DNA of 64,000 nt, from contig NZ_SJPU01000001.1 of NCBI RefSeq assembly GCF_007860105.1, forward strand, positions 1,408,118 through 1,472,117, given 5' to 3'. A model generated the notes under the pieces. The model was not told the DNA's origin. It was given only the letters and a program-made list of their open reading frames with translations, and made no database searches. The position numbers were made by a program, and so were the translations under genes. This document shows, one piece after another, positions 1 through 64,000 of this stretch. This DNA is from Allorhodopirellula heiligendammensis (GTDB taxonomy: Bacteria; Planctomycetota; Planctomycetia; Pirellulales; Pirellulaceae). Within the stretch, counting starts at the first letter, position 1, and the number at the start of each line of letters is the position of its first letter.

Positions 1-1
1 C

Positions 2-352
2 CGCGCCACACGCGGTCGGTTGTCGGTGTCCTGCGATCCGGAAACGCTGGAAGCCACCTGTGCCGATGAGACTTCGCCACAAACGGCGTTTGAAGATCGC
101 GAACGTGCCGATGCGGTGCGTAGCGGTTTGACTCGATTGGGTGACATCGACCAGCAAACTTTGCGCGCGTTTTACCTGCAAGGGCAATCGCTAATCGAAA
201 TGAGCGACCGCTTCGATGCCCCTGTGGGCACGATCAAACGCCGCTTGCACACCGCTCGCAAGCGGCTTGCCGAAACGATGCGGACTGATTTTCCGGCGAC
301 CGTACCGATGTCGGTCGCGGCCCCAGAGATCCCGGTCTGCCAAGCGGTTTGA
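2..352 (+). CDS. RNA polymerase sigma factor, ECF-like, 3' part (cut by window start)
   Basis: The frame is open to the left edge, so the true start lies outside the window. The visible part is the C-terminal region of a sigma-70 family factor. It contains a sigma region 4 helix-turn-helix: a segment beginning LRAFYLQGQS, then the recognition-helix-like PVGTIKRRLHTARKRL, which in this family contacts the -35 element. The final ~25 residues are a short non-conserved tail. An internal TTG at 20 is in frame but is unlikely to be the true start, because coding continues upstream of it. The role would be to direct RNA polymerase to a specific regulon. No anti-sigma partner is visible here. The family call is firm; the regulon is unknown. 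Confidence 0.8.
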   Translation, partial: RATRGRLSVSCDPETLEATCADETSPQTAFEDRERADAVRSGLTRLGDIDQQTLRAFYLQGQSLIEMSDRFDAPVGTIKRRLHTARKRLAETMRTDFPATVPMSVAAPEIPVCQAV

Positions 353-427
353 GGGCGTGGGAGCCAGAACGGGTACCCCTGGTTTGGCGTGCCGTTGGGG
401 ATAGACGGACGTGACGGGGGACCCATC

Positions 428-1369
428 CTACTTAGCGAACGAATATTCGGGGTTGGCCGTATCGAAATCTCGAGCGGTCAGCCCCACGTTCGTTTGCAGA
501 TCGTGATATTCATACGATTCAATCAGTGGGCGCTGGTCACTGTTGGGTTTGGGCCAGTCAAAACTGCGATAGCTCACGACTACGTTCTGCGGCTGGTCGA
601 GGACCAGTTCTGCCACCGCAAAATCATTCTCCCGACCGGTAGGCTGGCTGCGCTCGATTCGGAGGTGTGTCAACGATCGACCGTCGAACGGGTAGCCTTC
701 CGTTTTAAACACGCGTACGTGGGGGTCGTCGCGATCCTCACCGCCGCGCTCGATCAGTTTTTCGAGCAATCGGGTCAAACCGATTTCGGCAATGGGATAT
801 CGTTGGCCCTGCATGGCTAAGAAACCCTCAGGTGGCAGTGACACGGTCATCATGGCCCCGACCATGCCGGCTTCACGGACTTGCATTTTGCCGTCGTTTT
901 GATCTTCCACCCAGATCACCTCGCGGCCGCGGATGTTGCTGGGCGATTCGAACCGCAGGTATACCTTCAGTGGTCCACCGGGCGTGCCTCCCGCGTGTCT
1001 CGTTACCACTTTCAGAGAGATCTCGGAGGCGGGCTGTAACACCCCACTACGATCTTGCTCCTGCTTGATGAGTCGCGCCGTGTAGTCGTCGAGATGGGCA
1101 TTCGTCTCGGCAAGCGCAGTATTGGCCAGTTGCAGCATTTCAGCCATGGACACTTCCTCTGTTCTTCCGGATTCGGATGCGGCGATTTCACTCCCGGTCG
1201 CTTGTGGAGGTGCCACAGCGACGGGTGTTGCTGATTCGGCGCGGCTACTGGCAAGAGACGTGGCCATCACAGTGAGACCCGCGGTTGCCAAGGATAACGC
1301 CATCAACCAAACCCACTGGCGGCGTTGATCGCTCGTGGAAGAGAGAGCTTCTGTCACAGTGAGAACCAT
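428..1369 (-). CDS. DUF1571 family exported protein
   Basis: A 313-residue protein with an N-terminal hydrophobic segment at about residues 18-40, consistent with a signal peptide or membrane anchor, then a low-complexity Ala/Ser linker. The rest matches my recollection of the DUF1571 family common in planctomycetes: a helix containing YTARLIKQE, followed by beta-rich segments such as KVYLRFESP and GREVIWVEDQNDG. The fold resembles outer-membrane lipoprotein carrier-type proteins that sense or bind lipids, but no function is established. The ATG at 1369 has no clear Shine-Dalgarno sequence. It is divergent from recA, with 470 bases between them. The family call is fairly secure; the cellular role is unknown. 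Confidence 0.75.
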   Translation of the reverse strand: MVLTVTEALSSTSDQRRQWVWLMALSLATAGLTVMATSLASSRAESATPVAVAPPQATGSEIAASESGRTEEVSMAEMLQLANTALAETNAHLDDYTARLIKQEQDRSGVLQPASEISLKVVTRHAGGTPGGPLKVYLRFESPSNIRGREVIWVEDQNDGKMQVREAGMVGAMMTVSLPPEGFLAMQGQRYPIAEIGLTRLLEKLIERGGEDRDDPHVRVFKTEGYPFDGRSLTHLRIERSQPTGRENDFAVAELVLDQPQNVVVSYRSFDWPKPNSDQRPLIESYEYHDLQTNVGLTARDFDTANPEYSFAK

Positions 1370-1839
1370 GGACGGAGTTTGAAATAGGGAACCGGGCTCT
1401 GAACTTTCTCATTATTTCGCTGAGGGACCCCGCTGCACAACGCTTTGTGGGAGCACCCGGTCGGGGAAGCGTCCGGACCTGGTCCCGCAACAGGCGAACC
1501 GCCTCATCGAGTACCCACGTGTCGGGTGGGAACTGTTTTTTTAATGCATTCAATACCTGGTGACCAAACGTGTCCAGTGGGGCGGCGATACTACTTTCGT
1601 GAGCCAAACGGGGCTCGCCCGGCGATCGCGAATTGTTGTTGAAAAGCTGTCTAGGAAAGCGATCGTTTCGAACTATTTCCCCTGCCAAAATCAGGGTTTC
1701 GGAACGAAATTTGTTGTCCAAGTGCTAGATTCGCGATACCATCAACCGGCTGCTTCGTTCGGTGATGTTCAAACGGACGACGACCCCAGGTCGCTCTTGA
1801 AATCTGAGCTAGAAAAGAAAACTTAAGGAAAACAGGGAT
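1370..1839. other. Intergenic region between DUF1571 gene and recA
   Basis: This 470-base gap separates two divergent genes, so it should hold both promoters. I see no convincing -35/-10 pair, no LexA-type palindrome that I can name, and no RNA gene. The only clear signal is an AAGGA-like ribosome binding site at about 1825-1829 in front of recA. Short open frames here lack recognisable domains and are treated as chance. Confidence 0.4.
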
Positions 1840-2967
1840 ATGGCTAAGCAACCACGTACGGCGACCGCTGCAGCATCCAAGGGTGTCAAACTCGATCCGG
1901 GCATGAAGCGAATTTTAGAGAAAGAGCCGGGACTGAAAACGACGCTGCAGCAAATTGAGAAATCGTTTGGCGAAGGCGCCATCATGCCGCTGGGGGCATC
2001 CCACAAACTCACCATCGACGGCATTCCGACGGGCTCATTGAGCCTCGACATGGCTCTCGGCGGCCAGGGCATTCCGCGTGGCCGGATCATCGAGGTCTTC
2101 GGGCCCGAATCGAGCGGGAAGACGACCCTAGCCCTGCATGTCGGTGCTGAAGCACAAAAAATGGGTGGGATCGCCGCGATCATTGACGCTGAGCATGCCT
2201 TCGATCCCAGTTGGGCAAAAAAACTCGGTGTTGAACTGGACAGTTTGCTCGTCAGCCAACCCAGCAGCGGTGAGGAAGCGATGCAGATTTGTGAAATGCT
2301 GGTCAAGAGCAATGCGGTCGACGTCATCATCATTGACTCAGTTGCCGCTCTGGTGCCGAAGGCGGAACTCGAGGGTGAGATTGGCGACAGCCATGTGGGC
2401 TTGCAGGCTCGATTGATGAGCCAATCGATGCGGAAACTGACCGGAGCGATTGCCAAGAGTAAAACGGCGGTGATCTTCATCAACCAAATTCGTGAGAAAG
2501 TGGGTGTGATGTTCGGCAGTCCCGAGACGACACCAGGTGGTCGGGCACTGAAGTTTTACTGCTCCTGCCGGATTGACGTCCGTCGGATCGGGGCGCTCAA
2601 GGATGGTGACGAGCAAGTCGGCCAACGCGTCAAAGCGAAGATCGTGAAGAACAAGGTCGCACCGCCGTTCCGCGTCGCGGAGTTCGACATGATGCATAGT
2701 TGTGGGATCAGCTTCGAGGGCGATTTGCTGGACCTGGGCACCGAGCACAAGGTGGTTAACCGCAGCGGTGCATGGTTCAAGTACGGCGACACCTATCTCG
2801 GCCAGGGTAAAGAAAAAGCACGAAACTTCTTGATTGAAAACCCTGAAATTCGGGACGAGATCAAGCAGAAAGTGCTCACCGCTGGCGGGTATGCCGCCCC
2901 GCTTGATGCCGAGGCACTCGATAGCGACGCCGATGTCGAGGACTCCGAGAACGTCGCTAACAGCTGA
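1840..2967 (+). CDS. recA: Recombinase RecA
   Basis: The DNA strand-exchange ATPase that forms filaments on single-stranded DNA, drives homologous recombination and triggers SOS repressor cleavage. The 375-residue product has the Walker A motif GPESSGKT at residues 88-95, a Walker B strand [10 protein letters not shown] near 166-175, the L1/L2 DNA-binding loops (including [15 protein letters not shown]) and the standard C-terminal domain. There is an N-terminal extension of about 20 residues rich in Ala/Thr/Lys relative to the Escherichia coli protein. One oddity is the stretch [13 protein letters not shown], where most RecA proteins have small residues (FYASVR) in place of the two cysteines. 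The ATG at 1840 is preceded by AAGGA. A strong hairpin follows the stop codon. The identification is secure. Confidence 0.97.
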
Positions 2968-2985
2968 ATCAATCGGCAGTTAATA

Positions 2986-3009
2986 CGCTCGGGACTGTTG
3001 TCCCGAGCG
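2986..3009 (+). terminator. Hairpin between convergent recA and scpB
   Basis: A perfect 10-base-pair stem (CGCTCGGGAC with GTCCCGAGCG) closed by a TGTT loop lies 18 bases after the recA stop and before the end of the convergent scpB gene. There is no T-tract, so it may be a weak or bidirectional terminator, or an mRNA 3'-end stabiliser. Confidence 0.6.
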
Positions 3010-3110
3010 AGCAAAGCCTTCATCGAGCTGCCGAAACATCCCCTGTTGGGGGACTCAAAAGTTGAATCAGCAGCGAGAGGGAGCCAGCGACTCAACGAGG
3101 ATTGGATCGA

Positions 3111-3365
3111 CTATTCGTCGTCGTCATCTTCGTCTTCGTCAGCGTCTTCGTCCCAGTCGTCGTCATCGTCCTCTTCATCTTCGTCGTCCCAGTCTTCGTC
3201 GGCATCGTCGTCGTCGACTTCCTCCCAACTGTCGTCTGTGTCGAGGTCATCGTCTTCATCGGCGTCGTCCTCATCATCGCCGTCTTCTTCTTCTTCGTCG
3301 TCGTCGTCGTCCCAATCATCATCGTCGTCGACGAAATCTTCGTCGTCGTCGTCATCGAGGCCATT
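3111..3365 (-). repeat. Low-complexity trinucleotide-like tract encoding Asp/Glu
   Basis: The plus strand is dominated by GTC, TCG, TCC and TTC triplets, so all six frames are open or nearly open and show artificial Ser-rich, Arg-rich or Thr-rich products. On the minus strand it encodes the acidic tail of ScpB. Such tracts can vary in length by replication slippage. Confidence 0.8.
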
Positions 3366-4355
3366 TTCGTAGAGATCATCTTCTTCATCTTCGATCACGG
3401 CGGCGGGTTCAATCTCGTTCGACGCGGGCGTGTCCGTCCGATCAAACGACTCAGCAGCCTGGTCGGCGATGCCGGTTGCAAAATGAGACAACACCGAATC
3501 GGTGGCGAGAGCGTCGGTCACTGCGAGACTCACGTCAGACTCCTTGGGGACTTGGGAAACGGTCGCTTCGACCGAATCGATAGAAGGGGAAAGTTCAGAA
3601 CCGCCACCATTAGCTGTAGCGACTTGCTTACCAGAAACATCATCACAGAATCCCCGTGAGTCAATCGCTGGCAAGGCGTTTATCGATGGCAATCCGCAGA
3701 TTTTTAAGAAACGTTTGGTGGTTCCGTAAAGATAGGGTCGTCCGAGATCGTCGCTGCGTCCACTAATTCGGACCAAATCCAGCTGCATCAGCTGTCGCAG
3801 AATCTCGCCACAGGCAACACCGCGAACGCTTTCGACATCTGCTCGCGTAACATCTTGGCGGTACGCCACCACCGCCAGCGTCTCCATCATCGGCCAACTC
3901 AAGCGGATCGCTGGAGCTAAAACGCCCAGTCTTCGCAGCCATGGGGCGACGACCGAGCGGGTCATCATGCGGCTGCCACCGGCGAGCTGTTCGATGCGAA
4001 AGGCTCGACCGAGCAAATCGTAAAGTTCATTCAATTCCGCGACAAGCGTACGAGCCTGCGTTGCATCTTCGAGTCCCGCCAAGGATGCGATCTTGCGATA
4101 ATTCAATGGCGATTTGGCAATCAACAATAGTGCTTCGACGCGACTGCGGGCGGCCGCAGAATCGTCTGATGGCGGTGGTGTTGCCGGTCTGCCACCTTCG
4201 GCAGGCTCCGCCGCGCCGCGTGATCCTGCGGCCTCGTGGTCGCCCGAGTCGACTGTCGTCAGACAGAATGCAAGGTTGCGACGGGATGCCGGAGACGTCT
4301 CGAACCGATCGCGGAGCGATGTCACGCGTTGCCAAGGGGCGGCGTAAGGATTCAT
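3111..4355 (-). CDS. scpB: ScpB-like segregation and condensation protein with long acidic tail
   Basis: ScpB is the winged-helix (kite) subunit of the SMC-ScpA-ScpB condensin that organises and segregates the chromosome. The core of this protein (about residues 70-250) has family features: SRVEALLLIAKSPL, the segment METLAVVAYRQDVTRADVESVRG and the closing GRPYLYGTTKRFL. The frame is open further upstream to 4427, but the ATG at 4355 (MNPYAAPW) is the more natural start. The unusual part is the last ~100 residues, an almost uninterrupted Asp/Glu run with a few Trp and Ser, encoded by GAC/GAT/GAG repeats at 3111-3390. Such a tail could mimic DNA or mediate protein contacts. It converges with recA. 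ScpA is not in the window. The core call is secure; the tail's function is unknown. Confidence 0.85.
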   Translation of the reverse strand: MNPYAAPWQRVTSLRDRFETSPASRRNLAFCLTTVDSGDHEAAGSRGAAEPAEGGRPATPPPSDDSAAARSRVEALLLIAKSPLNYRKIASLAGLEDATQARTLVAELNELYDLLGRAFRIEQLAGGSRMMTRSVVAPWLRRLGVLAPAIRLSWPMMETLAVVAYRQDVTRADVESVRGVACGEILRQLMQLDLVRISGRSDDLGRPYLYGTTKRFLKICGLPSINALPAIDSRGFCDDVSGKQVATANGGGSELSPSIDSVEATVSQVPKESDVSLAVTDALATDSVLSHFATGIADQAAESFDRTDTPASNEIEPAAVIEDEEDDLYENGLDDDDDEDFVDDDDDWDDDDDEEEEDGDDEDDADEDDDLDTDDSWEEVDDDDADEDWDDEDEEDDDDDWDEDADEDEDDDDE

Positions 4356-4621
4356 ATTGATTTCGATGGAAGATTCACCTCGGAGATCGTAGCGTTCTGT
4401 TTCGAGAGCCGCTCGCCAATTTATCAACGCGGTCTACTCGCTAAACTAAGCGACAGCTGGCGATGCATTGGTTATTCTCCAGGTTCGTCTCGCATGCCAG
4501 ACGGCCCCTGTCGTTCGCCCTCGCAATTCAATGACCAAGGCTTACCTGCAGATACCTATCATGATCAAGTCCTCTCGGCGTCACCAGTCCGGTTAAATCA
4601 CTCTGAACCCTGAACCCTGTC

Positions 4622-5308
4622 GTGCCTAATCTATCTCGCTGGCAAAGAATCAATGGCTCTCAACTTTGGATTTCGCTGATTTCCGCGATCGTCCTGGGAG
4701 TTCTGGTATGGGTGGTCGTGCGCACGATGGGATACGTCGAGGGTGAGGAATTCTCGCCGACACATTTTCGCTCTCGGCGGTTTTCCTTTTACGAAATCCC
4801 GATTATTCATTGGCAGATCACGCCCATTGTTCGCGTGAGCAGTACTCCGTCGACGGCGCTTCTGCTGACGCAACAGAATTGGATTTCGCTGCCGCCGACA
4901 GCGCCTGCTGACTGGCATTTGGTGTCGCTGCGAAGGGGCGGTCGTGGACTCCAGGACGATGATGCGGCGCTGCTCCTCGACCAGCTCAGGTTGGAACGCG
5001 ATGGCAGTCCGTATTGGAGTCAGTGGAGTCAGAAACATCCCAAGTTGGCAAGCGTATTGTGGCCGACGATCGGCAAGCTGGCGCAGCGAGAATTGTACAT
5101 TCTGATGCCGCGTTTACTCGAACGGGTTCGTCCGATCGATACTGTCGACGCATTGCAGGCAACCCAACGAGAGTATTTGGAGAGAGAATATGCGTCATTA
5201 GTGCGCGACATGCGTGCCGCAGGTATGGACGGCTTGGCAGATGCGTTGGCAGCCGAGGCGGCCCAATATTCGCGGGGATCTTCTTCGAAGGGGGTGGGGA
5301 CTCCATGA
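4622..5308 (+). CDS. Membrane-anchored protein of unknown function
   Basis: A 228-residue product starting with GTG. It has one N-terminal transmembrane segment at about residues 15-35 (LWISLISAIVLGVLVWVVV). The remainder is probably extracytoplasmic and ends in a helical, charged region at about 165-215. I do not recognise the family. Its stop codon overlaps the ATG of the cysteine desulfurase gene as ATGA, which implies translational coupling and one transcript. The overlap supports it being a real gene. I see no catalytic motif and do not assign a function. Confidence 0.65.
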   Translation: MPNLSRWQRINGSQLWISLISAIVLGVLVWVVVRTMGYVEGEEFSPTHFRSRRFSFYEIPIIHWQITPIVRVSSTPSTALLLTQQNWISLPPTAPADWHLVSLRRGGRGLQDDDAALLLDQLRLERDGSPYWSQWSQKHPKLASVLWPTIGKLAQRELYILMPRLLERVRPIDTVDALQATQREYLEREYASLVRDMRAAGMDGLADALAAEAAQYSRGSSSKGVGTP

Positions 5309-6477
5309 TCTATCTCGATAACAATGCCACCACAGCGCTCGACCCTCGCGTCGCTGAGGTTCTCATGGCGGCGTGGCAATCCGGTCCCGCCAACGCATCG
5401 AGTCAGCACCATTTTGGTCGCCGCGCCCGGGGGCGGCTCGAAGCGGCACTCGACCGTATCGGGCAGTCGCTTGGCAGTGATCTGACGAGGGTCGATGCAG
5501 CCCGATTGATCGTGACCAGCGGCGGGACGGAAGCGAACAATCTGGCGGTGGCGGGTCTCGGACCCGAGGACGGCGCAATTCTGGTTAGTACGATCGAGCA
5601 CCCGAGTGTGTTAGCCGCAGCCGCATCTTTGGAGCAGCACGGACGGCAGGTATTGTCGATCGGCGTAGATTCAGATGGGGTCGTGAGCCTGGCAGATTTA
5701 GAACAGGGGTTGGTGGAGTCCCAGCGTCGGGGCACGCCTGTCGGGCTGGTTTCTATCATGTCGGCCAACAACGAGACGGGGGTGATCCAGCCTATCGTTG
5801 AGATTTCCGAGCTCTGTCGAGCTCAGGGTGCGTTACTGCATGTCGACGCGACCCAATCGATTGGCAAAACGCCCGTTGACTTAGCGCGGTGGGGGGCCGC
5901 TGCGGTGACGTTCACGCCGCACAAGTATCACGGCCCGGCGGGCGTCGGGTTCTTGTGGTTGGCCCCTGGGGTTACGGCGCGGGCATCGCTCCATGGTGGG
6001 GAGCAGCAATTGAGTACACGACCGGGTACCGAACCCGTGCCGCTCGTCATCGCGGCGGCGGAGGCGACGGCGATTGCCGTCGAGGAGCAGCCCACTGCGG
6101 CGATTCATATGTCGCGTCTACGGGATCGACTCGAACGTGAACTCACAAATCGCTACGCTCAACTCATCGTGCATGGACAGTCGGCACCTCGGATTGCTTC
6201 CACCACCTGTCTGTCGCTGCCGGGTACCGATCGGCAGACCGTCCTGATGGCCCTCGATCTCGCTGGGGTGGCGTGCAGCAGCGGTTCGGCTTGCAGCAGT
6301 GGTAGCAGCCCGCCAAGTCACGTCCTGATGGCCATGGGGGCGGGAAAATCAGTTGTCGATGCCGCCCTGCGATTTGGGGTGTCTAAGTTTTCCACGGAGG
6401 AGGAAGTTACACGGGCGATTGAGCTGATTTCCTCGAAACTACGCTCCGCGGGCGGTTTTGCACATGTGGAAAACTAA
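5305..6477 (+). CDS. Cysteine desulfurase (NifS/IscS family)
   Basis: A PLP-dependent class V aminotransferase-fold enzyme that removes sulfur from L-cysteine for Fe-S cluster assembly and thiolation. The start MIYLDNNATT is the classic N-terminus of the family. The PLP lysine is Lys207 in HKYHGP. The mobile catalytic cysteine is most likely Cys330 in GSACSSGS, with an extra cysteine at 324. The SGGTEANNLA segment binds the cofactor. Length (390 residues) is normal. An in-frame extension back to 5014 exists but is rejected, because the ATG at 5305 overlaps the preceding stop and starts exactly at the conserved N-terminus. No IscU or SufE partner is visible, so IscS, SufS and NifS cannot be distinguished. 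Confidence 0.93.
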   Translation: MIYLDNNATTALDPRVAEVLMAAWQSGPANASSQHHFGRRARGRLEAALDRIGQSLGSDLTRVDAARLIVTSGGTEANNLAVAGLGPEDGAILVSTIEHPSVLAAAASLEQHGRQVLSIGVDSDGVVSLADLEQGLVESQRRGTPVGLVSIMSANNETGVIQPIVEISELCRAQGALLHVDATQSIGKTPVDLARWGAAAVTFTPHKYHGPAGVGFLWLAPGVTARASLHGGEQQLSTRPGTEPVPLVIAAAEATAIAVEEQPTAAIHMSRLRDRLERELTNRYAQLIVHGQSAPRIASTTCLSLPGTDRQTVLMALDLAGVACSSGSACSSGSSPPSHVLMAMGAGKSVVDAALRFGVSKFSTEEEVTRAIELISSKLRSAGGFAHVEN

Positions 6478-6485
6478 GTGGAAAA
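6388..6485. promoter_or_regulatory. Cluster of DnaA-box-like sites upstream of dnaA
   Basis: Four 9-mers close to the DnaA-box consensus TTWTNCACA occur here. TTTTCCACG (6388-6396, plus) has one mismatch. TTTTGCACA (6456-6464, plus) matches fully. TTTTCCACA (6465-6473, minus) matches fully and directly abuts the previous box head to head. TTTTCCACT (6477-6485, minus) has one mismatch. They overlap the end of the desulfurase gene and sit 65-165 bases before the dnaA start. They could form an autoregulatory operator or part of a replication origin. I see no obvious AT-rich unwinding element. Confidence 0.5.
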
Positions 6486-6550
6486 GCTGGCACAAATGCG
6501 GGGATCTGCATAGAATGGGAGGCTGAATTCTTCTCGCCAGTGAACATCTC

Positions 6551-7726
6551 GTGGTGACACCCACTCCGCCCGCCGTTTCATCGTTTCCATTGGAGCGTCC
6601 CACGCTGCGCCGGCGGCGGCGTGAGGCGCCTGTGGTGCGACCTGTCACGCCCCTGTTTTACTACGGTCGCGAGAATCGACTGGCAGGCTACGTCTGTGAC
6701 CAATCGGTGTCTCCGCTGTTGGAGATCGCGCGACCGCTATTGCTGGTCGGTCCGCCCGGTGTGGGCAAAACGGCCGTTGCGTTGCACTTGGCTCAGCGGA
6801 TTGGTATCGACTCGGTATGGGACCAGCTGAACGAACCTGCGGCGCCTGCTGACATGGCCATGGCGGGCCGTGGTGCGGCCGCGTCGGGGGTCACCAGTAA
6901 AGTTCTTTCGTCGCGAGTGCTCTATCAACCCGCCATTGATTTTGCCCGCGAATTTGCTTCGTCAATAGATTCGAAAGACATGCCGCGGATGCGGAAAAAG
7001 TTGGATGAAGCATGCGTGTGGGTGATCGATGACCTGCATCTGATTGCGGATAAAGCGCCAGCACAAGAGGAACTCGCTGCGCGGTTGGAGGCCCGCGATG
7101 CTGCGGGGCGGATTACGATTGTGACCTGTCGTCGTTTGCCTTCGGAGATTCGTGGACTGCGTCCACCCCTGGTCAGCCGCACCTTGCCGGGGCTGACCGT
7201 GGAGTTGCGACCACCGACAGGCGACGCCCGCAAGGCGATACTGCGGGAACTCATGCTCGCCCACATGCCTGATGCCGAGCCGGATACGTGGGCGCTGCTC
7301 GATGGTGGATTGCCAAGTGAAGTCAGTGTGCGAGAGCTGGAGTCCGGGGTGAAACAAGTCGCGATGTGGTGTCGCATGCACGACTCGCCGGTCTGTGCGG
7401 AGGCAATTGAATCGGCGGGCGGGAGCGGCGGTGAGCGGGAATCCGTTTCGATCAAAGCAATCACGTCGGCCGTGGCAAGGCATTTGGGCGTCAAGTCATC
7501 GGAGATGCGGAGTGGATCGCGGAGGCAGAACATCGTCCGTGCCAGATCCTTAGCAATGTGGTTGTCACGTCAGTTGACCGACTCGAGCCTCTCCCACATT
7601 GGCGACGCGTTCGGTGGTCGGGATCATTCGACCGTCTTGCACGCCATTCGGAAGATGGAGTCGTCGTTTGACGATGATGCTGATCTTCGCCGCGCCGCTG
7701 ACCACATCACCGAGCGGTTCGCGTAG
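6551..7726 (+). CDS. dnaA: Chromosomal replication initiator DnaA, short form
   Basis: The AAA+ initiator that binds DnaA boxes and opens the origin. The protein is 391 residues. It has Walker A GPPGVGKT at residues 67-74, a Walker B/sensor region VWVIDDLHLIADK near 156-168, a DnaA-type linker VLYQPAIDFAREF, and an arginine-finger region SRTLPGLTVEL. The C-terminal DNA-binding domain (about 295-391) carries the family signature GGRDHSTVLHAIRKME. Only about 40 residues precede the AAA+ core, so the usual helicase-loading domain I and linker domain II are almost absent. An Ala/Gly-rich insertion at about 98-115 follows Walker A. The start is one of two adjacent GTG codons at 6551/6554. The identification is secure on domain IV. 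Confidence 0.9.
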   Translation: MVTPTPPAVSSFPLERPTLRRRRREAPVVRPVTPLFYYGRENRLAGYVCDQSVSPLLEIARPLLLVGPPGVGKTAVALHLAQRIGIDSVWDQLNEPAAPADMAMAGRGAAASGVTSKVLSSRVLYQPAIDFAREFASSIDSKDMPRMRKKLDEACVWVIDDLHLIADKAPAQEELAARLEARDAAGRITIVTCRRLPSEIRGLRPPLVSRTLPGLTVELRPPTGDARKAILRELMLAHMPDAEPDTWALLDGGLPSEVSVRELESGVKQVAMWCRMHDSPVCAEAIESAGGSGGERESVSIKAITSAVARHLGVKSSEMRSGSRRQNIVRARSLAMWLSRQLTDSSLSHIGDAFGGRDHSTVLHAIRKMESSFDDDADLRRAADHITERFA

Positions 7727-7754
7727 ACCGATTGTTCCTTGAATTTGCGGATGC

Positions 7755-8597
7755 TCAGCCAACAAGTAGCAGCACGAGGCTGACGCAGGCACCTCCCATG
7801 GCGTACATGAAGGGGGCATCCCACGAATGCGGTGAGAAAGCCTCGGTGAGGGTCATGATGGGTGGCACCCACGTGACCAGAGCGATGAATACTGGCCACG
7901 ATAATGTTGGTAACAGGAAGAGGATGACGATCACCGATGTTACCCAGACGCACGCACTCCCCTCGTAGGATCTCGTATAGCATCTGCCTGCGGCGAGGGA
8001 GGGTACCTGGTATCGATGGCGACCGAAGCGGATGCCAATCGGCTCAGCCAATCCGTCACCAATCCCATTGATCAACAGCGGGATCGCGATCAGTTCGGGA
8101 GCTTTGAGCCACCGTAACGTCAAAAAAACGACCAAAATCACCAGGTACGCAGCCACTGCTTGACTCATGATCCAGGCGATGGTGTGGGGGCGGTCTTCGG
8201 GCCGGTCGACGCTCGCAAAAGCGGTCGCGACCAGCGGGACACGGTTGCGGATCGGTGGTAAAAAGAGTGACGTCATCGTGACAAATGTGACCAAGCTCGC
8301 GATGGTGGTGGGCACATTGGGAACGTAAGGCAACCACCACGCCAGCACAAACGGAATCAACATCAACATGAAGTGATTGATTTTCCGGGTGTAATTGACC
8401 TTCACATCCCAACGCAACACACACCAGCCGGTTAAATAACAAACCGCTGCTAAGATAGCTTGGTGCAGGACGAGCGAGATCAGATAGTTGTTGGGAAGCA
8501 GCACGATGGTTTGGTGTTCGGGCAATTTTAGCGACAGCGAGACGTTCCAACACATCGGATCCGCTGATAGCTGGGCTCGCCTAGCGACGGAATCCAC
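7755..8597 (-). CDS. Phytol/dolichol-kinase-like integral membrane protein
   Basis: About 280 residues with seven or so hydrophobic segments. The segment NGIGDGLAEPIGIRFG followed by RSYEGS resembles the conserved nucleotide-binding region of the SEC59/DGK1/VTE5 group of CTP-dependent lipid kinases and the related CDP-diglyceride synthetases. It would phosphorylate or cytidylylate a membrane lipid alcohol. The start is uncertain: GTG at 8597 gives a long N-terminus, and the in-frame ATG at 8555 is also possible. It converges on dnaA with a gap of 28 bases and lies last in a run of minus-strand genes. The family is inferred from the one motif and topology; the substrate is unknown. Confidence 0.6.
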   Translation of the reverse strand: MDSVARRAQLSADPMCWNVSLSLKLPEHQTIVLLPNNYLISLVLHQAILAAVCYLTGWCVLRWDVKVNYTRKINHFMLMLIPFVLAWWLPYVPNVPTTIASLVTFVTMTSLFLPPIRNRVPLVATAFASVDRPEDRPHTIAWIMSQAVAAYLVILVVFLTLRWLKAPELIAIPLLINGIGDGLAEPIGIRFGRHRYQVPSLAAGRCYTRSYEGSACVWVTSVIVILFLLPTLSWPVFIALVTWVPPIMTLTEAFSPHSWDAPFMYAMGGACVSLVLLLVG

Positions 8598-8639
8598 GTG
8601 CTCGCGAAGGATGCTACACGATGAAGCGAGTCGCGATCG

Positions 8640-10106
8640 CTAGAACGGAGAGTCTTTCCTTTCAATCGGCTGCAAGGATTGATTCAGCCGGTCATACTTG
8701 CGTCGTGACATGTCCTGATACCACGATTCATCGGACTCATCGATATTGCCGGGCGTCCGTGAACTCGATGGGTTCGCATCGGTCTGGTTGGCGCGGGCCA
8801 TCCGGCCGGACCGGGACAGCGATTGAGAGAGGAGGGTAAATTGGTCGAGAATCGCGCTGAGTGAAATACTTGATCGATCGCTCGTCCCGTTCATCAGGTT
8901 TTTGACGAGATCCATCGACAACACACCCGCCGATTGATAGTGAATTTGTGTGACAACGGGCTCCGATGGATACATCCCCATCAGGATCATTTTGTCAAAG
9001 CGAATATCGGCTGAAATCGTTGGTACCGGTGAGTTGACCTCGGAACCTTGCAGATCCAGGCGATTCAAGGTCCGCCGATCGTCGCTGGTAATGAATACTT
9101 CCAATTCGATGTCGGGGACGCCGGCGCGATTGGGTTTGCCGTCTGCGGCATTGGTCTGCCGCTGAGGCAAATGGAAGAGCAGCAGTTCGGTCGCCTGCCG
9201 GTCACTGGAACCTACGCTAGAGACGAGCTGATCACTCTTCTCAAAGGTGAATGCCATTACCAAGGTGCGACCGGTTTCTGATGAGGTGGTGGGTTCGCTC
9301 GTATCCAACTTTTTCGTCGCCGCCGATGACTCGGTCTCTGATGACGTGAAGACGCCCAACGATCGAAACCTCGCGACGGCGGACTCGATCATGGGTTCGG
9401 GCGAGATTGCCGTTCCCGGTCGGTCCAGCTCGAAAAATGCAGCCTGACAGTCGGTGCCAAAATAGTACTGGCCAGATGCATCACAGTAGACGACGGGCTG
9501 GATCGATAGGCGATGGATGCGAAAGTAATTGTCGACCTGGCCTCGAGTCACCATTGGTAGTTTATTGCGGCCTTCCTCCGCCATCTCCAGTCCAACGGTA
9601 ATCGACGGCACGCGCCCGATCGTAGACGCCTGTCCTGGGGCAGGCGCCGTCAAGTTGGGCTGCACGGCGGCCCCTGGCGTCAACATCCGGCACGATGCCG
9701 CTTTGGAAATCGCGTACAGCCGTTGAATTTGTGAATCCAGCAGAGGCAGTGTTTGAATTTGGGTGATCTCATCACGTCCTGGCGTGGCAGCAATCTTGCC
9801 GACCCGCAGCGAAACGTCGACAGGCCGGTTCGTGCTGCGATCGTGTTCGCGTCGATCGGGATCCACCGCATCGGACCCTTCGGCAATTCTGCCTGTTTGC
9901 AGCGATGCCAGTTCCGTCTCTCGGTGATGCGGGGCATCCAACGTGGTTTGATCCTGTTGGCGTTGTTCTTGTTGGAGTGGTTCCTGTTTTATGGTGGTAT
10001 TCGGTGCGGTATCCGTTGGCTGAAGATCGATCTTGCCTGCCAACATCGCAATGAGGACGCCGGTGACGATTACGCATCCGATCTTCAAGTAAAGTTGGTT
10101 CATCAT
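8640..10106 (-). CDS. Membrane-anchored protein of unknown function
   Basis: A 488-residue product starting MMNQLYLK with one N-terminal hydrophobic segment (about residues 7-24), then a Gln/Thr-rich linker of about 80 residues that is probably disordered. The middle holds a cysteine-containing stretch VVYCDASGQYYFGTDCQ. The C-terminal part has several beta-type segments (LVMAFTFEKS, IELEVFITSDD, FDKMILMGMYPSEP). I do not recognise the family. It lies between the lipid-kinase-like gene and the polysaccharide-export gene on the same strand, but the terminator at 10203-10235 separates it from the export gene, so it probably has its own promoter. It is presumably exported to the periplasm-like compartment. 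Confidence 0.6.
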   Translation of the reverse strand: MMNQLYLKIGCVIVTGVLIAMLAGKIDLQPTDTAPNTTIKQEPLQQEQRQQDQTTLDAPHHRETELASLQTGRIAEGSDAVDPDRREHDRSTNRPVDVSLRVGKIAATPGRDEITQIQTLPLLDSQIQRLYAISKAASCRMLTPGAAVQPNLTAPAPGQASTIGRVPSITVGLEMAEEGRNKLPMVTRGQVDNYFRIHRLSIQPVVYCDASGQYYFGTDCQAAFFELDRPGTAISPEPMIESAVARFRSLGVFTSSETESSAATKKLDTSEPTTSSETGRTLVMAFTFEKSDQLVSSVGSSDRQATELLLFHLPQRQTNAADGKPNRAGVPDIELEVFITSDDRRTLNRLDLQGSEVNSPVPTISADIRFDKMILMGMYPSEPVVTQIHYQSAGVLSMDLVKNLMNGTSDRSSISLSAILDQFTLLSQSLSRSGRMARANQTDANPSSSRTPGNIDESDESWYQDMSRRKYDRLNQSLQPIERKDSPF

Positions 10107-10202
10107 GACACCGCAGTTGGTAGATAAGAAATTGAGGTGAGAGTGACGAAAGTCACAGAGAAATATGGCCAGTATAGGGAAAGGCTACCCTTCTCGGATA
10201 AT

Positions 10203-10235
10203 AAAAAACACCGCGGCGAGGACGCCGCGGTGTTT
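10203..10235 (-). terminator. Rho-independent terminator of the polysaccharide export gene
   Basis: A perfect 13-base-pair stem (AAACACCGCGGCG at 10206-10218 with its complement at 10223-10235), loop AGGA. The run of six A on the plus strand at 10203-10208 becomes a U-tract directly after the stem on the minus-strand transcript. It lies 31 bases beyond the stop codon of the 10266-11591 gene. Confidence 0.9.
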
Positions 10236-10265
10236 CAAAAGTGCTGGCAGTTAGTCCCATCGCGT

Positions 10266-11591
10266 CTAGTCGGCGATGCTTGAGACCAGAATACCGTCTC
10301 CGCTGAAGTAGTTCAGGAAGGTATTGAAGAACGCGGCACCTGGTTTCTGATGCAACATCACAACGTCGTCAGGCATGATACGAATCCGTTGCTTTTGGTC
10401 CGTGATAGCGCGGTCCAAATCGACCCGAATGTTGATTTGCCGTCCATCGGGAAGCGTTCGCAAGATCATCACCTGTGTGGCTTCACGAACATAGCCGGGC
10501 CGTCCGCCGATGAGGGCCTGACCGCCGATCCCCAGTGGCCCGCCCGGTGAACCAGTTGCCAGTGCGATGGCCTCGAGGACATCGACGTCCTTGTCACGCG
10601 GCAACGGGATTCGTGCTCCGGGCAGCAGACCACCAGTGATGAAGTACTCGTCGCGACGAGGGATGTACACGGTGTCTCCCTCGTGGAGCACCACGTCAGC
10701 GGGTTGAAACGGGATACCGTCGCAGGGACATCCTGCCAGTGGGATCCGAATCACGCCTGCGTTGCACTGGCCCGCTTCGCCGCCACTGACCAGGCCTTGC
10801 AGGGATCCACCGCTGAGGAACTGCGTATTGATTCCCGCACCGTTGCGAATGACGTACAACTCCCGCGCCGCATCGGTGCCGGGCAATCCGCCGGTAGCTC
10901 CGAGTGCGTGCAACACATCGTTTTCATAGATCGGCAAGTCGATGACCTCGCCGCTGCCGCGGTGAACCTGATCGACAACACCTGGCGGCGTGAGCGCGAC
11001 GGCCGGGTTGGGTGTATCTTGTCGTAGCACGACAATTCGCCGGACCCGTGGAATCAACAGGTCGACGGTGACCCGCTCCTTGCCTTCCTGCAGAACGTTT
11101 TCGTCCAAGTACGCTTGTTTGAGCTTGGCGACAGCCTGCGGCATCGTCAGACCAGTGATGTTGACGTCGCCGATGAGCGGCATGTCAATCGTCCCGTTGC
11201 CCTCCACGCGTGCGGGCAAACCTGTCAGAGGACCAACGACCGTACCACGCGGTGGGTAGTAACGTTGGTTGATAGCTTGCGAACGTTGTTGAACCGGCGT
11301 CTCTTCCTCGTTGGCGGGGAACACCCCATACACGTAGATCGACAGCGTATCGCCGGGGCCGATGATGTGCTGCTCAGGCTTCACCTGCCCGAGAGATGAA
11401 AACGGCAGCGGCGCGAGAGCTTCACGCGAGCAACCGAACAGGTTCGGATCGAGCCGGTTGGCCGGGATCGAATTGCGGGCGGACGCGACCGAGTGAATGT
11501 GACAACCGGTACTGGACAGCGTCGTGATCGTGATCAACGCCGTGGCGGCGATCGACGCTGTGATGTTTTGGAGTTGATTCGTGCGAATCAT
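10266..11591 (-). CDS. Polysaccharide export outer-membrane lipoprotein (Wza-like, SLBB)
   Basis: An outer-membrane auxiliary protein that would form the exit channel for capsule or exopolysaccharide. The N-terminus (from ATG 11591) is a lipoprotein signal ending LSSTGC. The poly-export domain begins HIIGPGDTLSIYVYGVF, the classic start of this family. It continues through GDVNITGLTMPQAVAKLKQ, and SLBB-type segments follow (EGDTVYIPRRDEYFITGG and others). Length is about 441 residues, near the family norm. The frame extends six codons further to a TTG at 11609, but ATG 11591 has GAAGGG about eight bases upstream and is preferred. It is 14 kb from the exopolysaccharide cluster, which has no Wza of its own, so this may be its export partner. 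Confidence 0.85.
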   Translation of the reverse strand: MIRTNQLQNITASIAATALITITTLSSTGCHIHSVASARNSIPANRLDPNLFGCSREALAPLPFSSLGQVKPEQHIIGPGDTLSIYVYGVFPANEEETPVQQRSQAINQRYYPPRGTVVGPLTGLPARVEGNGTIDMPLIGDVNITGLTMPQAVAKLKQAYLDENVLQEGKERVTVDLLIPRVRRIVVLRQDTPNPAVALTPPGVVDQVHRGSGEVIDLPIYENDVLHALGATGGLPGTDAARELYVIRNGAGINTQFLSGGSLQGLVSGGEAGQCNAGVIRIPLAGCPCDGIPFQPADVVLHEGDTVYIPRRDEYFITGGLLPGARIPLPRDKDVDVLEAIALATGSPGGPLGIGGQALIGGRPGYVREATQVMILRTLPDGRQINIRVDLDRAITDQKQRIRIMPDDVVMLHQKPGAAFFNTFLNYFSGDGILVSSIAD

Positions 11592-11655
11592 TGCTGAATC
11601 CCTTCGCAATACAGAATTGAATAAATGGGATGTGAGATGAAAGGGGACTCGTGAA

Positions 11656-12699
11656 TCATTCGACGAGTTGGATGACAGGTTTGGCTTCGTTATCGTTCAG
11701 CTGAAAGTGCTGATAAGGAGCATCGACAATCACAATCGGCTCTGTGCCGTCACTGCTGGGACGCTTGGCTTGAGCGTCTTGAATCGGCTTGACCATGCGA
11801 ATGAACCCAACCGGTTGAGCCTTGGTCGGCTGAGCGGCAGATTGATTCCATTGGGTCGTCGCCCGATACCCGGGAATCGAGATCAACGGCGAATCATCTG
11901 CCGGGGCAGCCGGTTCGGCTGGCTTCTCAGCGGTAGCAGGCTCGCTCAACACGATTTCCTGCTGCGCCGATTCGGTGGGTGCCGGTGGAATCAATGGCAG
12001 CGTCGGGAGGTCCGTCAGCGTATTGGGTGCCGGTCCTGGCGACGGAATCGATTGGCTCGATGTCTCAATCGGTGCATGTTCGATGTCGTTGACCGCAGGA
12101 ATCGTTAATTCAACCGAGGTATCGCTCTGCCATTCGGTGGCCTCGTTGGCTCCCGTTGGTGTGGCATCGCCTTGGATAGACTCAAATGAGGTCGTCGTCG
12201 GCGGCGAAGTTGGTGCGATTTCGATCATTTCCGTTGCAGCGGTCATGCCGACGAAAGCTTCGCGGCAGGGCCCACACTGACCGTTGCTGCAAGGCTTCTC
12301 ACAGCGTGGAAACGGGCACTCTTCCGTCTCGTAGATTCGCAGGTAGTGCGTATTGGGAAATTGCGATGCCCGCGCCGCGCCGTCCTGCCAGCCGCTGTAG
12401 TAGTCGTGCCGTCGCTTGTCACAGTATTTCAGAATTTCTTTGGGCTCGTAGTAGCGGGCCGGTGCCACCGAGGGTGGGCAATCGCTTCCGCCCGTCGCGA
12501 CCTCATAGAAGCCGTCAATCCAGCCTAGTTTGTAGTCTCGCGGATATTCCGAGCATTGTGGCTTGCCGCAGTGCACGTACTCTTTCAAAGCACGTACCCT
12601 CTGCGTTTTTTCGTAATAACAATCATTGAATGACGCACAGCCCCCCAGCGTCATCAACGCTAGCAAGCCCAACGACACTCGGTGGATTTCGATCTTCAT
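11656..12699 (-). CDS. Cysteine-rich lipoprotein of unknown function
   Basis: From ATG 12699 the product begins with a lipoprotein signal ending LGGC. The next ~130 residues are rich in Cys, Tyr and Trp, with paired motifs such as YKLGWIDGFYEVATGG and YYSGWQDGA, which read as two related GW-D-G segments. A cysteine cluster CPFPRCEKPC, CSNGQCGPC follows. The C-terminal half is Thr/Pro/Ser-rich and probably disordered. An upstream ATG at 12720 is in frame but would put seven residues before the signal. It sits 64 bases before the polysaccharide-export gene on the same strand, so the two may be cotranscribed and act together at the cell surface. I do not know its function. Confidence 0.65.
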   Translation of the reverse strand: MKIEIHRVSLGLLALMTLGGCASFNDCYYEKTQRVRALKEYVHCGKPQCSEYPRDYKLGWIDGFYEVATGGSDCPPSVAPARYYEPKEILKYCDKRRHDYYSGWQDGAARASQFPNTHYLRIYETEECPFPRCEKPCSNGQCGPCREAFVGMTAATEMIEIAPTSPPTTTSFESIQGDATPTGANEATEWQSDTSVELTIPAVNDIEHAPIETSSQSIPSPGPAPNTLTDLPTLPLIPPAPTESAQQEIVLSEPATAEKPAEPAAPADDSPLISIPGYRATTQWNQSAAQPTKAQPVGFIRMVKPIQDAQAKRPSSDGTEPIVIVDAPYQHFQLNDNEAKPVIQLVE

Positions 12700-13212
12700 A
12701 TCCGCAACTCGTCCGAGCATGAGTGAAATGGGTATTCACCTACTGTGTTCGGTTCGGCCGGTAATGCGAGTACTGCTATTCGTAGGAATTATCACATGTT
12801 CCAACCAGAGCGAGCGGATCAAACTGCCTAGATTACCTGCCTTCGCGTTCCTGTGTACTGAACGGGTTTTTCTGATCAGCCGACGGTCTGTCATGTCGAT
12901 TGTGTCACGTAGGATAGGAGTTCAGCCTGTCACCTCAATGGATACCGGCCTCTGGCCTGCTGAGCAACAATGGCATGCTGGCGCCTGTCTGACGTATGAG
13001 AGGCCCTGACAACCCGTGCGAGCGGAGTAACCGGCCGACGCTTATTGCCAAGGCGTCATCCGCGATACGATTTGCCTTGGTCTGCCAGGTCGGTGATTAT
13101 GATGGACTGTCTCATCTCTCCTCGCCTTCCTATCTCCCGCAAGGGTCATTTTCATGTTGCTGGGCAACCTTGATCGGGCTGACACCCATCGTTCGCACTG
13201 GGAGTTCACTGC
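12700..13212. other. Divergent intergenic region before the megasynthase operon
   Basis: A gap of 513 bases between the minus-strand lipoprotein gene and the plus-strand synthase gene. It must carry promoters for both directions, but I could not identify a convincing one. A GGGAG at about 13199-13203 is a plausible ribosome binding site for the GTG at 13213. No repeats or RNA genes were seen. Confidence 0.4.
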
Positions 13213-16200
13213 GTGAGTGAGGAATTGACCACCGATAATCGATATTCCGGCCCTGAAACGATGCTATTGACTGGAGCCACCGGGATGGTGGGTTCGTACG
13301 TCATGGCTCAGTGGCTGCGCGATGGTCGGCCACTTGCTGTCATCGCTCGCGGCAAGGGCGCGCACAGTGCAACGGAGCGGATCGAGCAGATTCTCTGCCG
13401 TTTCGAGGCGGCCTGGAGCGTCACACTGCCTCGTCCGCGAGTCTTCCAAGGCGATTTGAATCAGCCCGGCCTGGGATTGCTGTCGGTCAACGCGCAGTGG
13501 ATTGCGGACAACTGCAGTCAGATTCTGCACAGCGCGGCAAGTCTAAGTTTCGCCCCAGCGAGCGAATCGGTCGATAATGAACCCTATCGAACGAACGTGC
13601 ACGGCACCGAGTATGTCTTAGATTTCTGTCGTGCATCGGGTATTTCGCATTTTCACCATATTTCGACAGCCTACGTTTGTGGTAAGCGGAGTGGCGCGGT
13701 TTTGGAATCGGAGGGTGATGTCGGGCAGGATTTCGCCAACGACTACGAGCGCAGCAAGCTGCTGGCCGAAGGATTGCTGGACGCGGCATTGCGGGCTGGG
13801 ACGCTCGAATCACTGACGATTTATCGACCATCGATTGTGATCGACCGCACCGGTCTATCGCCGATCTCCGGGGACCGCACCATTTACGGTGCCTTCTCGA
13901 TGTATCAAATGCTGGCCTCGCGGTTTGGACTGCCCGCTCACGGAGAGTGGTTTCGCAATCTCGGTTTTGACGGTGAGGAGCAAAAAAACATTGTGGACGT
14001 GGATTGGATCGCCAACGCCGTGTTGACGATTATTGCTGATCCGCGGTACCACAATCAAACCTATCATCTGACCTCCTCAGCCGGCACGACCGTTCAGGAT
14101 TTGGACGCCGCATTTCACGCCGCGACTCAGATTTGGCTCGATCGCCCCACGCGATTGGAACGCACCCGCTCGACTCGCTCAGCCAATTTGAGTGTGGACG
14201 ATCGGACGGAACTTGACCGGATGGCCGCGCCATTCGTGAACACGTTTTTGCCTTACTTCCGAGATGACCCGCAATTCGATCGCGAACAAATTGATCGTGT
14301 AATTGCGGAAACCGACCTGCCGTCGACCCCGCACATTGGTAGCGAGGAGCTGTTGGAAATGGTTCGGCATTGGTCGGCGTTCACGCCTCGCCCGATCAAG
14401 AAAAACGCCGCTGAAAGTGGCTCCGCCCAATCGTCTCAAGCTCCCACGGGCCCGCACGGAGTGGCCCGGCAGTCGGCGCCGACGCAATCGGAGCTGCCTG
14501 CTGGGGCGAACGATCCTGATGAGATTGTGATTTGCGGCTACGAAGTTCGCTTGCCCGGTGGTGTGGATAATGTCGACGATTTCGCAGAGATGCTATGGGC
14601 AGGTCGCTCTGGGATCGAGCCGATGCCGGACGATCGGCTGGACCGCTCACTGTATTTCGATACAGAGCGAAATGTGCCCGGCAAAACCTACACGCAGCTC
14701 GGTGGCTGTGTCTCACCGACTCCACTGAGCGTCGAGCGAGAGCGAAAAATCAACGCCCTCGGCGAGTTCGATCTCACTCATCGACAATTTGCCCAGGTCG
14801 CAATGGCGGCGGTCGAGTCGACTTTTGGCGTTGAACGAATCGAAACGGTGGACGGCTTGAACCCGTTGCGGGCCGGCGTGCTGGTCGGACACAGTGGCGG
14901 AACGCAGGCGGGAGGGCCGCTCGCAATGAACACGCTGGCGTCGGCAACATCAGAATTGATCGAGCAGACCGGTTTGCCCGATGCAGTCGACCCCGCGAAT
15001 GTCGATCGGATCAAGGCGAAGCTGACGACCGCGATTCGTGAGGGCCGACCAAGTTGGCAGGACGACGGCGCGCCTCATTTCAATGCCTACAGCGCAGCGT
15101 CTCTGACGGCCGGTCTGATCGGATTTCGAGGTCGCCGTGAAGTCATTGATGCCGCCTGCTCGTCGTCGCTCTTGGCGTTGCACCATGCGGTCTCGGCCAT
15201 CACGGCTGATCATTTAGATGTTGCCTTGGTGGGCGGTGCGACATTCAATAATGTCGACAATCTCGCTTTGTTTTCGCAGTCAGGTGCCTGCAGCGATGAG
15301 GGGTGTTATCCGTTTGATCGTCGCGCCAGTGGTTTGATTAGTAGTGAAGGGTATGTGGCGGTCATCTTGGTGCGGCGCAGCGTGGCCGAGCGACTCGGGC
15401 TCCCCATCCGTGCCAGCGTGGTCGGCGTCGGCGTTGCTTCGGACGGGAAGGGGAAGGGCTTATGGGCGCCACGGAGCGAAGGCCAACAGCTCGCTATCCG
15501 CCGCGTTTCCAATGATGCGGATGTCTGTTTGGACGTGGATTACTTGGAGTGCCACGCGACCAGTACCCAGGTGGGCGACGCCACGGAACTGGAAACCCTG
15601 ACGGCCGTCTTGCGCAACCATGAGGCGGCAGAAGTTGCCAACCCAGTCGATGGACAGCCCACGCAAGCGAACCGCGTGGTGAGTTCCGCGAAGACACAGC
15701 AGCTTCCTATTGGCAGTGTCAAAAGTAATCTCGGGCATCTACTTGAAGCGGCTGGTTTGGTGGGGATGGTCAAATGCATGATCGCGATGCAACGCAGTGA
15801 GCTGCCTCCCTCGATTCATTTCGATCAACCCAACGAGACCTATGACTGGACGGGTTCACCCCTGCGCGTCGTCAAAACAATTGAGCCTTGGCCACAGCGA
15901 CATACATCCCGTCGGCATGCACCCGATGACCGGCTCGCGGGGATCAATGCATTCGGGATTGGGGGGCTAAATGCTCACGTTGTGATCCGCCAATCGGATC
16001 GACCTCGCCAACTGTCCCGTCCCCACGAAACCGCAACACGGAAGCTTGAACCGATTGCAATTGTCGGCCGGGGGCTTGTTTTACCAGGGGCACAGAACGT
16101 TGCTGAGTTCGCCGAATTGCTACGGTCGACGACGAGTTGCATTTCTGATCCGCCGGCGGGGAGGTGGCCTCAGCGGTCTCGCGATCGAGGTTGGATCGGT

Positions 16201-19200
16201 GTCGAACAAGCTGCCTCCGGTGGCGTGGACTGTGATGGGCGTATTCCGCATTGCCGTGGTGGCTACATTCGCGATTTTCAGTTTGATGCCCAAAGCTACC
16301 GGATTCCGCCGAAAACGGTTCAATACGCGAATCCAGCCCAATTAATGTTGATTGACGCGGCGGCTCAAGCAATTGACGAATTTGATGGCGGAACCTGGTC
16401 GATCGACCGGGCCCGCGTCGGAGTCGTCGTCGGGACCATGTTTGGCGGTGAATTCAGCAACTCACTGCAGATAGGTTTGCGGTTGCCTGAGATCCGCCAG
16501 CATTTCCTGCGGATCGCCCGCGACGAAGGTTTATCGAGATCGCAATCCGAGGCCGTGGTTGAGCAGTTCCACACCGCGGTGATGCAGCGCTATCCCGCTC
16601 TGCTCGATGAGACGGGAGGTTTCACCGCCAGCACGTTGGCGTCACGGATTTCACGGACATTTGACCTGATGGGCGGCGCCTGCGCAGTCGATGCTGACGA
16701 GGCCTCCGGGGGCCTGGCCATCATGACCGCGATGGAACAACTCCGGGGGGGCCAGGTCGACGCTGTGTTGTGCGGCATGACGCATCGCTCGATGGATTTG
16801 GTTGCTTTCGAACAACTGTATCGAAAAAACCAATTGGTTCCCTCCGGTCGAGCCGAAGACGTACCTCAGGACGGATCTCGGATCTTCCCAGGCGAAGGGG
16901 TTGCAATCATGATGTTGCAGCGACTTTCCGACGCAGTCGCTCAGGACAAACCCATTTTTGGCGTGATTGAGCACGCTGCGGAGAGTTGGACCGACGACGT
17001 CGCCCGGGCTCGCGCCGACGATGCAAGTCTATCGGAGACTCATCCGGAGACGTCCGCCACTCGATTGTCGTCAACGCTGGGGCATCTCGGCGGGGGACAG
17101 GGAATCGTCCGCACGCTCGCCGCCACGGTTGCATTTGAGCATGCTGCATCCGCTCCTGCGGTTCAACGAATTTGCGAGACGGCACAGGACGGATACCAAA
17201 TTCAATATCAAATAGCCAAACAGCCCACATCCACTCCCATGATTCGAGCGTCTGCCGCAACGACGACACGTTCCCACGAGCAACTCGCCGCGAACGGGCC
17301 AAGCGTGTCGGGGCCAATCGCGAACGGGCCGATCGCGAGTGGGCCAGAGCGGGCCTCGCGCATCGTGAGCACGAGGCCAGTGGCGCCGCGCGTCGCGATC
17401 ACCTCTCCTGTGGAAGTCTTGCAAATCCGTCTGCGAGCGAGCGACCCCGCCCGCCTCCAACGCGATCTGAGGTTGCTGGTAGAGCACCCGGAGTCGCGTC
17501 TTCCTCGCTCAACCCAATTCGAGTCGGGCGTCGATTCCTTCCAGGCTCAACACACGACTGCGCCCTCGGCTGCCGCGGCTAAAGTCACCGAGGTGGCGAT
17601 CGTGGGCCACAGCGTTCAGGAAGTGGCTGCCGCCGCGAGAGCGATCCTCGATGGACCACTTGCCGAGCGCCAGACGACTGCACTGTCCAAACATGTGGCT
17701 TGGATTCGCTGCCAAGAATCATCGGGAAACCGCGTCGGTTGGCTATTTCCTGGACAAGGCTCACAGTACCCTGCCATCCCGCGTTTATTTTCATCCGACG
17801 ACTCCGGTGCACCGACGGCGGCCTCGGCTTGGTCGTTCATGCAAGACGTCGATGCACGCCTGCAACGCCGGGGGATTGAGTCGGTGGGCGATCGCTTGAC
17901 CGACCCGAAACGCCAACTCGGACGCGATGTGTGGTGGACGCAGTTGTGGGTGTTGGCCGTCGGTGCTGCGATGACGGATGCACTGTTTCAGCGCGGCCAT
18001 CGCCCGGATGTCGTGCTCGGTCACAGTTTCGGTGAGTGCACGGCAGCGTGGGCTGCCGGCGTGATGAACATGGACCAGGCGATCGAGTTCGCCAAGTGCC
18101 GTAGCGATGCCGTGATCATGACCCGCCAAGTTGGTGGGCAACTGCTGTCGGTGCGGGGGGAGCCCTCTGCCGTGCAAGCGGTGATTGATCGCCATCAACT
18201 CGATGTCGTGATCTCGCATCACAATTCTCCCGTGGGCACCGTGATCGCCGGCATGAAGAACGACATTGCTGCTGCCAAATCACAGCTCGCTGACGCCGGG
18301 ATGGCGTCGGTTGTGATCAATGTTCCTGCCGCGTTCCATACGCCCGCAATGAAGCCGGCGCAGGAGTTACTGCGAGCCCGCTTTGGGGGACAGCATCTGC
18401 TACCTCCACGGTTGGGCTTTCTCTCTGCGGTTTCGAATCGGTACCTCGCCGAACCAACCGAAATCATGGACAACCTAATCAACCAACTTACTCAGCCGGT
18501 CTGTTTCAACGGTGCCCTGCAGCGGATCGTGGCCGAGGGTTGCGGTCTTTTGATTGAGGTTGGCCCCGACAATGTGTTGACGCGACTGGCTCGTGCGTCG
18601 GTCGATGGTCGGGCGATCTGTTTGAGTGCCGACGAACGTCGTCGAGAACATACCCTCCAACAATTACTCATCGAGATGGCCTGCGAGGCGTTTCAGGGAA
18701 CCGGCTCCCTCGGTGCGCAACACCATCCCGCGACTGAAAAACCGATTGAGGGGCGGCGTCATGGTGATCCTCATCGCCATGGTTCGCCGAGTGTGACTGA
18801 TGAGCAAATGACGGCGGCTGCAGAACAGCGTTTCGAAGTCGTGGACGTGACCCGCAATCGCCGCCGACAGGCACCACCGAAACCGTCGACTTCCATGCGG
18901 GCCAGTTCCAATGAGCCCAATTCAGTTGGATCCAGTGCACCGCTTTCGCCTGAGCCGATAACGCTTGCCACGAGGGACCGAGGCAACCTGCCGACGTCTC
19001 AAGCAGCTGGTGGGGCGTCCCGGCACGGCGCTCCTACGTCGCCGTCCTCGGTCGAAACGCCCTTGGTCGTCAATGCTGCGGTCGGCCAACGAGCGGCTCG
19101 AGCATTCCTGTTTGACCTCGCTGTCGATCTGACGGGGTACGATCCGGAGATCATTGACTTCTCCGCCGACTTAGAAGCTGAACTCGGAGTCGACAGCATT

Positions 19201-22200
19201 AAAAAGGCACAGTTGATCGGTGAGATCGTGCAGTGGTCTGATACCCCAATTGATGTTCAGTCGATGCAGCTGGCTCAGTTCGAAACGCTCAATGACATCC
19301 TCGGGATTCTGGACGATGCTTCCGCCACCGCTTCGCTTTGTGAGCCGACATCGCCTGCCATGGTGACCACGCAACGACAGTCGACGGCATCGACCGCGGA
19401 CGCACCACGCACCGCTGGTGAGATCCCAGGAGCGGTCCCAGCACTCGCTCCGACGCACACCGACGCGGCCTGGGATGTCAGTGAAGACTTGGGCGGTAAC
19501 GATGAGTCGCTCCGACGCTTGATGATCGATTTGGTGGTCGATCAAACCGGCTACGACGAATCGATCATCGATCTGGACGCTGACATGGAAGGCGAACTGG
19601 GTATCGACAGCATCAAGAAGGCGCAGTTACTCGGCGAGCTGGCACAGCAATACCAACTCACGTCGCTACAGGATTCCGGTTTAACGTTGGCTGATTTTGC
19701 GACCCTCGAATCCATCCGTGCATTCGTGTGGGAGCAGATTGCATCGCCTGGTGGGAACGTGATGGGGGACTCCGCCGCTACGTTGGCCCGAGAAAAAAAA
19801 AACGAAGTTGAAACTCAGCACGCGGGTGTGAGCACCGGGGGGGGCGCGCCTTCGGCGAATCAATCGGACCCCACGCCACCCGTTCCTGCAACGGGCACAC
19901 ATCGGTTCGTACTGGGGATGCAATCAACCCCACGGCTGGCGAATATGCCCGCGGCGCCAACGTGGCATGGTCCAGCCTTGGTGTATGGCGACAACGCGAT
20001 GTCCGACGCAATCGTGGCGCGCTGGCGTGCAGATTCACAGGCTGCTCAATTTCCCATTGAGTTAATTGACTCCTCACTCACCATTGACGAATTGAATTCG
20101 CGGCTGGACGAACTGTGGGCCAATGGCATCTCGCCCCACCTCTTCATCACGACTCCGCACGACCGCGACGCAGTATGGCAAACGACGGACGCGGCGGCCT
20201 GGCGATCTCGACGCGAATCGGCCCTGAGTAATCCGTTTCGGCTGTGCCAACGCTGGATGCAAGGTCTCATTGACGCTAACTGCATGTCGAAGGCCACGCT
20301 CACATCTCTTGTGAACTCCGGAGGGGATTTCCATTTCGGTGGCGGCGAACTTATGTCCTCCGAGTCGGGCGGATTGTCTGGTTTAACGAAAGCAATGTTG
20401 ATCGAGGCTTGGATGCGTGGGTATCAGGACACGCCGATGCTGATCGTCGATGCCTTGCCCGACGCCAGCCCCGCCGATGTCGCTGAAGGCATTTGGCGTG
20501 AACTGGCCGTTCCCTCGTACGACGAGGAAGTCGCCGTCTCCGCTGAGCGTCGGTTTGCCACCGCCGCCCGCTACAGCCCGCTCTCAACTCCCTCTCGCGC
20601 TGCCTCATTGTCTCCCGCTCACTCCTTGACCTCTGGTGGCAACTGGATCGTTGCCGGTGGCGGTCGCGGCATCACAGCGATGACTGCGATGGAGTTAGCC
20701 TCCCGCCATCAGTTAAAATTGCATTTGTTGGGTACCGCGCCGGTACCGCAGATCGATGACGAAACACGGCGTCGGGCCGCTGCTGATCGGCCGGCATTGC
20801 GGCGTCAAGTCATGAACCAGACCCAAGCACAGGGGGGCAACCCTGTAACGACGTGGCAGCAATTGGAAAAAGCAATCGAGATTGATCAAACCTTACAAGC
20901 TTGCCTGGAACGATCGATTGACGCTGTCTATCACAGCGTGGACGTTGGCGATGTCGAGGCGGTCAATAAGCTCCTGAAGAAAATTCGCCGCGCCGACGGT
21001 CCGATTCGAGGTGTCATCCAAGGTGCCGGGGCTGGACAGGACGCTCGCTTTGACCGCAAACGTCCTGACAAGGTCGAAAAATGTTTCCGCGCGAAGATCG
21101 ATGGTTGCGTCGCCTTGGCGAATGCCACCCAGCATGATCCGCTTGAGTGGTTCGTGGGCTTCGGCAGCATCAGCGGTCGTTTTGGTGCCAACGGGCACAC
21201 GGATTACTCCGCTGCCAACGATATGCTCGCCAAGCTGATTGGCAACCTCCAGCAGCAACGCCCTAAAACTCGCTGCGTGACATTCCACTGGCATGCCTGG
21301 GGCGATATCGGCATGGCGACGAAGCCCGAAGCGAAACTGGCTCTCGACATGATCGGCATGGACTTCATGCCTGCCCAGGAAGGCCTACAGCATTTCATCA
21401 ACGAAATCGAGTGGGGCGGCGACGCGACTGAAGTCCTCATCACTGACCGGCGGTATGTACGGAAGTTTTTCCCGCGGGGCGAAAGTGTCATCGGCTTCCA
21501 ACCTGTGGATGCGAATCAAACGGTGATGGCGTCGGAACCAGCTGGGATGCCTCTGCCCTTACCCATGCTCGACCCGGAATCGAACCAGGCGGCGGACGAT
21601 CGATCGCGGCAATCTTCGTACGCGGTTCTGTTCGATCCCGTCCATGACCGATTTCTAAGTGAACATTTGGTACAAGGTCGACCGACACTGCCGTTCGTGA
21701 TAGCGATTGAACTGCTCGCCGAGGCAGCTCGCGCAGGAACGGGCGAGGATGTGATTGCAATGCATGACATCCAGGCCCATCGTCCCCTGAAATGTCTCAC
21801 GAGGGAACCTTTCAGAGTGGAGCTCGTATCGTCGATCCACCACCAAGATGCACCGGTGGGGCGATCCGCGTCGCAGCCGCGTTGGTCCTTGGTCAGCGAC
21901 CTGCGACGTCGCGACGGTCGTCTCGTCGAAGCCGCGCGGCCTCATTTCAGTGCCACCATTCTCACGCGACAGCGCCGCCCGTCGGAAGAACCCTCATCGG
22001 ACAGCTTGCGCCGCACCGCTCCGGCTCAAGATGATCTGGCTGTGACGTTGGAACCTGTCGATTACCAACCGAGTGATGCCCCGGTCTATCACGGTCCCGC
22101 GCTCCAATGCCTCCGCCAAATAGGGTTCACGTCGGACTCGCAGACCGCTGTGGGAGTGATTGTTGCTCCCAGCCCCGCACACCTGGCGGGTGAGCATCGG

Positions 22201-22476
22201 CCGATGCAAGGTTGGACGATCTCACCCGCATCCACGGACGCATTGCTCTACGCCGCGGGGATGTTGGCCTACCGTGTGAGTGGTAGACCAAGTCTACCGG
22301 TCTCGTTTGAGAGAATTGAAATCGGCCGTTTGCCAGTGCCCGGCGAACCGCTGCGAGCGGTTGTGACCTGCGAGCATGAAGACGAGACAGGGGCCATCTT
22401 GCGAGCGAGTCTCGATGGATTCAACGGCGACAGGATACTGGAACTCATCGGTTACAAAATCGGGTGGATAGGATAG
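13213..22476 (+). CDS. Giant PUFA-like polyketide/fatty-acid synthase (SDR-KS-CLF-AT-ACP-ACP-KR-DH)
   Basis: A 3087-residue iterative type I synthase. Domains in order: thioester-reductase-like SDR (about 15-385; TGATGMVG near 18, Tyr178/Lys182); ketosynthase (436-930; Cys649, His781, His842); a second KS-like domain (946-1335) with Glu1163 in place of the catalytic cysteine, so probably a chain-length factor; acyltransferase (about 1500-1830; Ser1605 in GHSFGE, His1709); two acyl carrier domains (Ser1995 in LGVDSIKK, Ser2133 in LGIDSIKK); ketoreductase (2475-2760; Tyr2665 in YSAAN); double-hotdog dehydratase (about 2810-3087; His2818, Asp3009). The ACP motif and KS-CLF pairing match the Pfa/secondary-lipid synthase group. 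There is no enoyl reductase or thioesterase domain. Low-complexity linkers separate the parts. The start is GTG. The product is unknown. Confidence 0.9.
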   Translation: MSEELTTDNRYSGPETMLLTGATGMVGSYVMAQWLRDGRPLAVIARGKGAHSATERIEQILCRFEAAWSVTLPRPRVFQGDLNQPGLGLLSVNAQWIADNCSQILHSAASLSFAPASESVDNEPYRTNVHGTEYVLDFCRASGISHFHHISTAYVCGKRSGAVLESEGDVGQDFANDYERSKLLAEGLLDAALRAGTLESLTIYRPSIVIDRTGLSPISGDRTIYGAFSMYQMLASRFGLPAHGEWFRNLGFDGEEQKNIVDVDWIANAVLTIIADPRYHNQTYHLTSSAGTTVQDLDAAFHAATQIWLDRPTRLERTRSTRSANLSVDDRTELDRMAAPFVNTFLPYFRDDPQFDREQIDRVIAETDLPSTPHIGSEELLEMVRHWSAFTPRPIKKNAAESGSAQSSQAPTGPHGVARQSAPTQSELPAGANDPDEIVICGYEVRLPGGVDNVDDFAEMLWAGRSGIEPMPDDRLDRSLYFDTERNVPGKTYTQLGGCVSPTPLSVERERKINALGEFDLTHRQFAQVAMAAVESTFGVERIETVDGLNPLRAGVLVGHSGGTQAGGPLAMNTLASATSELIEQTGLPDAVDPANVDRIKAKLTTAIREGRPSWQDDGAPHFNAYSAASLTAGLIGFRGRREVIDAACSSSLLALHHAVSAITADHLDVALVGGATFNNVDNLALFSQSGACSDEGCYPFDRRASGLISSEGYVAVILVRRSVAERLGLPIRASVVGVGVASDGKGKGLWAPRSEGQQLAIRRVSNDADVCLDVDYLECHATSTQVGDATELETLTAVLRNHEAAEVANPVDGQPTQANRVVSSAKTQQLPIGSVKSNLGHLLEAAGLVGMVKCMIAMQRSELPPSIHFDQPNETYDWTGSPLRVVKTIEPWPQRHTSRRHAPDDRLAGINAFGIGGLNAHVVIRQSDRPRQLSRPHETATRKLEPIAIVGRGLVLPGAQNVAEFAELLRSTTSCISDPPAGRWPQRSRDRGWIGVEQAASGGVDCDGRIPHCRGGYIRDFQFDAQSYRIPPKTVQYANPAQLMLIDAAAQAIDEFDGGTWSIDRARVGVVVGTMFGGEFSNSLQIGLRLPEIRQHFLRIARDEGLSRSQSEAVVEQFHTAVMQRYPALLDETGGFTASTLASRISRTFDLMGGACAVDADEASGGLAIMTAMEQLRGGQVDAVLCGMTHRSMDLVAFEQLYRKNQLVPSGRAEDVPQDGSRIFPGEGVAIMMLQRLSDAVAQDKPIFGVIEHAAESWTDDVARARADDASLSETHPETSATRLSSTLGHLGGGQGIVRTLAATVAFEHAASAPAVQRICETAQDGYQIQYQIAKQPTSTPMIRASAATTTRSHEQLAANGPSVSGPIANGPIASGPERASRIVSTRPVAPRVAITSPVEVLQIRLRASDPARLQRDLRLLVEHPESRLPRSTQFESGVDSFQAQHTTAPSAAAAKVTEVAIVGHSVQEVAAAARAILDGPLAERQTTALSKHVAWIRCQESSGNRVGWLFPGQGSQYPAIPRLFSSDDSGAPTAASAWSFMQDVDARLQRRGIESVGDRLTDPKRQLGRDVWWTQLWVLAVGAAMTDALFQRGHRPDVVLGHSFGECTAAWAAGVMNMDQAIEFAKCRSDAVIMTRQVGGQLLSVRGEPSAVQAVIDRHQLDVVISHHNSPVGTVIAGMKNDIAAAKSQLADAGMASVVINVPAAFHTPAMKPAQELLRARFGGQHLLPPRLGFLSAVSNRYLAEPTEIMDNLINQLTQPVCFNGALQRIVAEGCGLLIEVGPDNVLTRLARASVDGRAICLSADERRREHTLQQLLIEMACEAFQGTGSLGAQHHPATEKPIEGRRHGDPHRHGSPSVTDEQMTAAAEQRFEVVDVTRNRRRQAPPKPSTSMRASSNEPNSVGSSAPLSPEPITLATRDRGNLPTSQAAGGASRHGAPTSPSSVETPLVVNAAVGQRAARAFLFDLAVDLTGYDPEIIDFSADLEAELGVDSIKKAQLIGEIVQWSDTPIDVQSMQLAQFETLNDILGILDDASATASLCEPTSPAMVTTQRQSTASTADAPRTAGEIPGAVPALAPTHTDAAWDVSEDLGGNDESLRRLMIDLVVDQTGYDESIIDLDADMEGELGIDSIKKAQLLGELAQQYQLTSLQDSGLTLADFATLESIRAFVWEQIASPGGNVMGDSAATLAREKKNEVETQHAGVSTGGGAPSANQSDPTPPVPATGTHRFVLGMQSTPRLANMPAAPTWHGPALVYGDNAMSDAIVARWRADSQAAQFPIELIDSSLTIDELNSRLDELWANGISPHLFITTPHDRDAVWQTTDAAAWRSRRESALSNPFRLCQRWMQGLIDANCMSKATLTSLVNSGGDFHFGGGELMSSESGGLSGLTKAMLIEAWMRGYQDTPMLIVDALPDASPADVAEGIWRELAVPSYDEEVAVSAERRFATAARYSPLSTPSRAASLSPAHSLTSGGNWIVAGGGRGITAMTAMELASRHQLKLHLLGTAPVPQIDDETRRRAAADRPALRRQVMNQTQAQGGNPVTTWQQLEKAIEIDQTLQACLERSIDAVYHSVDVGDVEAVNKLLKKIRRADGPIRGVIQGAGAGQDARFDRKRPDKVEKCFRAKIDGCVALANATQHDPLEWFVGFGSISGRFGANGHTDYSAANDMLAKLIGNLQQQRPKTRCVTFHWHAWGDIGMATKPEAKLALDMIGMDFMPAQEGLQHFINEIEWGGDATEVLITDRRYVRKFFPRGESVIGFQPVDANQTVMASEPAGMPLPLPMLDPESNQAADDRSRQSSYAVLFDPVHDRFLSEHLVQGRPTLPFVIAIELLAEAARAGTGEDVIAMHDIQAHRPLKCLTREPFRVELVSSIHHQDAPVGRSASQPRWSLVSDLRRRDGRLVEAARPHFSATILTRQRRPSEEPSSDSLRRTAPAQDDLAVTLEPVDYQPSDAPVYHGPALQCLRQIGFTSDSQTAVGVIVAPSPAHLAGEHRPMQGWTISPASTDALLYAAGMLAYRVSGRPSLPVSFERIEIGRLPVPGEPLRAVVTCEHEDETGAILRASLDGFNGDRILELIGYKIGWIG

Positions 22477-22480
22477 CACT

Positions 22481-23257
22481 ATGAATCAAGATTTGATGGG
22501 TAAACGGGCTCTCGTTACCGGAGCGAGCCGCGGGATTGGACGCGAGATCGCGCTGGAGTTGGCGGCCCGCGGCGCCAGTGTCGCAGTGAACTTTCTCAAC
22601 TCGCAAGAACAGGCAGTCGATGTCGCACGCCAGATCGCTAACACACTCAGGCCCGACGCCGATGTGATGTTGGTGAAGGCTGATGTCTCTCAGCGTGGAG
22701 ATATTCAGTCGATGGTAGACGAAGTTCAGTCGCGATTCGGTGGACTCGACATCATTGTTAGCAACGCCGCCGCGGGTGGGTTCCGAGCCCTGTCCGATTT
22801 GACGCCGGTCAATTTTGAGGCTGTTCTGCGAACCAATGCCTCACCCGTCATCTGGTTGACCCAGGCGGCCTCCACGTTGCTTGGGAGCGGCTCGGATAAT
22901 GGGAAAGTTGTCGCAGTGAGCAGTCATGGGTCACGCTGGTCCGTTCCGCATTATGGCGCTATCGGAGCGTCCAAGGCTGCACTGGAAAGTTTGATTCGCC
23001 ACCTCGCCCTGGAACTGGGTGACCGCGGAATCAACTTCAATTGTGTCCTCCCTGGAATCATCGCTACCGATGCCATCGCAAGCATGCCGGACGCCGATAA
23101 TTTGGTAAAAGCCGCCAGTGAGCGGATGATGCTTGGCGAGCGAACCCTGACCCAGCATGACGTCGCTAAGGTCGTTGCGTTTTTATGCAGCCCGGACAGT
23201 GACTTGATTCAAGCACAAACGATTGTCGTCGATGGCGGTGTCAGTATTCGTGTATGA
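22481..23257 (+). CDS. FabL-like enoyl-ACP reductase (SDR)
   Basis: A 258-residue classical-size SDR with the NAD(P) motif TGASRGIG near residue 14 and the ending QTIVVDGG. The catalytic pair is Tyr158 and Lys165, spaced Y-x6-K. This spacing is typical of enoyl reductases, not the Y-x3-K of ketoreductases. The segments NAAAGGFRAL and ASKAALESLIRHLALEL recall Bacillus FabL (enoyl-ACP reductase III). The gene starts four bases after the synthase stop, so it is translationally coupled, and it supplies the enoyl reduction that the megasynthase lacks. A 3-ketoacyl reductase role cannot be fully excluded by sequence reading alone. Confidence 0.8.
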   Translation: MNQDLMGKRALVTGASRGIGREIALELAARGASVAVNFLNSQEQAVDVARQIANTLRPDADVMLVKADVSQRGDIQSMVDEVQSRFGGLDIIVSNAAAGGFRALSDLTPVNFEAVLRTNASPVIWLTQAASTLLGSGSDNGKVVAVSSHGSRWSVPHYGAIGASKAALESLIRHLALELGDRGINFNCVLPGIIATDAIASMPDADNLVKAASERMMLGERTLTQHDVAKVVAFLCSPDSDLIQAQTIVVDGGVSIRV

Positions 23258-23358
23258 ATAGGAGGAGGTTCGCTGGGCTTGCGGCATGCTGTCAGACGCT
23301 CCTGTGCTGACCGAGTTCGTAAGACCCAGGGGATCGTCCGGAGTACCTCCCGGAGTGG

Positions 23359-24804
23359 ATGCGAAAACCAATAGGTCGATCGCAACTCAACCCAATTTTC
23401 AAACGTCAGACCACACGATTGCCTTCCATGGCCCCCGCTCCCCCCCGCGACTTGCTCCCCACCACCGTGATGGAACGCTATTTTTCACGTCCCAGTCACG
23501 GTAACGGGATGGTTTTTAGCATCACGCTGGTGCTTGAGGGAGCAATGGAGATTGAGCCGCTGCGGCGGGCTTGGTTTGACACCGTACATCGGCATCCTCG
23601 CATGTATGCAAAGCTCGTTGGACGCGGTCGACGCCAACAGTGGAAGTTACAAACACAAGCGGACCACGCGTCGTTCGTGTACCGCGATGTGGCCGCCGAT
23701 ACCTCCGCCGCTACTGACGACGCTGAATCGGTGCGACCGCGAAGAGGCGTGGGCATGAAATGCGTGATTCAGACATCGGATCAACACCGCTGGTCGATTC
23801 GCTTACTTTTTCATCACGCTTGCTGTGATGGCGTGGGCGCGATCCGGATGATCGGCCAATTTGCGAAAGCGTACACCCAGGTCAGAGGGACCGGGCTATC
23901 GCATCCGGCTGTCAACCCGAGCCCGTCGCAGCGGGCCGACCGAACGCCTTTGTCCGTGAAGCAAACTACGGCGGTGACGTCGCCACAGTTGCCTGACATG
24001 AACAACCTGTGGGCGACGATTCGTGGCAAAAATGTGCGGTTATCCCAACAGGATATTGTTGGTGACACCGTTTGCTGTGACGTCCCTGGTACCACCATCG
24101 CTACGTTCCAAGGCTCATCCCGGCTCATGTTCTCACGTTCGCAGAGTGATCTCGTTCGTCAACAACTTCGGCAAAAAAAAATCACACTCAATGATTGGGC
24201 GGTCGCCGTCACGCTCCATACTTTTGCGAACGTCACCAACGCGACCGAGTCCCCCCGGAATCACGTGATGATCATGAATCCCGTTGAAACGCGGACGTGG
24301 GCTCAGCGGCATGACACGGACAATCACGTCGGCATCGCCTTTGTGCGTCGCACACATGGCCAACTACTTGAGGTTCAACACACGCTGGATTCAGTGAGCG
24401 AGCAAATGCAGAGTGTTCGCCGGTGTGGTACGGGTAATGAGCTAGCGGGGGGGATCGCGTTTGCGGAGCGAGTTGCTGGATGCGTTGGCCTGTTTGAGCG
24501 TTTGGGCACCTTCACGCCGACGGCGTCCCTGACCAGCGTCGCGGGCTTAAGGCTGGGGAAACGATTTGGCGTTCATCGCCAGGATGAGGGCATCTGGATC
24601 TCTGACGCCCAGCTGATCGACGTCTTTTTTGAGGCACCTATCCAAAACGGGGGGCAAGTGTCCACCACAATCTGGGAATTCGAGGGTCAAGTTGCGGTCT
24701 CGCATCGGGTCAGCCCGGGCCTCTTTGATGGCGACCAGAACCGTCATTTACTTAATCTGTGGGCGAAGATCGCATTGGACGCAATCCGGGAGTCTACCGT
24801 GTGA
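23359..24804 (+). CDS. HHxxxDG acyltransferase (condensation-domain/PapA/WS-DGAT-like)
   Basis: Up to 481 residues. It carries the motif HHACCDG at residues 152-158, the catalytic HHxxxDG of the chloramphenicol-acetyltransferase-like superfamily (NRPS condensation domains, PapA acyltransferases, wax-ester synthases). The second histidine would be the general base. The N-terminal region (MERYFSR, FSITLVLEG, RRAWFDTVHRHPRM) fits the start of such a domain. Two starts are possible, ATG 23359 and ATG 23428; the latter begins closer to the conserved part. It follows the reductase gene by 101-170 bases on the same strand. It could esterify the acyl chain or alcohol made by the megasynthase. Acceptor and donor are inferred, not shown. 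Confidence 0.75.
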   Translation: MRKPIGRSQLNPIFKRQTTRLPSMAPAPPRDLLPTTVMERYFSRPSHGNGMVFSITLVLEGAMEIEPLRRAWFDTVHRHPRMYAKLVGRGRRQQWKLQTQADHASFVYRDVAADTSAATDDAESVRPRRGVGMKCVIQTSDQHRWSIRLLFHHACCDGVGAIRMIGQFAKAYTQVRGTGLSHPAVNPSPSQRADRTPLSVKQTTAVTSPQLPDMNNLWATIRGKNVRLSQQDIVGDTVCCDVPGTTIATFQGSSRLMFSRSQSDLVRQQLRQKKITLNDWAVAVTLHTFANVTNATESPRNHVMIMNPVETRTWAQRHDTDNHVGIAFVRRTHGQLLEVQHTLDSVSEQMQSVRRCGTGNELAGGIAFAERVAGCVGLFERLGTFTPTASLTSVAGLRLGKRFGVHRQDEGIWISDAQLIDVFFEAPIQNGGQVSTTIWEFEGQVAVSHRVSPGLFDGDQNRHLLNLWAKIALDAIRESTV

Positions 24805-25479
24805 CCTCGGCGGCGGTGACACCACGCAGAACTCCTCCGCTGTTGCGGGGCTCGCGCAGCCTCTGTTACTGGCGAGGGATTCATCACCGCACCTCCAGCG
24901 GTGCTAGGAGGGTTCGTTTCTTAGGGATGCCAACCAGGGTGAAACTGGGATCTCCACGATATCTGAGGCTGGGTGTTGAGATGGGCATATTGGAGAACCC
25001 TCGCAAATAGGTGGGGCTTCGACGACAATCTTCCCATTTTCCACTGCATTTTCGTGTTAAAATCGGCGAAAACTGACGTCATTTTCAACTGTTGCCAGAC
25101 GCTTCGAGCCGATAGCGAATTCAAGACAGTGTCGGCAGACATCGCCGGTGACCAGGTTTTGCCTAATCCTGTTGGAGCAGGGGGCTGTATCCCCGCCGTG
25201 CGTGGATCCCGTGGGATTTACCGTCCCCGTAGGCTCTGATGCAAGGATTTCAGCTCGACGATTGCCAATGCCATGCGACAAACTTGCCTGCCTGTGCTGG
25301 TTGCGACGGTTGCCCGGGACGCTGCTAGCAAATCGAGTTAGGCAACATTTTTTACCTTGACGATCCTCGGAATGCGGAGGATTATTGAGCATCTCATCGG
25401 CGCCGCAAAAGGCCCCAGTCCACTACATCTTATCTAAACGAACTAGGCGTGGTCGCTTTTCCACGTGGGGATGAACTGA
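24805..25479. other. Intergenic region between lipid operon and exopolysaccharide locus
   Basis: 675 bases without a supported gene. A small hairpin (CACCGC at 24885-24890 with GCGGTG at 24898-24903) lies about 80 bases after the acyltransferase stop and could end that transcript, though there is no T-tract. A GGGGATGA at about 25467-25474 precedes the next gene. Short open frames on both strands have no recognisable domain. The region presumably holds the promoter of the locus. Confidence 0.4.
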
Positions 25480-27948
25480 ATGATTATGGCGGAACCCAAC
25501 GAACCTAAAAATCGCATTCAGTCCCTGACGCGACCGAAGCCAGACGATGATCAAGCAGATTCGTTGGATGTACTGCAGCTTCTTCATCGCCAGCGCTGGA
25601 TCATTATCTTTTTATGCATTTGCGGGCTCACCGCGGGTGTGGCGTACGCAAAGTACGCCACGGTGTGGTATCAATCCAGTGCGACTGTATTGATCAATCA
25701 GAAGAGTGCGGGCTTGGATAAAGACGGCACCGGCCAAGAGATGGTCGAGGAAGACATCCTCGCCAATCACATTCAACTGATCAAGAGTCGGATGATCATT
25801 GGCGAGGCGCTCCAGCAGAATGATTTGGCCACACTGCCTTCCATTGTCGAGCGTCTTAACCCTGAGCGAACGGGCTTTGATGCCACCGATTATGTGGTCG
25901 AGCATCTTTCTATCTCCAAGGGCGGAGAAGGATCTGCCAAAGCCGCCCGTAGTCTCCGGGTGACGCTGACACACACCGACGCCGATGATGCCCAGCTGAT
26001 CTTGACGGCGGTGATGAAACGCTATGAACAATTTATCATTGCACAGGTCGAACAGTTGATGGGCCGTGCCAATGAGATGGTTAATGAAGCCAAACAGGAT
26101 ATCGAAGCGGACCTGATCGCCGCCGAACAGGAGCACTTGAAGTCGCGGCAGGACGCCCCCCTGTTTTTTCAAGGTGAGGGTAGTAGCAACGTTTACCAAG
26201 ACCGTTACCGCCGCATCCAAGAAGAATTGCTCGATCTCGATATCAAAGAATCAACAGTGCGGACTCGGCTGCAACGCGTCGATGCCACACTGAAGGAAAT
26301 GGATGGATCGGATGACCCGGCGGATCATCTCGACAAATTAGCCTTGATTGATAGCGAGAGTCTCGAGCGCCTTGGCGTGTTTGCCGGATTGCAGATGAAC
26401 GCGTCTAACACCGCTGAGTTCAAGGCTTCCATGCCTGCGAAGGCGGAGGAAGCTCATACTCAGATCACCCACCTGCTCGAGCTCAACAGTGAGCGACAGC
26501 GGTTGGCGGCACTCTTTGGTGCAGGACACCCCAAGGTGCAGGAAATCGAAAACCAAATCGCGCTCGTCAAGCAGTTCCTGCAAGAGAAGCGAGAGTTGAC
26601 GACTCCTTCGCTCTCGTTCAACGAAAGCTCGCTGAGCCCAGAAGGGTTGCTGAAAGCCTATGTGGGTTTTCTCAATCACGATCTCGCCACACTGACGGAG
26701 CGGCGGAAGGAACTAACTTACCTTTCTGCCGATGCTGAGCGTAAAGCCAAGGAGCTGATCGAGTTCGAACTGACCGACATGGTGTTGCAGAAAAAGATTA
26801 CACGCCAAGAGGCATTGTTCGATAGTATCGTCCAGCAGCTTCGCGATCTCGATACCGCCAGTGGCCTCAGCGGATATCTATATGAGTTTCTAGAGGTGCC
26901 ACGTCGCGGTGAGAAATCGTGGCCGAAAATGTCGCTCTGCGGCCTTGGTGGACTGATGTTGGGGATGTTCTCAGGATTGTTCTTGGCGGTTGCCAATGAT
27001 CTGCGTGACGGGCGGTTCCGCTCGGCTGCTGAACTGGATGAAGCCATCGGTTTGACTAGCCTGGGCCGTGTCGGCAAACTCAACTCGATGAAGAAGGGCG
27101 TCGCGGGTTTGATCGCGACCGGCGAGTCGCCTGATGCCGAAGCGTTCCGGCTTGGCCGAACGATGCTGTTGCCGGAAATACGCAGCGGTGCTCTGCGGAC
27201 GATAGGTTTCACCAGTCCGATGCAAGGCGACGGCAAATCTACCGTCGTCTCCAACTTCGCCCTTTCGTTCTCCCAGATTGGCTTGAAGGTGCTCGTCATT
27301 GATGCGGACCTGCGCCGCCCCAGTGCGCACCGCTTCTTTAACCTTAATAAAGAACGTGGCTTGTGTGATCTGCTGGATGGACGCATCAGTTTCGAAGAGG
27401 CAGTCAAAGAGACCAAGGCCGATAATGTTTATGTGATGCCCGCCGGTTCGTCGAGCACGTCGCCGGCAGAGTTTCTGCAGTCCGAAGAACTCGACGAGGT
27501 ACTCGCCACTGCACGATCTCACTTCGATTTCGTGTTGGTTGACCTACCTCCCGTATTAGCCGTTTCAGATCCCGTTGTGGTGCTGCCCCGTCTCGACGGT
27601 GCCATTCTTGTCATTCGCGTCTCGAAGGTCCGTCGTGACGAAGTCGTCAACACGCTCCGCCGTGTTGAAACAGCAGGCGGCAATTTTGTTGGCTGCATGC
27701 TCAACACCTATGGAGCGAGCAAGGCGTTCGACGCAGATGGTGGCTACTACGGCTACTATCGCAGCGACTACACGCGTCCAAAGTCGAAATCGGCCGCTGC
27801 GGCTGCGGAGCGGTCCAATCGCGTCGCTACAGCTCAGGTCAACGGCAAGGCACATACTAACGGCCATGCCAATGGAACGTCGCAAACCAATGGAACTTCG
27901 CAAACCAGTGGTAAAGCCAAAACCAATGGGAAAGTCAAGTCAAAATGA
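25480..27948 (+). CDS. Polysaccharide co-polymerase / bacterial tyrosine kinase (Wzc-like)
   Basis: An 822-residue inner-membrane protein that would control chain length and couple polymerisation to export. It has a Wzz-type N-terminus with transmembrane segment 1 (about 41-65), a long periplasmic coiled-coil region, and transmembrane segment 2 (about 485-508). The cytoplasmic BY-kinase domain has Walker A in MQGDGKST (near 583), Walker A' LVIDADLRRP (near 605) and Walker B VLVDLPPV (near 683). A tyrosine cluster YYGYYRSDY near 750 is the expected autophosphorylation site. The last ~50 residues are an unusual Asn/Gly/Thr/Lys-rich tail with NGTSQT repeats. A second ATG at 25486 is an alternative start. 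It is the first gene of the exopolysaccharide locus. Confidence 0.9.
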   Translation: MIMAEPNEPKNRIQSLTRPKPDDDQADSLDVLQLLHRQRWIIIFLCICGLTAGVAYAKYATVWYQSSATVLINQKSAGLDKDGTGQEMVEEDILANHIQLIKSRMIIGEALQQNDLATLPSIVERLNPERTGFDATDYVVEHLSISKGGEGSAKAARSLRVTLTHTDADDAQLILTAVMKRYEQFIIAQVEQLMGRANEMVNEAKQDIEADLIAAEQEHLKSRQDAPLFFQGEGSSNVYQDRYRRIQEELLDLDIKESTVRTRLQRVDATLKEMDGSDDPADHLDKLALIDSESLERLGVFAGLQMNASNTAEFKASMPAKAEEAHTQITHLLELNSERQRLAALFGAGHPKVQEIENQIALVKQFLQEKRELTTPSLSFNESSLSPEGLLKAYVGFLNHDLATLTERRKELTYLSADAERKAKELIEFELTDMVLQKKITRQEALFDSIVQQLRDLDTASGLSGYLYEFLEVPRRGEKSWPKMSLCGLGGLMLGMFSGLFLAVANDLRDGRFRSAAELDEAIGLTSLGRVGKLNSMKKGVAGLIATGESPDAEAFRLGRTMLLPEIRSGALRTIGFTSPMQGDGKSTVVSNFALSFSQIGLKVLVIDADLRRPSAHRFFNLNKERGLCDLLDGRISFEEAVKETKADNVYVMPAGSSSTSPAEFLQSEELDEVLATARSHFDFVLVDLPPVLAVSDPVVVLPRLDGAILVIRVSKVRRDEVVNTLRRVETAGGNFVGCMLNTYGASKAFDADGGYYGYYRSDYTRPKSKSAAAAAERSNRVATAQVNGKAHTNGHANGTSQTNGTSQTSGKAKTNGKVKSK

Positions 27949-28341
27949 GCGTGGCAGATGACCTCGCTTTCCGTCCATGCGTGAGAGCCCCTATAGCTCT
28001 CTGCCTGAACAAAAGGCGCTGGCGTCGATTGGCCTGTGTCGAGAACTCCACTCACTGAATGCTCAGGCCACGTACTGTCCCATCGAGAAACTTGTCTACA
28101 AAACTCACTCCTTCAACTTTTCACAATCGTTTAGCTTGATTCTTGGATTTCGCGAATTAAACTTCGATGCGTGCCAGGGAAAGCACCTTTTTGCGTTCGT
28201 GATCGGTTGACGATTTTCGTGCTGCTCGAATGGGGGCCAGATCACGCCAGTTGCATGGATGAGTATTGTCGCAAGTTGTCGTGATGCTCCTGACGAGCCT
28301 GCAAGGTTTCGTCTTCTCCCCACTCAATCTAGTTTGAACCC
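27949..28341. other. Intergenic region before the membrane dehydratase gene
   Basis: 393 bases, AT-richer than the flanking genes around 28090-28170. I see a weak hairpin (GAGAGC with GCTCTC) near 27980-28000 and no gene. The following gene has only a TTG start with a poor ribosome binding site, so part of this region might encode its true N-terminus or a leader, but no better in-frame start was found. Confidence 0.35.
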
Positions 28342-30348
28342 TTGGCAACCTTCTTATTCACTGATAGTGACCAGTCCGTGTCAAACCAGGCTTTCTCGCA
28401 TTCACGATTCGGGAGATTGGTCGCGGATTTCGCACTTCTCGTACAGCGACCTGCGGTGAGGTTGCCGATTTTGATCGTTCTTCACGTCGGACTGTTCTCG
28501 GCGATTTATGCGTTCGCGTTTTTTGCTCGATTCAATTTTCAGCCGTCGGTGAATCATACGCAGCTGTTTTGGAGCACGCTCGGACCGGTCGTGGTCGTCA
28601 AATTAGCGGCGTTCTATTTCGGGTCACATTTCCATGGTTGGTGGCGATACGTCACCTTCGCTGACCTGCGATCGCTGTTAAAGGTCACCTTGATCTCCAT
28701 GCTAGCGGTGGCCTTTCTAGATTATTTTGTGTTGTCATTTCAAGGCGCTATCCCGCGTTTGACGATCCTGCTGGACGCTTTATTGACTGTACTCGTCGTC
28801 GGGGGGCTCCGGTGTACCTGGCGGTTTACCGACGAGGTTTTAGGAAATACCTTATCGAGTCGCCGGAAGCGCTCGACAGTGTTGATTGGGACCGACCATC
28901 ATGCAGGGCTATTGGCATCGCAAATTAATTCGAATCAATCGATGCCTTGTCGCGTTAACGCGTTATTAGCGATTTCAACGGTCTTTCGTCGCAAGGCGAT
29001 TTTGGGCGGGGTGCCGGTGCTGGGGCACATGGGAGAGGTCGTCAAGGTTGCTGAAAAAATCGGCGCGTTAGATGTCCTGGTGCCCGCCGGAGCACTCGAT
29101 GGCACGTCACTGCGGCGGCTAACCAATCAGTGCAACGAAGCCGGATTGAATGTTCGAGTTCTGCCACGATTTGAGGATGCGATGGCGGGAACAAAGGAAA
29201 TTCCGCTGCGTCCACTGAATATCGAAGACCTGTTACGGCGTGACCCAGTCAAGCTTGATACTGAGGTGGTGGAGACCTTGCTGCAAGACAGGCGGGTGCT
29301 CGTCACCGGAGCGGGAGGGAGTATCGGTAGCGAAATTTGCCGGCAAGTGATCCAGTTCCGTCCTAGCGAGTTGGTTCTACTCGGTCGTGGTGAAAATCGT
29401 ATCCACGCCATTCATGGCGAGCTCAAGCCGTTGGCCCAGAAATTGGGTGTCGAACTGCGCATCGAAATCGGAGATATCACCGATCAGCCACGGATGCGAC
29501 GCCTCTATCGCTCGCGCAAACCGGAGATCGTGTTCCACGCTGCTGCTCACAAGCATGTGCCGTTGATGGAATTGAATCCCGGCGAGGCCGTCAAGAACAA
29601 TATTTTGGGTACAAAGACGATCGCGTCGCTCGCCAATGAGTTTGGCGTTGATCACTTTGTCATGGTCAGTACTGACAAGGCCGTCAATCCGACCAGCATT
29701 ATGGGCTGTTCGAAGCATTTGGCTGAGCGGATTGTGTATGAGTTTGCTCAAACCAGTCGAACGAAGTTCGCTGTCGTGCGGTTTGGAAATGTACTGGGAA
29801 GTGCCGGCAGCGTGATTCCGATTTTTCAGGAACAAATTCGTAATGGCGGCCCCATCACGATTACTGACCCGCAGATGACCCGTTACTTCATGTCGATTCC
29901 CGAAGCATCGCAGCTCGTCATCCAGGCTGCGTCGATGTGCAAGGGTGGTGAGATCTTTGTGCTCGACATGGGTGATCCAATCAAGATTGTTCAGCTCGCC
30001 GAGGATCTAGTTGCACTCAGCGGACTCCCCAAAGGAAGTATTGAGTTCACATTCACTGGCATCCGCCCGGGTGAGAAACTTTACGAAGAGCTGTACTTTG
30101 ACGACGAGGCGACCGTTCCGACCACCCACGCCAAAGTTCACGCGGCGTATGCCAGCGAATTTCGCGGGTCGGACGTTAGGGGCAAGCTCGATAAACTCAT
30201 CGCAATCGCCGATGGCGATCCTGATCAGGTGCGTGCTGCCATCATCCGTTTGATTCCATCGTTTCATCAAACCGAGGATTCAGCCCTTAGCCCAACGACC
30301 GCTCCCGCTGTTGAATTCGGTGATCGGCACGTCGCCCAGGTTGGATAG
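28342..30348 (+). CDS. Membrane UDP-GlcNAc 4,6-dehydratase (CapD/WbpM/PglF family)
   Basis: A 668-residue nucleotide-sugar dehydratase. The N-terminus has about four transmembrane segments (residues 35-155). It is followed by a CoA-binding-like Rossmann region (about 170-290) and the SDR catalytic domain (about 310-620) starting VLVTGAGGSIGSEI. The active-site segment STDKAVNPTSIMGCSK has Ser, Met and Lys at the positions of the usual SDR triad, as in WbpM-type enzymes. The reaction is UDP-GlcNAc to UDP-4-keto-6-deoxy-GlcNAc, the first step to diNAcBac. PglE-like and PglD-like partners occur downstream at 44.0-46.0 kb. The start is TTG with no clear ribosome binding site, so the N-terminus is uncertain. 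Confidence 0.88.
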   Translation: MATFLFTDSDQSVSNQAFSHSRFGRLVADFALLVQRPAVRLPILIVLHVGLFSAIYAFAFFARFNFQPSVNHTQLFWSTLGPVVVVKLAAFYFGSHFHGWWRYVTFADLRSLLKVTLISMLAVAFLDYFVLSFQGAIPRLTILLDALLTVLVVGGLRCTWRFTDEVLGNTLSSRRKRSTVLIGTDHHAGLLASQINSNQSMPCRVNALLAISTVFRRKAILGGVPVLGHMGEVVKVAEKIGALDVLVPAGALDGTSLRRLTNQCNEAGLNVRVLPRFEDAMAGTKEIPLRPLNIEDLLRRDPVKLDTEVVETLLQDRRVLVTGAGGSIGSEICRQVIQFRPSELVLLGRGENRIHAIHGELKPLAQKLGVELRIEIGDITDQPRMRRLYRSRKPEIVFHAAAHKHVPLMELNPGEAVKNNILGTKTIASLANEFGVDHFVMVSTDKAVNPTSIMGCSKHLAERIVYEFAQTSRTKFAVVRFGNVLGSAGSVIPIFQEQIRNGGPITITDPQMTRYFMSIPEASQLVIQAASMCKGGEIFVLDMGDPIKIVQLAEDLVALSGLPKGSIEFTFTGIRPGEKLYEELYFDDEATVPTTHAKVHAAYASEFRGSDVRGKLDKLIAIADGDPDQVRAAIIRLIPSFHQTEDSALSPTTAPAVEFGDRHVAQVG

Positions 30349-31242
30349 AGTCGATCAGCTACCGCGGGCAACGGCCTAGAGCACTGTTATGTGGCTCTCG
30401 TACAACGACTGGTGCATCCGATGGATGCGTGCGCGGAGCATAGGGGAGGGTTTTTCTAGGCATGGCTGCAGTCTCCAACAATCATGTAACAATGTGCCCC
30501 TGACGAACTAATGTTCGCCAGAGACCGGCAAATCCATCGACCAGGAATTCTTTGCCAAGTTGCACCTCTGTAAAGCTGGGTTCCGTTCCTATCTAACGTT
30601 GTCACTCCAATTCCAGGAGTGAATCATTAAATACTTGAGAGGAACTTCCAAAATCTCCGGCGCACGCTTCGCTCGGATTGCCCTGTCTAATCCGCTCAGC
30701 CCGCCCAGCCTGCCGCTTCCGAAACAAAAGCCTGACTTTCACGCGAGTGTCGCTCCTCAATGACCGACATAGGCAGTAGACTTTTGCTCATCGGCACGGT
30801 CGTCCTTGAGGCTATTCCCGATTCCACCGCTACGGCCCTGATCAATTTTGGGGAAAGCGAAGAGTCACCCTCAAGCCATGCCAGGCCGGCCATGTCCACT
30901 TGTCTCCCAGATTGAAACCATTTTGGAAATCTATCTGAGTGCGATTGCTTCCCCAGAGTGGAGCATTTGGCATTCGGGGCTGATCGCCGGATTGGGCTTC
31001 AGCATCTTGTGGGGACGTTTGACGTCGAGAACGAAGAGATTTCCTATCGTTGCAACACGAATGGTAGCTGTGCATCTCATCGTCAACGAGTGACAGACAT
31101 TTCCGTATTAATATATCAATCGCCGGTAGGTGTTGAGAATTCGTTCTCTGTCACCCAAGGGCACGAAGTGTGCGCTGTCCCATGCGATTTCCGAATTTAT
31201 CGGGGCTCTCCGTTGGCGAAGCTCGTGATAGCGCCCAGCCAC
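30349..31242. other. Intergenic region carrying a degenerate repeat
   Basis: About 890 bases without a supported gene. It includes copy A of a degenerate ~240-base repeat (30440-30675). Possible upstream extension of the flippase frame back to 30958 is not supported by family similarity. Confidence 0.4.
30440..30675. repeat. Degenerate dispersed repeat, copy A
   Basis: Shares a series of matching blocks in the same order with 33335-33590. These include a GGAGGGTTTT-like start, a hairpin around a GTTCG arm, an AAGTTGCACCT block, and CTCCGGCGCACG near the end. The hairpin here is CTGACGAAC (30500-30508), loop TAAT, GTTCGCCAG (30513-30521), with one mismatch. Identity is partial, so this is an old or rapidly diverging element. 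The two copies bracket the flippase and acetyltransferase genes. Confidence 0.6.
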
Positions 31243-32688
31243 ATGAAGTTCGTTATTATTGCGTCGGAGGCTTGGCTGAAGGTGAAGGGCCTGTGCGGTC
31301 TAATCCGTCTCAGTTCGTTCGATACCTCGACCGAAGAGGGGCGATCGAAAGAGCGATTGCGCCGAATGGCTTTGACGGCGGCCACCGCCGCGATGATGAA
31401 GGTCATGGCGATGGCTCTACCGCTGATCACGATCAGCCTTGCGCTGCCGTACATGGGCAAGGAAGTATTCGGGCTTTGGATGACGGTCATCGGCTTTTTT
31501 CAGTTGTTCGTATTCGCCGATTTTGGATTGGGAAATGGTCTGTTGACGACGCTCAGTCAAGCGTTCGGGAAAGGGGATCTTATTGAAAGCCGGAAACTGA
31601 CATCGTCCGCGTTTTTCCTGTTAATCGGCGTGGCTGTCGCTATTTTGTGCTTGTTCTGCCTGCTGTATTCTTTCATACCTTGGGCGCGCCTGCTCAACGC
31701 TGAGACTGATGCGACGATCAGGTTCAGCGCGATGATGGTTGCTGCTGTATTTGTTCCACGCATCCTGCAACTTCCCTTCGCATTGGTCGAGAAAAGCCAG
31801 CTCGCCGTGCAGGAGGGATATCGAACCAATCTTTGGCAGTGCTGTGCGTATCTGATCAGTGCAATTTGTGTTGTTGTCATCGCCCATTGGGAGCTCGGTG
31901 TCTTGACGCTTGTGTTCGCTGTCGCAGCGGTTCCGGCGGTATTCTTTTTTTTGAATTGGTGCCACTTTTTCCTGATCGACAAACCGGAACTGAGGCCTAC
32001 TCGAGCAGCGGCAAGTCCGCACGAAGCCAGCCACTTAATGCGTCTCGGTGGAGCTTATTTTGTGCTTTCGATCCTCACCACCTTTGGGCTTGCTTTCGAC
32101 AATGTCATCGTCGCGCAGACATGCGGTCTAGACACGGTGGCGGAGTTCTCGGTGGTCGCTCGCGTCGCGACACTTTTAACCGTCGCATTGGGGATGATTT
32201 GCATGCCGATGTGGTCTGCCAACGGGGAGGCGATTGCGAGAGGCGACTATGCGTGGGTAAAGCGTACAACAGCCCGCATCGTGCAGATCACCTCGGGCTT
32301 GGCAATTGTGGGCGGCATCTGCCTAGTTACCGTCGGCCCCTTGGTCTTCCACGCATGGCTGGGTCCGTCATTCAATGCCTCTCGATGGCTGCTCGCAGGA
32401 TTGGCGGCGCAGAATTTTGTTCTTGCGGTGGCAGCGCCTTATTTTATGGTACTGAACGCCGCCGGTAAGGTTGGTGTGCAAATCCAGCTTTTCCTGTTGT
32501 TTACACCCGTCGCATTGGGATTGAAGTTCGTCATGGCGTCGATGTACGGGAGTGTTGGCGTCCCGTGGGCGATGTCAATCTGTTATGGGATTTTGGTTCT
32601 ACCCTGGATTCAGCGGTATGCAAAGCATCGCTTGAATCGCGACGGTAGCCAAAAGAGGGGGTGGTGCATGCCACTTTACACAAAATAA
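31243..32688 (+). CDS. Polysaccharide flippase (Wzx-like)
   Basis: An integral membrane protein with 12 or so hydrophobic segments. It begins with a charged RSKERLRR stretch and then MKVMAMALPLITISLALPYMG, followed by GLWMTVIGFFQLFVFADFGLGNGL, which resembles Wzx/MATE-like lipid-linked oligosaccharide translocases. It would flip undecaprenyl-diphosphate repeat units to the outer face. The frame is open from 30958, but the family normally starts shortly before the RSKERLRR-like segment. ATG 31243 is my choice and ATG 31366 would lose conserved residues. It is followed by the acetyltransferase gene after 39 bases. The function is firm at family level; the exact start is uncertain. Confidence 0.78.
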   Translation: MKFVIIASEAWLKVKGLCGLIRLSSFDTSTEEGRSKERLRRMALTAATAAMMKVMAMALPLITISLALPYMGKEVFGLWMTVIGFFQLFVFADFGLGNGLLTTLSQAFGKGDLIESRKLTSSAFFLLIGVAVAILCLFCLLYSFIPWARLLNAETDATIRFSAMMVAAVFVPRILQLPFALVEKSQLAVQEGYRTNLWQCCAYLISAICVVVIAHWELGVLTLVFAVAAVPAVFFFLNWCHFFLIDKPELRPTRAAASPHEASHLMRLGGAYFVLSILTTFGLAFDNVIVAQTCGLDTVAEFSVVARVATLLTVALGMICMPMWSANGEAIARGDYAWVKRTTARIVQITSGLAIVGGICLVTVGPLVFHAWLGPSFNASRWLLAGLAAQNFVLAVAAPYFMVLNAAGKVGVQIQLFLLFTPVALGLKFVMASMYGSVGVPWAMSICYGILVLPWIQRYAKHRLNRDGSQKRGWCMPLYTK

Positions 32689-32727
32689 AGCCTCGGCAGC
32701 ACGCTTAACATCTAGAGAGAACGGTTA

Positions 32728-33261
32728 ATGATTATTCGTCGACTTGTGGGTGTCGTTGGTTATCTGCGTCGCCAAACGCGCGCGAAGCTGAGTCCAGTCA
32801 ACTACGCTAAATCACTTGGCGTAACCCTTGGTGAGAATGTTGTCTTTTATGGCATGAAGCCAGGGATGTTCAGTACGGAACCGTGGCTGATCACAATTGG
32901 AAGCAACGTGTATATTACTGCCGGTTGTCAGTTCATCACGCACGACGGGGGAACTTTAATCCTAAGGTCAGAGGTGCCCGACTTAGAATTGACTGCACCG
33001 ATCACAGTAGGCGACAACGTCTATTTTGGAGTCAATACGACAGTCCTCCCTGGAGTGAATATCGGTAGTCGGGTCATCATAGGAGCCGGATCAATCGTCA
33101 CCAAGGACATTCCGGACAATTCGGTCGCTGTAGGGGTCCCTGCCCGTGTGATTAAGACGGTCGACGAATACTTGGAATCCGCAAAAAAGCGATCACTTCA
33201 TCTTGGACATTTATCGGGCAAAGAGAAGGAACAGGCGCTGAAACGGTACTTTCACCTATAG
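32728..33261 (+). CDS. Hexapeptide-repeat acetyltransferase
   Basis: A 177-residue left-handed beta-helix protein of the CatB/LacA/NodL group. Hexapeptide repeats run from about residue 55 to 140 (ITIGSNVYITAGCQF, ITVGDNVYFGVNTTVLPGVNIGSRVIIGAGS). The family's catalytic histidine is probably in the segment FITHDGG. It ends with the usual NSVAVGVPARVIK. It would O- or N-acetylate a sugar of the surface polysaccharide using acetyl-CoA. It is paired with the upstream flippase gene and bracketed by two copies of a degenerate repeat. The acceptor sugar is not determined. Confidence 0.85.
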   Translation: MIIRRLVGVVGYLRRQTRAKLSPVNYAKSLGVTLGENVVFYGMKPGMFSTEPWLITIGSNVYITAGCQFITHDGGTLILRSEVPDLELTAPITVGDNVYFGVNTTVLPGVNIGSRVIIGAGSIVTKDIPDNSVAVGVPARVIKTVDEYLESAKKRSLHLGHLSGKEKEQALKRYFHL

Positions 33262-33741
33262 CTCTAGGCGATACCGGACCAGACGCATTCTCGCAAGAAA
33301 TTTTGGCTCATCCGACTGCAGGTTGCGCGGGCGTACAGTGGAAGGTTTTAGGACATAGCTCCTGCATCCAATATACTTCCAAAGAAGCGGCCCTGCCGAA
33401 CGAATGTTCGGCAGAGACTGGCAATACTATTGGCGTACCATCGATCGGGATATCCCTTGACAAGCTGCACCTGTGCAGAGTCTCGCTCCGTTTTTCCCGG
33501 CAGGCGTTAGCCCAACGCGGTCAATCCAATCCCACATAGAAATTTAAGACATGGCTCCAAGCCCTCCGGCGCACGTTTCCAGCGGGTGAACAAAAATTAT
33601 CTCCGTGAAGGTCGAACGTGGGCGAACAGATGTAGGTGATTCTGTAGGTCTTATAGACGGCGTTTATGGAACATGCCATACCAATGTACGGGGAGATCTC
33701 AGGATCACCGTATTCATCTGGGCATATACCGAGGTTTATGA
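33262..33741. other. Intergenic region carrying a degenerate repeat
   Basis: 480 bases with no supported gene. Most of it is copy B of the degenerate repeat. A GAGG at about 33730-33733 precedes the polymerase start. Confidence 0.5.
33335..33590. repeat. Degenerate dispersed repeat, copy B
   Basis: Aligns in order with 30440-30675. It contains a perfect 9-base-pair hairpin, CTGCCGAAC (33393-33401), loop GAAT, GTTCGGCAG (33406-33414), then AAGCTGCACCTGTG, a GGCGTTAGCCC core and CTCCGGCGCACG. The GGCGTTAGCCC core resembles the GGCGCTAGCCC core of the repeats at 39984 and 40144. I see no coding remnant of a transposase. Confidence 0.6.
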
Positions 33742-35115
33742 ATGACGATTATCGCTTTGTTCCTTCTGATTGGATCATGTGTTCTAGCTTTGCGTTATCC
33801 GCCAGTCGGATTAGCAATCTATTTGATGTGTGCTACAGGCGGCGATGCGAATGGTGTGACCGGGTTTTTTGAATCCATCGGGTTATCGTATTTTACCTAT
33901 TTCGGAAGATTGATCCTGTTTTCTGCAGTAGGTGCATCGACCTATCTTCTTTTACGTCGGTGTCGAATTTCCAGAGAGTCTCGCCGATTGTTTCGCTACG
34001 CGCTTGTTTGCATCGGCGTGGCGTTGCTGATGGGAGTGACTTGGTACGCTCGAGGGGGAGAGCTTTCGAGAGCAATAATCGAAATAACACTTCATGGTCT
34101 ACCTTGCGCCGTCGTAGGCTTGGCGTATGCACACGATCAGCTAGCTAGGAGAACGTTCGTTAGTGTTGTTTTTACGCAACTGTTTCTCGCGGTTTGCATT
34201 GTTTTCGCGCCCGGAGCTTTTGGGCGTTTTTCCACAGATTCTTTTATGGCGGCGCGAGGCGTAGCCGATCGCGAAACGGAGCAAATCTCGGGTGACTTCT
34301 CTCGCGACTCACAGGAACGTCAACGGGCTCAGTTCTATTCGGCGACAGCATATGGACTATACGCTTCGATAGGTTGTGCGCTAGGATGCAGCCTTTTTTT
34401 TGCGAGGGGATTGTTGTCGCCCACCATTGGTGGAGCACTGATTTGCTTGGGAGGGGCAGGCATTATTGCGACGTTGTCTCGCTCTGGCCCAGTCGGTTTA
34501 GTTGGCGCTTCTTTAGCGATCGCGATCCCGCAAGGCGTTGCTTTGTTTCGTGCAAGCCCACTCCGCACCGGCCTAGTGGCTTTAGGAGTGTTTGGTCTGG
34601 TAATGATCGCGCTGTCTACGTCCGCGGGCCAAAAAGCGCTCTACAATAACTTTTCTTTCATAGAATGGCAGCAAGCCATTGATGATCGCAGAGAACTCGC
34701 GGATCACGGGCTCGCAAATGCGCTAAAGCACTCATTTCTAGGGGCGCCGATCGACAATTTTGATACAGACAGCGGTTACAAACCACCGCACCAGTTGTTT
34801 TTAAATTTCGCCGAGCAAAGCGGAGTCATTCCTGGTTTTTTCGGGCTGTTTGTGATGTTATATTGTGTTTGGGAGCAACTGCGACGTTTTTTATGGCTGT
34901 CCACTAGCAGTTTGTCTTGTAAGAGCCACATTGGCGACGTGAGTCTGTCGGTTTTGTTTTTGGCGGTATTGTTTGTAACCACATTTTTTAACAACTACGG
35001 TTGCCCAAACCTTTTTTGGCTAACCTGGGGCTATTGCGTAGCCGTCTCGCCTTTGCGTGTGGGGAAAAGAAAGATGTCGTGGACCGCAAGTTCAACGTCT
35101 CACCACGATGAATGA
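33742..35115 (+). CDS. O-antigen polymerase/ligase-like membrane protein (Wzy-like)
   Basis: A 457-residue protein with ten or more predicted transmembrane segments and a large extracytoplasmic loop at about residues 295-345. Short charged loops contain LSRSGPVG, a pattern often seen before a late transmembrane helix in Wzy/WaaL proteins. It probably polymerises flipped repeat units at the outer face of the inner membrane. Sequence conservation in this family is low, so the call rests on topology and position between flippase and glycosyltransferase genes. ATG 33742 has a GAGG about nine bases upstream. Confidence 0.7.
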   Translation: MTIIALFLLIGSCVLALRYPPVGLAIYLMCATGGDANGVTGFFESIGLSYFTYFGRLILFSAVGASTYLLLRRCRISRESRRLFRYALVCIGVALLMGVTWYARGGELSRAIIEITLHGLPCAVVGLAYAHDQLARRTFVSVVFTQLFLAVCIVFAPGAFGRFSTDSFMAARGVADRETEQISGDFSRDSQERQRAQFYSATAYGLYASIGCALGCSLFFARGLLSPTIGGALICLGGAGIIATLSRSGPVGLVGASLAIAIPQGVALFRASPLRTGLVALGVFGLVMIALSTSAGQKALYNNFSFIEWQQAIDDRRELADHGLANALKHSFLGAPIDNFDTDSGYKPPHQLFLNFAEQSGVIPGFFGLFVMLYCVWEQLRRFLWLSTSSLSCKSHIGDVSLSVLFLAVLFVTTFFNNYGCPNLFWLTWGYCVAVSPLRVGKRKMSWTASSTSHHDE

Positions 35116-35154
35116 TATTTTTGGTACGCTGGCCTTGATTAGACGAGAAGCACC

Positions 35155-36381
35155 ATGGCAAAAATTCTCTATACAGGAATGTTTCGGTTTCCAGATGGAG
35201 ATGCGGGTGCTGCACGTGTTCTTGGGATCGGGAAGGCGCTTCGAGACGCCGGGCACGAGGTGTTCTTCGCGGGTGGAGAAGCCAGTGAGCGAGCAGAAGA
35301 TTGTATCGGTAGTAACACCTATCAGTATCAAGGGTTTCCGTATCGCTCGATGCAGGAGACTGTTAGCGCTAACCGGTCCCCTATTGGCCGCTTCCATCAC
35401 TTCATTGGCCAGGGCAATCGTACTTTGGAGTGGATTGCGACGAATCGAGAGTTCTCTCCAGACATGATTATTTCGTATCACGGTACAGCGGCCTTCTTAA
35501 CGAAGCTTAAGTCTTACTGCCAGAGCAATAGAATTGCCCTGGCATCTGATAACACGGAATGGCAAAATGCATTTCAACTGCCTGGCGGGGTGCTCGGGCC
35601 TCCCTATTGGTCGCAGGAGCTTAGGCAGCGAAGGGTTATGCCGAAAATTGGCAACGTCATTGCGATTAGTAGCTATCTAAGGAATTACTTTAAAAAGCGG
35701 AAATGCAATGTTGTTCAAGTGCCTCCTCTTGTTGATTTGGAAGAGGCGAAATGGAATTGGGGCAATGCGACGGAGAAAGTACAACAATTGGATAGCTTGC
35801 GGCTTGTTTATGCAGGGAGCCCCGGAAGGAAAGACAGTATTTCGTCGATCTTGAGTGGTATCGCAGACGCAAGGCAGCATGGATTGGATGTGACCGTCGA
35901 CTTTTTAGGACCAAGCGAGTTGGAGTTGGCCAGTGCGGTGGGAAGTGACCTCCAGAGATTTAGTAATCTTGATGAGGCGGTGCGATGTTTTGGACGGATT
36001 CCGCAGAGCTTGATTCCTTTCGAGTTGTCCAAACGCGATGCTACGATCCTTGTTCGGCCGGACATGCGCTACGCGCACGCTGGATTCCCAACCAAAGTCG
36101 TGGAAAGTCTAGCAAGCGGATTACCAGTATTTACAAACCGGACAAGCGATATTGATGCCTATGTCCAAGATGGTAAAGATGCTGTATTGCTAAATGATGC
36201 GACGGCAATGAGCGTCGTCGGAGCAATCTATAAATGGTTTGGTTGGTCCAGTGAGCAGCGCGATTCGATGCGGAGAAGTGCTCGTTGTACAGCGAGAGAA
36301 TTATTTGACTATCGATCACATGTGGACGGTCTCAACGCATTTGTTGTCAACTGCCTCAAGCATTTGGGAGGAGATTGGTGA
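35155..36381 (+). CDS. Glycosyltransferase, GT4-like
   Basis: A 408-residue GT-B fold enzyme. The N-terminal domain starts AKILYTGMFRFPDGDAGAARV, where the gap-rich Gly/Ala loop typically contacts the acceptor. It contains ALASDNTEW. The C-terminal donor-binding domain has LVYAGSPGRKDS, and the E-x7-E-like region KVVESLASGLPVFTN near residue 312, typical of retaining GT4 enzymes. It would add one sugar of the repeat unit to the lipid-linked intermediate at the cytoplasmic face. The stop overlaps the next start as TGATG, so the two glycosyltransferases are translationally coupled. Donor and linkage are unknown. Confidence 0.8.
   Translation: MAKILYTGMFRFPDGDAGAARVLGIGKALRDAGHEVFFAGGEASERAEDCIGSNTYQYQGFPYRSMQETVSANRSPIGRFHHFIGQGNRTLEWIATNREFSPDMIISYHGTAAFLTKLKSYCQSNRIALASDNTEWQNAFQLPGGVLGPPYWSQELRQRRVMPKIGNVIAISSYLRNYFKKRKCNVVQVPPLVDLEEAKWNWGNATEKVQQLDSLRLVYAGSPGRKDSISSILSGIADARQHGLDVTVDFLGPSELELASAVGSDLQRFSNLDEAVRCFGRIPQSLIPFELSKRDATILVRPDMRYAHAGFPTKVVESLASGLPVFTNRTSDIDAYVQDGKDAVLLNDATAMSVVGAIYKWFGWSSEQRDSMRRSARCTARELFDYRSHVDGLNAFVVNCLKHLGGDW
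36366..36373 (+). promoter_or_regulatory. Ribosome binding site deciding the next start
   Basis: GGGAGGAG lies seven bases before ATG 36381 and within the end of the upstream gene. It favours ATG 36381 over the in-frame TTG 36375 and GTG 36378. Confidence 0.7.
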
Positions 36382-37526
36382 TGAGAGTGTTGTTTTATTA
36401 CCTCTATGGTCGTGGAGGTGGTTATCTTAATCTAATGCGACTCTTGCAGGCGATGGTTGAAGTCTATCCCGACGATGAATTCTGTCTCGTGTCCGGCCAG
36501 GTGAGTACCATCGACGGATTCAAAGATTGTGCAAATGTCCAAGCCGCTTTTCAGACAATGCCGTTAGGAAAGGAAGTTAAGCGCGCTCAGTTAAACACTT
36601 ATGGGCTGCGCCGCATAGTTCGATCTGTTCAGCCCGACGTTATCTGGTCCATCAATATGGGGCCGTATTGCGACTTGGGCATACCTCACGTGATGACGAT
36701 GAATAATGCATATCAGGTGACGTCGCTTGACGATTTAGAGGCTCATCCCAGCGGGAGCCTTCACCTCAAAATGATCCGTGGGTTTTTCCGCCAGTCTCTC
36801 AAGCACACTTCCACAGTGATCGTCCAAACGGAGACGATTGCGAACTGCCTGCGCGACGTTATCGGATATCGAGGCAGGGTTTCCGTGGTATCCAAAGCAG
36901 TGGAAGCAGATGACGACGCTGGCTTTCAACCATTGTTGGATTCTCAGCGAAAGCTTATTGACAATGGATTGATCCCCAATGCTATTACATTCCTATACGT
37001 CTCAGATTCTAAACCCCACAAAAACCATCAAGTTCTTTTTGATGCTGTGGGTATTCTCCAAAGCAAAGGAGTCCCTGCTCGACTGGCCGTTACCCTCGAT
37101 CGGGAGACGGTCATCGAAATTGGGGGGGATCGTTCCGAAAAGCTTATAGATGATGGCCATATTTTGCCATTTGGCTGGGTTGACAAGGCCCAGGTGAAGC
37201 CACTGTACGATGCGTGTGACGCATGTGTCATGCCGAGTCGTCTGGAATCCCAAAGTTCGGCTCACCTAGAGGCGATGAAGTGGCAGAAGCCACAAGTCAC
37301 AATTGATCTACCATACGCGCGAGAGATGTGTCGCGACGCTGCAGTTTATGCTGATGGTGATTCTCCGGAGCAATGGGCTAGCCAAATGCAGGAGCTTATG
37401 CTGAGCTCGGAACTGCGAGATCGACTGACCCAGGCAGGACTTAAGGAAATAAAACGGTATCCTAAGAGCTGGACAGAAATGGCTCTTACCGTTCATGGCG
37501 TGTTGGAAGAAGCGGTCTGTCTATGA
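36381..37526 (+). CDS. Glycosyltransferase, GT4-like
   Basis: About 381 residues. It begins MRVLFYYLYGRGGGYLNLMR, a Gly-rich acceptor loop. The C-terminal half has ITFLYVSDSKPHKNHQVLFDA, the typical GT4 entry into the donor domain, and CVMPSRLESQSSAHLEAMKWQKP, which corresponds to the E-x7-E motif region. It would transfer a sugar to the growing repeat unit. The ATG overlaps the stop of the preceding glycosyltransferase. The next gene starts 31 bases after the stop, so these genes form one operon segment. Donor and linkage are unknown. Confidence 0.8.
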   Translation: MRVLFYYLYGRGGGYLNLMRLLQAMVEVYPDDEFCLVSGQVSTIDGFKDCANVQAAFQTMPLGKEVKRAQLNTYGLRRIVRSVQPDVIWSINMGPYCDLGIPHVMTMNNAYQVTSLDDLEAHPSGSLHLKMIRGFFRQSLKHTSTVIVQTETIANCLRDVIGYRGRVSVVSKAVEADDDAGFQPLLDSQRKLIDNGLIPNAITFLYVSDSKPHKNHQVLFDAVGILQSKGVPARLAVTLDRETVIEIGGDRSEKLIDDGHILPFGWVDKAQVKPLYDACDACVMPSRLESQSSAHLEAMKWQKPQVTIDLPYAREMCRDAAVYADGDSPEQWASQMQELMLSSELRDRLTQAGLKEIKRYPKSWTEMALTVHGVLEEAVCL

Positions 37527-37543
37527 GAACCATATTAAAACGT

Positions 37544-37550
37544 GGAGGAG
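37544..37550 (+). promoter_or_regulatory. Ribosome binding site deciding the fnlB start
   Basis: GGAGGAG seven bases before GTG 37558. It supports starting FnlB at RRILITGAGG and not at the upstream in-frame codon 37495, which lies inside the preceding gene. Confidence 0.7.
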
Positions 37551-37557
37551 AAGTCTG

Positions 37558-38685
37558 GTGAGGCGAATTCTGATAACCGGTGCCGGAGGGTTCCTCGGTA
37601 AAAATTTGGTAGCCCATCTGTCTCAGCGGGAGGACGTGAGCCTTCAGTTGTTTGGCAGTGAAAATTCGAATGATGAGCTGCACGATTGGGTATCCACTGC
37701 GGACGTCATTTTCCATCTTGCTGGAGTCAACCGACCGGAAAACGTCGAAGAGTTTGATACCGGCAATGCGGGTTTCACTCAGACGCTTGTCGATGCAATC
37801 AAAGCCAGTGGCAGGAAGCCGCACGTGATCGTGAGTTCGTCGATTCAAGCGGCCCTCGATAATCCGTACGGCAATAGCAAGCGGCGCGGAGAGCAGATTC
37901 TACAGCGTTTCTCTGAGCAGACCGGGGCGCCAGTGTCGATTTTTCGCCTGAAGAACCTGTTTGGTAAGTGGTGTCGGCCCAACTACAACTCGGTGACGGC
38001 CACGTTCTGCCATAACCTCGCCAACGATCTGCCGATCGAGATCAGCAATCCTGAGCATCAGCTTGATCTCGCCTACGTGGACGATGTTGTCGCAGCGTTC
38101 ATTGAAGAGATGGAGACCAGACCTGAGCGAATAGACGGTATGGTGGATCCCGATCCAGTCCCCTCGTATCAGATTTCATTGGGCGATCTGGCGTCTCGAA
38201 TTCAGTTTTTCCGCGACATGCAGCAGACCCAACTCCTGCCAGATTATTCGGTACTGTTCAACAAACAGCTTTACGCGACGTACTTGTCGTATCTGCCCAG
38301 AGATCGCTGGGAATACGGGCCCCAAAAGATTCACGCCGATGACCGCGGTAATTTGGCCGAGCTTATTAAGTCACCGCAGTTCGGACAGATCTTCATTTCC
38401 CGAACGAAGCCTGGTATTACACGCGGCATGCACTACCACCACACCAAAACGGAAAAGTTCATGGTGGTCGCAGGTCAAGGTCTTATTCGATTTCGGCATG
38501 TTGACGAAACGGAGGTCATCGAGATTTCCGTTCGCGGTGAAGACTATCGAATTGTCGAAATCCCCCCCGGGTATACGCACTCGATCACCAATACTGGCGA
38601 CACTGAGATGGTCACCCTGTTCTGGGTTTGTGAAATGCTCGATCTCGATCGTCCTGATACGTACTATGTTCCCGTTGATGTCTAG
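37558..38685 (+). CDS. fnlB: UDP-L-FucNAc pathway bifunctional epimerase/reductase (FnlB/WbjC/CapF)
   Basis: About 375 residues with two domains. The N-terminal SDR domain (1-240) has the NAD(P) motif ITGAGGFLG and Y-x3-K in PYGNSKRRGE. The C-terminal cupin domain (about 250-375) has the metal-binding histidines in GMHYHHTKTEKF and a later His in PPGYTHSI. This arrangement is characteristic of CapF/WbjC, which acts second in UDP-L-FucNAc synthesis: cupin-catalysed C3 epimerisation, then NADPH reduction at C4. The FnlC gene follows and FnlA lies at 40.8 kb. The GTG start is chosen on the Shine-Dalgarno and the conserved N-terminus. Confidence 0.9.
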   Translation: MRRILITGAGGFLGKNLVAHLSQREDVSLQLFGSENSNDELHDWVSTADVIFHLAGVNRPENVEEFDTGNAGFTQTLVDAIKASGRKPHVIVSSSIQAALDNPYGNSKRRGEQILQRFSEQTGAPVSIFRLKNLFGKWCRPNYNSVTATFCHNLANDLPIEISNPEHQLDLAYVDDVVAAFIEEMETRPERIDGMVDPDPVPSYQISLGDLASRIQFFRDMQQTQLLPDYSVLFNKQLYATYLSYLPRDRWEYGPQKIHADDRGNLAELIKSPQFGQIFISRTKPGITRGMHYHHTKTEKFMVVAGQGLIRFRHVDETEVIEISVRGEDYRIVEIPPGYTHSITNTGDTEMVTLFWVCEMLDLDRPDTYYVPVDV

Positions 38686-38870
38686 TATCTGGTAGAGACC
38701 TAAGCGTTCTAATTGCGACGGATTCTGCCTGCGTTTCTCGCCCTCTGAAGTGCTGGTGTGCAATGCACAGTGTGATTCGCGAGTCGTGGGAGACGATGCA
38801 ATCCGGCACCGCTCTCCCTGAGTCTTAAGCACTCGCCGCCAAACAATACTCTTTTAAATGAGACTTTTTC

Positions 38871-39989
38871 ATGAAGGTAATGACGCTTGTCGGTACACGG
38901 CCGGAAATCATCCGGTTGTCACGCGTGATGGCTGCCTTGGACCGCTACGTCGACCACGAGATCGCACATACCGGTCAGAACTATGATTATGAATTGAACC
39001 AGGTATTTTTCGACGACCTGGAGATTCGCAAGCCCGACCATTTCTTGGAAGCGGCTGGCAAGAATGCCGCCGAGACCATTGGGCTGATTATCGCCAAGAC
39101 GGACGCTTTGCTCGCCGCACAGAAACCCGATGCACTCCTGATCTTGGGCGACACGAATTCCTGTCTGGCCGCAATTTCAGCTAAACGCCGAAAAATTCCA
39201 GTGTTCCATATGGAGGCGGGAAATCGTTGTTTTGATCAGCGAGTACCGGAGGAAATCAATCGCAAGATTGTTGACCACATCGCCGATATCAATATGCCCT
39301 ACAGTACAATCTCTCGCGATTACCTTCTTAAGGAGGGGCTACCACCCGACCGGGTCATCAAAACCGGCAGCCCGATGTTCGAAGTACTGCATCACTACCA
39401 GGAAAAGATCCAGGCGAGTGAAATTCTTAGCACCCTGGGGCTGCAGGCTCAGGGGTACTTTATCGTTAGCGCTCATCGCGAAGAGAATATTGACGATCCC
39501 GCTCAATTCACAAAGTTGTGTCAAGTCTTGAATAACTTGGCGGAGACCTACGACCTGCCAGTGATCGTTTCCACCCACCCGCGTACGCGGAAGAAGCTTG
39601 AGGCGGAAGGAATCCAAGCGGATCAGCGAGTGCAATTTCTGAAGCCATTCGGGTTCTCTGACTACAACTGTTTGCAACTCAATGCCAAGGCCGCGATCAG
39701 TGACAGCGGAACGATCAACGAAGAGTCGTCGATTATGAACTTTCCTGCATTGAACATTCGCAACGCACATGAGCGTCCCGAGGGCATGGAGGAGGCATCG
39801 GTGATGATGACCGGACTCGAATGGGACAGAATTCGCGAAGCGATTGGGATTCTGGAGCATCAGAGCAGGGGCGAGGAACGTACCCTGCGGATCGTGCAGG
39901 ATTACAGCATGCCCAATGTCTCCGAGAAAGTTGTCCGGATTATTCTCAGCTATACCGACTACGTGAACCGCGTCGTCTGGAAGAAGTGA
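38871..39989 (+). CDS. fnlC: UDP-N-acetyl-L-fucosamine-forming 2-epimerase (FnlC/WbjD/CapG)
   Basis: A 372-residue non-hydrolysing UDP-GlcNAc 2-epimerase family protein starting [17 protein letters not shown]. Conserved residues include [30 protein letters not shown] and the [11 protein letters not shown] segment that binds the UDP moiety. The GNRCFDQ/INR pattern is that of the WbjD group rather than WecB. It performs the last step to UDP-L-FucNAc. It comes 185 bases after fnlB. The stop codon lies inside the first copy of a REP-like repeat. A separate WecB-type paralogue is at 49.3-50.4 kb. Confidence 0.88.
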
Positions 39990-40048
39990 CCCATTCATTA
40001 GCCGATGGGCGCTAGCCCCGGTTACGAAAACGCTTCGCGTTTGCCCTG
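39984..40048. repeat. REP-like hairpin repeat, copy 1
   Basis: A 65-base element matching 40144-40208 with four mismatches, in direct orientation and offset by 160 bases. It contains GGGCGCTAGCCC (stem GGGC/GCCC) and a second hairpin AAACGC-TTC-GCGTTT. It begins inside the last codons of fnlC and supplies its stop codon. Confidence 0.8.
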
Positions 40049-40806
40049 GGAAAACTCGCAATGCATGCCCATTCATTTTTGTCATTCGCACTCGAATCCA
40101 ATCACTCGTGTATCTCCGCCTCAGTCTTCGGTCGCTCGCTCCCAAGTGATCCATTTATTAGCCGATGGGCGCTAGCCCCGGTTGTGAAAACGCTTCGCGT
40201 TTGCCCTGACGCGAGACGGGATTATCTGTGCGACACCAATCAGGATGGTGGTTCAGTTCAGGTAGCTGGGGTCGACGGTACCGAAAGCTGATCGATCGCG
40301 GATCAGCTTGATAGTTCGAGGGCGGTGCGACCGTCAGAATCATTCGCAGCGGCATTGGAAACGCACGTGTTGCGATGAAAATATCTTGCAGCGTGGTGCA
40401 TTTGACCTATTTTCAAATAGTAAGACCTCACCACAGTAGTCTGTTTCCATGTTCACTCACTTTTCCTATGCTCTGCGCCATCATAATCGTCCAATGGTCG
40501 CATGCGAAATAGTGACTGAGGGTTTTTGCGATGTAGCCCACATGCCTACGCAATTTAAAACCATGCAGACTTGTATTGTAGTTTTTCGCTTCATGAAAAG
40601 ATGCACCGAACAAGTTTGGCGGGGTGAAAGACGGCCATTGTTATTCGCTCAATTCTATCGGGCAGCGTTTACAGATTTCACCTGTCGCGTTAGGCATGCG
40701 TTCGGACAGTGACGATTCGCGGAATGTACTTTGCACCTTCGCGGATAACGTTAAGACACAAAACTCCTACTTTTCTTACTTTTACACCTAAAACCTGGAC
40801 CAATCG
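39990..40806. other. Intergenic region between fnlC and fnlA
   Basis: 817 bases without a supported gene, splitting the three-gene UDP-L-FucNAc set. It holds two REP-like repeats and, from about 40350 to 40800, AT-richer DNA likely to contain the fnlA promoter. Short frames here (for example 40449-40712) lack family features. Confidence 0.5.
40144..40208. repeat. REP-like hairpin repeat, copy 2
   Basis: Second direct copy of the element at 39984-40048. The differences are C/T at 40150 and 40156 and two changes at 40024-40025 versus 40184-40185. The stems of both hairpins are intact. Confidence 0.8.
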
Positions 40807-41886
40807 ATGAAAGAGCTCTCGGGAAAACGCATCCTGATCACCGGCGGTACCGGCTCATTCGGCAAAGCGACTGTTGATAGACTCCTCCATACTGATTGCG
40901 AGGAGATTCGCATTTTCAGTCGCGACGAGTTAAAGCAGGAGGAGATGCGGATCAAGTACGCGAACCCACGCTTGAAATTCTTCATCGGCGACGTGCGTGA
41001 TAAGACGAGCGTGAATCAGGCCATGAATGGGGTAGATCTGGTTTTCCACGCCGCCGCGTTGAAGCAGGTTCCCTCGTGTGAGTTCTTTCCCATGCAGGCG
41101 GTGCAGACGAATATCCTCGGCAGCCACAACGTGGTCACTTCTGCGATCGAACATCAGATTGACCGAATCATCTGTCTGAGTACCGACAAGGCTGCCTATC
41201 CAGTCAACGCGATGGGGATTTCCAAGGCGATGATGGAAAAGGTCGCGCTCGCCACCACTTTTCATCTGGAGGATTCGGCCACCGTTGTATCGTTGGTGCG
41301 TTACGGAAATGTGATGTGTTCGCGGGGCAGCGTCATTCCTCTGTTTATTAAGCAACTCAAGTCGGGAAATCCGCTGACGGTAACCGTTCCCTACATGACT
41401 CGATTCCTGCTGGCGTTGAGTGAGGCGGTGGAGTTGGTGCTCTTTGCGTTTCAAAATGCAGAGCAAGGTGACTTATTTGTGAAGAAGGCACCGGCATGCA
41501 CGATTGAGGACTTGGCGAAGGCGGTTAAAAATCTATTCGACGTGGATGTACCAATCCAAACGATTGGAATCCGACATGGCGAAAAAATCTATGAGACGCT
41601 CGCGACTCGCGAAGAACTGGCGAGGGCGGAGGACATGGGCGACTACTACCGTATCAAGGCAGATGGTCGCGATTTGAATTACCAGAAGTACAAGCAGTAT
41701 TTCACTGAGGGTGACATGCATGAAGCGGAGATCGACGATTACACGTCACACAATACACACCAGTTGACGGTCAAGGAGACCGAGCGGGTGATCGCTGCAC
41801 TCCCAGAGGTACAAGAGGAGCTTGGAATATGGAAAATGGAACGGGCAGCGGTGGTGGAGGCAGAGGAATCACAGGTTGCTAGGTAG
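40807..41886 (+). CDS. fnlA: UDP-GlcNAc 4,6-dehydratase/5-epimerase (FnlA/WbjB/CapE)
   Basis: A 359-residue soluble SDR without membrane segments. It begins with the motif ILITGGTGSFGKA. It has the active-site stretch STDKAAYPVNAMGISK (Ser-Met-Lys arrangement) and RYGNVMCSRGSVIPLF, both typical of the inverting CapE/WbjB group. It performs the first step to UDP-L-FucNAc: 4,6-dehydration with C5 epimerisation, feeding FnlB and FnlC. A strong hairpin follows 34 bases after the stop. The gene order B, C, gap, A is unusual compared with the common A-B-C order. Confidence 0.9.
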   Translation: MKELSGKRILITGGTGSFGKATVDRLLHTDCEEIRIFSRDELKQEEMRIKYANPRLKFFIGDVRDKTSVNQAMNGVDLVFHAAALKQVPSCEFFPMQAVQTNILGSHNVVTSAIEHQIDRIICLSTDKAAYPVNAMGISKAMMEKVALATTFHLEDSATVVSLVRYGNVMCSRGSVIPLFIKQLKSGNPLTVTVPYMTRFLLALSEAVELVLFAFQNAEQGDLFVKKAPACTIEDLAKAVKNLFDVDVPIQTIGIRHGEKIYETLATREELARAEDMGDYYRIKADGRDLNYQKYKQYFTEGDMHEAEIDDYTSHNTHQLTVKETERVIAALPEVQEELGIWKMERAAVVEAEESQVAR

Positions 41887-41920
41887 AATCCTAGGACCAT
41901 TGCTATTGCTGCAACATGGA

Positions 41921-41953
41921 GGCAACGTCTTCAGAAATCTGAAGACGGTTGCC
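41921..41953 (+). terminator. Terminator-like hairpin after fnlA
   Basis: GGCAACGTCTTCAG (41921-41934), loop AAAT, CTGAAGAC-G-GTTGCC (41939-41953): a 14-base-pair stem with one bulged G. There is no clear T-tract, so it may stabilise the 3' end or act as a weak terminator. Confidence 0.55.
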
Positions 41954-42117
41954 AGGGCTTTAGTCTTGAAAGCTTACAGGTTTTGCGATTGCAATCTGTT
42001 CAAAATCCACGAGGCAGTTGATTCCAGGAGCCGAATGTCTCATTTGTCGTCGGCTAGCAATCGTTGTAACTCGATTAGCACGCACATCTAGTCAACCTGG
42101 CATTTCAAGCCAAAACA

Positions 42118-44031
42118 ATGTTATCACACAACGATAGTCCGCCAAATGATCAAGAGACACCGGTGACACGGCATCAGGTACTCTTGATCAGCCAGTACTT
42201 TCCACCGGAGCCCACCGGGATCGTCCAAGAGTTGGCGGAGTCATTGGTTGAGCATGGCTTAGACGTAACTGTCTTAACGGGCTACCCAAATTATCCGTAT
42301 GGACGCTTGTACGATGGGTATCAGATGAAGCTGTGGAGCAAGGAGCGTGTTGGGAATGTAAATGTGATCCGCCTGCCACTGTACTGCGCCCATGGCAGAA
42401 ATGGCATCGCGCGCGCGATTAATCTTTCGAGTTTTGCTTTATCTGTGGCGTTGATCGGTCCATGGGTGTCACCCAAAGTTGATGCGATTCACGTATACCA
42501 ACTGGTCACCGTTGGAAGCGCTGCACGTTGGTTAAGTTTCCTGCGCCGAATTCCCATGACAATCGAGGTGCAAGATTTGTGGCCGGACACTTTATCCGCC
42601 ACGGGTATGGTCGACACGGGCCTAGCCTTGCGATTGGTGGGATGGTTTGCTAATCGCGTTTATCGTAGCGCGAGCCATGTACGTGTGATCTCGGATGGAT
42701 TTCGTTCAGCGCTAGCGAAGAGAGGTGTTGCAGGGAAACGACTCCACGTCATTCCCAACTGGGTTGATACCGAGCTTTATTGCCCTGAGTCTGTCGATAA
42801 CGAACTGGCCAAGTCTGTTTCTATGCAGGGCAAATTCAACGTTGTCTTTGCTGGGGCTATTGGTCTTGCGCAAAATTTGACAACTGTCATCGAAGCTGCG
42901 GAAATGCTCTCATCGGAGACAATGATACAATTCGTGATCATTGGCGATGGTAGTGAACTAGACAATCTCAAGTCCCAGGTTGCGACACGAGGTCTTACCA
43001 ACGTTCGATTCATTGATCGGCAGCCTGTCTCAGAAATGAGTCGGTATTACGCGATCTCAGATGTGTTGCTACTACATCTTCGGAGTACGCCTCTGTTTGA
43101 GATGACGATTCCTCACAAGGTTTATTCTTATCTAGCATGCGGTAAGCCTGTGCTCGCGGCCATCGGAGGCGAAGCAGCGAACGTCGTAACCGAGTCTGGT
43201 GCGGGTTTAGTCTGTCCGTCGGACAATCCGAAAGCGATGGTAAGCGGTATTCGCGAGCTATATGCAATGACGCCGAAGCAGCGAGAGGATCTCGGACGAG
43301 CCGGACGCCAAGCCGCGTTGACTAAGTATTCCCGCACGCTGCTCACTGGCCGGGTTGCGGACATGATACGATCCGCTATCGCAGATAATCGATCCTCTCG
43401 CCACTTTCTGTTTGACTGTACGAGACGTGCGGTCGATGTTGTCATTTCAATACTTCTACTGGCGATCTTGAGTCCTTTGCTAGGTTTGCTCGCTTTATGT
43501 GTTCGGATATTCTTAGGTAGTCCAGTGTTGTTTAGTCAGTTGCGTCCGGGACGCCATGGCAAGCCGTTTTTGATGCGTAAGTTTCGGACGATGAGCGATG
43601 AGCTGGATCAGAACGGAAACTTGAAATCCGATTCTGAGCGTTTGGGAAAATTTGGGACCCTGCTGCGTTCGACGAGCCTTGACGAACTGCCTGAACTCTG
43701 GAATGTGTTGCGTGGTGACATGAGTTTGGTAGGGCCCCGCCCCCTGCTGATGCAGTACCTGCCACTGTATTCCGAGCGTCAAAGGAGGCGTCACGATGTG
43801 CGGCCTGGCGTTACTGGCTGGGCGCAGATCAATGGACGCAACGCCATCAGTTGGGAAGAAAAGTTCGAACTTGATGTATGGTATGTCGAGAATCGGACAC
43901 TTAAACTGGACTTGAAAATACTATGGATGACGCTCTGGCAAGTGCTGCGTCGTGATGGCGTCAGTGCCGAGGCGCACGTGACGATGCCAGCTTTCAAGGG
44001 AAGTGTAACTTCCAACGAGGGGACAGCGTGA
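42118..44031 (+). CDS. Fused glycosyltransferase (WbuB-like GT4) and PglC-like phosphoglycosyl transferase
   Basis: A 637-residue fusion. Residues 16-425 are a GT4 enzyme: it starts QVLLISQYFPPEPTG, has VLTGYPNYPYGR and EVQDLWPDTL, and its donor-domain E-x7-E region is missing the usual first Glu but retains FEMTIPHKVYSYLACGKPV. This pattern resembles WbuB/WcaI-like enzymes; WbuB is an L-FucNAc transferase. Residues about 430-637 are a small monotopic phosphoglycosyl transferase with one membrane helix, the RKFRTM motif, the catalytic Asp522-Glu523 dyad in TSLDELPE and GDMSLVGPRP. It would transfer phospho-diNAcBac to undecaprenyl phosphate, and the GT part would add the second sugar. A GTG at 42163 is an alternative start. 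Confidence 0.85.
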   Translation: MLSHNDSPPNDQETPVTRHQVLLISQYFPPEPTGIVQELAESLVEHGLDVTVLTGYPNYPYGRLYDGYQMKLWSKERVGNVNVIRLPLYCAHGRNGIARAINLSSFALSVALIGPWVSPKVDAIHVYQLVTVGSAARWLSFLRRIPMTIEVQDLWPDTLSATGMVDTGLALRLVGWFANRVYRSASHVRVISDGFRSALAKRGVAGKRLHVIPNWVDTELYCPESVDNELAKSVSMQGKFNVVFAGAIGLAQNLTTVIEAAEMLSSETMIQFVIIGDGSELDNLKSQVATRGLTNVRFIDRQPVSEMSRYYAISDVLLLHLRSTPLFEMTIPHKVYSYLACGKPVLAAIGGEAANVVTESGAGLVCPSDNPKAMVSGIRELYAMTPKQREDLGRAGRQAALTKYSRTLLTGRVADMIRSAIADNRSSRHFLFDCTRRAVDVVISILLLAILSPLLGLLALCVRIFLGSPVLFSQLRPGRHGKPFLMRKFRTMSDELDQNGNLKSDSERLGKFGTLLRSTSLDELPELWNVLRGDMSLVGPRPLLMQYLPLYSERQRRRHDVRPGVTGWAQINGRNAISWEEKFELDVWYVENRTLKLDLKILWMTLWQVLRRDGVSAEAHVTMPAFKGSVTSNEGTA

Positions 44032-44651
44032 GCAGACCTCGGCAGTATTACGTTATCGGCGCAGGAGGGCATGCGAGGGTGATTCTTTCAGCGATTTGGT
44101 CGCTTGGCGATCAGGTCGTTGCGCTACTCGATGACAACAGCGAGAAGCATGGCATGGAGATCGCTGGCGTTCCCGTGATCTGTCCCAAAGATGCTCAGCT
44201 CGCAAACCCTTCTACTACCGGCGTGATTGGAATTGGCGATAACCGGATTCGAAAACAGATTGCCACGAGATTTAGCTTTGATTGGACTGCAGTCGTTCAC
44301 CCGAGTGCACTCGTCGATCCATCAGTTGTGATCGGGCGCGGCAGCGTGGTGATGGCAGGGGCGATTATCCAAGCCGGGACGCAAGTGGGTGAACACTGCA
44401 TTATCAACACGGGAGCAACCGTTGACCATGATTGCCGAATAGGTGATTTCTGTCATGTGGCCCCTGGTGTTCACCTTGCAGGTCATTGTGAATTGGAGTC
44501 CGGTGTTCTGCTAGGCATTGGTTCCTGCATGGTGCCGGCGGTGCGTGTGGGAGAGTGGGCGACCATCGGAGCGGGAGCTGCCGTCGTCAATGACGTGCCG
44601 GCTGGCGTGGTAGCGATCGGGGTACCCGCCCGCCCTCGGTTTGACCTTTAA
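44028..44651 (+). CDS. pglD: PglD-like UDP-4-amino-sugar N-acetyltransferase
   Basis: A 207-residue NeuD/PglD-type protein. The N-terminal Rossmann-like domain starts YYVIGAGGHARVILSAI and binds the UDP-sugar. The C-terminal left-handed beta-helix (about 90-200) has His134 in TVDHDC, equivalent in position to the catalytic base of PglD. It acetylates the C4 amine to give UDP-diNAcBac. GTG 44028 overlaps the stop of the upstream fusion gene (GTGA), and the fusion contains the PglC-like transferase that would use this product. The PglE-like aminotransferase lies directly downstream. Confidence 0.87.
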   Translation: MSRPRQYYVIGAGGHARVILSAIWSLGDQVVALLDDNSEKHGMEIAGVPVICPKDAQLANPSTTGVIGIGDNRIRKQIATRFSFDWTAVVHPSALVDPSVVIGRGSVVMAGAIIQAGTQVGEHCIINTGATVDHDCRIGDFCHVAPGVHLAGHCELESGVLLGIGSCMVPAVRVGEWATIGAGAAVVNDVPAGVVAIGVPARPRFDL

Positions 44652-44792
44652 GTTTATTATCCAATTCATGAGTTCCCCCGAAACTCCGTAGTTGAACGCA
44701 AAGTAGAGTAAGAGAGTGAGTTTTCGGAGATTTCAATTCCACTCTTGCTGTCGAATGTTAACACCCACGATCTAATTCTTTATTGATTCGGT

Positions 44793-45950
44793 ATGACTAG
44801 TTCTGCACCCCGCCTGTATTTATCTGCGCCCCACATGGGTTCACAAGAGCGAGCTTTGCTGCTCGACGCATTTGATTCCAATTGGATTGCACCACTGGGT
44901 CCACACGTCGATGCGTTTGAACGCGAATTTGCTGCGATTTCAGGACGCAAACACGCTGTCGCGGTCTCAAGTGGTACCGCAGCCCTGCATCTTTGCTTGC
45001 GATTGCTGGACGTGCAGCCCGGACGTGAGATATTTACGTCATCGTTGACATTTGTCGCGACTGCAAATGCGATTCGATACGTCGGTGCCAAACCGGTCTT
45101 TATCGACAGCGATCGGGAAACGTGGAACATGGATCCACATCTACTCGCCGAAGAGCTGGAACGCTGTGCGAAGAGGAATGCATTGCCTGCAGCGGTGATG
45201 GTCGTTGATGTTAATGGACAGTGCGCGAACTACCGTATGATCTCTGGGATTTGTGAAACCTATGGCGTCCCTGTGATTGAAGACGCGGCAGAGTCACTGG
45301 GGGCTAGTCTTGACGGCAAACCGGCGGGAAGCTTCGGAGCAGTGGGGTGTTTCTCATTCAATGGCAACAAAATCATCACCACTTCGGGAGGCGGGATGCT
45401 GGTTACCGATGATGAAGCTTGGGCAAAGCAAGCCCGTTACCTCTCGACCCAGGCACGTGACCCAGCGGCCCATTACGAGCATTCAGTGCTGGGGTACAAT
45501 TACCGGATGAGTAACCTGTTGGCCGCAGTCGGTCGTGGTCAGTTGCAAGTGTTGGCCGATCGAGTCAGCCGGCGTCGCGAAATCTATGCGACCTATCAAC
45601 GGGAACTCGGATCGCTTCCTGGAATCGAGTTCATGCCTGAACCAGAAGGGTTCTTTTCCACTCGCTGGTTGACTGCCTTGACGATTGACCCGCAGCAGTT
45701 TGGCACAACTAACGAGCAAGTGCGATTGAGTTTGGAGGAACAAAACATTGAGGCCCGACCGGTTTGGAAGCCGATGCACCTACAGCCTGCGTTCGCAGAT
45801 TGCCGGTCTATTGACAACGGCGTCTCTCAGTCGCTATTTGCGAGTGGAATTTGTCTGCCCAGCGGCTCTAGCATGAGCGATAACGATCAACGACGAGTGC
45901 TCGAATGTATCCGTTCGTGCTGCGTCAAGTCTGTCGTGTCTAACACTTAA
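44793..45950 (+). CDS. pglE: PglE-like DegT/DnrJ/EryC1 aminotransferase
   Basis: A 385-residue PLP-dependent sugar aminotransferase. The N-terminus LYLSAPHMGSQERALL and SNWIAPLGPHVDAFE are typical of the PglE/LegC group. The internal aldimine lysine is Lys193 in FSFNGNKIITTSGGG, and EDAAESLGA binds the cofactor. It transfers an amine from glutamate to C4 of UDP-4-keto-6-deoxy-GlcNAc, between the CapD-like dehydratase at 28.3 kb and PglD. It is the last plus-strand gene of the locus and converges on the next gene with a gap of 71 bases. Confidence 0.9.
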   Translation: MTSSAPRLYLSAPHMGSQERALLLDAFDSNWIAPLGPHVDAFEREFAAISGRKHAVAVSSGTAALHLCLRLLDVQPGREIFTSSLTFVATANAIRYVGAKPVFIDSDRETWNMDPHLLAEELERCAKRNALPAAVMVVDVNGQCANYRMISGICETYGVPVIEDAAESLGASLDGKPAGSFGAVGCFSFNGNKIITTSGGGMLVTDDEAWAKQARYLSTQARDPAAHYEHSVLGYNYRMSNLLAAVGRGQLQVLADRVSRRREIYATYQRELGSLPGIEFMPEPEGFFSTRWLTALTIDPQQFGTTNEQVRLSLEEQNIEARPVWKPMHLQPAFADCRSIDNGVSQSLFASGICLPSGSSMSDNDQRRVLECIRSCCVKSVVSNT

Positions 45951-46021
45951 TCGTCCACCTCAGGCAGAGTGCTCGCTGGCGTTCATTTGTCGAACGCTCG
46001 CACCATCGCCAGGCCACGGTT

Positions 46022-47416
46022 TCATTCGCGTCTGGCCTTCTCAACTTGCCCTGCCAGACCTGAGATGCTGCCGATCTGAAATAGGATCCAGAAAGCGTGG
46101 TCGTATGAGAAAAACACGGTCCAGATCTCTAACAACACGGCAATCAAGACCGTTGCGTAAGCAATGATTACGCGTGAGTCGCTGGGAAAGAGGTAAGTGC
46201 TCGCGACTGGAGCTATCTGTATACACAGAGCGACTGTCGAGATAAGCGTTGCTATGAATAACGCCAGACCGACCCAACCCAAGCGAAGCCCCACGTTGAT
46301 ATAAGAGTTGTCGACATTGGTCAAACTGGCTAGCAGAACTGGGTCGGTGGGGATTCCAGGAATGTTACGCGGAGGGAATCCAGATGAATCCGTCGTGCCA
46401 TAACCCAGCGGACCACCCTTGAGCACGAGCGGTCCATAGACACGAGGAATCAACAACCGATGCCGTGTGTTGTTGTGAATCATTGGGGCACCAAATTCAT
46501 CGTCCTGAACAATGATGCTTATTGTATGGTCGTTCGTCCCGCCATCCAAAAAATCGAGTACCGCGTCATAATTCATTGTCACTAGAATCGCGGCAATAAT
46601 CGATCCCGCCAGCGCGGCGTATCGCAGAGCTCGACTATACCACGCCAGCGCGAGAACGATGGCCACGGGCATGCAAAGGATTGGACCGCGAGAGACCGTT
46701 GACACAATGCCGAGAGCGATCAAGAACATTCCGCTCCAGCCGAGGCAGCGGATGCGAGGTGTTGCTTCCGTTCGAGTTACGAGATCGACTGCGAATGGCA
46801 GCATGGTGAGTAGCACAATGCCAAGAAAGATGGGGTTTCGGACCGGCCCGATGGCGCGATAGAGCAATCCATATCGCTGGCCAGTAACGCGAGCTACCAC
46901 ATCATCAACGTGAACGAAAACCGTTTCCCAAAGATTCCAGGCGGTAAATGACTCATAAATCGCGGCGATGGAGATGAAGGCGGCGACGGATACAAAGACG
47001 GGTGCGAGCTTAGTCAGCGATCCACGATGCAAGAAGGCGTAGCGGCCCGCGGCGTAGGGCAGTATCCATTGTCCATACGCCTGAGCAGCGAATGCGAGCG
47101 GTTGGCCATCGTGATAGATATCTACGATCCAGTGCCACAGTGCCAGAGACGCGATCAAGTAGTCCGGCAGATGCAACGAACTGAATATTCGCCGCCAAGA
47201 ATGCGTACAGTAGACAATCAGCAAAATGACCGTAGTCGCGATCGTGACGTTGATGTCGGTTTCGCCGACAACGATTTTGAACCAGGTGCCAGCGAGTAGC
47301 GAGACGGCCATGCCCGCACCGAGGGCGTACTGTTTGCCGTGCTGATAGCCGAACCATGCGGCAAATCCGCATGAAACGCAGAGCATGATCGCGAACGAAA
47401 TGTCGTCTGTGAACAA
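46022..47416 (-). CDS. O-antigen ligase/polymerase-like membrane protein
   Basis: A 464-residue protein with many transmembrane segments. It has a large extracytoplasmic loop at about 285-370 (with NNTRHRLLIPRVYGP) before three late transmembrane helices, as in the Wzy_C/WaaL group, and a VSRGPILCMP segment similar to the SRG pattern of these proteins. It would polymerise or ligate polysaccharide outside the inner membrane. It is the second such protein in the locus. The start is TTG 47416; ATG 47386 would remove part of the first helix. An unusual palindromic element lies just upstream of its start. Confidence 0.7.
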   Translation of the reverse strand: MFTDDISFAIMLCVSCGFAAWFGYQHGKQYALGAGMAVSLLAGTWFKIVVGETDINVTIATTVILLIVYCTHSWRRIFSSLHLPDYLIASLALWHWIVDIYHDGQPLAFAAQAYGQWILPYAAGRYAFLHRGSLTKLAPVFVSVAAFISIAAIYESFTAWNLWETVFVHVDDVVARVTGQRYGLLYRAIGPVRNPIFLGIVLLTMLPFAVDLVTRTEATPRIRCLGWSGMFLIALGIVSTVSRGPILCMPVAIVLALAWYSRALRYAALAGSIIAAILVTMNYDAVLDFLDGGTNDHTISIIVQDDEFGAPMIHNNTRHRLLIPRVYGPLVLKGGPLGYGTTDSSGFPPRNIPGIPTDPVLLASLTNVDNSYINVGLRLGWVGLALFIATLISTVALCIQIAPVASTYLFPSDSRVIIAYATVLIAVLLEIWTVFFSYDHAFWILFQIGSISGLAGQVEKARRE

Positions 47417-47446
47417 TATACAGATCGCCTGTAGGTGAATGATGGT

Positions 47447-47538
47447 GAATCAATCATCCGGTTTTCGGTAGTGGATCTTGTTTAAGAGCCTATCAGAATA
47501 GGATCATTACCAAGATCCACTACGTCAATCATTGATTC
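47447..47538. repeat. Nested palindromic element (possible MITE or attenuator)
   Basis: Three nested inverted pairs. The outer is GAATCAAT (47447-47454) with ATTGATTC (47531-47538). The middle is a perfect 13-base-pair pair, 47468-47480 with 47511-47523. The inner is CCTAT-CAGA-ATAGG (47489-47502). It lies between two minus-strand genes. There is no coding content. Confidence 0.65.
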
Positions 47539-47676
47539 GATGTCGCTAAACGAATTCGTTTCAACACAGCTAAGCAGCCTAACGCAGACCGCAACGGAGG
47601 AAGAGAGTTGGCAGGAACTCCTTGCGGTCGATTTGCTAGCTCGGGACGATGGTCCCAAGCTACGGGACATACGACT

Positions 47677-49023
47677 TTAGGCCTTCAGTGTCTTGGCAGC
47701 GCGGACGTCGGCAGGCAGACCAGCGGTGGCGTTACGAGTGTCGACAATGAACTGAGACCACTGGGCGAGTTGTCCCATGTCGAGGCAATCGTGCCAAGTC
47801 GAGATCAGCACGAGATCAAACTTCTCGATCGTGGCTTGGTCCCACGAGACGCTCTTGGTACCTGCCCAGTGACTGTGTTCTCGAGAGGGTAGGATCACGG
47901 GAACGTACGGGTCATGGTAGCTGACCTCAGCACCCATGGCGGTCAGGCGATTCAAGAGTTCATACGAAGGAGACTCACGCGCATCGTCGACGTTGGGTTT
48001 GTAAGCCAAGCCGATCAAGAGGATTTTGCTGCCATTGACTGCTTTCTTGACCGTGTTGAGGGCTTCGCTACAGCGACGGACGATGTGGGTGGGCATCGCG
48101 CGATTGATCTCGCCTGCCAATTCGATGAATCGCGTATGCAGGCCGTATTCGCGAGCTTTCCACGTCAGGTAGAAGGGGTCAATTGGGATACAGTGTCCTC
48201 CCAATCCAGGGCCCGGGTAGAAGGCTTTGAAACCAAACGGCTTGGTACTGGCGGCGGCAATCACTTCCCAGATGTCGATGCCCATCGCATCGGCAACCAC
48301 TTTGAGCTCATTAACCAGTCCGATATTCACGGCGCGATAGATGTTTTCGAGCAGTTTGGTTAATTCCGCCACGGCGGTGCTGCTCACTGGGACGACTTGA
48401 TCGAACACGGATCCGTAGAGTGCTTCACCTGCTTGCAAGCAATTCGGTGTATGGCCGCCGACGACTTTGGGAATGTTGGTGGCGGCGAACTCGGGGTTAC
48501 CGGGGTCTTCTCGTTCAGGTGAGTAGACGACGTGGATGTCCTTGCCAACTTCGAATCCTGCGGCGGCGACGCGGCTGACGAGTTCTTCCTCCGTCGTGCC
48601 TGGATAGGTCGTGCTCTCCAAGCTGATGATGTGGCCTGCTCGTAGGTGTGGCACAATCGCTTCGATGGTACTCACCACGTAGGAGAGGTCGGGTTCGAAG
48701 TGTTCGTCCAGCGGAGTCGGGACGCACAGGATCACAGCATCCGCTTCACTGATTTGTGAGAAATCAGTGGTTGCAGCAAGCGTCCCGGCTTGCACCTGCT
48801 TGGCGATGGCTTCGCCACCAATGTGCTTGATGTAGCTCTTGCCGCCATTGATTGCGTTTGTTTTCGAATCATCAATGTCAAACCCAACCGTTTTGAATCC
48901 ATCGCTGGAAAAAGCAAGTGCCAACGGAAGACCAACGTAACCCAGGCCCACGACGCCGATCACGGCCTGTTTTGTCTGGATCTTGGAAATTGTCGACGAA
49001 GTGGCGGCAGTATCTACCATCAT
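47677..49023 (-). CDS. UDP-N-acetylhexosamine 6-dehydrogenase (WbpA/WecC-like)
   Basis: About 448 residues, three-domain UDP-sugar dehydrogenase. The NAD-binding motif is GVVGLGYVGLPLAL near the start. YSPEREDPGN is a hallmark of the WbpA/TviB group. The catalytic Cys278 lies in GLGGHCIPIDPFYL. It oxidises UDP-GlcNAc or UDP-ManNAc at C6 to the uronic acid using 2 NAD. With the WecB gene upstream on the same strand, UDP-ManNAcA is a likely product, but WbpA-type sequence leaves UDP-GlcNAcA possible. The frame is open to a TTG at 49035; ATG 49023 or 49020 is more natural. A terminator separates it from wecB. Confidence 0.88.
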   Translation of the reverse strand: MMVDTAATSSTISKIQTKQAVIGVVGLGYVGLPLALAFSSDGFKTVGFDIDDSKTNAINGGKSYIKHIGGEAIAKQVQAGTLAATTDFSQISEADAVILCVPTPLDEHFEPDLSYVVSTIEAIVPHLRAGHIISLESTTYPGTTEEELVSRVAAAGFEVGKDIHVVYSPEREDPGNPEFAATNIPKVVGGHTPNCLQAGEALYGSVFDQVVPVSSTAVAELTKLLENIYRAVNIGLVNELKVVADAMGIDIWEVIAAASTKPFGFKAFYPGPGLGGHCIPIDPFYLTWKAREYGLHTRFIELAGEINRAMPTHIVRRCSEALNTVKKAVNGSKILLIGLAYKPNVDDARESPSYELLNRLTAMGAEVSYHDPYVPVILPSREHSHWAGTKSVSWDQATIEKFDLVLISTWHDCLDMGQLAQWSQFIVDTRNATAGLPADVRAAKTLKA

Positions 49024-49104
49024 TAGGAATTTCAAGCGTGTCGGAAGAAGCGTATTGGACGAGGCACTCTAGAACATTCTAAATTAGCGTGACCGGAAGA
49101 GTCG

Positions 49105-49134
49105 AAAAAGGGCGCGTCTGCAGTGGGAGCGCCC
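49105..49134 (-). terminator. Rho-independent terminator after wecB
   Basis: On the minus strand GGGCGC pairs with GCGCCC around a 13-base loop (49110-49134). It is followed by a run of five T (plus-strand A at 49105-49109). It lies about 140 bases beyond the wecB stop, so wecB and the dehydrogenase gene are probably separate transcripts or partly read through. Confidence 0.65.
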
Positions 49135-49271
49135 GGAACTGCCAGCGAGTTACGCAGGTTGTGCGGGTTGCAGTAGCGGGCAGTCATGGCAGTGCGCCCG
49201 TTATGCGAGCGGGGCTCGTTTCGTAGTCGATCGTGCGTGAAACTCGATCAGCACGGGAGTTTAGCGGTGCG

Positions 49272-50402
49272 TCATTTTTCGGTGCAGCTAAGTAGTAAAG
49301 AAGCGATCCGTTGCGCCGCTTTGCCGTCCCAGAGTTCCGGGCAGCTTCCCATGGGGTATTCTCCCGAGAACACCAGCTCTAAATTCTTCCGAAGCAGTTC
49401 AGAGGAATTTCCGATTAGCGTTCCGGTCCCTTCCGAGCAGGTGATCGGTCGCTCGGTATTTTCTCGCATTGTTAAGCAGGGAATCTCGAGCGCTGTTGAC
49501 TCTTCCTGAAGGCCACCTGAATCGGTGATAATCAGCTTTGATTGTGAGGTCAAGCAAAGGAAGTCGAGATACCCAAGCGGGTCAAGGAGTTTGAAGGATG
49601 CGATGTTTTGCAGCTTCGCTAGGAGGCCGAAGTCCTTCATTCTCGCTAGTGTACGCGGATGCACTGGAAACACGATTGGTATTCGAGCGGATGCATCGAT
49701 CAGGACATCCAATAGCGAGGCCAGTGTATCCCGATCATCGACATTGGAAGGCCGGTGAAGTGTGACAACCGCGTAGTCGTGAGGTGAGAGTTGTAGTCGC
49801 GTGAGGGTATCCTGCGTCTTTGCCCGCTCCACTTGGCTTCTCAGGGTATCGATCATCACGTTGCCGACAAGATGCACACGGTTTTGGGGGTGGCCCTCTC
49901 GTAACAGGTTTTCAACACCTGCTGGTTCTGAACAGAGGAGGAGATCTGAGATGGAATCGGTGACCATGCGATTGATCTCTTCGGGCATCCTGCGGTCAAA
50001 ACTCCGCAGCCCAGCTTCCACATGGGCTACCGGAATGTTCATTTTTGCCGCCGCAATGGTCGCCGCCATGGTAGAGTTGACATCTCCCACAACGACAAAC
50101 CGATCAAAAGGCTGTTCTTTCGTCTGAGTCTGGGTGATCAGGTCTTCGATCGCGATCATGACGTCGGCAGTTTGGTGAGCATGGGAACCTGAACCGACAC
50201 CGAGCGAAACGTCAGGGGCGCGAATCCCCAAATCCTCAAAGAACACTGCTGAAAGATTGCGGTCGTAGTGTTGACCTGTGTGAATTAAAGTCGTCTGCGC
50301 ATCGCCACGGTCATCAAGCTCACGCAGAATCGGTGCGACTTTCATGAAGTTGGGTCTCGCACCGGCGATAATTGCAAATCGTTTTCGTGAAACGCAACTC
50401 AT
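49272..50402 (-). CDS. wecB: UDP-N-acetylglucosamine 2-epimerase (non-hydrolysing)
   Basis: About 376 residues. It starts RFAIIAGARPNFMKVAPI and contains HTGQHYDRNLS, VAHVEAGLRSFDRRMPEEINR and ITDSGGLQEES, the standard motifs of WecB-type epimerases. It interconverts UDP-GlcNAc and UDP-ManNAc. The GLRSF pattern distinguishes it from the FnlC-type paralogue at 38.9 kb. ATG 50402 is preferred over the in-frame TTG 50411. With the 6-dehydrogenase it would give UDP-ManNAcA for the surface polysaccharide. It is divergent from the DUF1080 gene. Confidence 0.92.
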   Translation of the reverse strand: MSCVSRKRFAIIAGARPNFMKVAPILRELDDRGDAQTTLIHTGQHYDRNLSAVFFEDLGIRAPDVSLGVGSGSHAHQTADVMIAIEDLITQTQTKEQPFDRFVVVGDVNSTMAATIAAAKMNIPVAHVEAGLRSFDRRMPEEINRMVTDSISDLLLCSEPAGVENLLREGHPQNRVHLVGNVMIDTLRSQVERAKTQDTLTRLQLSPHDYAVVTLHRPSNVDDRDTLASLLDVLIDASARIPIVFPVHPRTLARMKDFGLLAKLQNIASFKLLDPLGYLDFLCLTSQSKLIITDSGGLQEESTALEIPCLTMRENTERPITCSEGTGTLIGNSSELLRKNLELVFSGEYPMGSCPELWDGKAAQRIASLLLSCTEK

Positions 50403-51019
50403 GTTGTCCAACGTCGAAGTAGAAGTAATCAGTTGCGGTCCATGCCGCGACCTGATGTGGCAGATGGCCCGCTGTCAATTTTTGAAGTAGCAGGCGGGGG
50501 GAGGTTGGAAATATACCCCGAATGACCAGCCGTGTCTCTCCGAGATACGCAAACCACTGCCTTGAGACATGTTGTCTAGTCGCAATTTCTGACGTCCATG
50601 GAGACAATGAACGTGCCACCCCAGAGTTCTAGCGTTTTCGGTTGATAGGGAACCCTCCGATCAAATGAGTTTGCGCGGGCATCATTCCCAGATTTGAGAC
50701 GAGTCAACAGGCGCGATCAGCCAATCATCGAGTGATGCGTAAAATTTTCGCCTGCGCGAGTTTGTCTCCCACTCTCCCGCCTCCCCACTCTATATTCTAC
50801 CTGCGTAGGCCGTCGGTCATGTTCGCCGAGCGAGTCAAGCTGCCCGTTGAGTTGTTTGTTTTCGCTGTCCGAATGACCAGGTAACTAACGCAAATCGCAA
50901 GGGAGGGACGAGCTGGACTGCCTCGCTGGCGAGTCGGGTTAGTCAATCAACAGGCACCAGGCGACCGAACGAGTCATTTTGAAAACCATCCCCTTGTCTT
51001 TTACTGCTCTCAGGTATTC
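50403..51019. other. Divergent intergenic region
   Basis: 617 bases between wecB and the DUF1080 gene, where both promoters should lie. A pyrimidine-rich stretch occurs at about 50765-50810. I see no gene, no strong palindrome and no recognisable RNA. Confidence 0.4.
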
Positions 51020-52333
51020 ATGAACTGTCATCTCGTTTCTGCTGGTTTTGCCCATCGCATCGCAATCGTGCTGTTGATCGTGTGGGGTGGGTGTGCACGA
51101 AAGCCGGATTCTGCCGTTCCTGATAGCGATCGGCGTGCTGATCAAGGCAAAGATCAGGCGAGTGAAGTGGAGGCGGAAGTGGCGGAGGCACCATTTGCGT
51201 TTGAAGCAGAGGTTTACGAAGCGAGTGCTGACGACCTACTCGCCGCTCGATTGCCAATCGCGCAAACCAGCGAGGGTTGGGTCCGTCTGTTCGATGGTCA
51301 TACGATGTTTGGCTGGATGCTTGCCGGCAAAGCCAACTGGCGGGTGGAGGACGGTGCGCTCACTGCGGATCGCGGTGAGTCGTGTCTGCTGAGCACGACG
51401 ACTAAGTGGGCGGACTTTGAGCTCGAGCTTGAGTTCCAAAGCGAAGCGGAGACCAATTCAGGCGTTTTCCTGCGCAGCGTGCTCGATCCCACGGACCCCA
51501 AGACGGATTGCTTTGAAATTAACATCGCCCCACCGGACAATCCTTTCCCGAGTGGCAGCATCGTCGGACGAACCAAGTGTGATCGCTATGAAGGAAGTGC
51601 AGAGAACTGGCATACGATGAATCTCGTCTGTGACGGGGACAATTTAACGGTCAAGATTGACGAGACGCTGATGTGTGAGAATACGGACGCAGGCTCACCG
51701 CGAACCGGCCACATCGGACTGCAGTTTCGCAGTGGGGCCGTCCGTTTCCGCAATATCCGCGTGCGGCCTGTGGGGCTGGAGGACTTGCTCGATGCAGATC
51801 TTTCGAGATGGAAACGATACGATGACATGCCAGGTGAGTTCAGCGTCAACGACGAACTCGAATTGATCGTCGATGGCGGCAACCAGCAGCTCGAATCGAA
51901 AGACAGCTACGGCGATTTCACGCTGTTGACGGATTACAAGATGGACGACCCACTGTCCAATTCGGGTCTGTTCTTCCGTGCGATCCCCGGCGACGTGATG
52001 ATGGGATACGAGTGTCAGGTCAATAATGCGATTGTCGACGGCAATCCTCTGCAGCCTGCCGATTGTGGACCAGGCGGAATTTTTCGCCGCCAAGATGCAC
52101 GCATCGTCGTCGGTGAACCCGGGCGTTGGAATTCAATCTTGCTCAAAGCAGATGGCACCCATATGGCGACCTGGGTGAATGGCATCCAAGTCACCGATGT
52201 GATCGACGACCGCCCGGCCGACGAAAACCCCCGTCGCGGTGCTCGCATCAAGCCGGGGACGCTCATCGTGCAAGGCCACGATGAGACCACCCACGCGGCC
52301 TATCGAAAAATCGCGGTCAAGCCGTCACCCTAG
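51020..52333 (+). CDS. Lipoprotein with two DUF1080 (3-keto-disaccharide hydrolase-like) domains
   Basis: 437 residues with a lipoprotein signal ending WGGC (Cys25), then an acidic linker. Two concanavalin-like jelly-roll domains of the DUF1080 type follow. The first (about 85-250) has GWVRLFDGHTMFGW, VEDGALTA, NSGVFLRS and GHIGLQFR. The second (about 258-437) has FSVNDELELI, NSGLFFRAIPG and GYECQVNNA. Proteins of this family are abundant in planctomycetes and some act on 3-keto-disaccharides or bind polysaccharides. The first domain also has NFR/IGLQFRSGAVRFRNIRVRP, the typical end. It would act on the outer face of the cell. The specific substrate is not known. Confidence 0.85.
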   Translation: MNCHLVSAGFAHRIAIVLLIVWGGCARKPDSAVPDSDRRADQGKDQASEVEAEVAEAPFAFEAEVYEASADDLLAARLPIAQTSEGWVRLFDGHTMFGWMLAGKANWRVEDGALTADRGESCLLSTTTKWADFELELEFQSEAETNSGVFLRSVLDPTDPKTDCFEINIAPPDNPFPSGSIVGRTKCDRYEGSAENWHTMNLVCDGDNLTVKIDETLMCENTDAGSPRTGHIGLQFRSGAVRFRNIRVRPVGLEDLLDADLSRWKRYDDMPGEFSVNDELELIVDGGNQQLESKDSYGDFTLLTDYKMDDPLSNSGLFFRAIPGDVMMGYECQVNNAIVDGNPLQPADCGPGGIFRRQDARIVVGEPGRWNSILLKADGTHMATWVNGIQVTDVIDDRPADENPRRGARIKPGTLIVQGHDETTHAAYRKIAVKPSP

Positions 52334-52360
52334 ACGGTAGGATGGAACCATCATCCCGTC
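52333..52360 (+). terminator. Possible hairpin after the DUF1080 gene
   Basis: An imperfect stem (GACGG/CCGTC and GATGG/CCATC with a small internal loop) directly after the stop codon. There is no T-tract, so this is a weak call. Confidence 0.35.
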
Positions 52361-52626
52361 CGCGCAGGGCAGCAGTGCCGTCTTCGATCCACGTTAGCAT
52401 CGACAGTCACGGAGGTTTCAATAAGCGAGCGACGACGGTGGCCGCTGGCACGAACCTGTTGCGGACGACGGAAAATTCCGGTTGATTGGACAGGTAGCAC
52501 CTGCTGTTCCGAAGCTGTGAACAGGATGTGCCGCTGGAAAAATTTGAAATCGAATCCTGACATTGAGGCCTGCGCGCGGGACATTGGTCCCTAACGACGG
52601 GCTCACGCTCACAACGGATACCGCTC

Positions 52627-54330
52627 ATGACCTCCTCTCGATTTGGCGGCGTAATTCACGCTTACCAGAAATACGATCCAATCGCATTTCCACCGCCCAG
52701 CCAACCGCCACCGGATTTGGTCACGCCCGCGTTTGAGCAGGCGATGATGTACGGCAATTTCCGCCAGCTCAGCGACGAAGAACTTGCCAACGCCGTCCGG
52801 CTTGACCCTTCCCAGATAGCGGGTTTGGGCCCGAGCATCGATTTCTTGCGTGCATTGCTGGAGGAACGCAAGCGAAAGATTCTCGAAACCTACGAAGCTC
52901 GCCGCGTCCAAAAGAAAGCTCGCAAGGCGTATCAACAGGCTGCCTCGCAGGTGCGCCCGCCGGAGAGAATGGAGAAGATTTTTCAGATCGCGGTCAATCA
53001 AGAGCAACCTTTCCTGATCGAGAGATTGTGGTTTGAAGCGGGTGACGACAATAGCGATCTAGCCCGCAACCTGCTCGCGACCGGGGCGGCGATGGCCGAC
53101 AAGCACAACATCGAAGAGCTCGCGAGCAAGTACGCGTTCACCGGCAACGAGTCAATGACAGTGCCCAAAGCGCTGGAGGTGAAGGAGGAGCTCGAGAAGA
53201 TCGATGAACTGCTCGCGCAGTTGGATGAAGCTGAAAAGACCGCTCAGATTGGCATCATCGATATGGAGATGCTCTCTGAGTTTGCTCAGCCAGGTGACAT
53301 GGAACAGCTCGAAGAGATGCGTAACCAAGTCGAGAACCTGCTGCGCGAGCAAGCTGAGCGGCAAGGGCTCGAGCGAAATCCTGACGGCAATGGATTCCGC
53401 TTGACGCCGCAGGCCTACAAAATTTTCCAAGGTCGATTGCTCAAACGCATTTTCAGTGAACTGGCACCGTCGCGGAGCGGTCGTCATGATGGTGACGTTG
53501 TGGGCGAAGGAGCGGTCGAGCTACAGCAAACCAAAGCTTATGAATTTGGTGATAGCGTGGCCAACTTGGACCTGCCGCAGACGGTGATCAACGCATTGAT
53601 ACGCCACCAGGATCAGCGTCCGCTACGTCTGCATAGTGACGATATTGTTGTCCACAAGACTCGCAATCACCCCAAATGCGCGACCGCCGTGATCATGGAC
53701 ATGAGCGGGTCAATGCGCTACGACGGTCAATACATCAATGTCAAACGCATGGCACTGGCGCTGCAGGGATTGATCAATAGCGAGTATCCGGGCGATTTTC
53801 TCCGGTTTATCGAAATGTATACTTTCGCCAAACTTCGCTCGCCTGGTGAGATCATCGAGTGCATGCCCAAGCAGGTCACGATTCATGACCCCTGGGTGCG
53901 GCTGAAATGCGACATGAGCAATCCCGACATCAGTGAACACCAGATCCACCCTCACTTCACCAACATCCAGCACGCATTGCAGATTGCCCGGCAGAATCTG
54001 GTTAATTGCGACACGCCTAATCGTCAGATCGTATTGATCACTGACGGCCTCCCGACGGCTCACTTCGAGGGCGAAACGCTTTACATGCTCTACCCTCCTG
54101 ATACCAGCACAGAGGCGGCGACCATGCGGGAGGCGGCGTTATGTCAAAAAGAGGGCATCACCATCAATATTTTCTTGGTACCCAGTTGGTCGCAGAGCGA
54201 GGAGGACATTCGGTTTGCGTACCGCATGGCCCAGTCCACTCGCGGTCGGGTGTTTTTTACCAGCGGCCAGGACCTCGATCGGTTTGTGTTGTGGGACTAC
54301 GTGCAAAATCGCCGCGATATCATTACGTAA
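52627..54330 (+). CDS. von Willebrand factor A domain protein
   Basis: 567 residues. The N-terminal ~330 residues are helical and charged, with a likely coiled coil at about 75-115 and a second at about 180-250. The VWA domain starts near 350 with the MIDAS motif D-x-S-x-S as DMSGS at residues 358-362. ITDGLPTAHF supplies the later metal-site Asp, and INIFLVPSW follows. No signal peptide is seen, so it is probably cytoplasmic. Such proteins are usually paired with a MoxR-type AAA+ ATPase as a metal-insertion or remodelling chaperone, but no MoxR gene is adjacent here. The role is inferred only at family level. Confidence 0.85.
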   Translation: MTSSRFGGVIHAYQKYDPIAFPPPSQPPPDLVTPAFEQAMMYGNFRQLSDEELANAVRLDPSQIAGLGPSIDFLRALLEERKRKILETYEARRVQKKARKAYQQAASQVRPPERMEKIFQIAVNQEQPFLIERLWFEAGDDNSDLARNLLATGAAMADKHNIEELASKYAFTGNESMTVPKALEVKEELEKIDELLAQLDEAEKTAQIGIIDMEMLSEFAQPGDMEQLEEMRNQVENLLREQAERQGLERNPDGNGFRLTPQAYKIFQGRLLKRIFSELAPSRSGRHDGDVVGEGAVELQQTKAYEFGDSVANLDLPQTVINALIRHQDQRPLRLHSDDIVVHKTRNHPKCATAVIMDMSGSMRYDGQYINVKRMALALQGLINSEYPGDFLRFIEMYTFAKLRSPGEIIECMPKQVTIHDPWVRLKCDMSNPDISEHQIHPHFTNIQHALQIARQNLVNCDTPNRQIVLITDGLPTAHFEGETLYMLYPPDTSTEAATMREAALCQKEGITINIFLVPSWSQSEEDIRFAYRMAQSTRGRVFFTSGQDLDRFVLWDYVQNRRDIIT

Positions 54331-54558
54331 GTGGACTTCATTCGGCGTTCCAAACCGATTGAATAGTCCCTTTGGTTGCGAAAACGCGGGGCCGCCTGCC
54401 AGGCCGTCGTGGTCATCTTCACTGGCTGGCAGCGGGGCCGCGAATCCCGACGCATTCGGTTTGGAGAGCAACCCGCCAATCATCGGGACTTCTCAGAGTG
54501 AGCTTCTCGGACCATCATATCAGGGTACCGACATAACGATTGAATCCCCACAGAAGAA

Positions 54559-55788
54559 ATGGCTCACATGACCTCTTCCATCGAACTCAATACCATTCCC
54601 GAGGCTGTCGAGGCGATCGCTCGCGGCGAGGTGATCATCGTGATTGACGCCGAAGACCGGGAGAATGAAGGTGATTTCATCTGTGCGGCAGAAAAAGCGA
54701 GTGTCGAGACGATTAATTTTATTCTGCGGGGGCGTGGCCAGCTCTGCGCCCCCCTGCTGCCTGATCTCTGCAAACGGTTGGAACTTAATCCCGTCGTGGC
54801 GCAAAACAACGCACCCCTGCAGACCGCGTTTCTGACGCCGATCGACATTGCCACGGCGCGGACAGGCATCACGGCGGCCGAGCGGAGCGCGACGATCTGC
54901 CGGTTGACAGATGCCGACGTTAAAGTTGACGATTTCGTTCGCCCTGGGCACGTTTTCCCTCTGTTGGCGATGGAAGGTGGGGTGCTGCGGCGGGCCGGCC
55001 ACACCGAGGCAGCGGTCGACCTCGCCCGCATGGCCGGTCTCCAGCCTGTTGGTGTGCTGTGCGAGATTCTGAACGAGACGGGCGATCGTGCTTCACGTGA
55101 TGACTTAGCCAAGCTCGCTGCCGAGCATAATCTGAAAATCATCAGCATCGAACATCTGATTGCCCACCGACGCGTCAGTGAGAAACTGATCAGCCGTGCG
55201 GCGACGTCAACGCTGCCCACTCACTATGGTGATTTTAAGATCATCGTCTATGAGGTGGAGTATGAGAGTCAAGAGCCGATCGCGTTGGTATTCGGTGACT
55301 TGAATGCCCCCGGCCCGCCGCCATTGGTGCGGATGCATAGCAGTTGCTTTACCGGTGATGTTGTCGCCTCACTGCGGTGCGATTGCGGGGACCAACTGCA
55401 TATGGCCTTGGAAATGATCAGCAATGAGGGTCGCGGCGTGCTCGTGTATCTTCCTCAGGAGGGCCGTGGCATCGGGCTGGCGCAAAAGATTCGAGCTTAT
55501 GCACTCCAGGAGAACGGCATGGATACCGTGGAAGCCAACCATGCACTCGGATTCAAAGCGGACATGCGAGACTACGGCATTGGGCTGCAGATCCTGAAGG
55601 ATCTCGGCCTTTCCGAAGTCCGGTTGCTAACGAACAATCCCAAAAAGACCAAAGCCTTCAACCTACGTGGTTTTGATTTGAAGGTGGTCGATCAGGTTCC
55701 GATCGTGTCCACGGTGAACAAACACAACCAACGCTACCTGGAAACCAAACGCGCCAAAATGGGGCATCAATTGCCGCCCATGTCGTGA
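54559..55788 (+). CDS. ribBA: Bifunctional riboflavin enzyme RibBA
   Basis: 409 residues. The N-terminal half (to about 205) is 3,4-dihydroxy-2-butanone-4-phosphate synthase, with DAEDRENEGDFI (metal and substrate binding), TARTGITAAERS and the HTEAAVDL segment. The C-terminal half is GTP cyclohydrolase II with the zinc ligands Cys263, Cys274 and Cys276 in SCFTGDVVASLRCDC, and EGRGIGLAQK. Together they make both precursors of riboflavin. ATG 54568 is an alternative start with better ribosome-binding-site spacing. I looked for an FMN riboswitch upstream and did not recognise one. The GTG of the next gene overlaps the stop. Confidence 0.95.
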   Translation: MAHMTSSIELNTIPEAVEAIARGEVIIVIDAEDRENEGDFICAAEKASVETINFILRGRGQLCAPLLPDLCKRLELNPVVAQNNAPLQTAFLTPIDIATARTGITAAERSATICRLTDADVKVDDFVRPGHVFPLLAMEGGVLRRAGHTEAAVDLARMAGLQPVGVLCEILNETGDRASRDDLAKLAAEHNLKIISIEHLIAHRRVSEKLISRAATSTLPTHYGDFKIIVYEVEYESQEPIALVFGDLNAPGPPPLVRMHSSCFTGDVVASLRCDCGDQLHMALEMISNEGRGVLVYLPQEGRGIGLAQKIRAYALQENGMDTVEANHALGFKADMRDYGIGLQILKDLGLSEVRLLTNNPKKTKAFNLRGFDLKVVDQVPIVSTVNKHNQRYLETKRAKMGHQLPPMS

Positions 55789-56231
55789 GCGAGCGGTTCG
55801 CCGTTTCGCTGCACCGCGTCGGGGCAGGTCGATGCCTTAGCAACGGACGTGGTGACCACTTCGACTGGTTTTTTGCCGCCAATGGCGGCGAAAGTGGGAT
55901 GCTGGTGACATGGTCAACGCCGATCTGCTGGCCGTTGGCCGATGATAATTTGTCGCGGCGACTGCCCGACCACCGAGCCCGGTATCTCGAGTACGACGGC
56001 GAAATTTCCGGTGACCGTGGGTGCGTGCAACGACTGGTCACTGGTACATGTCGATTGATTAGACACGATGCCATGTATATCGAGTTCGTGGTGGAATCGG
56101 TTGCCATGGCGGATTCGTTGAATGCACCAATGCATGATAACGATGCCGCGAAAATCGCCATTGAGTTGTGCGACCAGCTGGCAGCGAGCAAAGGCGATCG
56201 CATTCGACTGTCTACCTCAGCGGCATTGTGA
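55785..56231 (+). CDS. Small protein resembling the LigD 3'-phosphoesterase domain
   Basis: 148 residues starting with GTG that overlaps the ribBA stop (GTGA), which supports translation coupling and gene reality. The pattern RFAVSLHRV, GDHFDWFF, MLVTWSTP, LPDHRARYLEYDGEISGDRG resembles the DNA-polymerase-ligase N-terminal (LigD phosphoesterase) domain often seen as a stand-alone protein in planctomycetes. HFD would correspond to the HxD metal-binding pair. It could process 3' DNA ends, but I infer this only by motif memory. There is no link to riboflavin synthesis other than position. Confidence 0.5.
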   Translation: MSERFAVSLHRVGAGRCLSNGRGDHFDWFFAANGGESGMLVTWSTPICWPLADDNLSRRLPDHRARYLEYDGEISGDRGCVQRLVTGTCRLIRHDAMYIEFVVESVAMADSLNAPMHDNDAAKIAIELCDQLAASKGDRIRLSTSAAL

Positions 56232-56459
56232 CGAACGAGCAAGGTCCGATTGTCACCAGCACCGATGGGGACGACCGCCGTGACTTTACGCCGGGGCGTC
56301 GCCACTGAGCATGATGTTGAACGATCATGACGTTGAACACTGCGCAGTTGGCCCATCGCGGCATTCTCGCTGAAGGCGCGTGCCCGGACCCTCGACGCTT
56401 GGCGGACGGGTGCAGTATTCGCGTGCCAGCCACTGCACTCAAAACAGCACGCTTCTCCC

Positions 56460-59000
56460 TTACTCTTCTCGCGTCAGAAACGCGACCAGGTCTCGAAATT
56501 CCTGTATCGACATGGCCTGCTCCAGTCCTGCCGGCATAATGGATTGTTCGATCGGTTCTTGCTGTTCGATTTCCTCGAGAGCAACGTCGAAAGTGTTCCC
56601 GTCGGCGCCTTGATAGCGCATCGCGGTGCCAACGCCTGGGACATGTAGCTTCAATCCGGTGAGTACCATTCCGTCGACGGTGAGGATTCTCCAGGGAACA
56701 TACAGGGGGCCGATCTCTCGACTCGGTGCCAGGATCGACTCGATCACGCGGCGACTGGTCATCTGGCCGGCGAGTGTTGATAGATCGGGTCCCGTACGAG
56801 CGCCCCGCCCGCTGTGGGCATGACAGTTGATGCATGTCTTACGCATGAAGACGCGTCGGCCGGCATCGGCGTTGCCCCCGTGACCCACGAGTGCATCCCA
56901 CAGTTCAAAATCTTCCTTGCCAGGGATTGCGTCAGATTGATTCATCTCCGGCGTTTTCCGATTCAAAATTCGATTGGCTTCTGTCCGGAGCGTGTTGGAT
57001 TGCCGTGGCAAGGACAGTTGGTTGATGATCGCAGCGTGTGATCCTGCATTGCGGGCGAGTCCAGCTAGAGCATCGGCGCGGGTCTCGTCATCAAGGGTTT
57101 CGTTGGCGGCCAGTTCGGCCAGCGCACCGCCCGCGTCAGCGGATTGTCGTGCAGCCAGTAGACGCACGACTTCTAAAGAGAACTCTCTCGAGTTCAGCTC
57201 CCGGGTCCACTGAGCGAGTTGGGACGCGGTCGGATGCGTGGCGTCCTCGGAGAGCGAGCGTACCGCGAATGCACGCGTCATGGCGGAGCGATCGGGATCT
57301 GCGATAATCTCGCTCAATCGCTGCTCGGTGGCGGGATCACGCGTGGATCCTGCTGCTGATCCTGTTTCGAGGTAGGCGATCGACGCAATGGCAGCTGCAA
57401 AGACTTGTGGTGATAGATCGGGGCGCAATAACAACATTTCGATCGCCGGCAGATGCTCCTGGGCACTGGCTTCCGTCGCGTATCGAATCGCGGCGACCAG
57501 CACCTCGTCACTGGATTGGTTCAATCCCCAATCGATTGAGTCGTTGAGTTGTCGTTGGGTGACCGCGTCGTCCGGTGATGTGAAGGCGAGCCAACGCCAC
57601 GATGCGAGGGCACCTACGGCTTGGCGTGGCGAGAGGTCACCTACCGCAGCTATTTCGCTGAGCTGGCCGGTATGAATCAGCCCGGCAATCGCGGCCTGCC
57701 TAATGAACGCATCATCGCTCGCGAGGGCATCGATCCGTTCGCCGAGTTCCATGGACGGATCGTTCCGGAGCTGCTCGGCCTGTTCCTCGTCGCTGGTGAG
57801 CTGGCTCAGTGAATCCTCCTGGTCTGAGGCTGCAGCCGCATCGCTACCACCCTCGTGAGAAATTCGCCACAGTCGACCTTTACCGTGGACGGCGTAGCTG
57901 CGGTCGACCCAGTCGGTCACGTAGAGACTGCCATCGGGAGCCACCACCATCCCGACAGGGCGAAAGTTCGCGTCACCTTGAACGATCACTTCGGTGCGTC
58001 CGGTCAGCGTGGCGCCATGAGGGTGCATTTCGTATCGCTCAATCCGGTTGTCACCCCAGCTCGTTACCCAGAGATACTTGCCATGGATTAGCACGTCACA
58101 GGCTGCCTCGCCGACGCCAGCGGCCATCGGTAGCGTACCGGGTAGCTCGCCGTCCCAGGCCTGCAGCGGATGTGTGCCAGCGCGACCGAAGCGGAATTGA
58201 AAGCCAAAATCGGCCGTGGGGACAACGTGCAACAAGCGGTTGGGAGGCATCGAGTCAGGATCGTTCTCGACAACCCACAGCCGACCGGCGCGATCATAGC
58301 AAGAACCAAATGGATTCCAGAATCCCGTTGCCAGGCGTTGCACCTGTGATCCGTCAATCCGGCATCGGAATAGATTGCCACCCTCGCCACCGCCCACCTG
58401 TTTGGAACCGTCCGATCCCACGAGTTCGTAAGGTTCGCCAAAGTTTTCGCCCTGCCCAACGATCAGCCAGCCATCAGGGCTGCCGGTAAGACTCGATAGT
58501 CCATTGTGGGGGTAGTTCGCTGTTGTGTTCAGTCGTAGCAGCGTTTCGACTTGGTCCGCGATGCCGTCGTCGTTGCTGTCACGCATCCGACGAAGTGCGT
58601 CGCGGGTTAACAGTCCGATCCACCCGTCACCGAGATCAGCGATCGCCATCGTGGCGTGTCCACCTTCGTAGAACAGCTGTGGGTGGTTGAGCGCGGGTGA
58701 ACCGCTCAAGGCATCAAAGCGATACACTCGATCAGTTTTCGGCCCCGGATATCCCTCCGGTGGAAAGTGCGTGTGGCACTCGATGACGTACAGATTCCCT
58801 TGGGAATCCAGGCAGCAGTCGGTCGGCGTGACGAGATCCGGTTCAGCGACCACGAGATTGATCTGCCAGCCCGGTACCAGCACATCGGGTTCAGGAACAT
58901 CGGCGTACCGAGCGTCGCGTTCCTGGGGACTTGCACTTTGCGAACAGGAGGTGCTGTGCCAGCTGGCTAGCAGAATGAGTAGAATGATTCTGGAATGCAT
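56460..59000 (-). CDS. PVC-type membrane-bound dehydrogenase with HEAT-like repeats and cytochrome c
   Basis: 846 residues with a lipoprotein-like signal (STSC at about residue 19). The N-terminal beta-propeller (about 35-380) has strings such as DSQGNLYVIECHTHFP, PHNGLSSLTGSPDGW and APDGSLYVTDWVDRSY, typical of the PVC glucose/sorbosone dehydrogenase-like family. A helical repeat region (about 400-690) follows. The C-terminal cytochrome c domain has the haem motif CINCH at residues 723-727 and a candidate axial Met in SIMPAGL near 824. It probably oxidises a sugar or polyol outside the cell and passes electrons to the haem. It is convergent to the LigD-like gene. Substrate unknown. Confidence 0.87.
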   Translation of the reverse strand: MHSRIILLILLASWHSTSCSQSASPQERDARYADVPEPDVLVPGWQINLVVAEPDLVTPTDCCLDSQGNLYVIECHTHFPPEGYPGPKTDRVYRFDALSGSPALNHPQLFYEGGHATMAIADLGDGWIGLLTRDALRRMRDSNDDGIADQVETLLRLNTTANYPHNGLSSLTGSPDGWLIVGQGENFGEPYELVGSDGSKQVGGGEGGNLFRCRIDGSQVQRLATGFWNPFGSCYDRAGRLWVVENDPDSMPPNRLLHVVPTADFGFQFRFGRAGTHPLQAWDGELPGTLPMAAGVGEAACDVLIHGKYLWVTSWGDNRIERYEMHPHGATLTGRTEVIVQGDANFRPVGMVVAPDGSLYVTDWVDRSYAVHGKGRLWRISHEGGSDAAAASDQEDSLSQLTSDEEQAEQLRNDPSMELGERIDALASDDAFIRQAAIAGLIHTGQLSEIAAVGDLSPRQAVGALASWRWLAFTSPDDAVTQRQLNDSIDWGLNQSSDEVLVAAIRYATEASAQEHLPAIEMLLLRPDLSPQVFAAAIASIAYLETGSAAGSTRDPATEQRLSEIIADPDRSAMTRAFAVRSLSEDATHPTASQLAQWTRELNSREFSLEVVRLLAARQSADAGGALAELAANETLDDETRADALAGLARNAGSHAAIINQLSLPRQSNTLRTEANRILNRKTPEMNQSDAIPGKEDFELWDALVGHGGNADAGRRVFMRKTCINCHAHSGRGARTGPDLSTLAGQMTSRRVIESILAPSREIGPLYVPWRILTVDGMVLTGLKLHVPGVGTAMRYQGADGNTFDVALEEIEQQEPIEQSIMPAGLEQAMSIQEFRDLVAFLTREE

Positions 59001-59052
59001 GGTGGCCTCCGCAGCCGACTGATTGCATCGAAAAACGTTTTGAGCTCACAGT

Positions 59053-61311
59053 GTGAGAGTGCCACCGATGATAGACGATTCACTCAGCGTCATGGAAAAG
59101 CGAGAAAGCATGCGTCATTCGCAATATTCGACGGTCCGAGGTAGTGGCGAGATACCGCGGCGGCCTTGGTCGAGCTGGGGGGGGCTCGTGACTTTGAGCT
59201 GTTCCCTTTTGATGTCCACGTTCGCTCAGGCGACCTCACCGCAGGTATCCGTGTCGCGATTGGCTGCAGCGGGCGACAACCGGGCTGAAATCGAGAAGGC
59301 GCTCGCTGAGGTCCCCGCGACTCAGCGGGGTGGGATGGAATTTTTGATTGAACACATGCCTGAACGGGACCTGCGTACGCTGTCGGCAGCTTTTTTGCTG
59401 GAGAACGTGGATCTCGCCTACCAATCGCGGGCCGCCGACCGGTGGGCAAAGTCGGTACCGCTGCCGATCTTCTACAACGATGTGTTGCCGTATGCGAGCA
59501 TCAACGAGCGACGAGATAACTGGCGTGCCGACTTTCGCAAGCGATTTCTGCCGCTCGTGGAAGACATGAAAACCCCCAGCGAGGTCGCCGCAGTCCTGAA
59601 CCAGAATATCTTTGGGATCCTCGACGTGCGGTATTCCACAAAGCGTCGCAAAGCCGACCAAAGTCCCTACGAGTCGATCGCGGGCACGACGGCATCATGT
59701 ACTGGGCTTTCCATTCTGTTGATCGATGCCTGCCGGGCCGTTGGTGTGCCCGCGCGTTTCGTCGGCACACCGTTGTGGAGTGACGGCAGCGGCAATCACT
59801 CTTGGGTGGAGATCTGGGATGACGGTTGGCATTTCACCGGCGCCGCCGAGCCGACGGGCGACCGCCTCAATGATGGCTGGTTCATGGGCCGCGCCGCCGC
59901 AGCGAGCTTAAATGACCCGGCCTCAGCAATCTACGCAACGAGTTTTCGCAACACAGCGATCTCATTTCCGTGTGTATGGGATCCGACCAACAAGTCGATT
60001 CCAGCCGTGGACGTGACGCAGCGGTATGTCAATCACCGCCGGCACACAGTCAGTGCGAACGCATCGAATCATGCTGTTGAGCAGACACGGGATTGGCTGA
60101 GTGCGAATTCGGATCTTGCGTTGCTCCCCAAACAGGATTTCGCCAAGGTCCCGTTGACGAGATCAGACGCGATCACCGCTCGCGAAATTCTGGCGGAGAC
60201 GCAACTCGCACAGCTCCGCACGGAACGAGGGCGGGAATTTGAATCGCGCGTTATCCGTCTCGAATCACTTCAGATGCCATTTTCATTCAAGCGGTTTGGC
60301 AACAAGCCTGCCGATGGATGGAGTCTGTACATTTCGCTGCACGGGGGTGGAGGGGCCCCTGTGGCGGTGAACGACCGCCAATGGGAAAATCAGAAAAACC
60401 TGTATTCACTATCACAAGGGATCTATGTCGCTCCACGGGCGCCGACAGATACTTGGAACCTTTGGCATCAGGGACATATCGACATCATGCTGCGCCGGTT
60501 GGTCGAAGACATGGTTGCGATCGAGGGCGTGAATTGGAATCGTGTTTACGTGATGGGCTACTCGGCCGGTGGTGACGGGGTGTATCAACTCGCCCCACGC
60601 ATGTCCGACACGTGGGCCGCTGCCGCCATGATGGCGGGACATCCGAATGAAACGTCCGCACGAGGGCTGCGCAACGTTCCCTTTGCGCTGCAGGTCGGCG
60701 GCAAGGACGCTGCATACAATCGCAATCAAATTGCTGAACAGTGGGACGCGAAGCTCGACGAACTCCATGACGGCGATCCAGGTGGATATCAGCACTTCGT
60801 CAAAATCTATCCCGACAAAGGGCACTGGATGGATCGAGAGGATGCCGTGGCAATCGATTGGATGGCCGAACATGTTCGCAATCCGACACCCGATCGAATC
60901 GTGTGGGTGCAAGACGACGTGACCCACCGCGAATCATATTGGCTGGCGGTTGACGAAGCGAATTGCAAGCCACGCAGTGAGATCATCGCCGATGTGGATG
61001 GGCAAACCATTTCGCTGCGTGCAACGGGTGTAGACAGTGTTCGCGTACGCCTCGACGACCGGTTTATCGATCTGGACCAGCCTATCAATATTGTCAGCGG
61101 AGGCCAGACGTTGCACGACGCGCTCGTGGAACGCACCATCGGAGAGTTGGTGCGCAGTTTGATGGAGCGGGGCGATCCAAACCTCTCCTTCCCAGCCTCG
61201 GTGGAAGTCGATTTGCAACCGCCGCAGCCGCAATCCTCTGTGGGCGACGATGAAGATGCTCCCCACAACGCCGCAAAATTGGACACGATTACGGGCGAGG
61301 ATACTGAGTGA
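59053..61311 (+). CDS. Exported transglutaminase-like / esterase fusion protein
   Basis: Up to 752 residues with a hydrophobic export signal (GLVTLSCSLLMSTFAQA near 40-56); the start could be the GTG at 59053 or one of several downstream ATGs. The first domain (about 150-330) has a transglutaminase-like triad: Cys216 in TASCTGLS, His249 in GNHSWVE and Asp256 in IWDDGWHF. The second (about 400-620) is an alpha/beta-hydrolase of the esterase/phospholipase group with Ser504 in GYSAGGDG and His591 in GHWMD. The last 100 residues are beta-rich. It may cleave and deacylate peptide or ester substrates at the cell surface. Its stop overlaps the next gene's GTG. The combination is the interesting part; the substrate is not known. 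Confidence 0.8.
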   Translation: MRVPPMIDDSLSVMEKRESMRHSQYSTVRGSGEIPRRPWSSWGGLVTLSCSLLMSTFAQATSPQVSVSRLAAAGDNRAEIEKALAEVPATQRGGMEFLIEHMPERDLRTLSAAFLLENVDLAYQSRAADRWAKSVPLPIFYNDVLPYASINERRDNWRADFRKRFLPLVEDMKTPSEVAAVLNQNIFGILDVRYSTKRRKADQSPYESIAGTTASCTGLSILLIDACRAVGVPARFVGTPLWSDGSGNHSWVEIWDDGWHFTGAAEPTGDRLNDGWFMGRAAAASLNDPASAIYATSFRNTAISFPCVWDPTNKSIPAVDVTQRYVNHRRHTVSANASNHAVEQTRDWLSANSDLALLPKQDFAKVPLTRSDAITAREILAETQLAQLRTERGREFESRVIRLESLQMPFSFKRFGNKPADGWSLYISLHGGGGAPVAVNDRQWENQKNLYSLSQGIYVAPRAPTDTWNLWHQGHIDIMLRRLVEDMVAIEGVNWNRVYVMGYSAGGDGVYQLAPRMSDTWAAAAMMAGHPNETSARGLRNVPFALQVGGKDAAYNRNQIAEQWDAKLDELHDGDPGGYQHFVKIYPDKGHWMDREDAVAIDWMAEHVRNPTPDRIVWVQDDVTHRESYWLAVDEANCKPRSEIIADVDGQTISLRATGVDSVRVRLDDRFIDLDQPINIVSGGQTLHDALVERTIGELVRSLMERGDPNLSFPASVEVDLQPPQPQSSVGDDEDAPHNAAKLDTITGEDTE

Positions 61312-62486
61312 GCTATCGCACACACTGGCAACTCGATCCACAGATCGATTTTCTCAATCACGGCTCGTTTGGGGCAACACCGCGAGTGGTGACGGCAGCC
61401 CAACGGGCGTTTCAAGACGAATTGGAATGGGACCCGATTGAGTTCCTGGCTCCTGAGCGGAGTTTGAATTCCAAGCTGGATCATGTCCGTCAGATTGTAT
61501 CGGATTTGGTGGGGGCGGATCCCAGTGATTTAGCGTTCGTTCGCAATGCGACCGAAGGCGTCAATGCGGTACTGCGATCCCTTCCGCTCGATGCCGGCGA
61601 TGAGATTATGGTGACCAACCATGGGTACAATGCTTGCACGAATGCGGCGGATTATGTGGCAAAGCGAAGCGGCGCTACGGTACGGGTTGCCCATATCCCA
61701 TTCCCGCTCAGCGGTGTGGATGCGGTGATGGACGCGGTCGAGCGTGAGCTCCACGGTCGGACGCGTCTGTTGCTGATCGATCATGTGACCAGTCCAACGG
61801 GGGTGGTGTTTCCGATAGCACCCGTGATTGAGCTGGCCCATCAAAGAGGCGTGCGGGTGCTTGTCGATGGTGCGCATGGGCCCGGGATGGTGCCGCTGAA
61901 TCTCAACACGCTCGACGCCGATTACTACACTGCCAACCATCACAAGTGGCTGTGTGGTCCGAAGGTGTCGGGATTGCTGTGGGTCGCACCGCAGTGGCAC
62001 GAGGAGATTCGCCCCACCGTGATCAGTCACGCCGCCAATCGTCCGCAATCCGACCGCTCTCGGTTTCTTGCGGAATTCGATTGGACTGGTACTTTCGATC
62101 CATCTCCGCTGCTCGCACTGCCGACAGCGATCGATTTTCTCAGTTCGCTCTTTCCAGCCGGGATGAGGGGACTGATGAATGCGAACCACGCCGCAGCCAT
62201 CGCGGCGCGAAACGTGTTGGCGGAGACTCTGGAGATTGACCCGCCCGTCCCCGACGCGATGCTGGGCAGTCTTGTCACGGTGCCCTTGCCCGCTGCCAGC
62301 TCACGGTCTCGCGACCAGTGGGCTTCACTCCAGCAGCGTCTGCGTGAGCATCACCGTTTCGAATTGCCGGTGTTTCCGGGGTTTGTCGCCGGTACATGGT
62401 TCTTGCGAATATCGCTGCAAGCATACAACGACATCCAACAAGTCGAGCGGCTGGCCGAAGTACTGCGGGCGGAGTTGGCGTCGTAG
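61308..62486 (+). CDS. Class V aminotransferase (isopenicillin-N-epimerase-like)
   Basis: 392 residues. It begins with DFLNHGSFGATPR, which is typical of the isopenicillin-N epimerase/CefD-like branch of class V PLP enzymes. FVRNATEGVNAVLRSL and DGAHGPGM bind the cofactor, and Lys213 in NHHKWLCGPK is the aldimine lysine. No cysteine loop as in desulfurases is seen, so racemisation, epimerisation or transamination is more likely than desulfuration. The GTG start overlaps the stop of the transglutaminase-esterase gene (GTGA), indicating co-expression. The true substrate is not known. Confidence 0.85.
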   Translation: MSYRTHWQLDPQIDFLNHGSFGATPRVVTAAQRAFQDELEWDPIEFLAPERSLNSKLDHVRQIVSDLVGADPSDLAFVRNATEGVNAVLRSLPLDAGDEIMVTNHGYNACTNAADYVAKRSGATVRVAHIPFPLSGVDAVMDAVERELHGRTRLLLIDHVTSPTGVVFPIAPVIELAHQRGVRVLVDGAHGPGMVPLNLNTLDADYYTANHHKWLCGPKVSGLLWVAPQWHEEIRPTVISHAANRPQSDRSRFLAEFDWTGTFDPSPLLALPTAIDFLSSLFPAGMRGLMNANHAAAIAARNVLAETLEIDPPVPDAMLGSLVTVPLPAASSRSRDQWASLQQRLREHHRFELPVFPGFVAGTWFLRISLQAYNDIQQVERLAEVLRAELAS

Positions 62487-62564
62487 GCACCGTTACCGGG
62501 CCATGGGTAGTGGAGGCGAAGGTCAGCTTGTGGCCGAAGATGGGCGTTATGAGAACTGGCCTTG

Positions 62565-63017
62565 TTAGCTCAATGAGGTGCGCATCCGGCTGGCGAGTCC
62601 CCAAAACTGTTCGATCGCGGGAAGCGGTTTGAACTGGTACTTTCCGGGCCCGAGCGCGATCTTTTGCTCGGTATGTTCGGAGAGGACATTTTCGACAGTT
62701 TCTTGCGACAGTTCGTTCTTGCTCACATCGATCGCGAGCAGTTCGTCATTGCGATCGGCGTTCAATTCGCCGTAGTTGCGTGCGGGCAGGAAGATCGTGC
62801 CATTGTAGAAATCGACCGCGAAGGCGATTACTCCAGGAACCAAAAATAGCATCAAGCCCACGCCATCAAGGGCTGCGACCTTCCAGTCGATGGGACCTGT
62901 GCGAGGTTGACCAACGCGTTCGGGGTGGAGGATCGACCCGCAGCCCGTCAGCGTAGTCGCCGATACCGAAAGTGAACTCGCGATGAGGAACCGGCGGCGA
63001 TCTTGAATGCGTGACAC
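62565..63017 (-). CDS. Small lipoprotein, planctomycete type
   Basis: About 150 residues. It begins with a basic stretch and a lipoprotein signal ending TLTGC. LDGVGLMLFLVPGVIAFAVDF is a hydrophobic hairpin or transmembrane segment at about residues 55-75, followed by NGTIFLP. The tail is a soluble helical region. The pattern of a lipobox followed by ILHPERVGQ and this hydrophobic segment is one I associate with small planctomycete proteins of unknown function. GTG 63017 has GGAG about 11 bases upstream; the frame is open further to 63083. No function is assigned. Confidence 0.55.
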   Translation of the reverse strand: MSRIQDRRRFLIASSLSVSATTLTGCGSILHPERVGQPRTGPIDWKVAALDGVGLMLFLVPGVIAFAVDFYNGTIFLPARNYGELNADRNDELLAIDVSKNELSQETVENVLSEHTEQKIALGPGKYQFKPLPAIEQFWGLASRMRTSLS

Positions 63018-63189
63018 CTTGAACGATACTCCAGAACTGACGAGGCATCTGTCCAACGAGCATGCCGACAACACGCGACACACGGACAGAGATCACCTTC
63101 AGTTACTGCATCGACAAAGCGTAGGTCCAGATCAATGACGGCTGACCGCGAGCCACACCAGCGGGATGAGTGAAGGCCGGCTACTCTCG

Positions 63190-63717
63190 TTAGCGGTCCC
63201 GGACGTAGACGGGAACGATATAGGTGATGTCGGCAGGGCTGCCGCTGGTCGTCATCAGTCCAGCAGACCAGGTCGGGCGCAGGGAGGGCAGCAGTCCCCA
63301 TCGCTCTGCTTCCAAGCGAGCCGTGATCGCACGCATTTCGGCGAGCGCCCGGGCCTGGCGAATCCGCATCGCTTTGGATGGTTGCTGGACGGCTCGCGAG
63401 CCTGATCGATCGGTCAGGCGCAAGTCGGATGGGCTCTCGACGGCGCGGCGGGCTGCCTGACGGGATTGAGCGGTTTCACTGCTAGGAACGCTAGCTGGCG
63501 CAGGCAGCGACTCAAATTCTGCGGGCTCTTCATTCGTCTCGGCCGGGATCATTGGATCAGCGGCGCCGACCTGATCGAAGAACGCGAAAGTTTCATTGTC
63601 AGTTTGCGCGAACAGCTCGTCATAATCCTGCGCGCCCGCTGTCGACGCGGTCGCCAAAACAAACATAGTTGTGACCAGTCGAAAAAAACGCTGCGATAAA
63701 AGAAATCGTCGATTCAT
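63190..63717 (-). CDS. Small exported protein of unknown function
   Basis: 175 residues from ATG 63717, with a signal peptide ending at TASTAGAQD. The mature part has an acidic first half (DYDELFAQTDNETFAFFDQ) and a basic, helical second half (RQAARRAVE to MRAITARLE). It ends in a short segment SLRPTWSAGLMTT. The frame is open to 63768, but ATG 63717 gives a clean signal peptide. I do not recognise the family. Confidence 0.55.
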   Translation of the reverse strand: MNRRFLLSQRFFRLVTTMFVLATASTAGAQDYDELFAQTDNETFAFFDQVGAADPMIPAETNEEPAEFESLPAPASVPSSETAQSRQAARRAVESPSDLRLTDRSGSRAVQQPSKAMRIRQARALAEMRAITARLEAERWGLLPSLRPTWSAGLMTTSGSPADITYIVPVYVRDR

Positions 63718-64000
63718 GATCCCGGGCCCGAAAGAATGCGTGGCGTACGAGGGAGCTATCGTCGACACCCTCGCCGGCTATCGAGACACACTGCATGTTT
63801 TTCTGTTCGCCGCATCGGTTCGATGGCAATTGTGCTCACAACGCCGATTATGCCGCTTTGTAGGTTGCGATTGCCTCCAGTGCGAACGTCGCCAGAAAAA
63901 ACGGCGAGAAGTGGGTGCAAAATTCGATGATTTTGGTAATCTTACATTTCAACGCAGACATCGCGTCGTCAGTGCTAACCGCTGTCGCGGCACGTTTGCG
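63718..64000. other. Terminal region without a supported gene
   Basis: The last ~280 bases contain no frame with recognisable family features and no hairpin of note. It may hold the promoter of the minus-strand gene at 63190-63717. Confidence 0.4.

Follow-up and report, generated by a model that had tools for sequence, protein, structure and literature searches.

An open reading frame in the planctomycete Allorhodopirellula heiligendammensis, which carries the domains of a lipid synthase on one chain, raises the question of what such a protein makes, and whether the likeness to polyunsaturated fatty acid (PUFA) synthases proposed in an initial annotation extends to its origin and its product. 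The frame occupies positions 13213 to 22476 (+ strand) of the 64,000-nucleotide stretch analysed here, hereafter the window, and its 3087 codons, beginning with GTG, are stop-free throughout, in agreement with the 3087-residue protein of that annotation. A promoter scan 5' of the gene returned no hits.

Within this chain, HMMs built from ten aligned proteins (the window's own included) delimit a thioester-reductase-like domain (TER, residues 16-390, positions 13258 to 14382), a KS (436-939, 14518 to 16029), a CLF (943-1345, 16039 to 17247), an AT of probable malonyl type (1506-1820, 17728 to 18672), two ACPs (1960-2037, 19090 to 19323, and 2098-2175, 19504 to 19737), a KR (2240-2755, 19930 to 21477) and a double-hotdog DH of PKS type (2795-3085, 21595 to 22467), all on the + strand. 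The same order, TER-KS-CLF-AT-ACP-ACP-KR-DH, is obtained with Pfam, which places NAD_binding_4 (PF07993) at residues 19-270 (E-value 3.4e-40, over its cut-off), ketoacyl-synt twice, in the KS (437-939 with its C-terminal domains) and then in the CLF, Acyl_transf_1 at 1510-1806 (4.1e-28), PP-binding in two stretches, KR (PF08659) at 2477-2697 (2.2e-29) and PKS_DH_N (PF21089) at 2798-2873 (4.6e-7), and detects no ER domain in the chain. As E-values go down to 7.6e-67 and orthologues at about 42-70% identity keep the whole layout, the domain set is not a product of chance. All domains named in the initial annotation were thus recovered where it placed them, but it had overlooked the N-terminal TER and the malonyl-type AT. 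The TER passes the general Pfam model, though its first 400 residues score 104.2 bits (8.7e-30) with TIGR01746, under the cut-off of 213.35.

The catalytic residues are strongly conserved. Cys649, His781 and His842 of the KS, whose active-site motif is DAACS, and the ACP serines Ser1995 (LGVDSIKK) and Ser2133 (LGIDSIKK), which the initial annotation had also pointed out, are identical in the ten aligned proteins, the window's among them, and so are Gln1515, Ser1605, Arg1630 and His1709 of the AT, Lys2628, Ser2652, Tyr2665 and Asn2669 of the KR, and His2818 and Asp3009 of the DH. In the TER, GATGMVG, Ser151/Thr152, Tyr178 and Lys182 are kept in all nine aligned proteins having this part. The CLF has lost the active-site Cys, replaced by Glu1163 in the window and by Glu or Asp across the ten proteins, and none of 52 aligned CLF domains has a Cys at this place (some genomes enter this count twice, with separate locus ids); for the zeamine synthase, an identical replacement of Cys by Glu is cited as evidence that the domain is a CLF (PMC3547906). 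Malonyl MATs are described as having a Gln and an Arg that are changed in PfaB (PMC12895367), to which Gln1515 and Arg1630 probably correspond, judging from motifs and not from an alignment to PfaA; with these malonyl-type residues, the chain shows no AT of PfaB type.

Is this, then, a PUFA synthase? Against the PfaA model TIGR02813, which finds matches over its cut-off in 35 of 294 genomes of the phylum, the protein scores 503.2 bits, half of the cut-off of 1010.1, and its CLF, lying between KS and AT, departs from the PfaA order KS-MAT-ACPn-KR. Taken alone, the KS, CLF and AT score lower with PfaA (153.1, 62.4 and 101.5 bits) than with the PKS model NF045894 (227.8, 75.1 and 155.2 bits), and among solved structures the whole chain is closest to PKSs. 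Only for the ACP-KR-DH part is PfaA the better fit (204.3 bits, against 90.0 for the next NCBIfam family). Production of polyunsaturated fatty acids for phospholipids would fit this closeness of the ACP-KR-DH part to PfaA, the DAACS motif and the tandem ACPs, but the AT is of malonyl type only, a reductase domain is part of the chain, no FabA-type dehydratase occurs among the protein's 15 Pfam families, in which PKS_DH_N is the sole dehydratase, and PfaD (TIGR02814) has no match in the organism's own genome (97.6% complete; as a control, the same search gave matches in three of 14 genomes, one of them over the cut-off). Because FabA-type DH and PfaD are missing from these searches and the PfaA score reaches only half of the cut-off, we regard a PUFA product as very improbable. 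The iterative synthesis of a long acyl chain by a secondary lipid synthase, also put forward in the initial annotation, does fit the domains and the family.

The neighbouring genes give a better idea of the chemistry. Four bases after the synthase stop codon starts the gene for an SDR (22481 to 23257, + strand), which passes the general Pfam model, and for which the best NCBIfam model is FabL (PRK08063, 235.7 bits, under the cut-off of 328; runner-up 175.1) and the best PDB relative is FabL of B. subtilis (3oic, 1.3e-44, with Tyr and Lys aligned; runner-up 5.3e-34). A Tyr-x6-Lys spacing marks the FabL/FabI enoyl reductases, and Tyr-x3-Lys the ketoreductases. The SDR has the former and lacks the latter, and Tyr-x6-Lys is found in every relative for which a motif was reported (six rows gave none), so that it is probably a trans-acting enoyl reductase of FabL type, although it could instead be a second ketoreductase. 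With KR and DH in cis and a FabL-type SDR in trans, full reduction in most cycles is suggested. A ketoreductase role, together with the lack of an ER domain in the chain, would favour a different product, a polyene or partly reduced specialised metabolite such as a pigment or an antibiotic, made without enoyl reduction, released by the TER and esterified. Relatives of the synthase do carry Rieske oxygenase and radical-SAM genes (see below), and the one-module swf synthases of sponge symbionts are described as paired with TER and radical SAM (PMC3908369), but neither tailoring gene turned up in the genome of the window and the closest solved relative of the SDR is FabL, with both catalytic residues aligned, which leaves such a metabolite quite unlikely in our view.

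The next gene (23359 to 24804, + strand) encodes a 481-residue protein with the motif HHACCDG. It matches Pfam Condensation under the cut-off (3.1e-5), HHxxxDG is present in 24 of its 25 BLAST matches (several being one genome twice), and its predicted structure (pLDDT 81) has a two-lobed condensation fold, with CmnI (9uay, 2.7e-18, TM about 0.6) as best match and NRPS condensation domains and the O-acetyltransferase TRI3 among the further ones. Motif and predicted fold are those of the condensation superfamily, and we refer to the protein as a condensation-fold acyltransferase; with the wax ester synthase/DGAT model TIGR02946 it scores 34 bits, the cut-off being 309.95. On the other side of the synthase, a conserved partner of 488 residues with a predicted N-terminal helix (8640 to 10106, - strand) has no match among Pfam or NCBIfam families, nor any fold match (mean pLDDT of the predicted structure 68.8, best PDB match E 0.44).

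Taking domains and neighbours together, we favour, at somewhat better than even confidence, a secondary lipid synthase of type I that works iteratively and releases its product by reduction. The in-chain AT would load malonyl units onto the two ACPs, and the KS-CLF pair would condense them and set the chain length; KR and DH would act within the chain, and the FabL-type SDR would reduce the enoyl group, giving a long and largely saturated chain. The fused TER would then release it from the ACP as an aldehyde, not as a fatty acid, possibly carried onward to the alcohol, and the condensation-fold acyltransferase would join the chain hydroxyl to an acyl group, or the chain acyl to an acceptor, to yield an ester lipid. 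The TER is tied to the synthase by its fusion in at least 14 genomes and by its presence as a separate gene close by in distant relatives, and it most likely carries out the release. This step is the best clue to the product. The N-terminal position of the releasing reductase is unusual, such domains being described as typically C-terminal (PMC3547906).

In order to see how widely this arrangement occurs, two genome sets and further contigs were searched. A KS-CLF-AT piece finds matches at E <= 1e-100 in 30 of 149 genomes of the family, the organism's own included, 11 of which have the fused form (in G128 as two overlapping ORFs, in G139 ended by the contig end). When 294 genomes from across the phylum were queried with TER-KS, 13 gave a match at E <= 1e-60, and both domains are spanned in the organism's own genome only. 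A contig scan gave 33 loci, among them those of Rhodopirellula solitaria, Aporhodopirellula aestuarii, Rubripirellula obstinata, Stieleria tagensis, Neorhodopirellula pilleata, R. europaea 6C and Roseiconus nitratireducens. With both sets merged, TER and KS share one ORF in at least 14 planctomycete genomes, and a locus whose contig begins inside the KS (L084) is counted as the fifteenth, so that below the fused loci are the window and 14 others. As far as seen, the fused form is confined to one planctomycete group, with the exception of an acidobacterial locus (L097).

The neighbours travel with the synthase: the SDR is found in all 15 fused loci, adjoining the synthase or coming after a Rieske gene, the acyltransferase in 13 (none was found in L042, and L086 ends too soon), and the 488-residue partner in 14 (it was not seen in L086). 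In 14 more distant loci, several on short contigs, the SDR is present in 13, a Rieske gene in 11 and the acyltransferase in 10. As no acyltransferase was found beside the L042 operon, esterification may not be universal.

The origin of the long protein was traced in KS and TER trees. The KS tree comprises 70 KS domains of selected loci, leaving out genome copies, L042 and KS matches below 90 bits or 280 residues; the groups labelled PfaA and PfaC in it were defined by architecture, from loci found with TIGR02813 plus the plasmid locus L125, and some rows so labelled fall under the PfaA cut-off. Matches in the plasmid collection are mostly annotated as type I PKS, and L123-L125 served as tree rows. 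A second KS tree omits five further rows: from the PfaA group two with long branches, from the PfaC group one, and from the S_large group two. The TER tree excludes L042 and the genome copies L039, L040, L041, L046, L048 and L049, as well as TERs below 230 residues or 150 bits, that of L085 among them.

In the KS tree the fused group forms one clade (100/99), nested in a 100/100 clade of 43 KSs that are all planctomycete except for one from an acidobacterial MAG. Its nearest relatives include L090, L091, L092 and L099, in which a KS-CLF-AT-ACP2-KR-DH protein has a TER gene immediately upstream. The fused TERs likewise form one clade (96/91), sister to the separate TERs of these four loci, and the two together a 100/100 clade. 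Since the fused TERs are sister to separate TERs that stand beside similar synthases, the long protein most likely arose, on this phylogenetic evidence, when neighbouring genes fused, a single time in the planctomycete group. The acidobacterial L097, which also has a fused TER, is placed elsewhere in both trees and may represent a second event. The merger of PfaA and PfaC genes implied by the initial annotation is rejected, as the KS lies in a clade of its own and the PfaA cut-off is missed. The grouping of the 43-KS clade with PfaC has support of 86/75 in the first KS tree and 57/79 in the second, and topology tests reject neither its placement with PfaA (p 0.14) nor that with three PKS KSs (p 0.43). 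What the tests do reject is a grouping of those three PKS KSs with just the fused KSs (p-AU 7e-5). Of the two outcomes that would have spoken against the initial annotation, a KS clustering with modular PKSs and a missing CLF or DH, neither occurred outright.

Relatives of the window appear to elaborate on the same core. A B12 radical-SAM gene (DUF4070) lies divergent to the synthase in 11 of the 15 fused loci, and a Rieske oxygenase gene is present in nine. For the radical SAM, the contig of L084 ends, the L085 genome carries the gene on another contig, none is found at L078, and neither the window's own genome nor G045 has a match. Compared with L042, the radical-SAM proteins are 76-97% identical and the adjoining synthases 42-89%, the former being the better conserved in 10 of 10 loci. 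Matches at E <= 1e-60 occur in 22 of the 149 family genomes, and those of at least 58% identity in nine of 11 genomes with the fused synthase as against two of the 138 others (Fisher p 4e-11, the genomes not being independent), the rest having 35-43%. These two, G098 and G108, both carry related synthases, in G108 on a different contig from the radical SAM. The co-occurrence offers a direct handle on a lipid modification. A search for the Rieske gene in that same genome, the window's own, found none either, in a run without a positive control, and with neither tailoring gene found there, the window has the simplest form of the system.

The window also suggests where the lipid might go. The synthase operon is placed between a gene for a Wza-like polysaccharide export protein (10266 to 11609, - strand, PF02563) and one for a Wzz/BY-kinase-like chain-length regulator (25480 to 27948, + strand, PF02706 and TIGR01007), followed by the remainder of an exopolysaccharide cluster (28342 to 47416), in which protein-family searches identify sugar dehydratases, a Wzx-like flippase, glycosyltransferases, a UDP-GlcNAc 2-epimerase, an initiating transferase, a DegT aminotransferase and a Wzy-like protein (46022 to 47416, - strand). 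Across the 7.2 Mb of the genome, Wzz is matched just twice, and the single match over the cut-off is the gene beside the operon. This setting is a lead towards an envelope or polymer-linked lipid, and the product could be the lipid moiety of a surface glycolipid, or a lipid anchor for the exopolysaccharide that the surrounding genes make, similar to heterocyst glycolipids or capsule lipids, with the acyltransferase and the 488-residue partner attaching or exporting it. In support of this, Wza and Wzz flank four of the 14 other fused loci (L078, L079, L082 and L083), two distant relatives (L095 and L108) have a Wzz gene no more than 2.5 kb from their TER gene, a sugar transferase is near L086, and, by description, the type I synthase wcbR/rkpA belongs to capsule clusters of other bacteria (PMC3908369). 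However, L078, L079 and L082 are closely related to the window and therefore not independent cases, and in 10 of the 15 fused loci the 12-29 kb read, in some cases ended by the contig end, gave neither a Wza nor a Wzz match. We consider this surface-lipid reading possible but clearly less likely than not. A fuller version would have one polypeptide cover nearly all steps from malonyl-CoA to a long-chain aldehyde or alcohol, released by its N-terminal reductase, for an envelope lipid joined to planctomycete exopolysaccharide, as a counterpart of the heterocyst glycolipids that relatives rework with Rieske and B12 radical-SAM enzymes; as a whole it is tentative and rather improbable.

The synthase defines a planctomycete lipid synthase family, TER-KS-CLF-AT-ACP2-KR-DH, and we know of no product for any of its members. 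Its simplest member consists of one gene plus SDR and acyltransferase, so that the complete system could be expressed. Should release be reductive, it would lead from malonyl-CoA to long-chain alcohols or esters in a compact way, and would offer an entry to the little-known envelope lipids of planctomycetes.

Among known systems, secondary lipid synthases are defined by Shulse and Allen as having at least KS, ACP and KR, with combinations of MAT, CLF and DH (PMC3098273), and the present protein has this domain content. With the Pfa synthases (PfaA/PfaC; Types A and B of these authors) it shares KS, CLF, malonyl AT, tandem ACPs, KR and DH; unlike them, it is one chain, with CLF and AT straight after the KS and an N-terminal TER added, its DH is of PKS and not FabA type, the genome has no PfaD and the chain no PfaB-type AT, the SDR is the likely enoyl reductase, and the KS falls in its own clade. 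The initial annotation was right that all is merged on a single chain, but this is not without precedent, since Type R (KS-MAT-CLF-ACP3-6-KR; Shulse and Allen 2011, PMC3098273) already combines KS, CLF, ACPs and KR in a single protein. The synthase resembles Type R in carrying KS, CLF, AT, ACPs and KR together, and differs in that the CLF precedes the AT, DH and TER are part of the chain, and the genes that follow encode SDR and acyltransferase instead of the PPTase downstream in Type R. A PPTase is located at a second system, not among the genes following the synthase. That work distinguishes 20 types; the term thioester reductase is absent from its main text, and no such domain is in its listed set (PMC3098273).

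The heterocyst glycolipid (hgl) synthase is Type F, with HglC as KS-CLF-AT (PMC3098273), and its genomic island is described as including a TER (PMC11804610). Compared by description, the KS-CLF-AT order and the TER in the locus are common to both systems, and the hgl product is an envelope lipid, but hgl is spread over several genes, whereas the present synthase is one chain. The Pfa-like zeamine (zmn) synthase is accompanied by a TER, an SDR and a condensation domain that stands on its own, reductive termination being the authors' proposal (PMC3547906). Again by description, KS, CLF with Cys replaced by Glu, SDR, TER and condensation protein are shared with zmn, which differs in having PfaD and an aminotransferase, NRPS/PKS partners and a separate TER gene. 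For the Pirellulaceae, one description of five strains reports a single antiSMASH hglE-KS cluster, found in one of them (PMC13190842), and no description of a planctomycete TER/CLF synthase was found in our literature search, beyond whose scope most subscription papers lay. The unfused planctomycete systems L090, L091, L092 and L099 share with the window a KS-CLF-AT-ACP2-KR-DH synthase, the SDR and the acyltransferase, and differ in their separate TER gene and the presence of a Rieske oxygenase. Secondary lipid synthases, and KS, CLF, ACP and KR on one chain (Type R, 2011), were thus already known; what appears to be new here is the TER-fused variant.

In two loci related to that of the window, in R. 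europaea 6C (L086:9938-18738) and in Roseiconus (L087:9971-18924), the synthase is encoded by two ORFs, with the break lying between the ACPs and the KR; in L042, a close relative, it is undivided. The condensation-fold acyltransferase of R. solitaria (L078:20515-22506) has 663 aa, compared with 481 aa in the window. Residues 9-169 and 386-654 of this longer protein match the window protein, and the ~215 residues between the two stretches do not. A B12 radical-SAM gene is present in L042 (2076-3962), with orthologues in other loci that share 76-97% identity with the L042 copy, the adjoining synthases being 42-89% identical to that of L042. Matches to the radical-SAM protein at ≥58% identity are nearly restricted to genomes carrying a fused or related synthase.

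A TER-fused synthase is also encoded in an acidobacterial MAG (L097:8510-16723), and neither the KS tree nor the TER tree places it within the fused clade of the planctomycetes; its TER fusion possibly reflects a second fusion event or a transfer. Among the relatives with a separate TER, L090, from a MAG named Candidatus Kuenenia, and L091, from a Planctomycetales MAG, have equal gene sizes and near-identical KS domains. The label of the former may be wrong, or its contig misbinned.

The A. heiligendammensis genome holds a second, larger related system outside the window (C1, about 1012580-1029257), which comprises a separate TER gene (549 aa), a KS-CLF protein (923 aa), an ACP protein (407 aa), a KS-CLF-AT-KR-DH protein (3186 aa) carrying a penicillin-acyltransferase-like (AAT) domain, a PPTase and an SDR. 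A further large PKS-like protein is found in the same genome (C1:2661407-2665165; 3233 aa as an ORF), and in the KS tree its KS lies on a long branch together with KSs of Nostoc PKSs.

Pfa-type synthases are themselves frequent in Planctomycetota, alongside the window synthase family, since PfaA (TIGR02813) scores above the curated cut-off of 1010.1 bits in 35 of 294 genomes drawn from the phylum.
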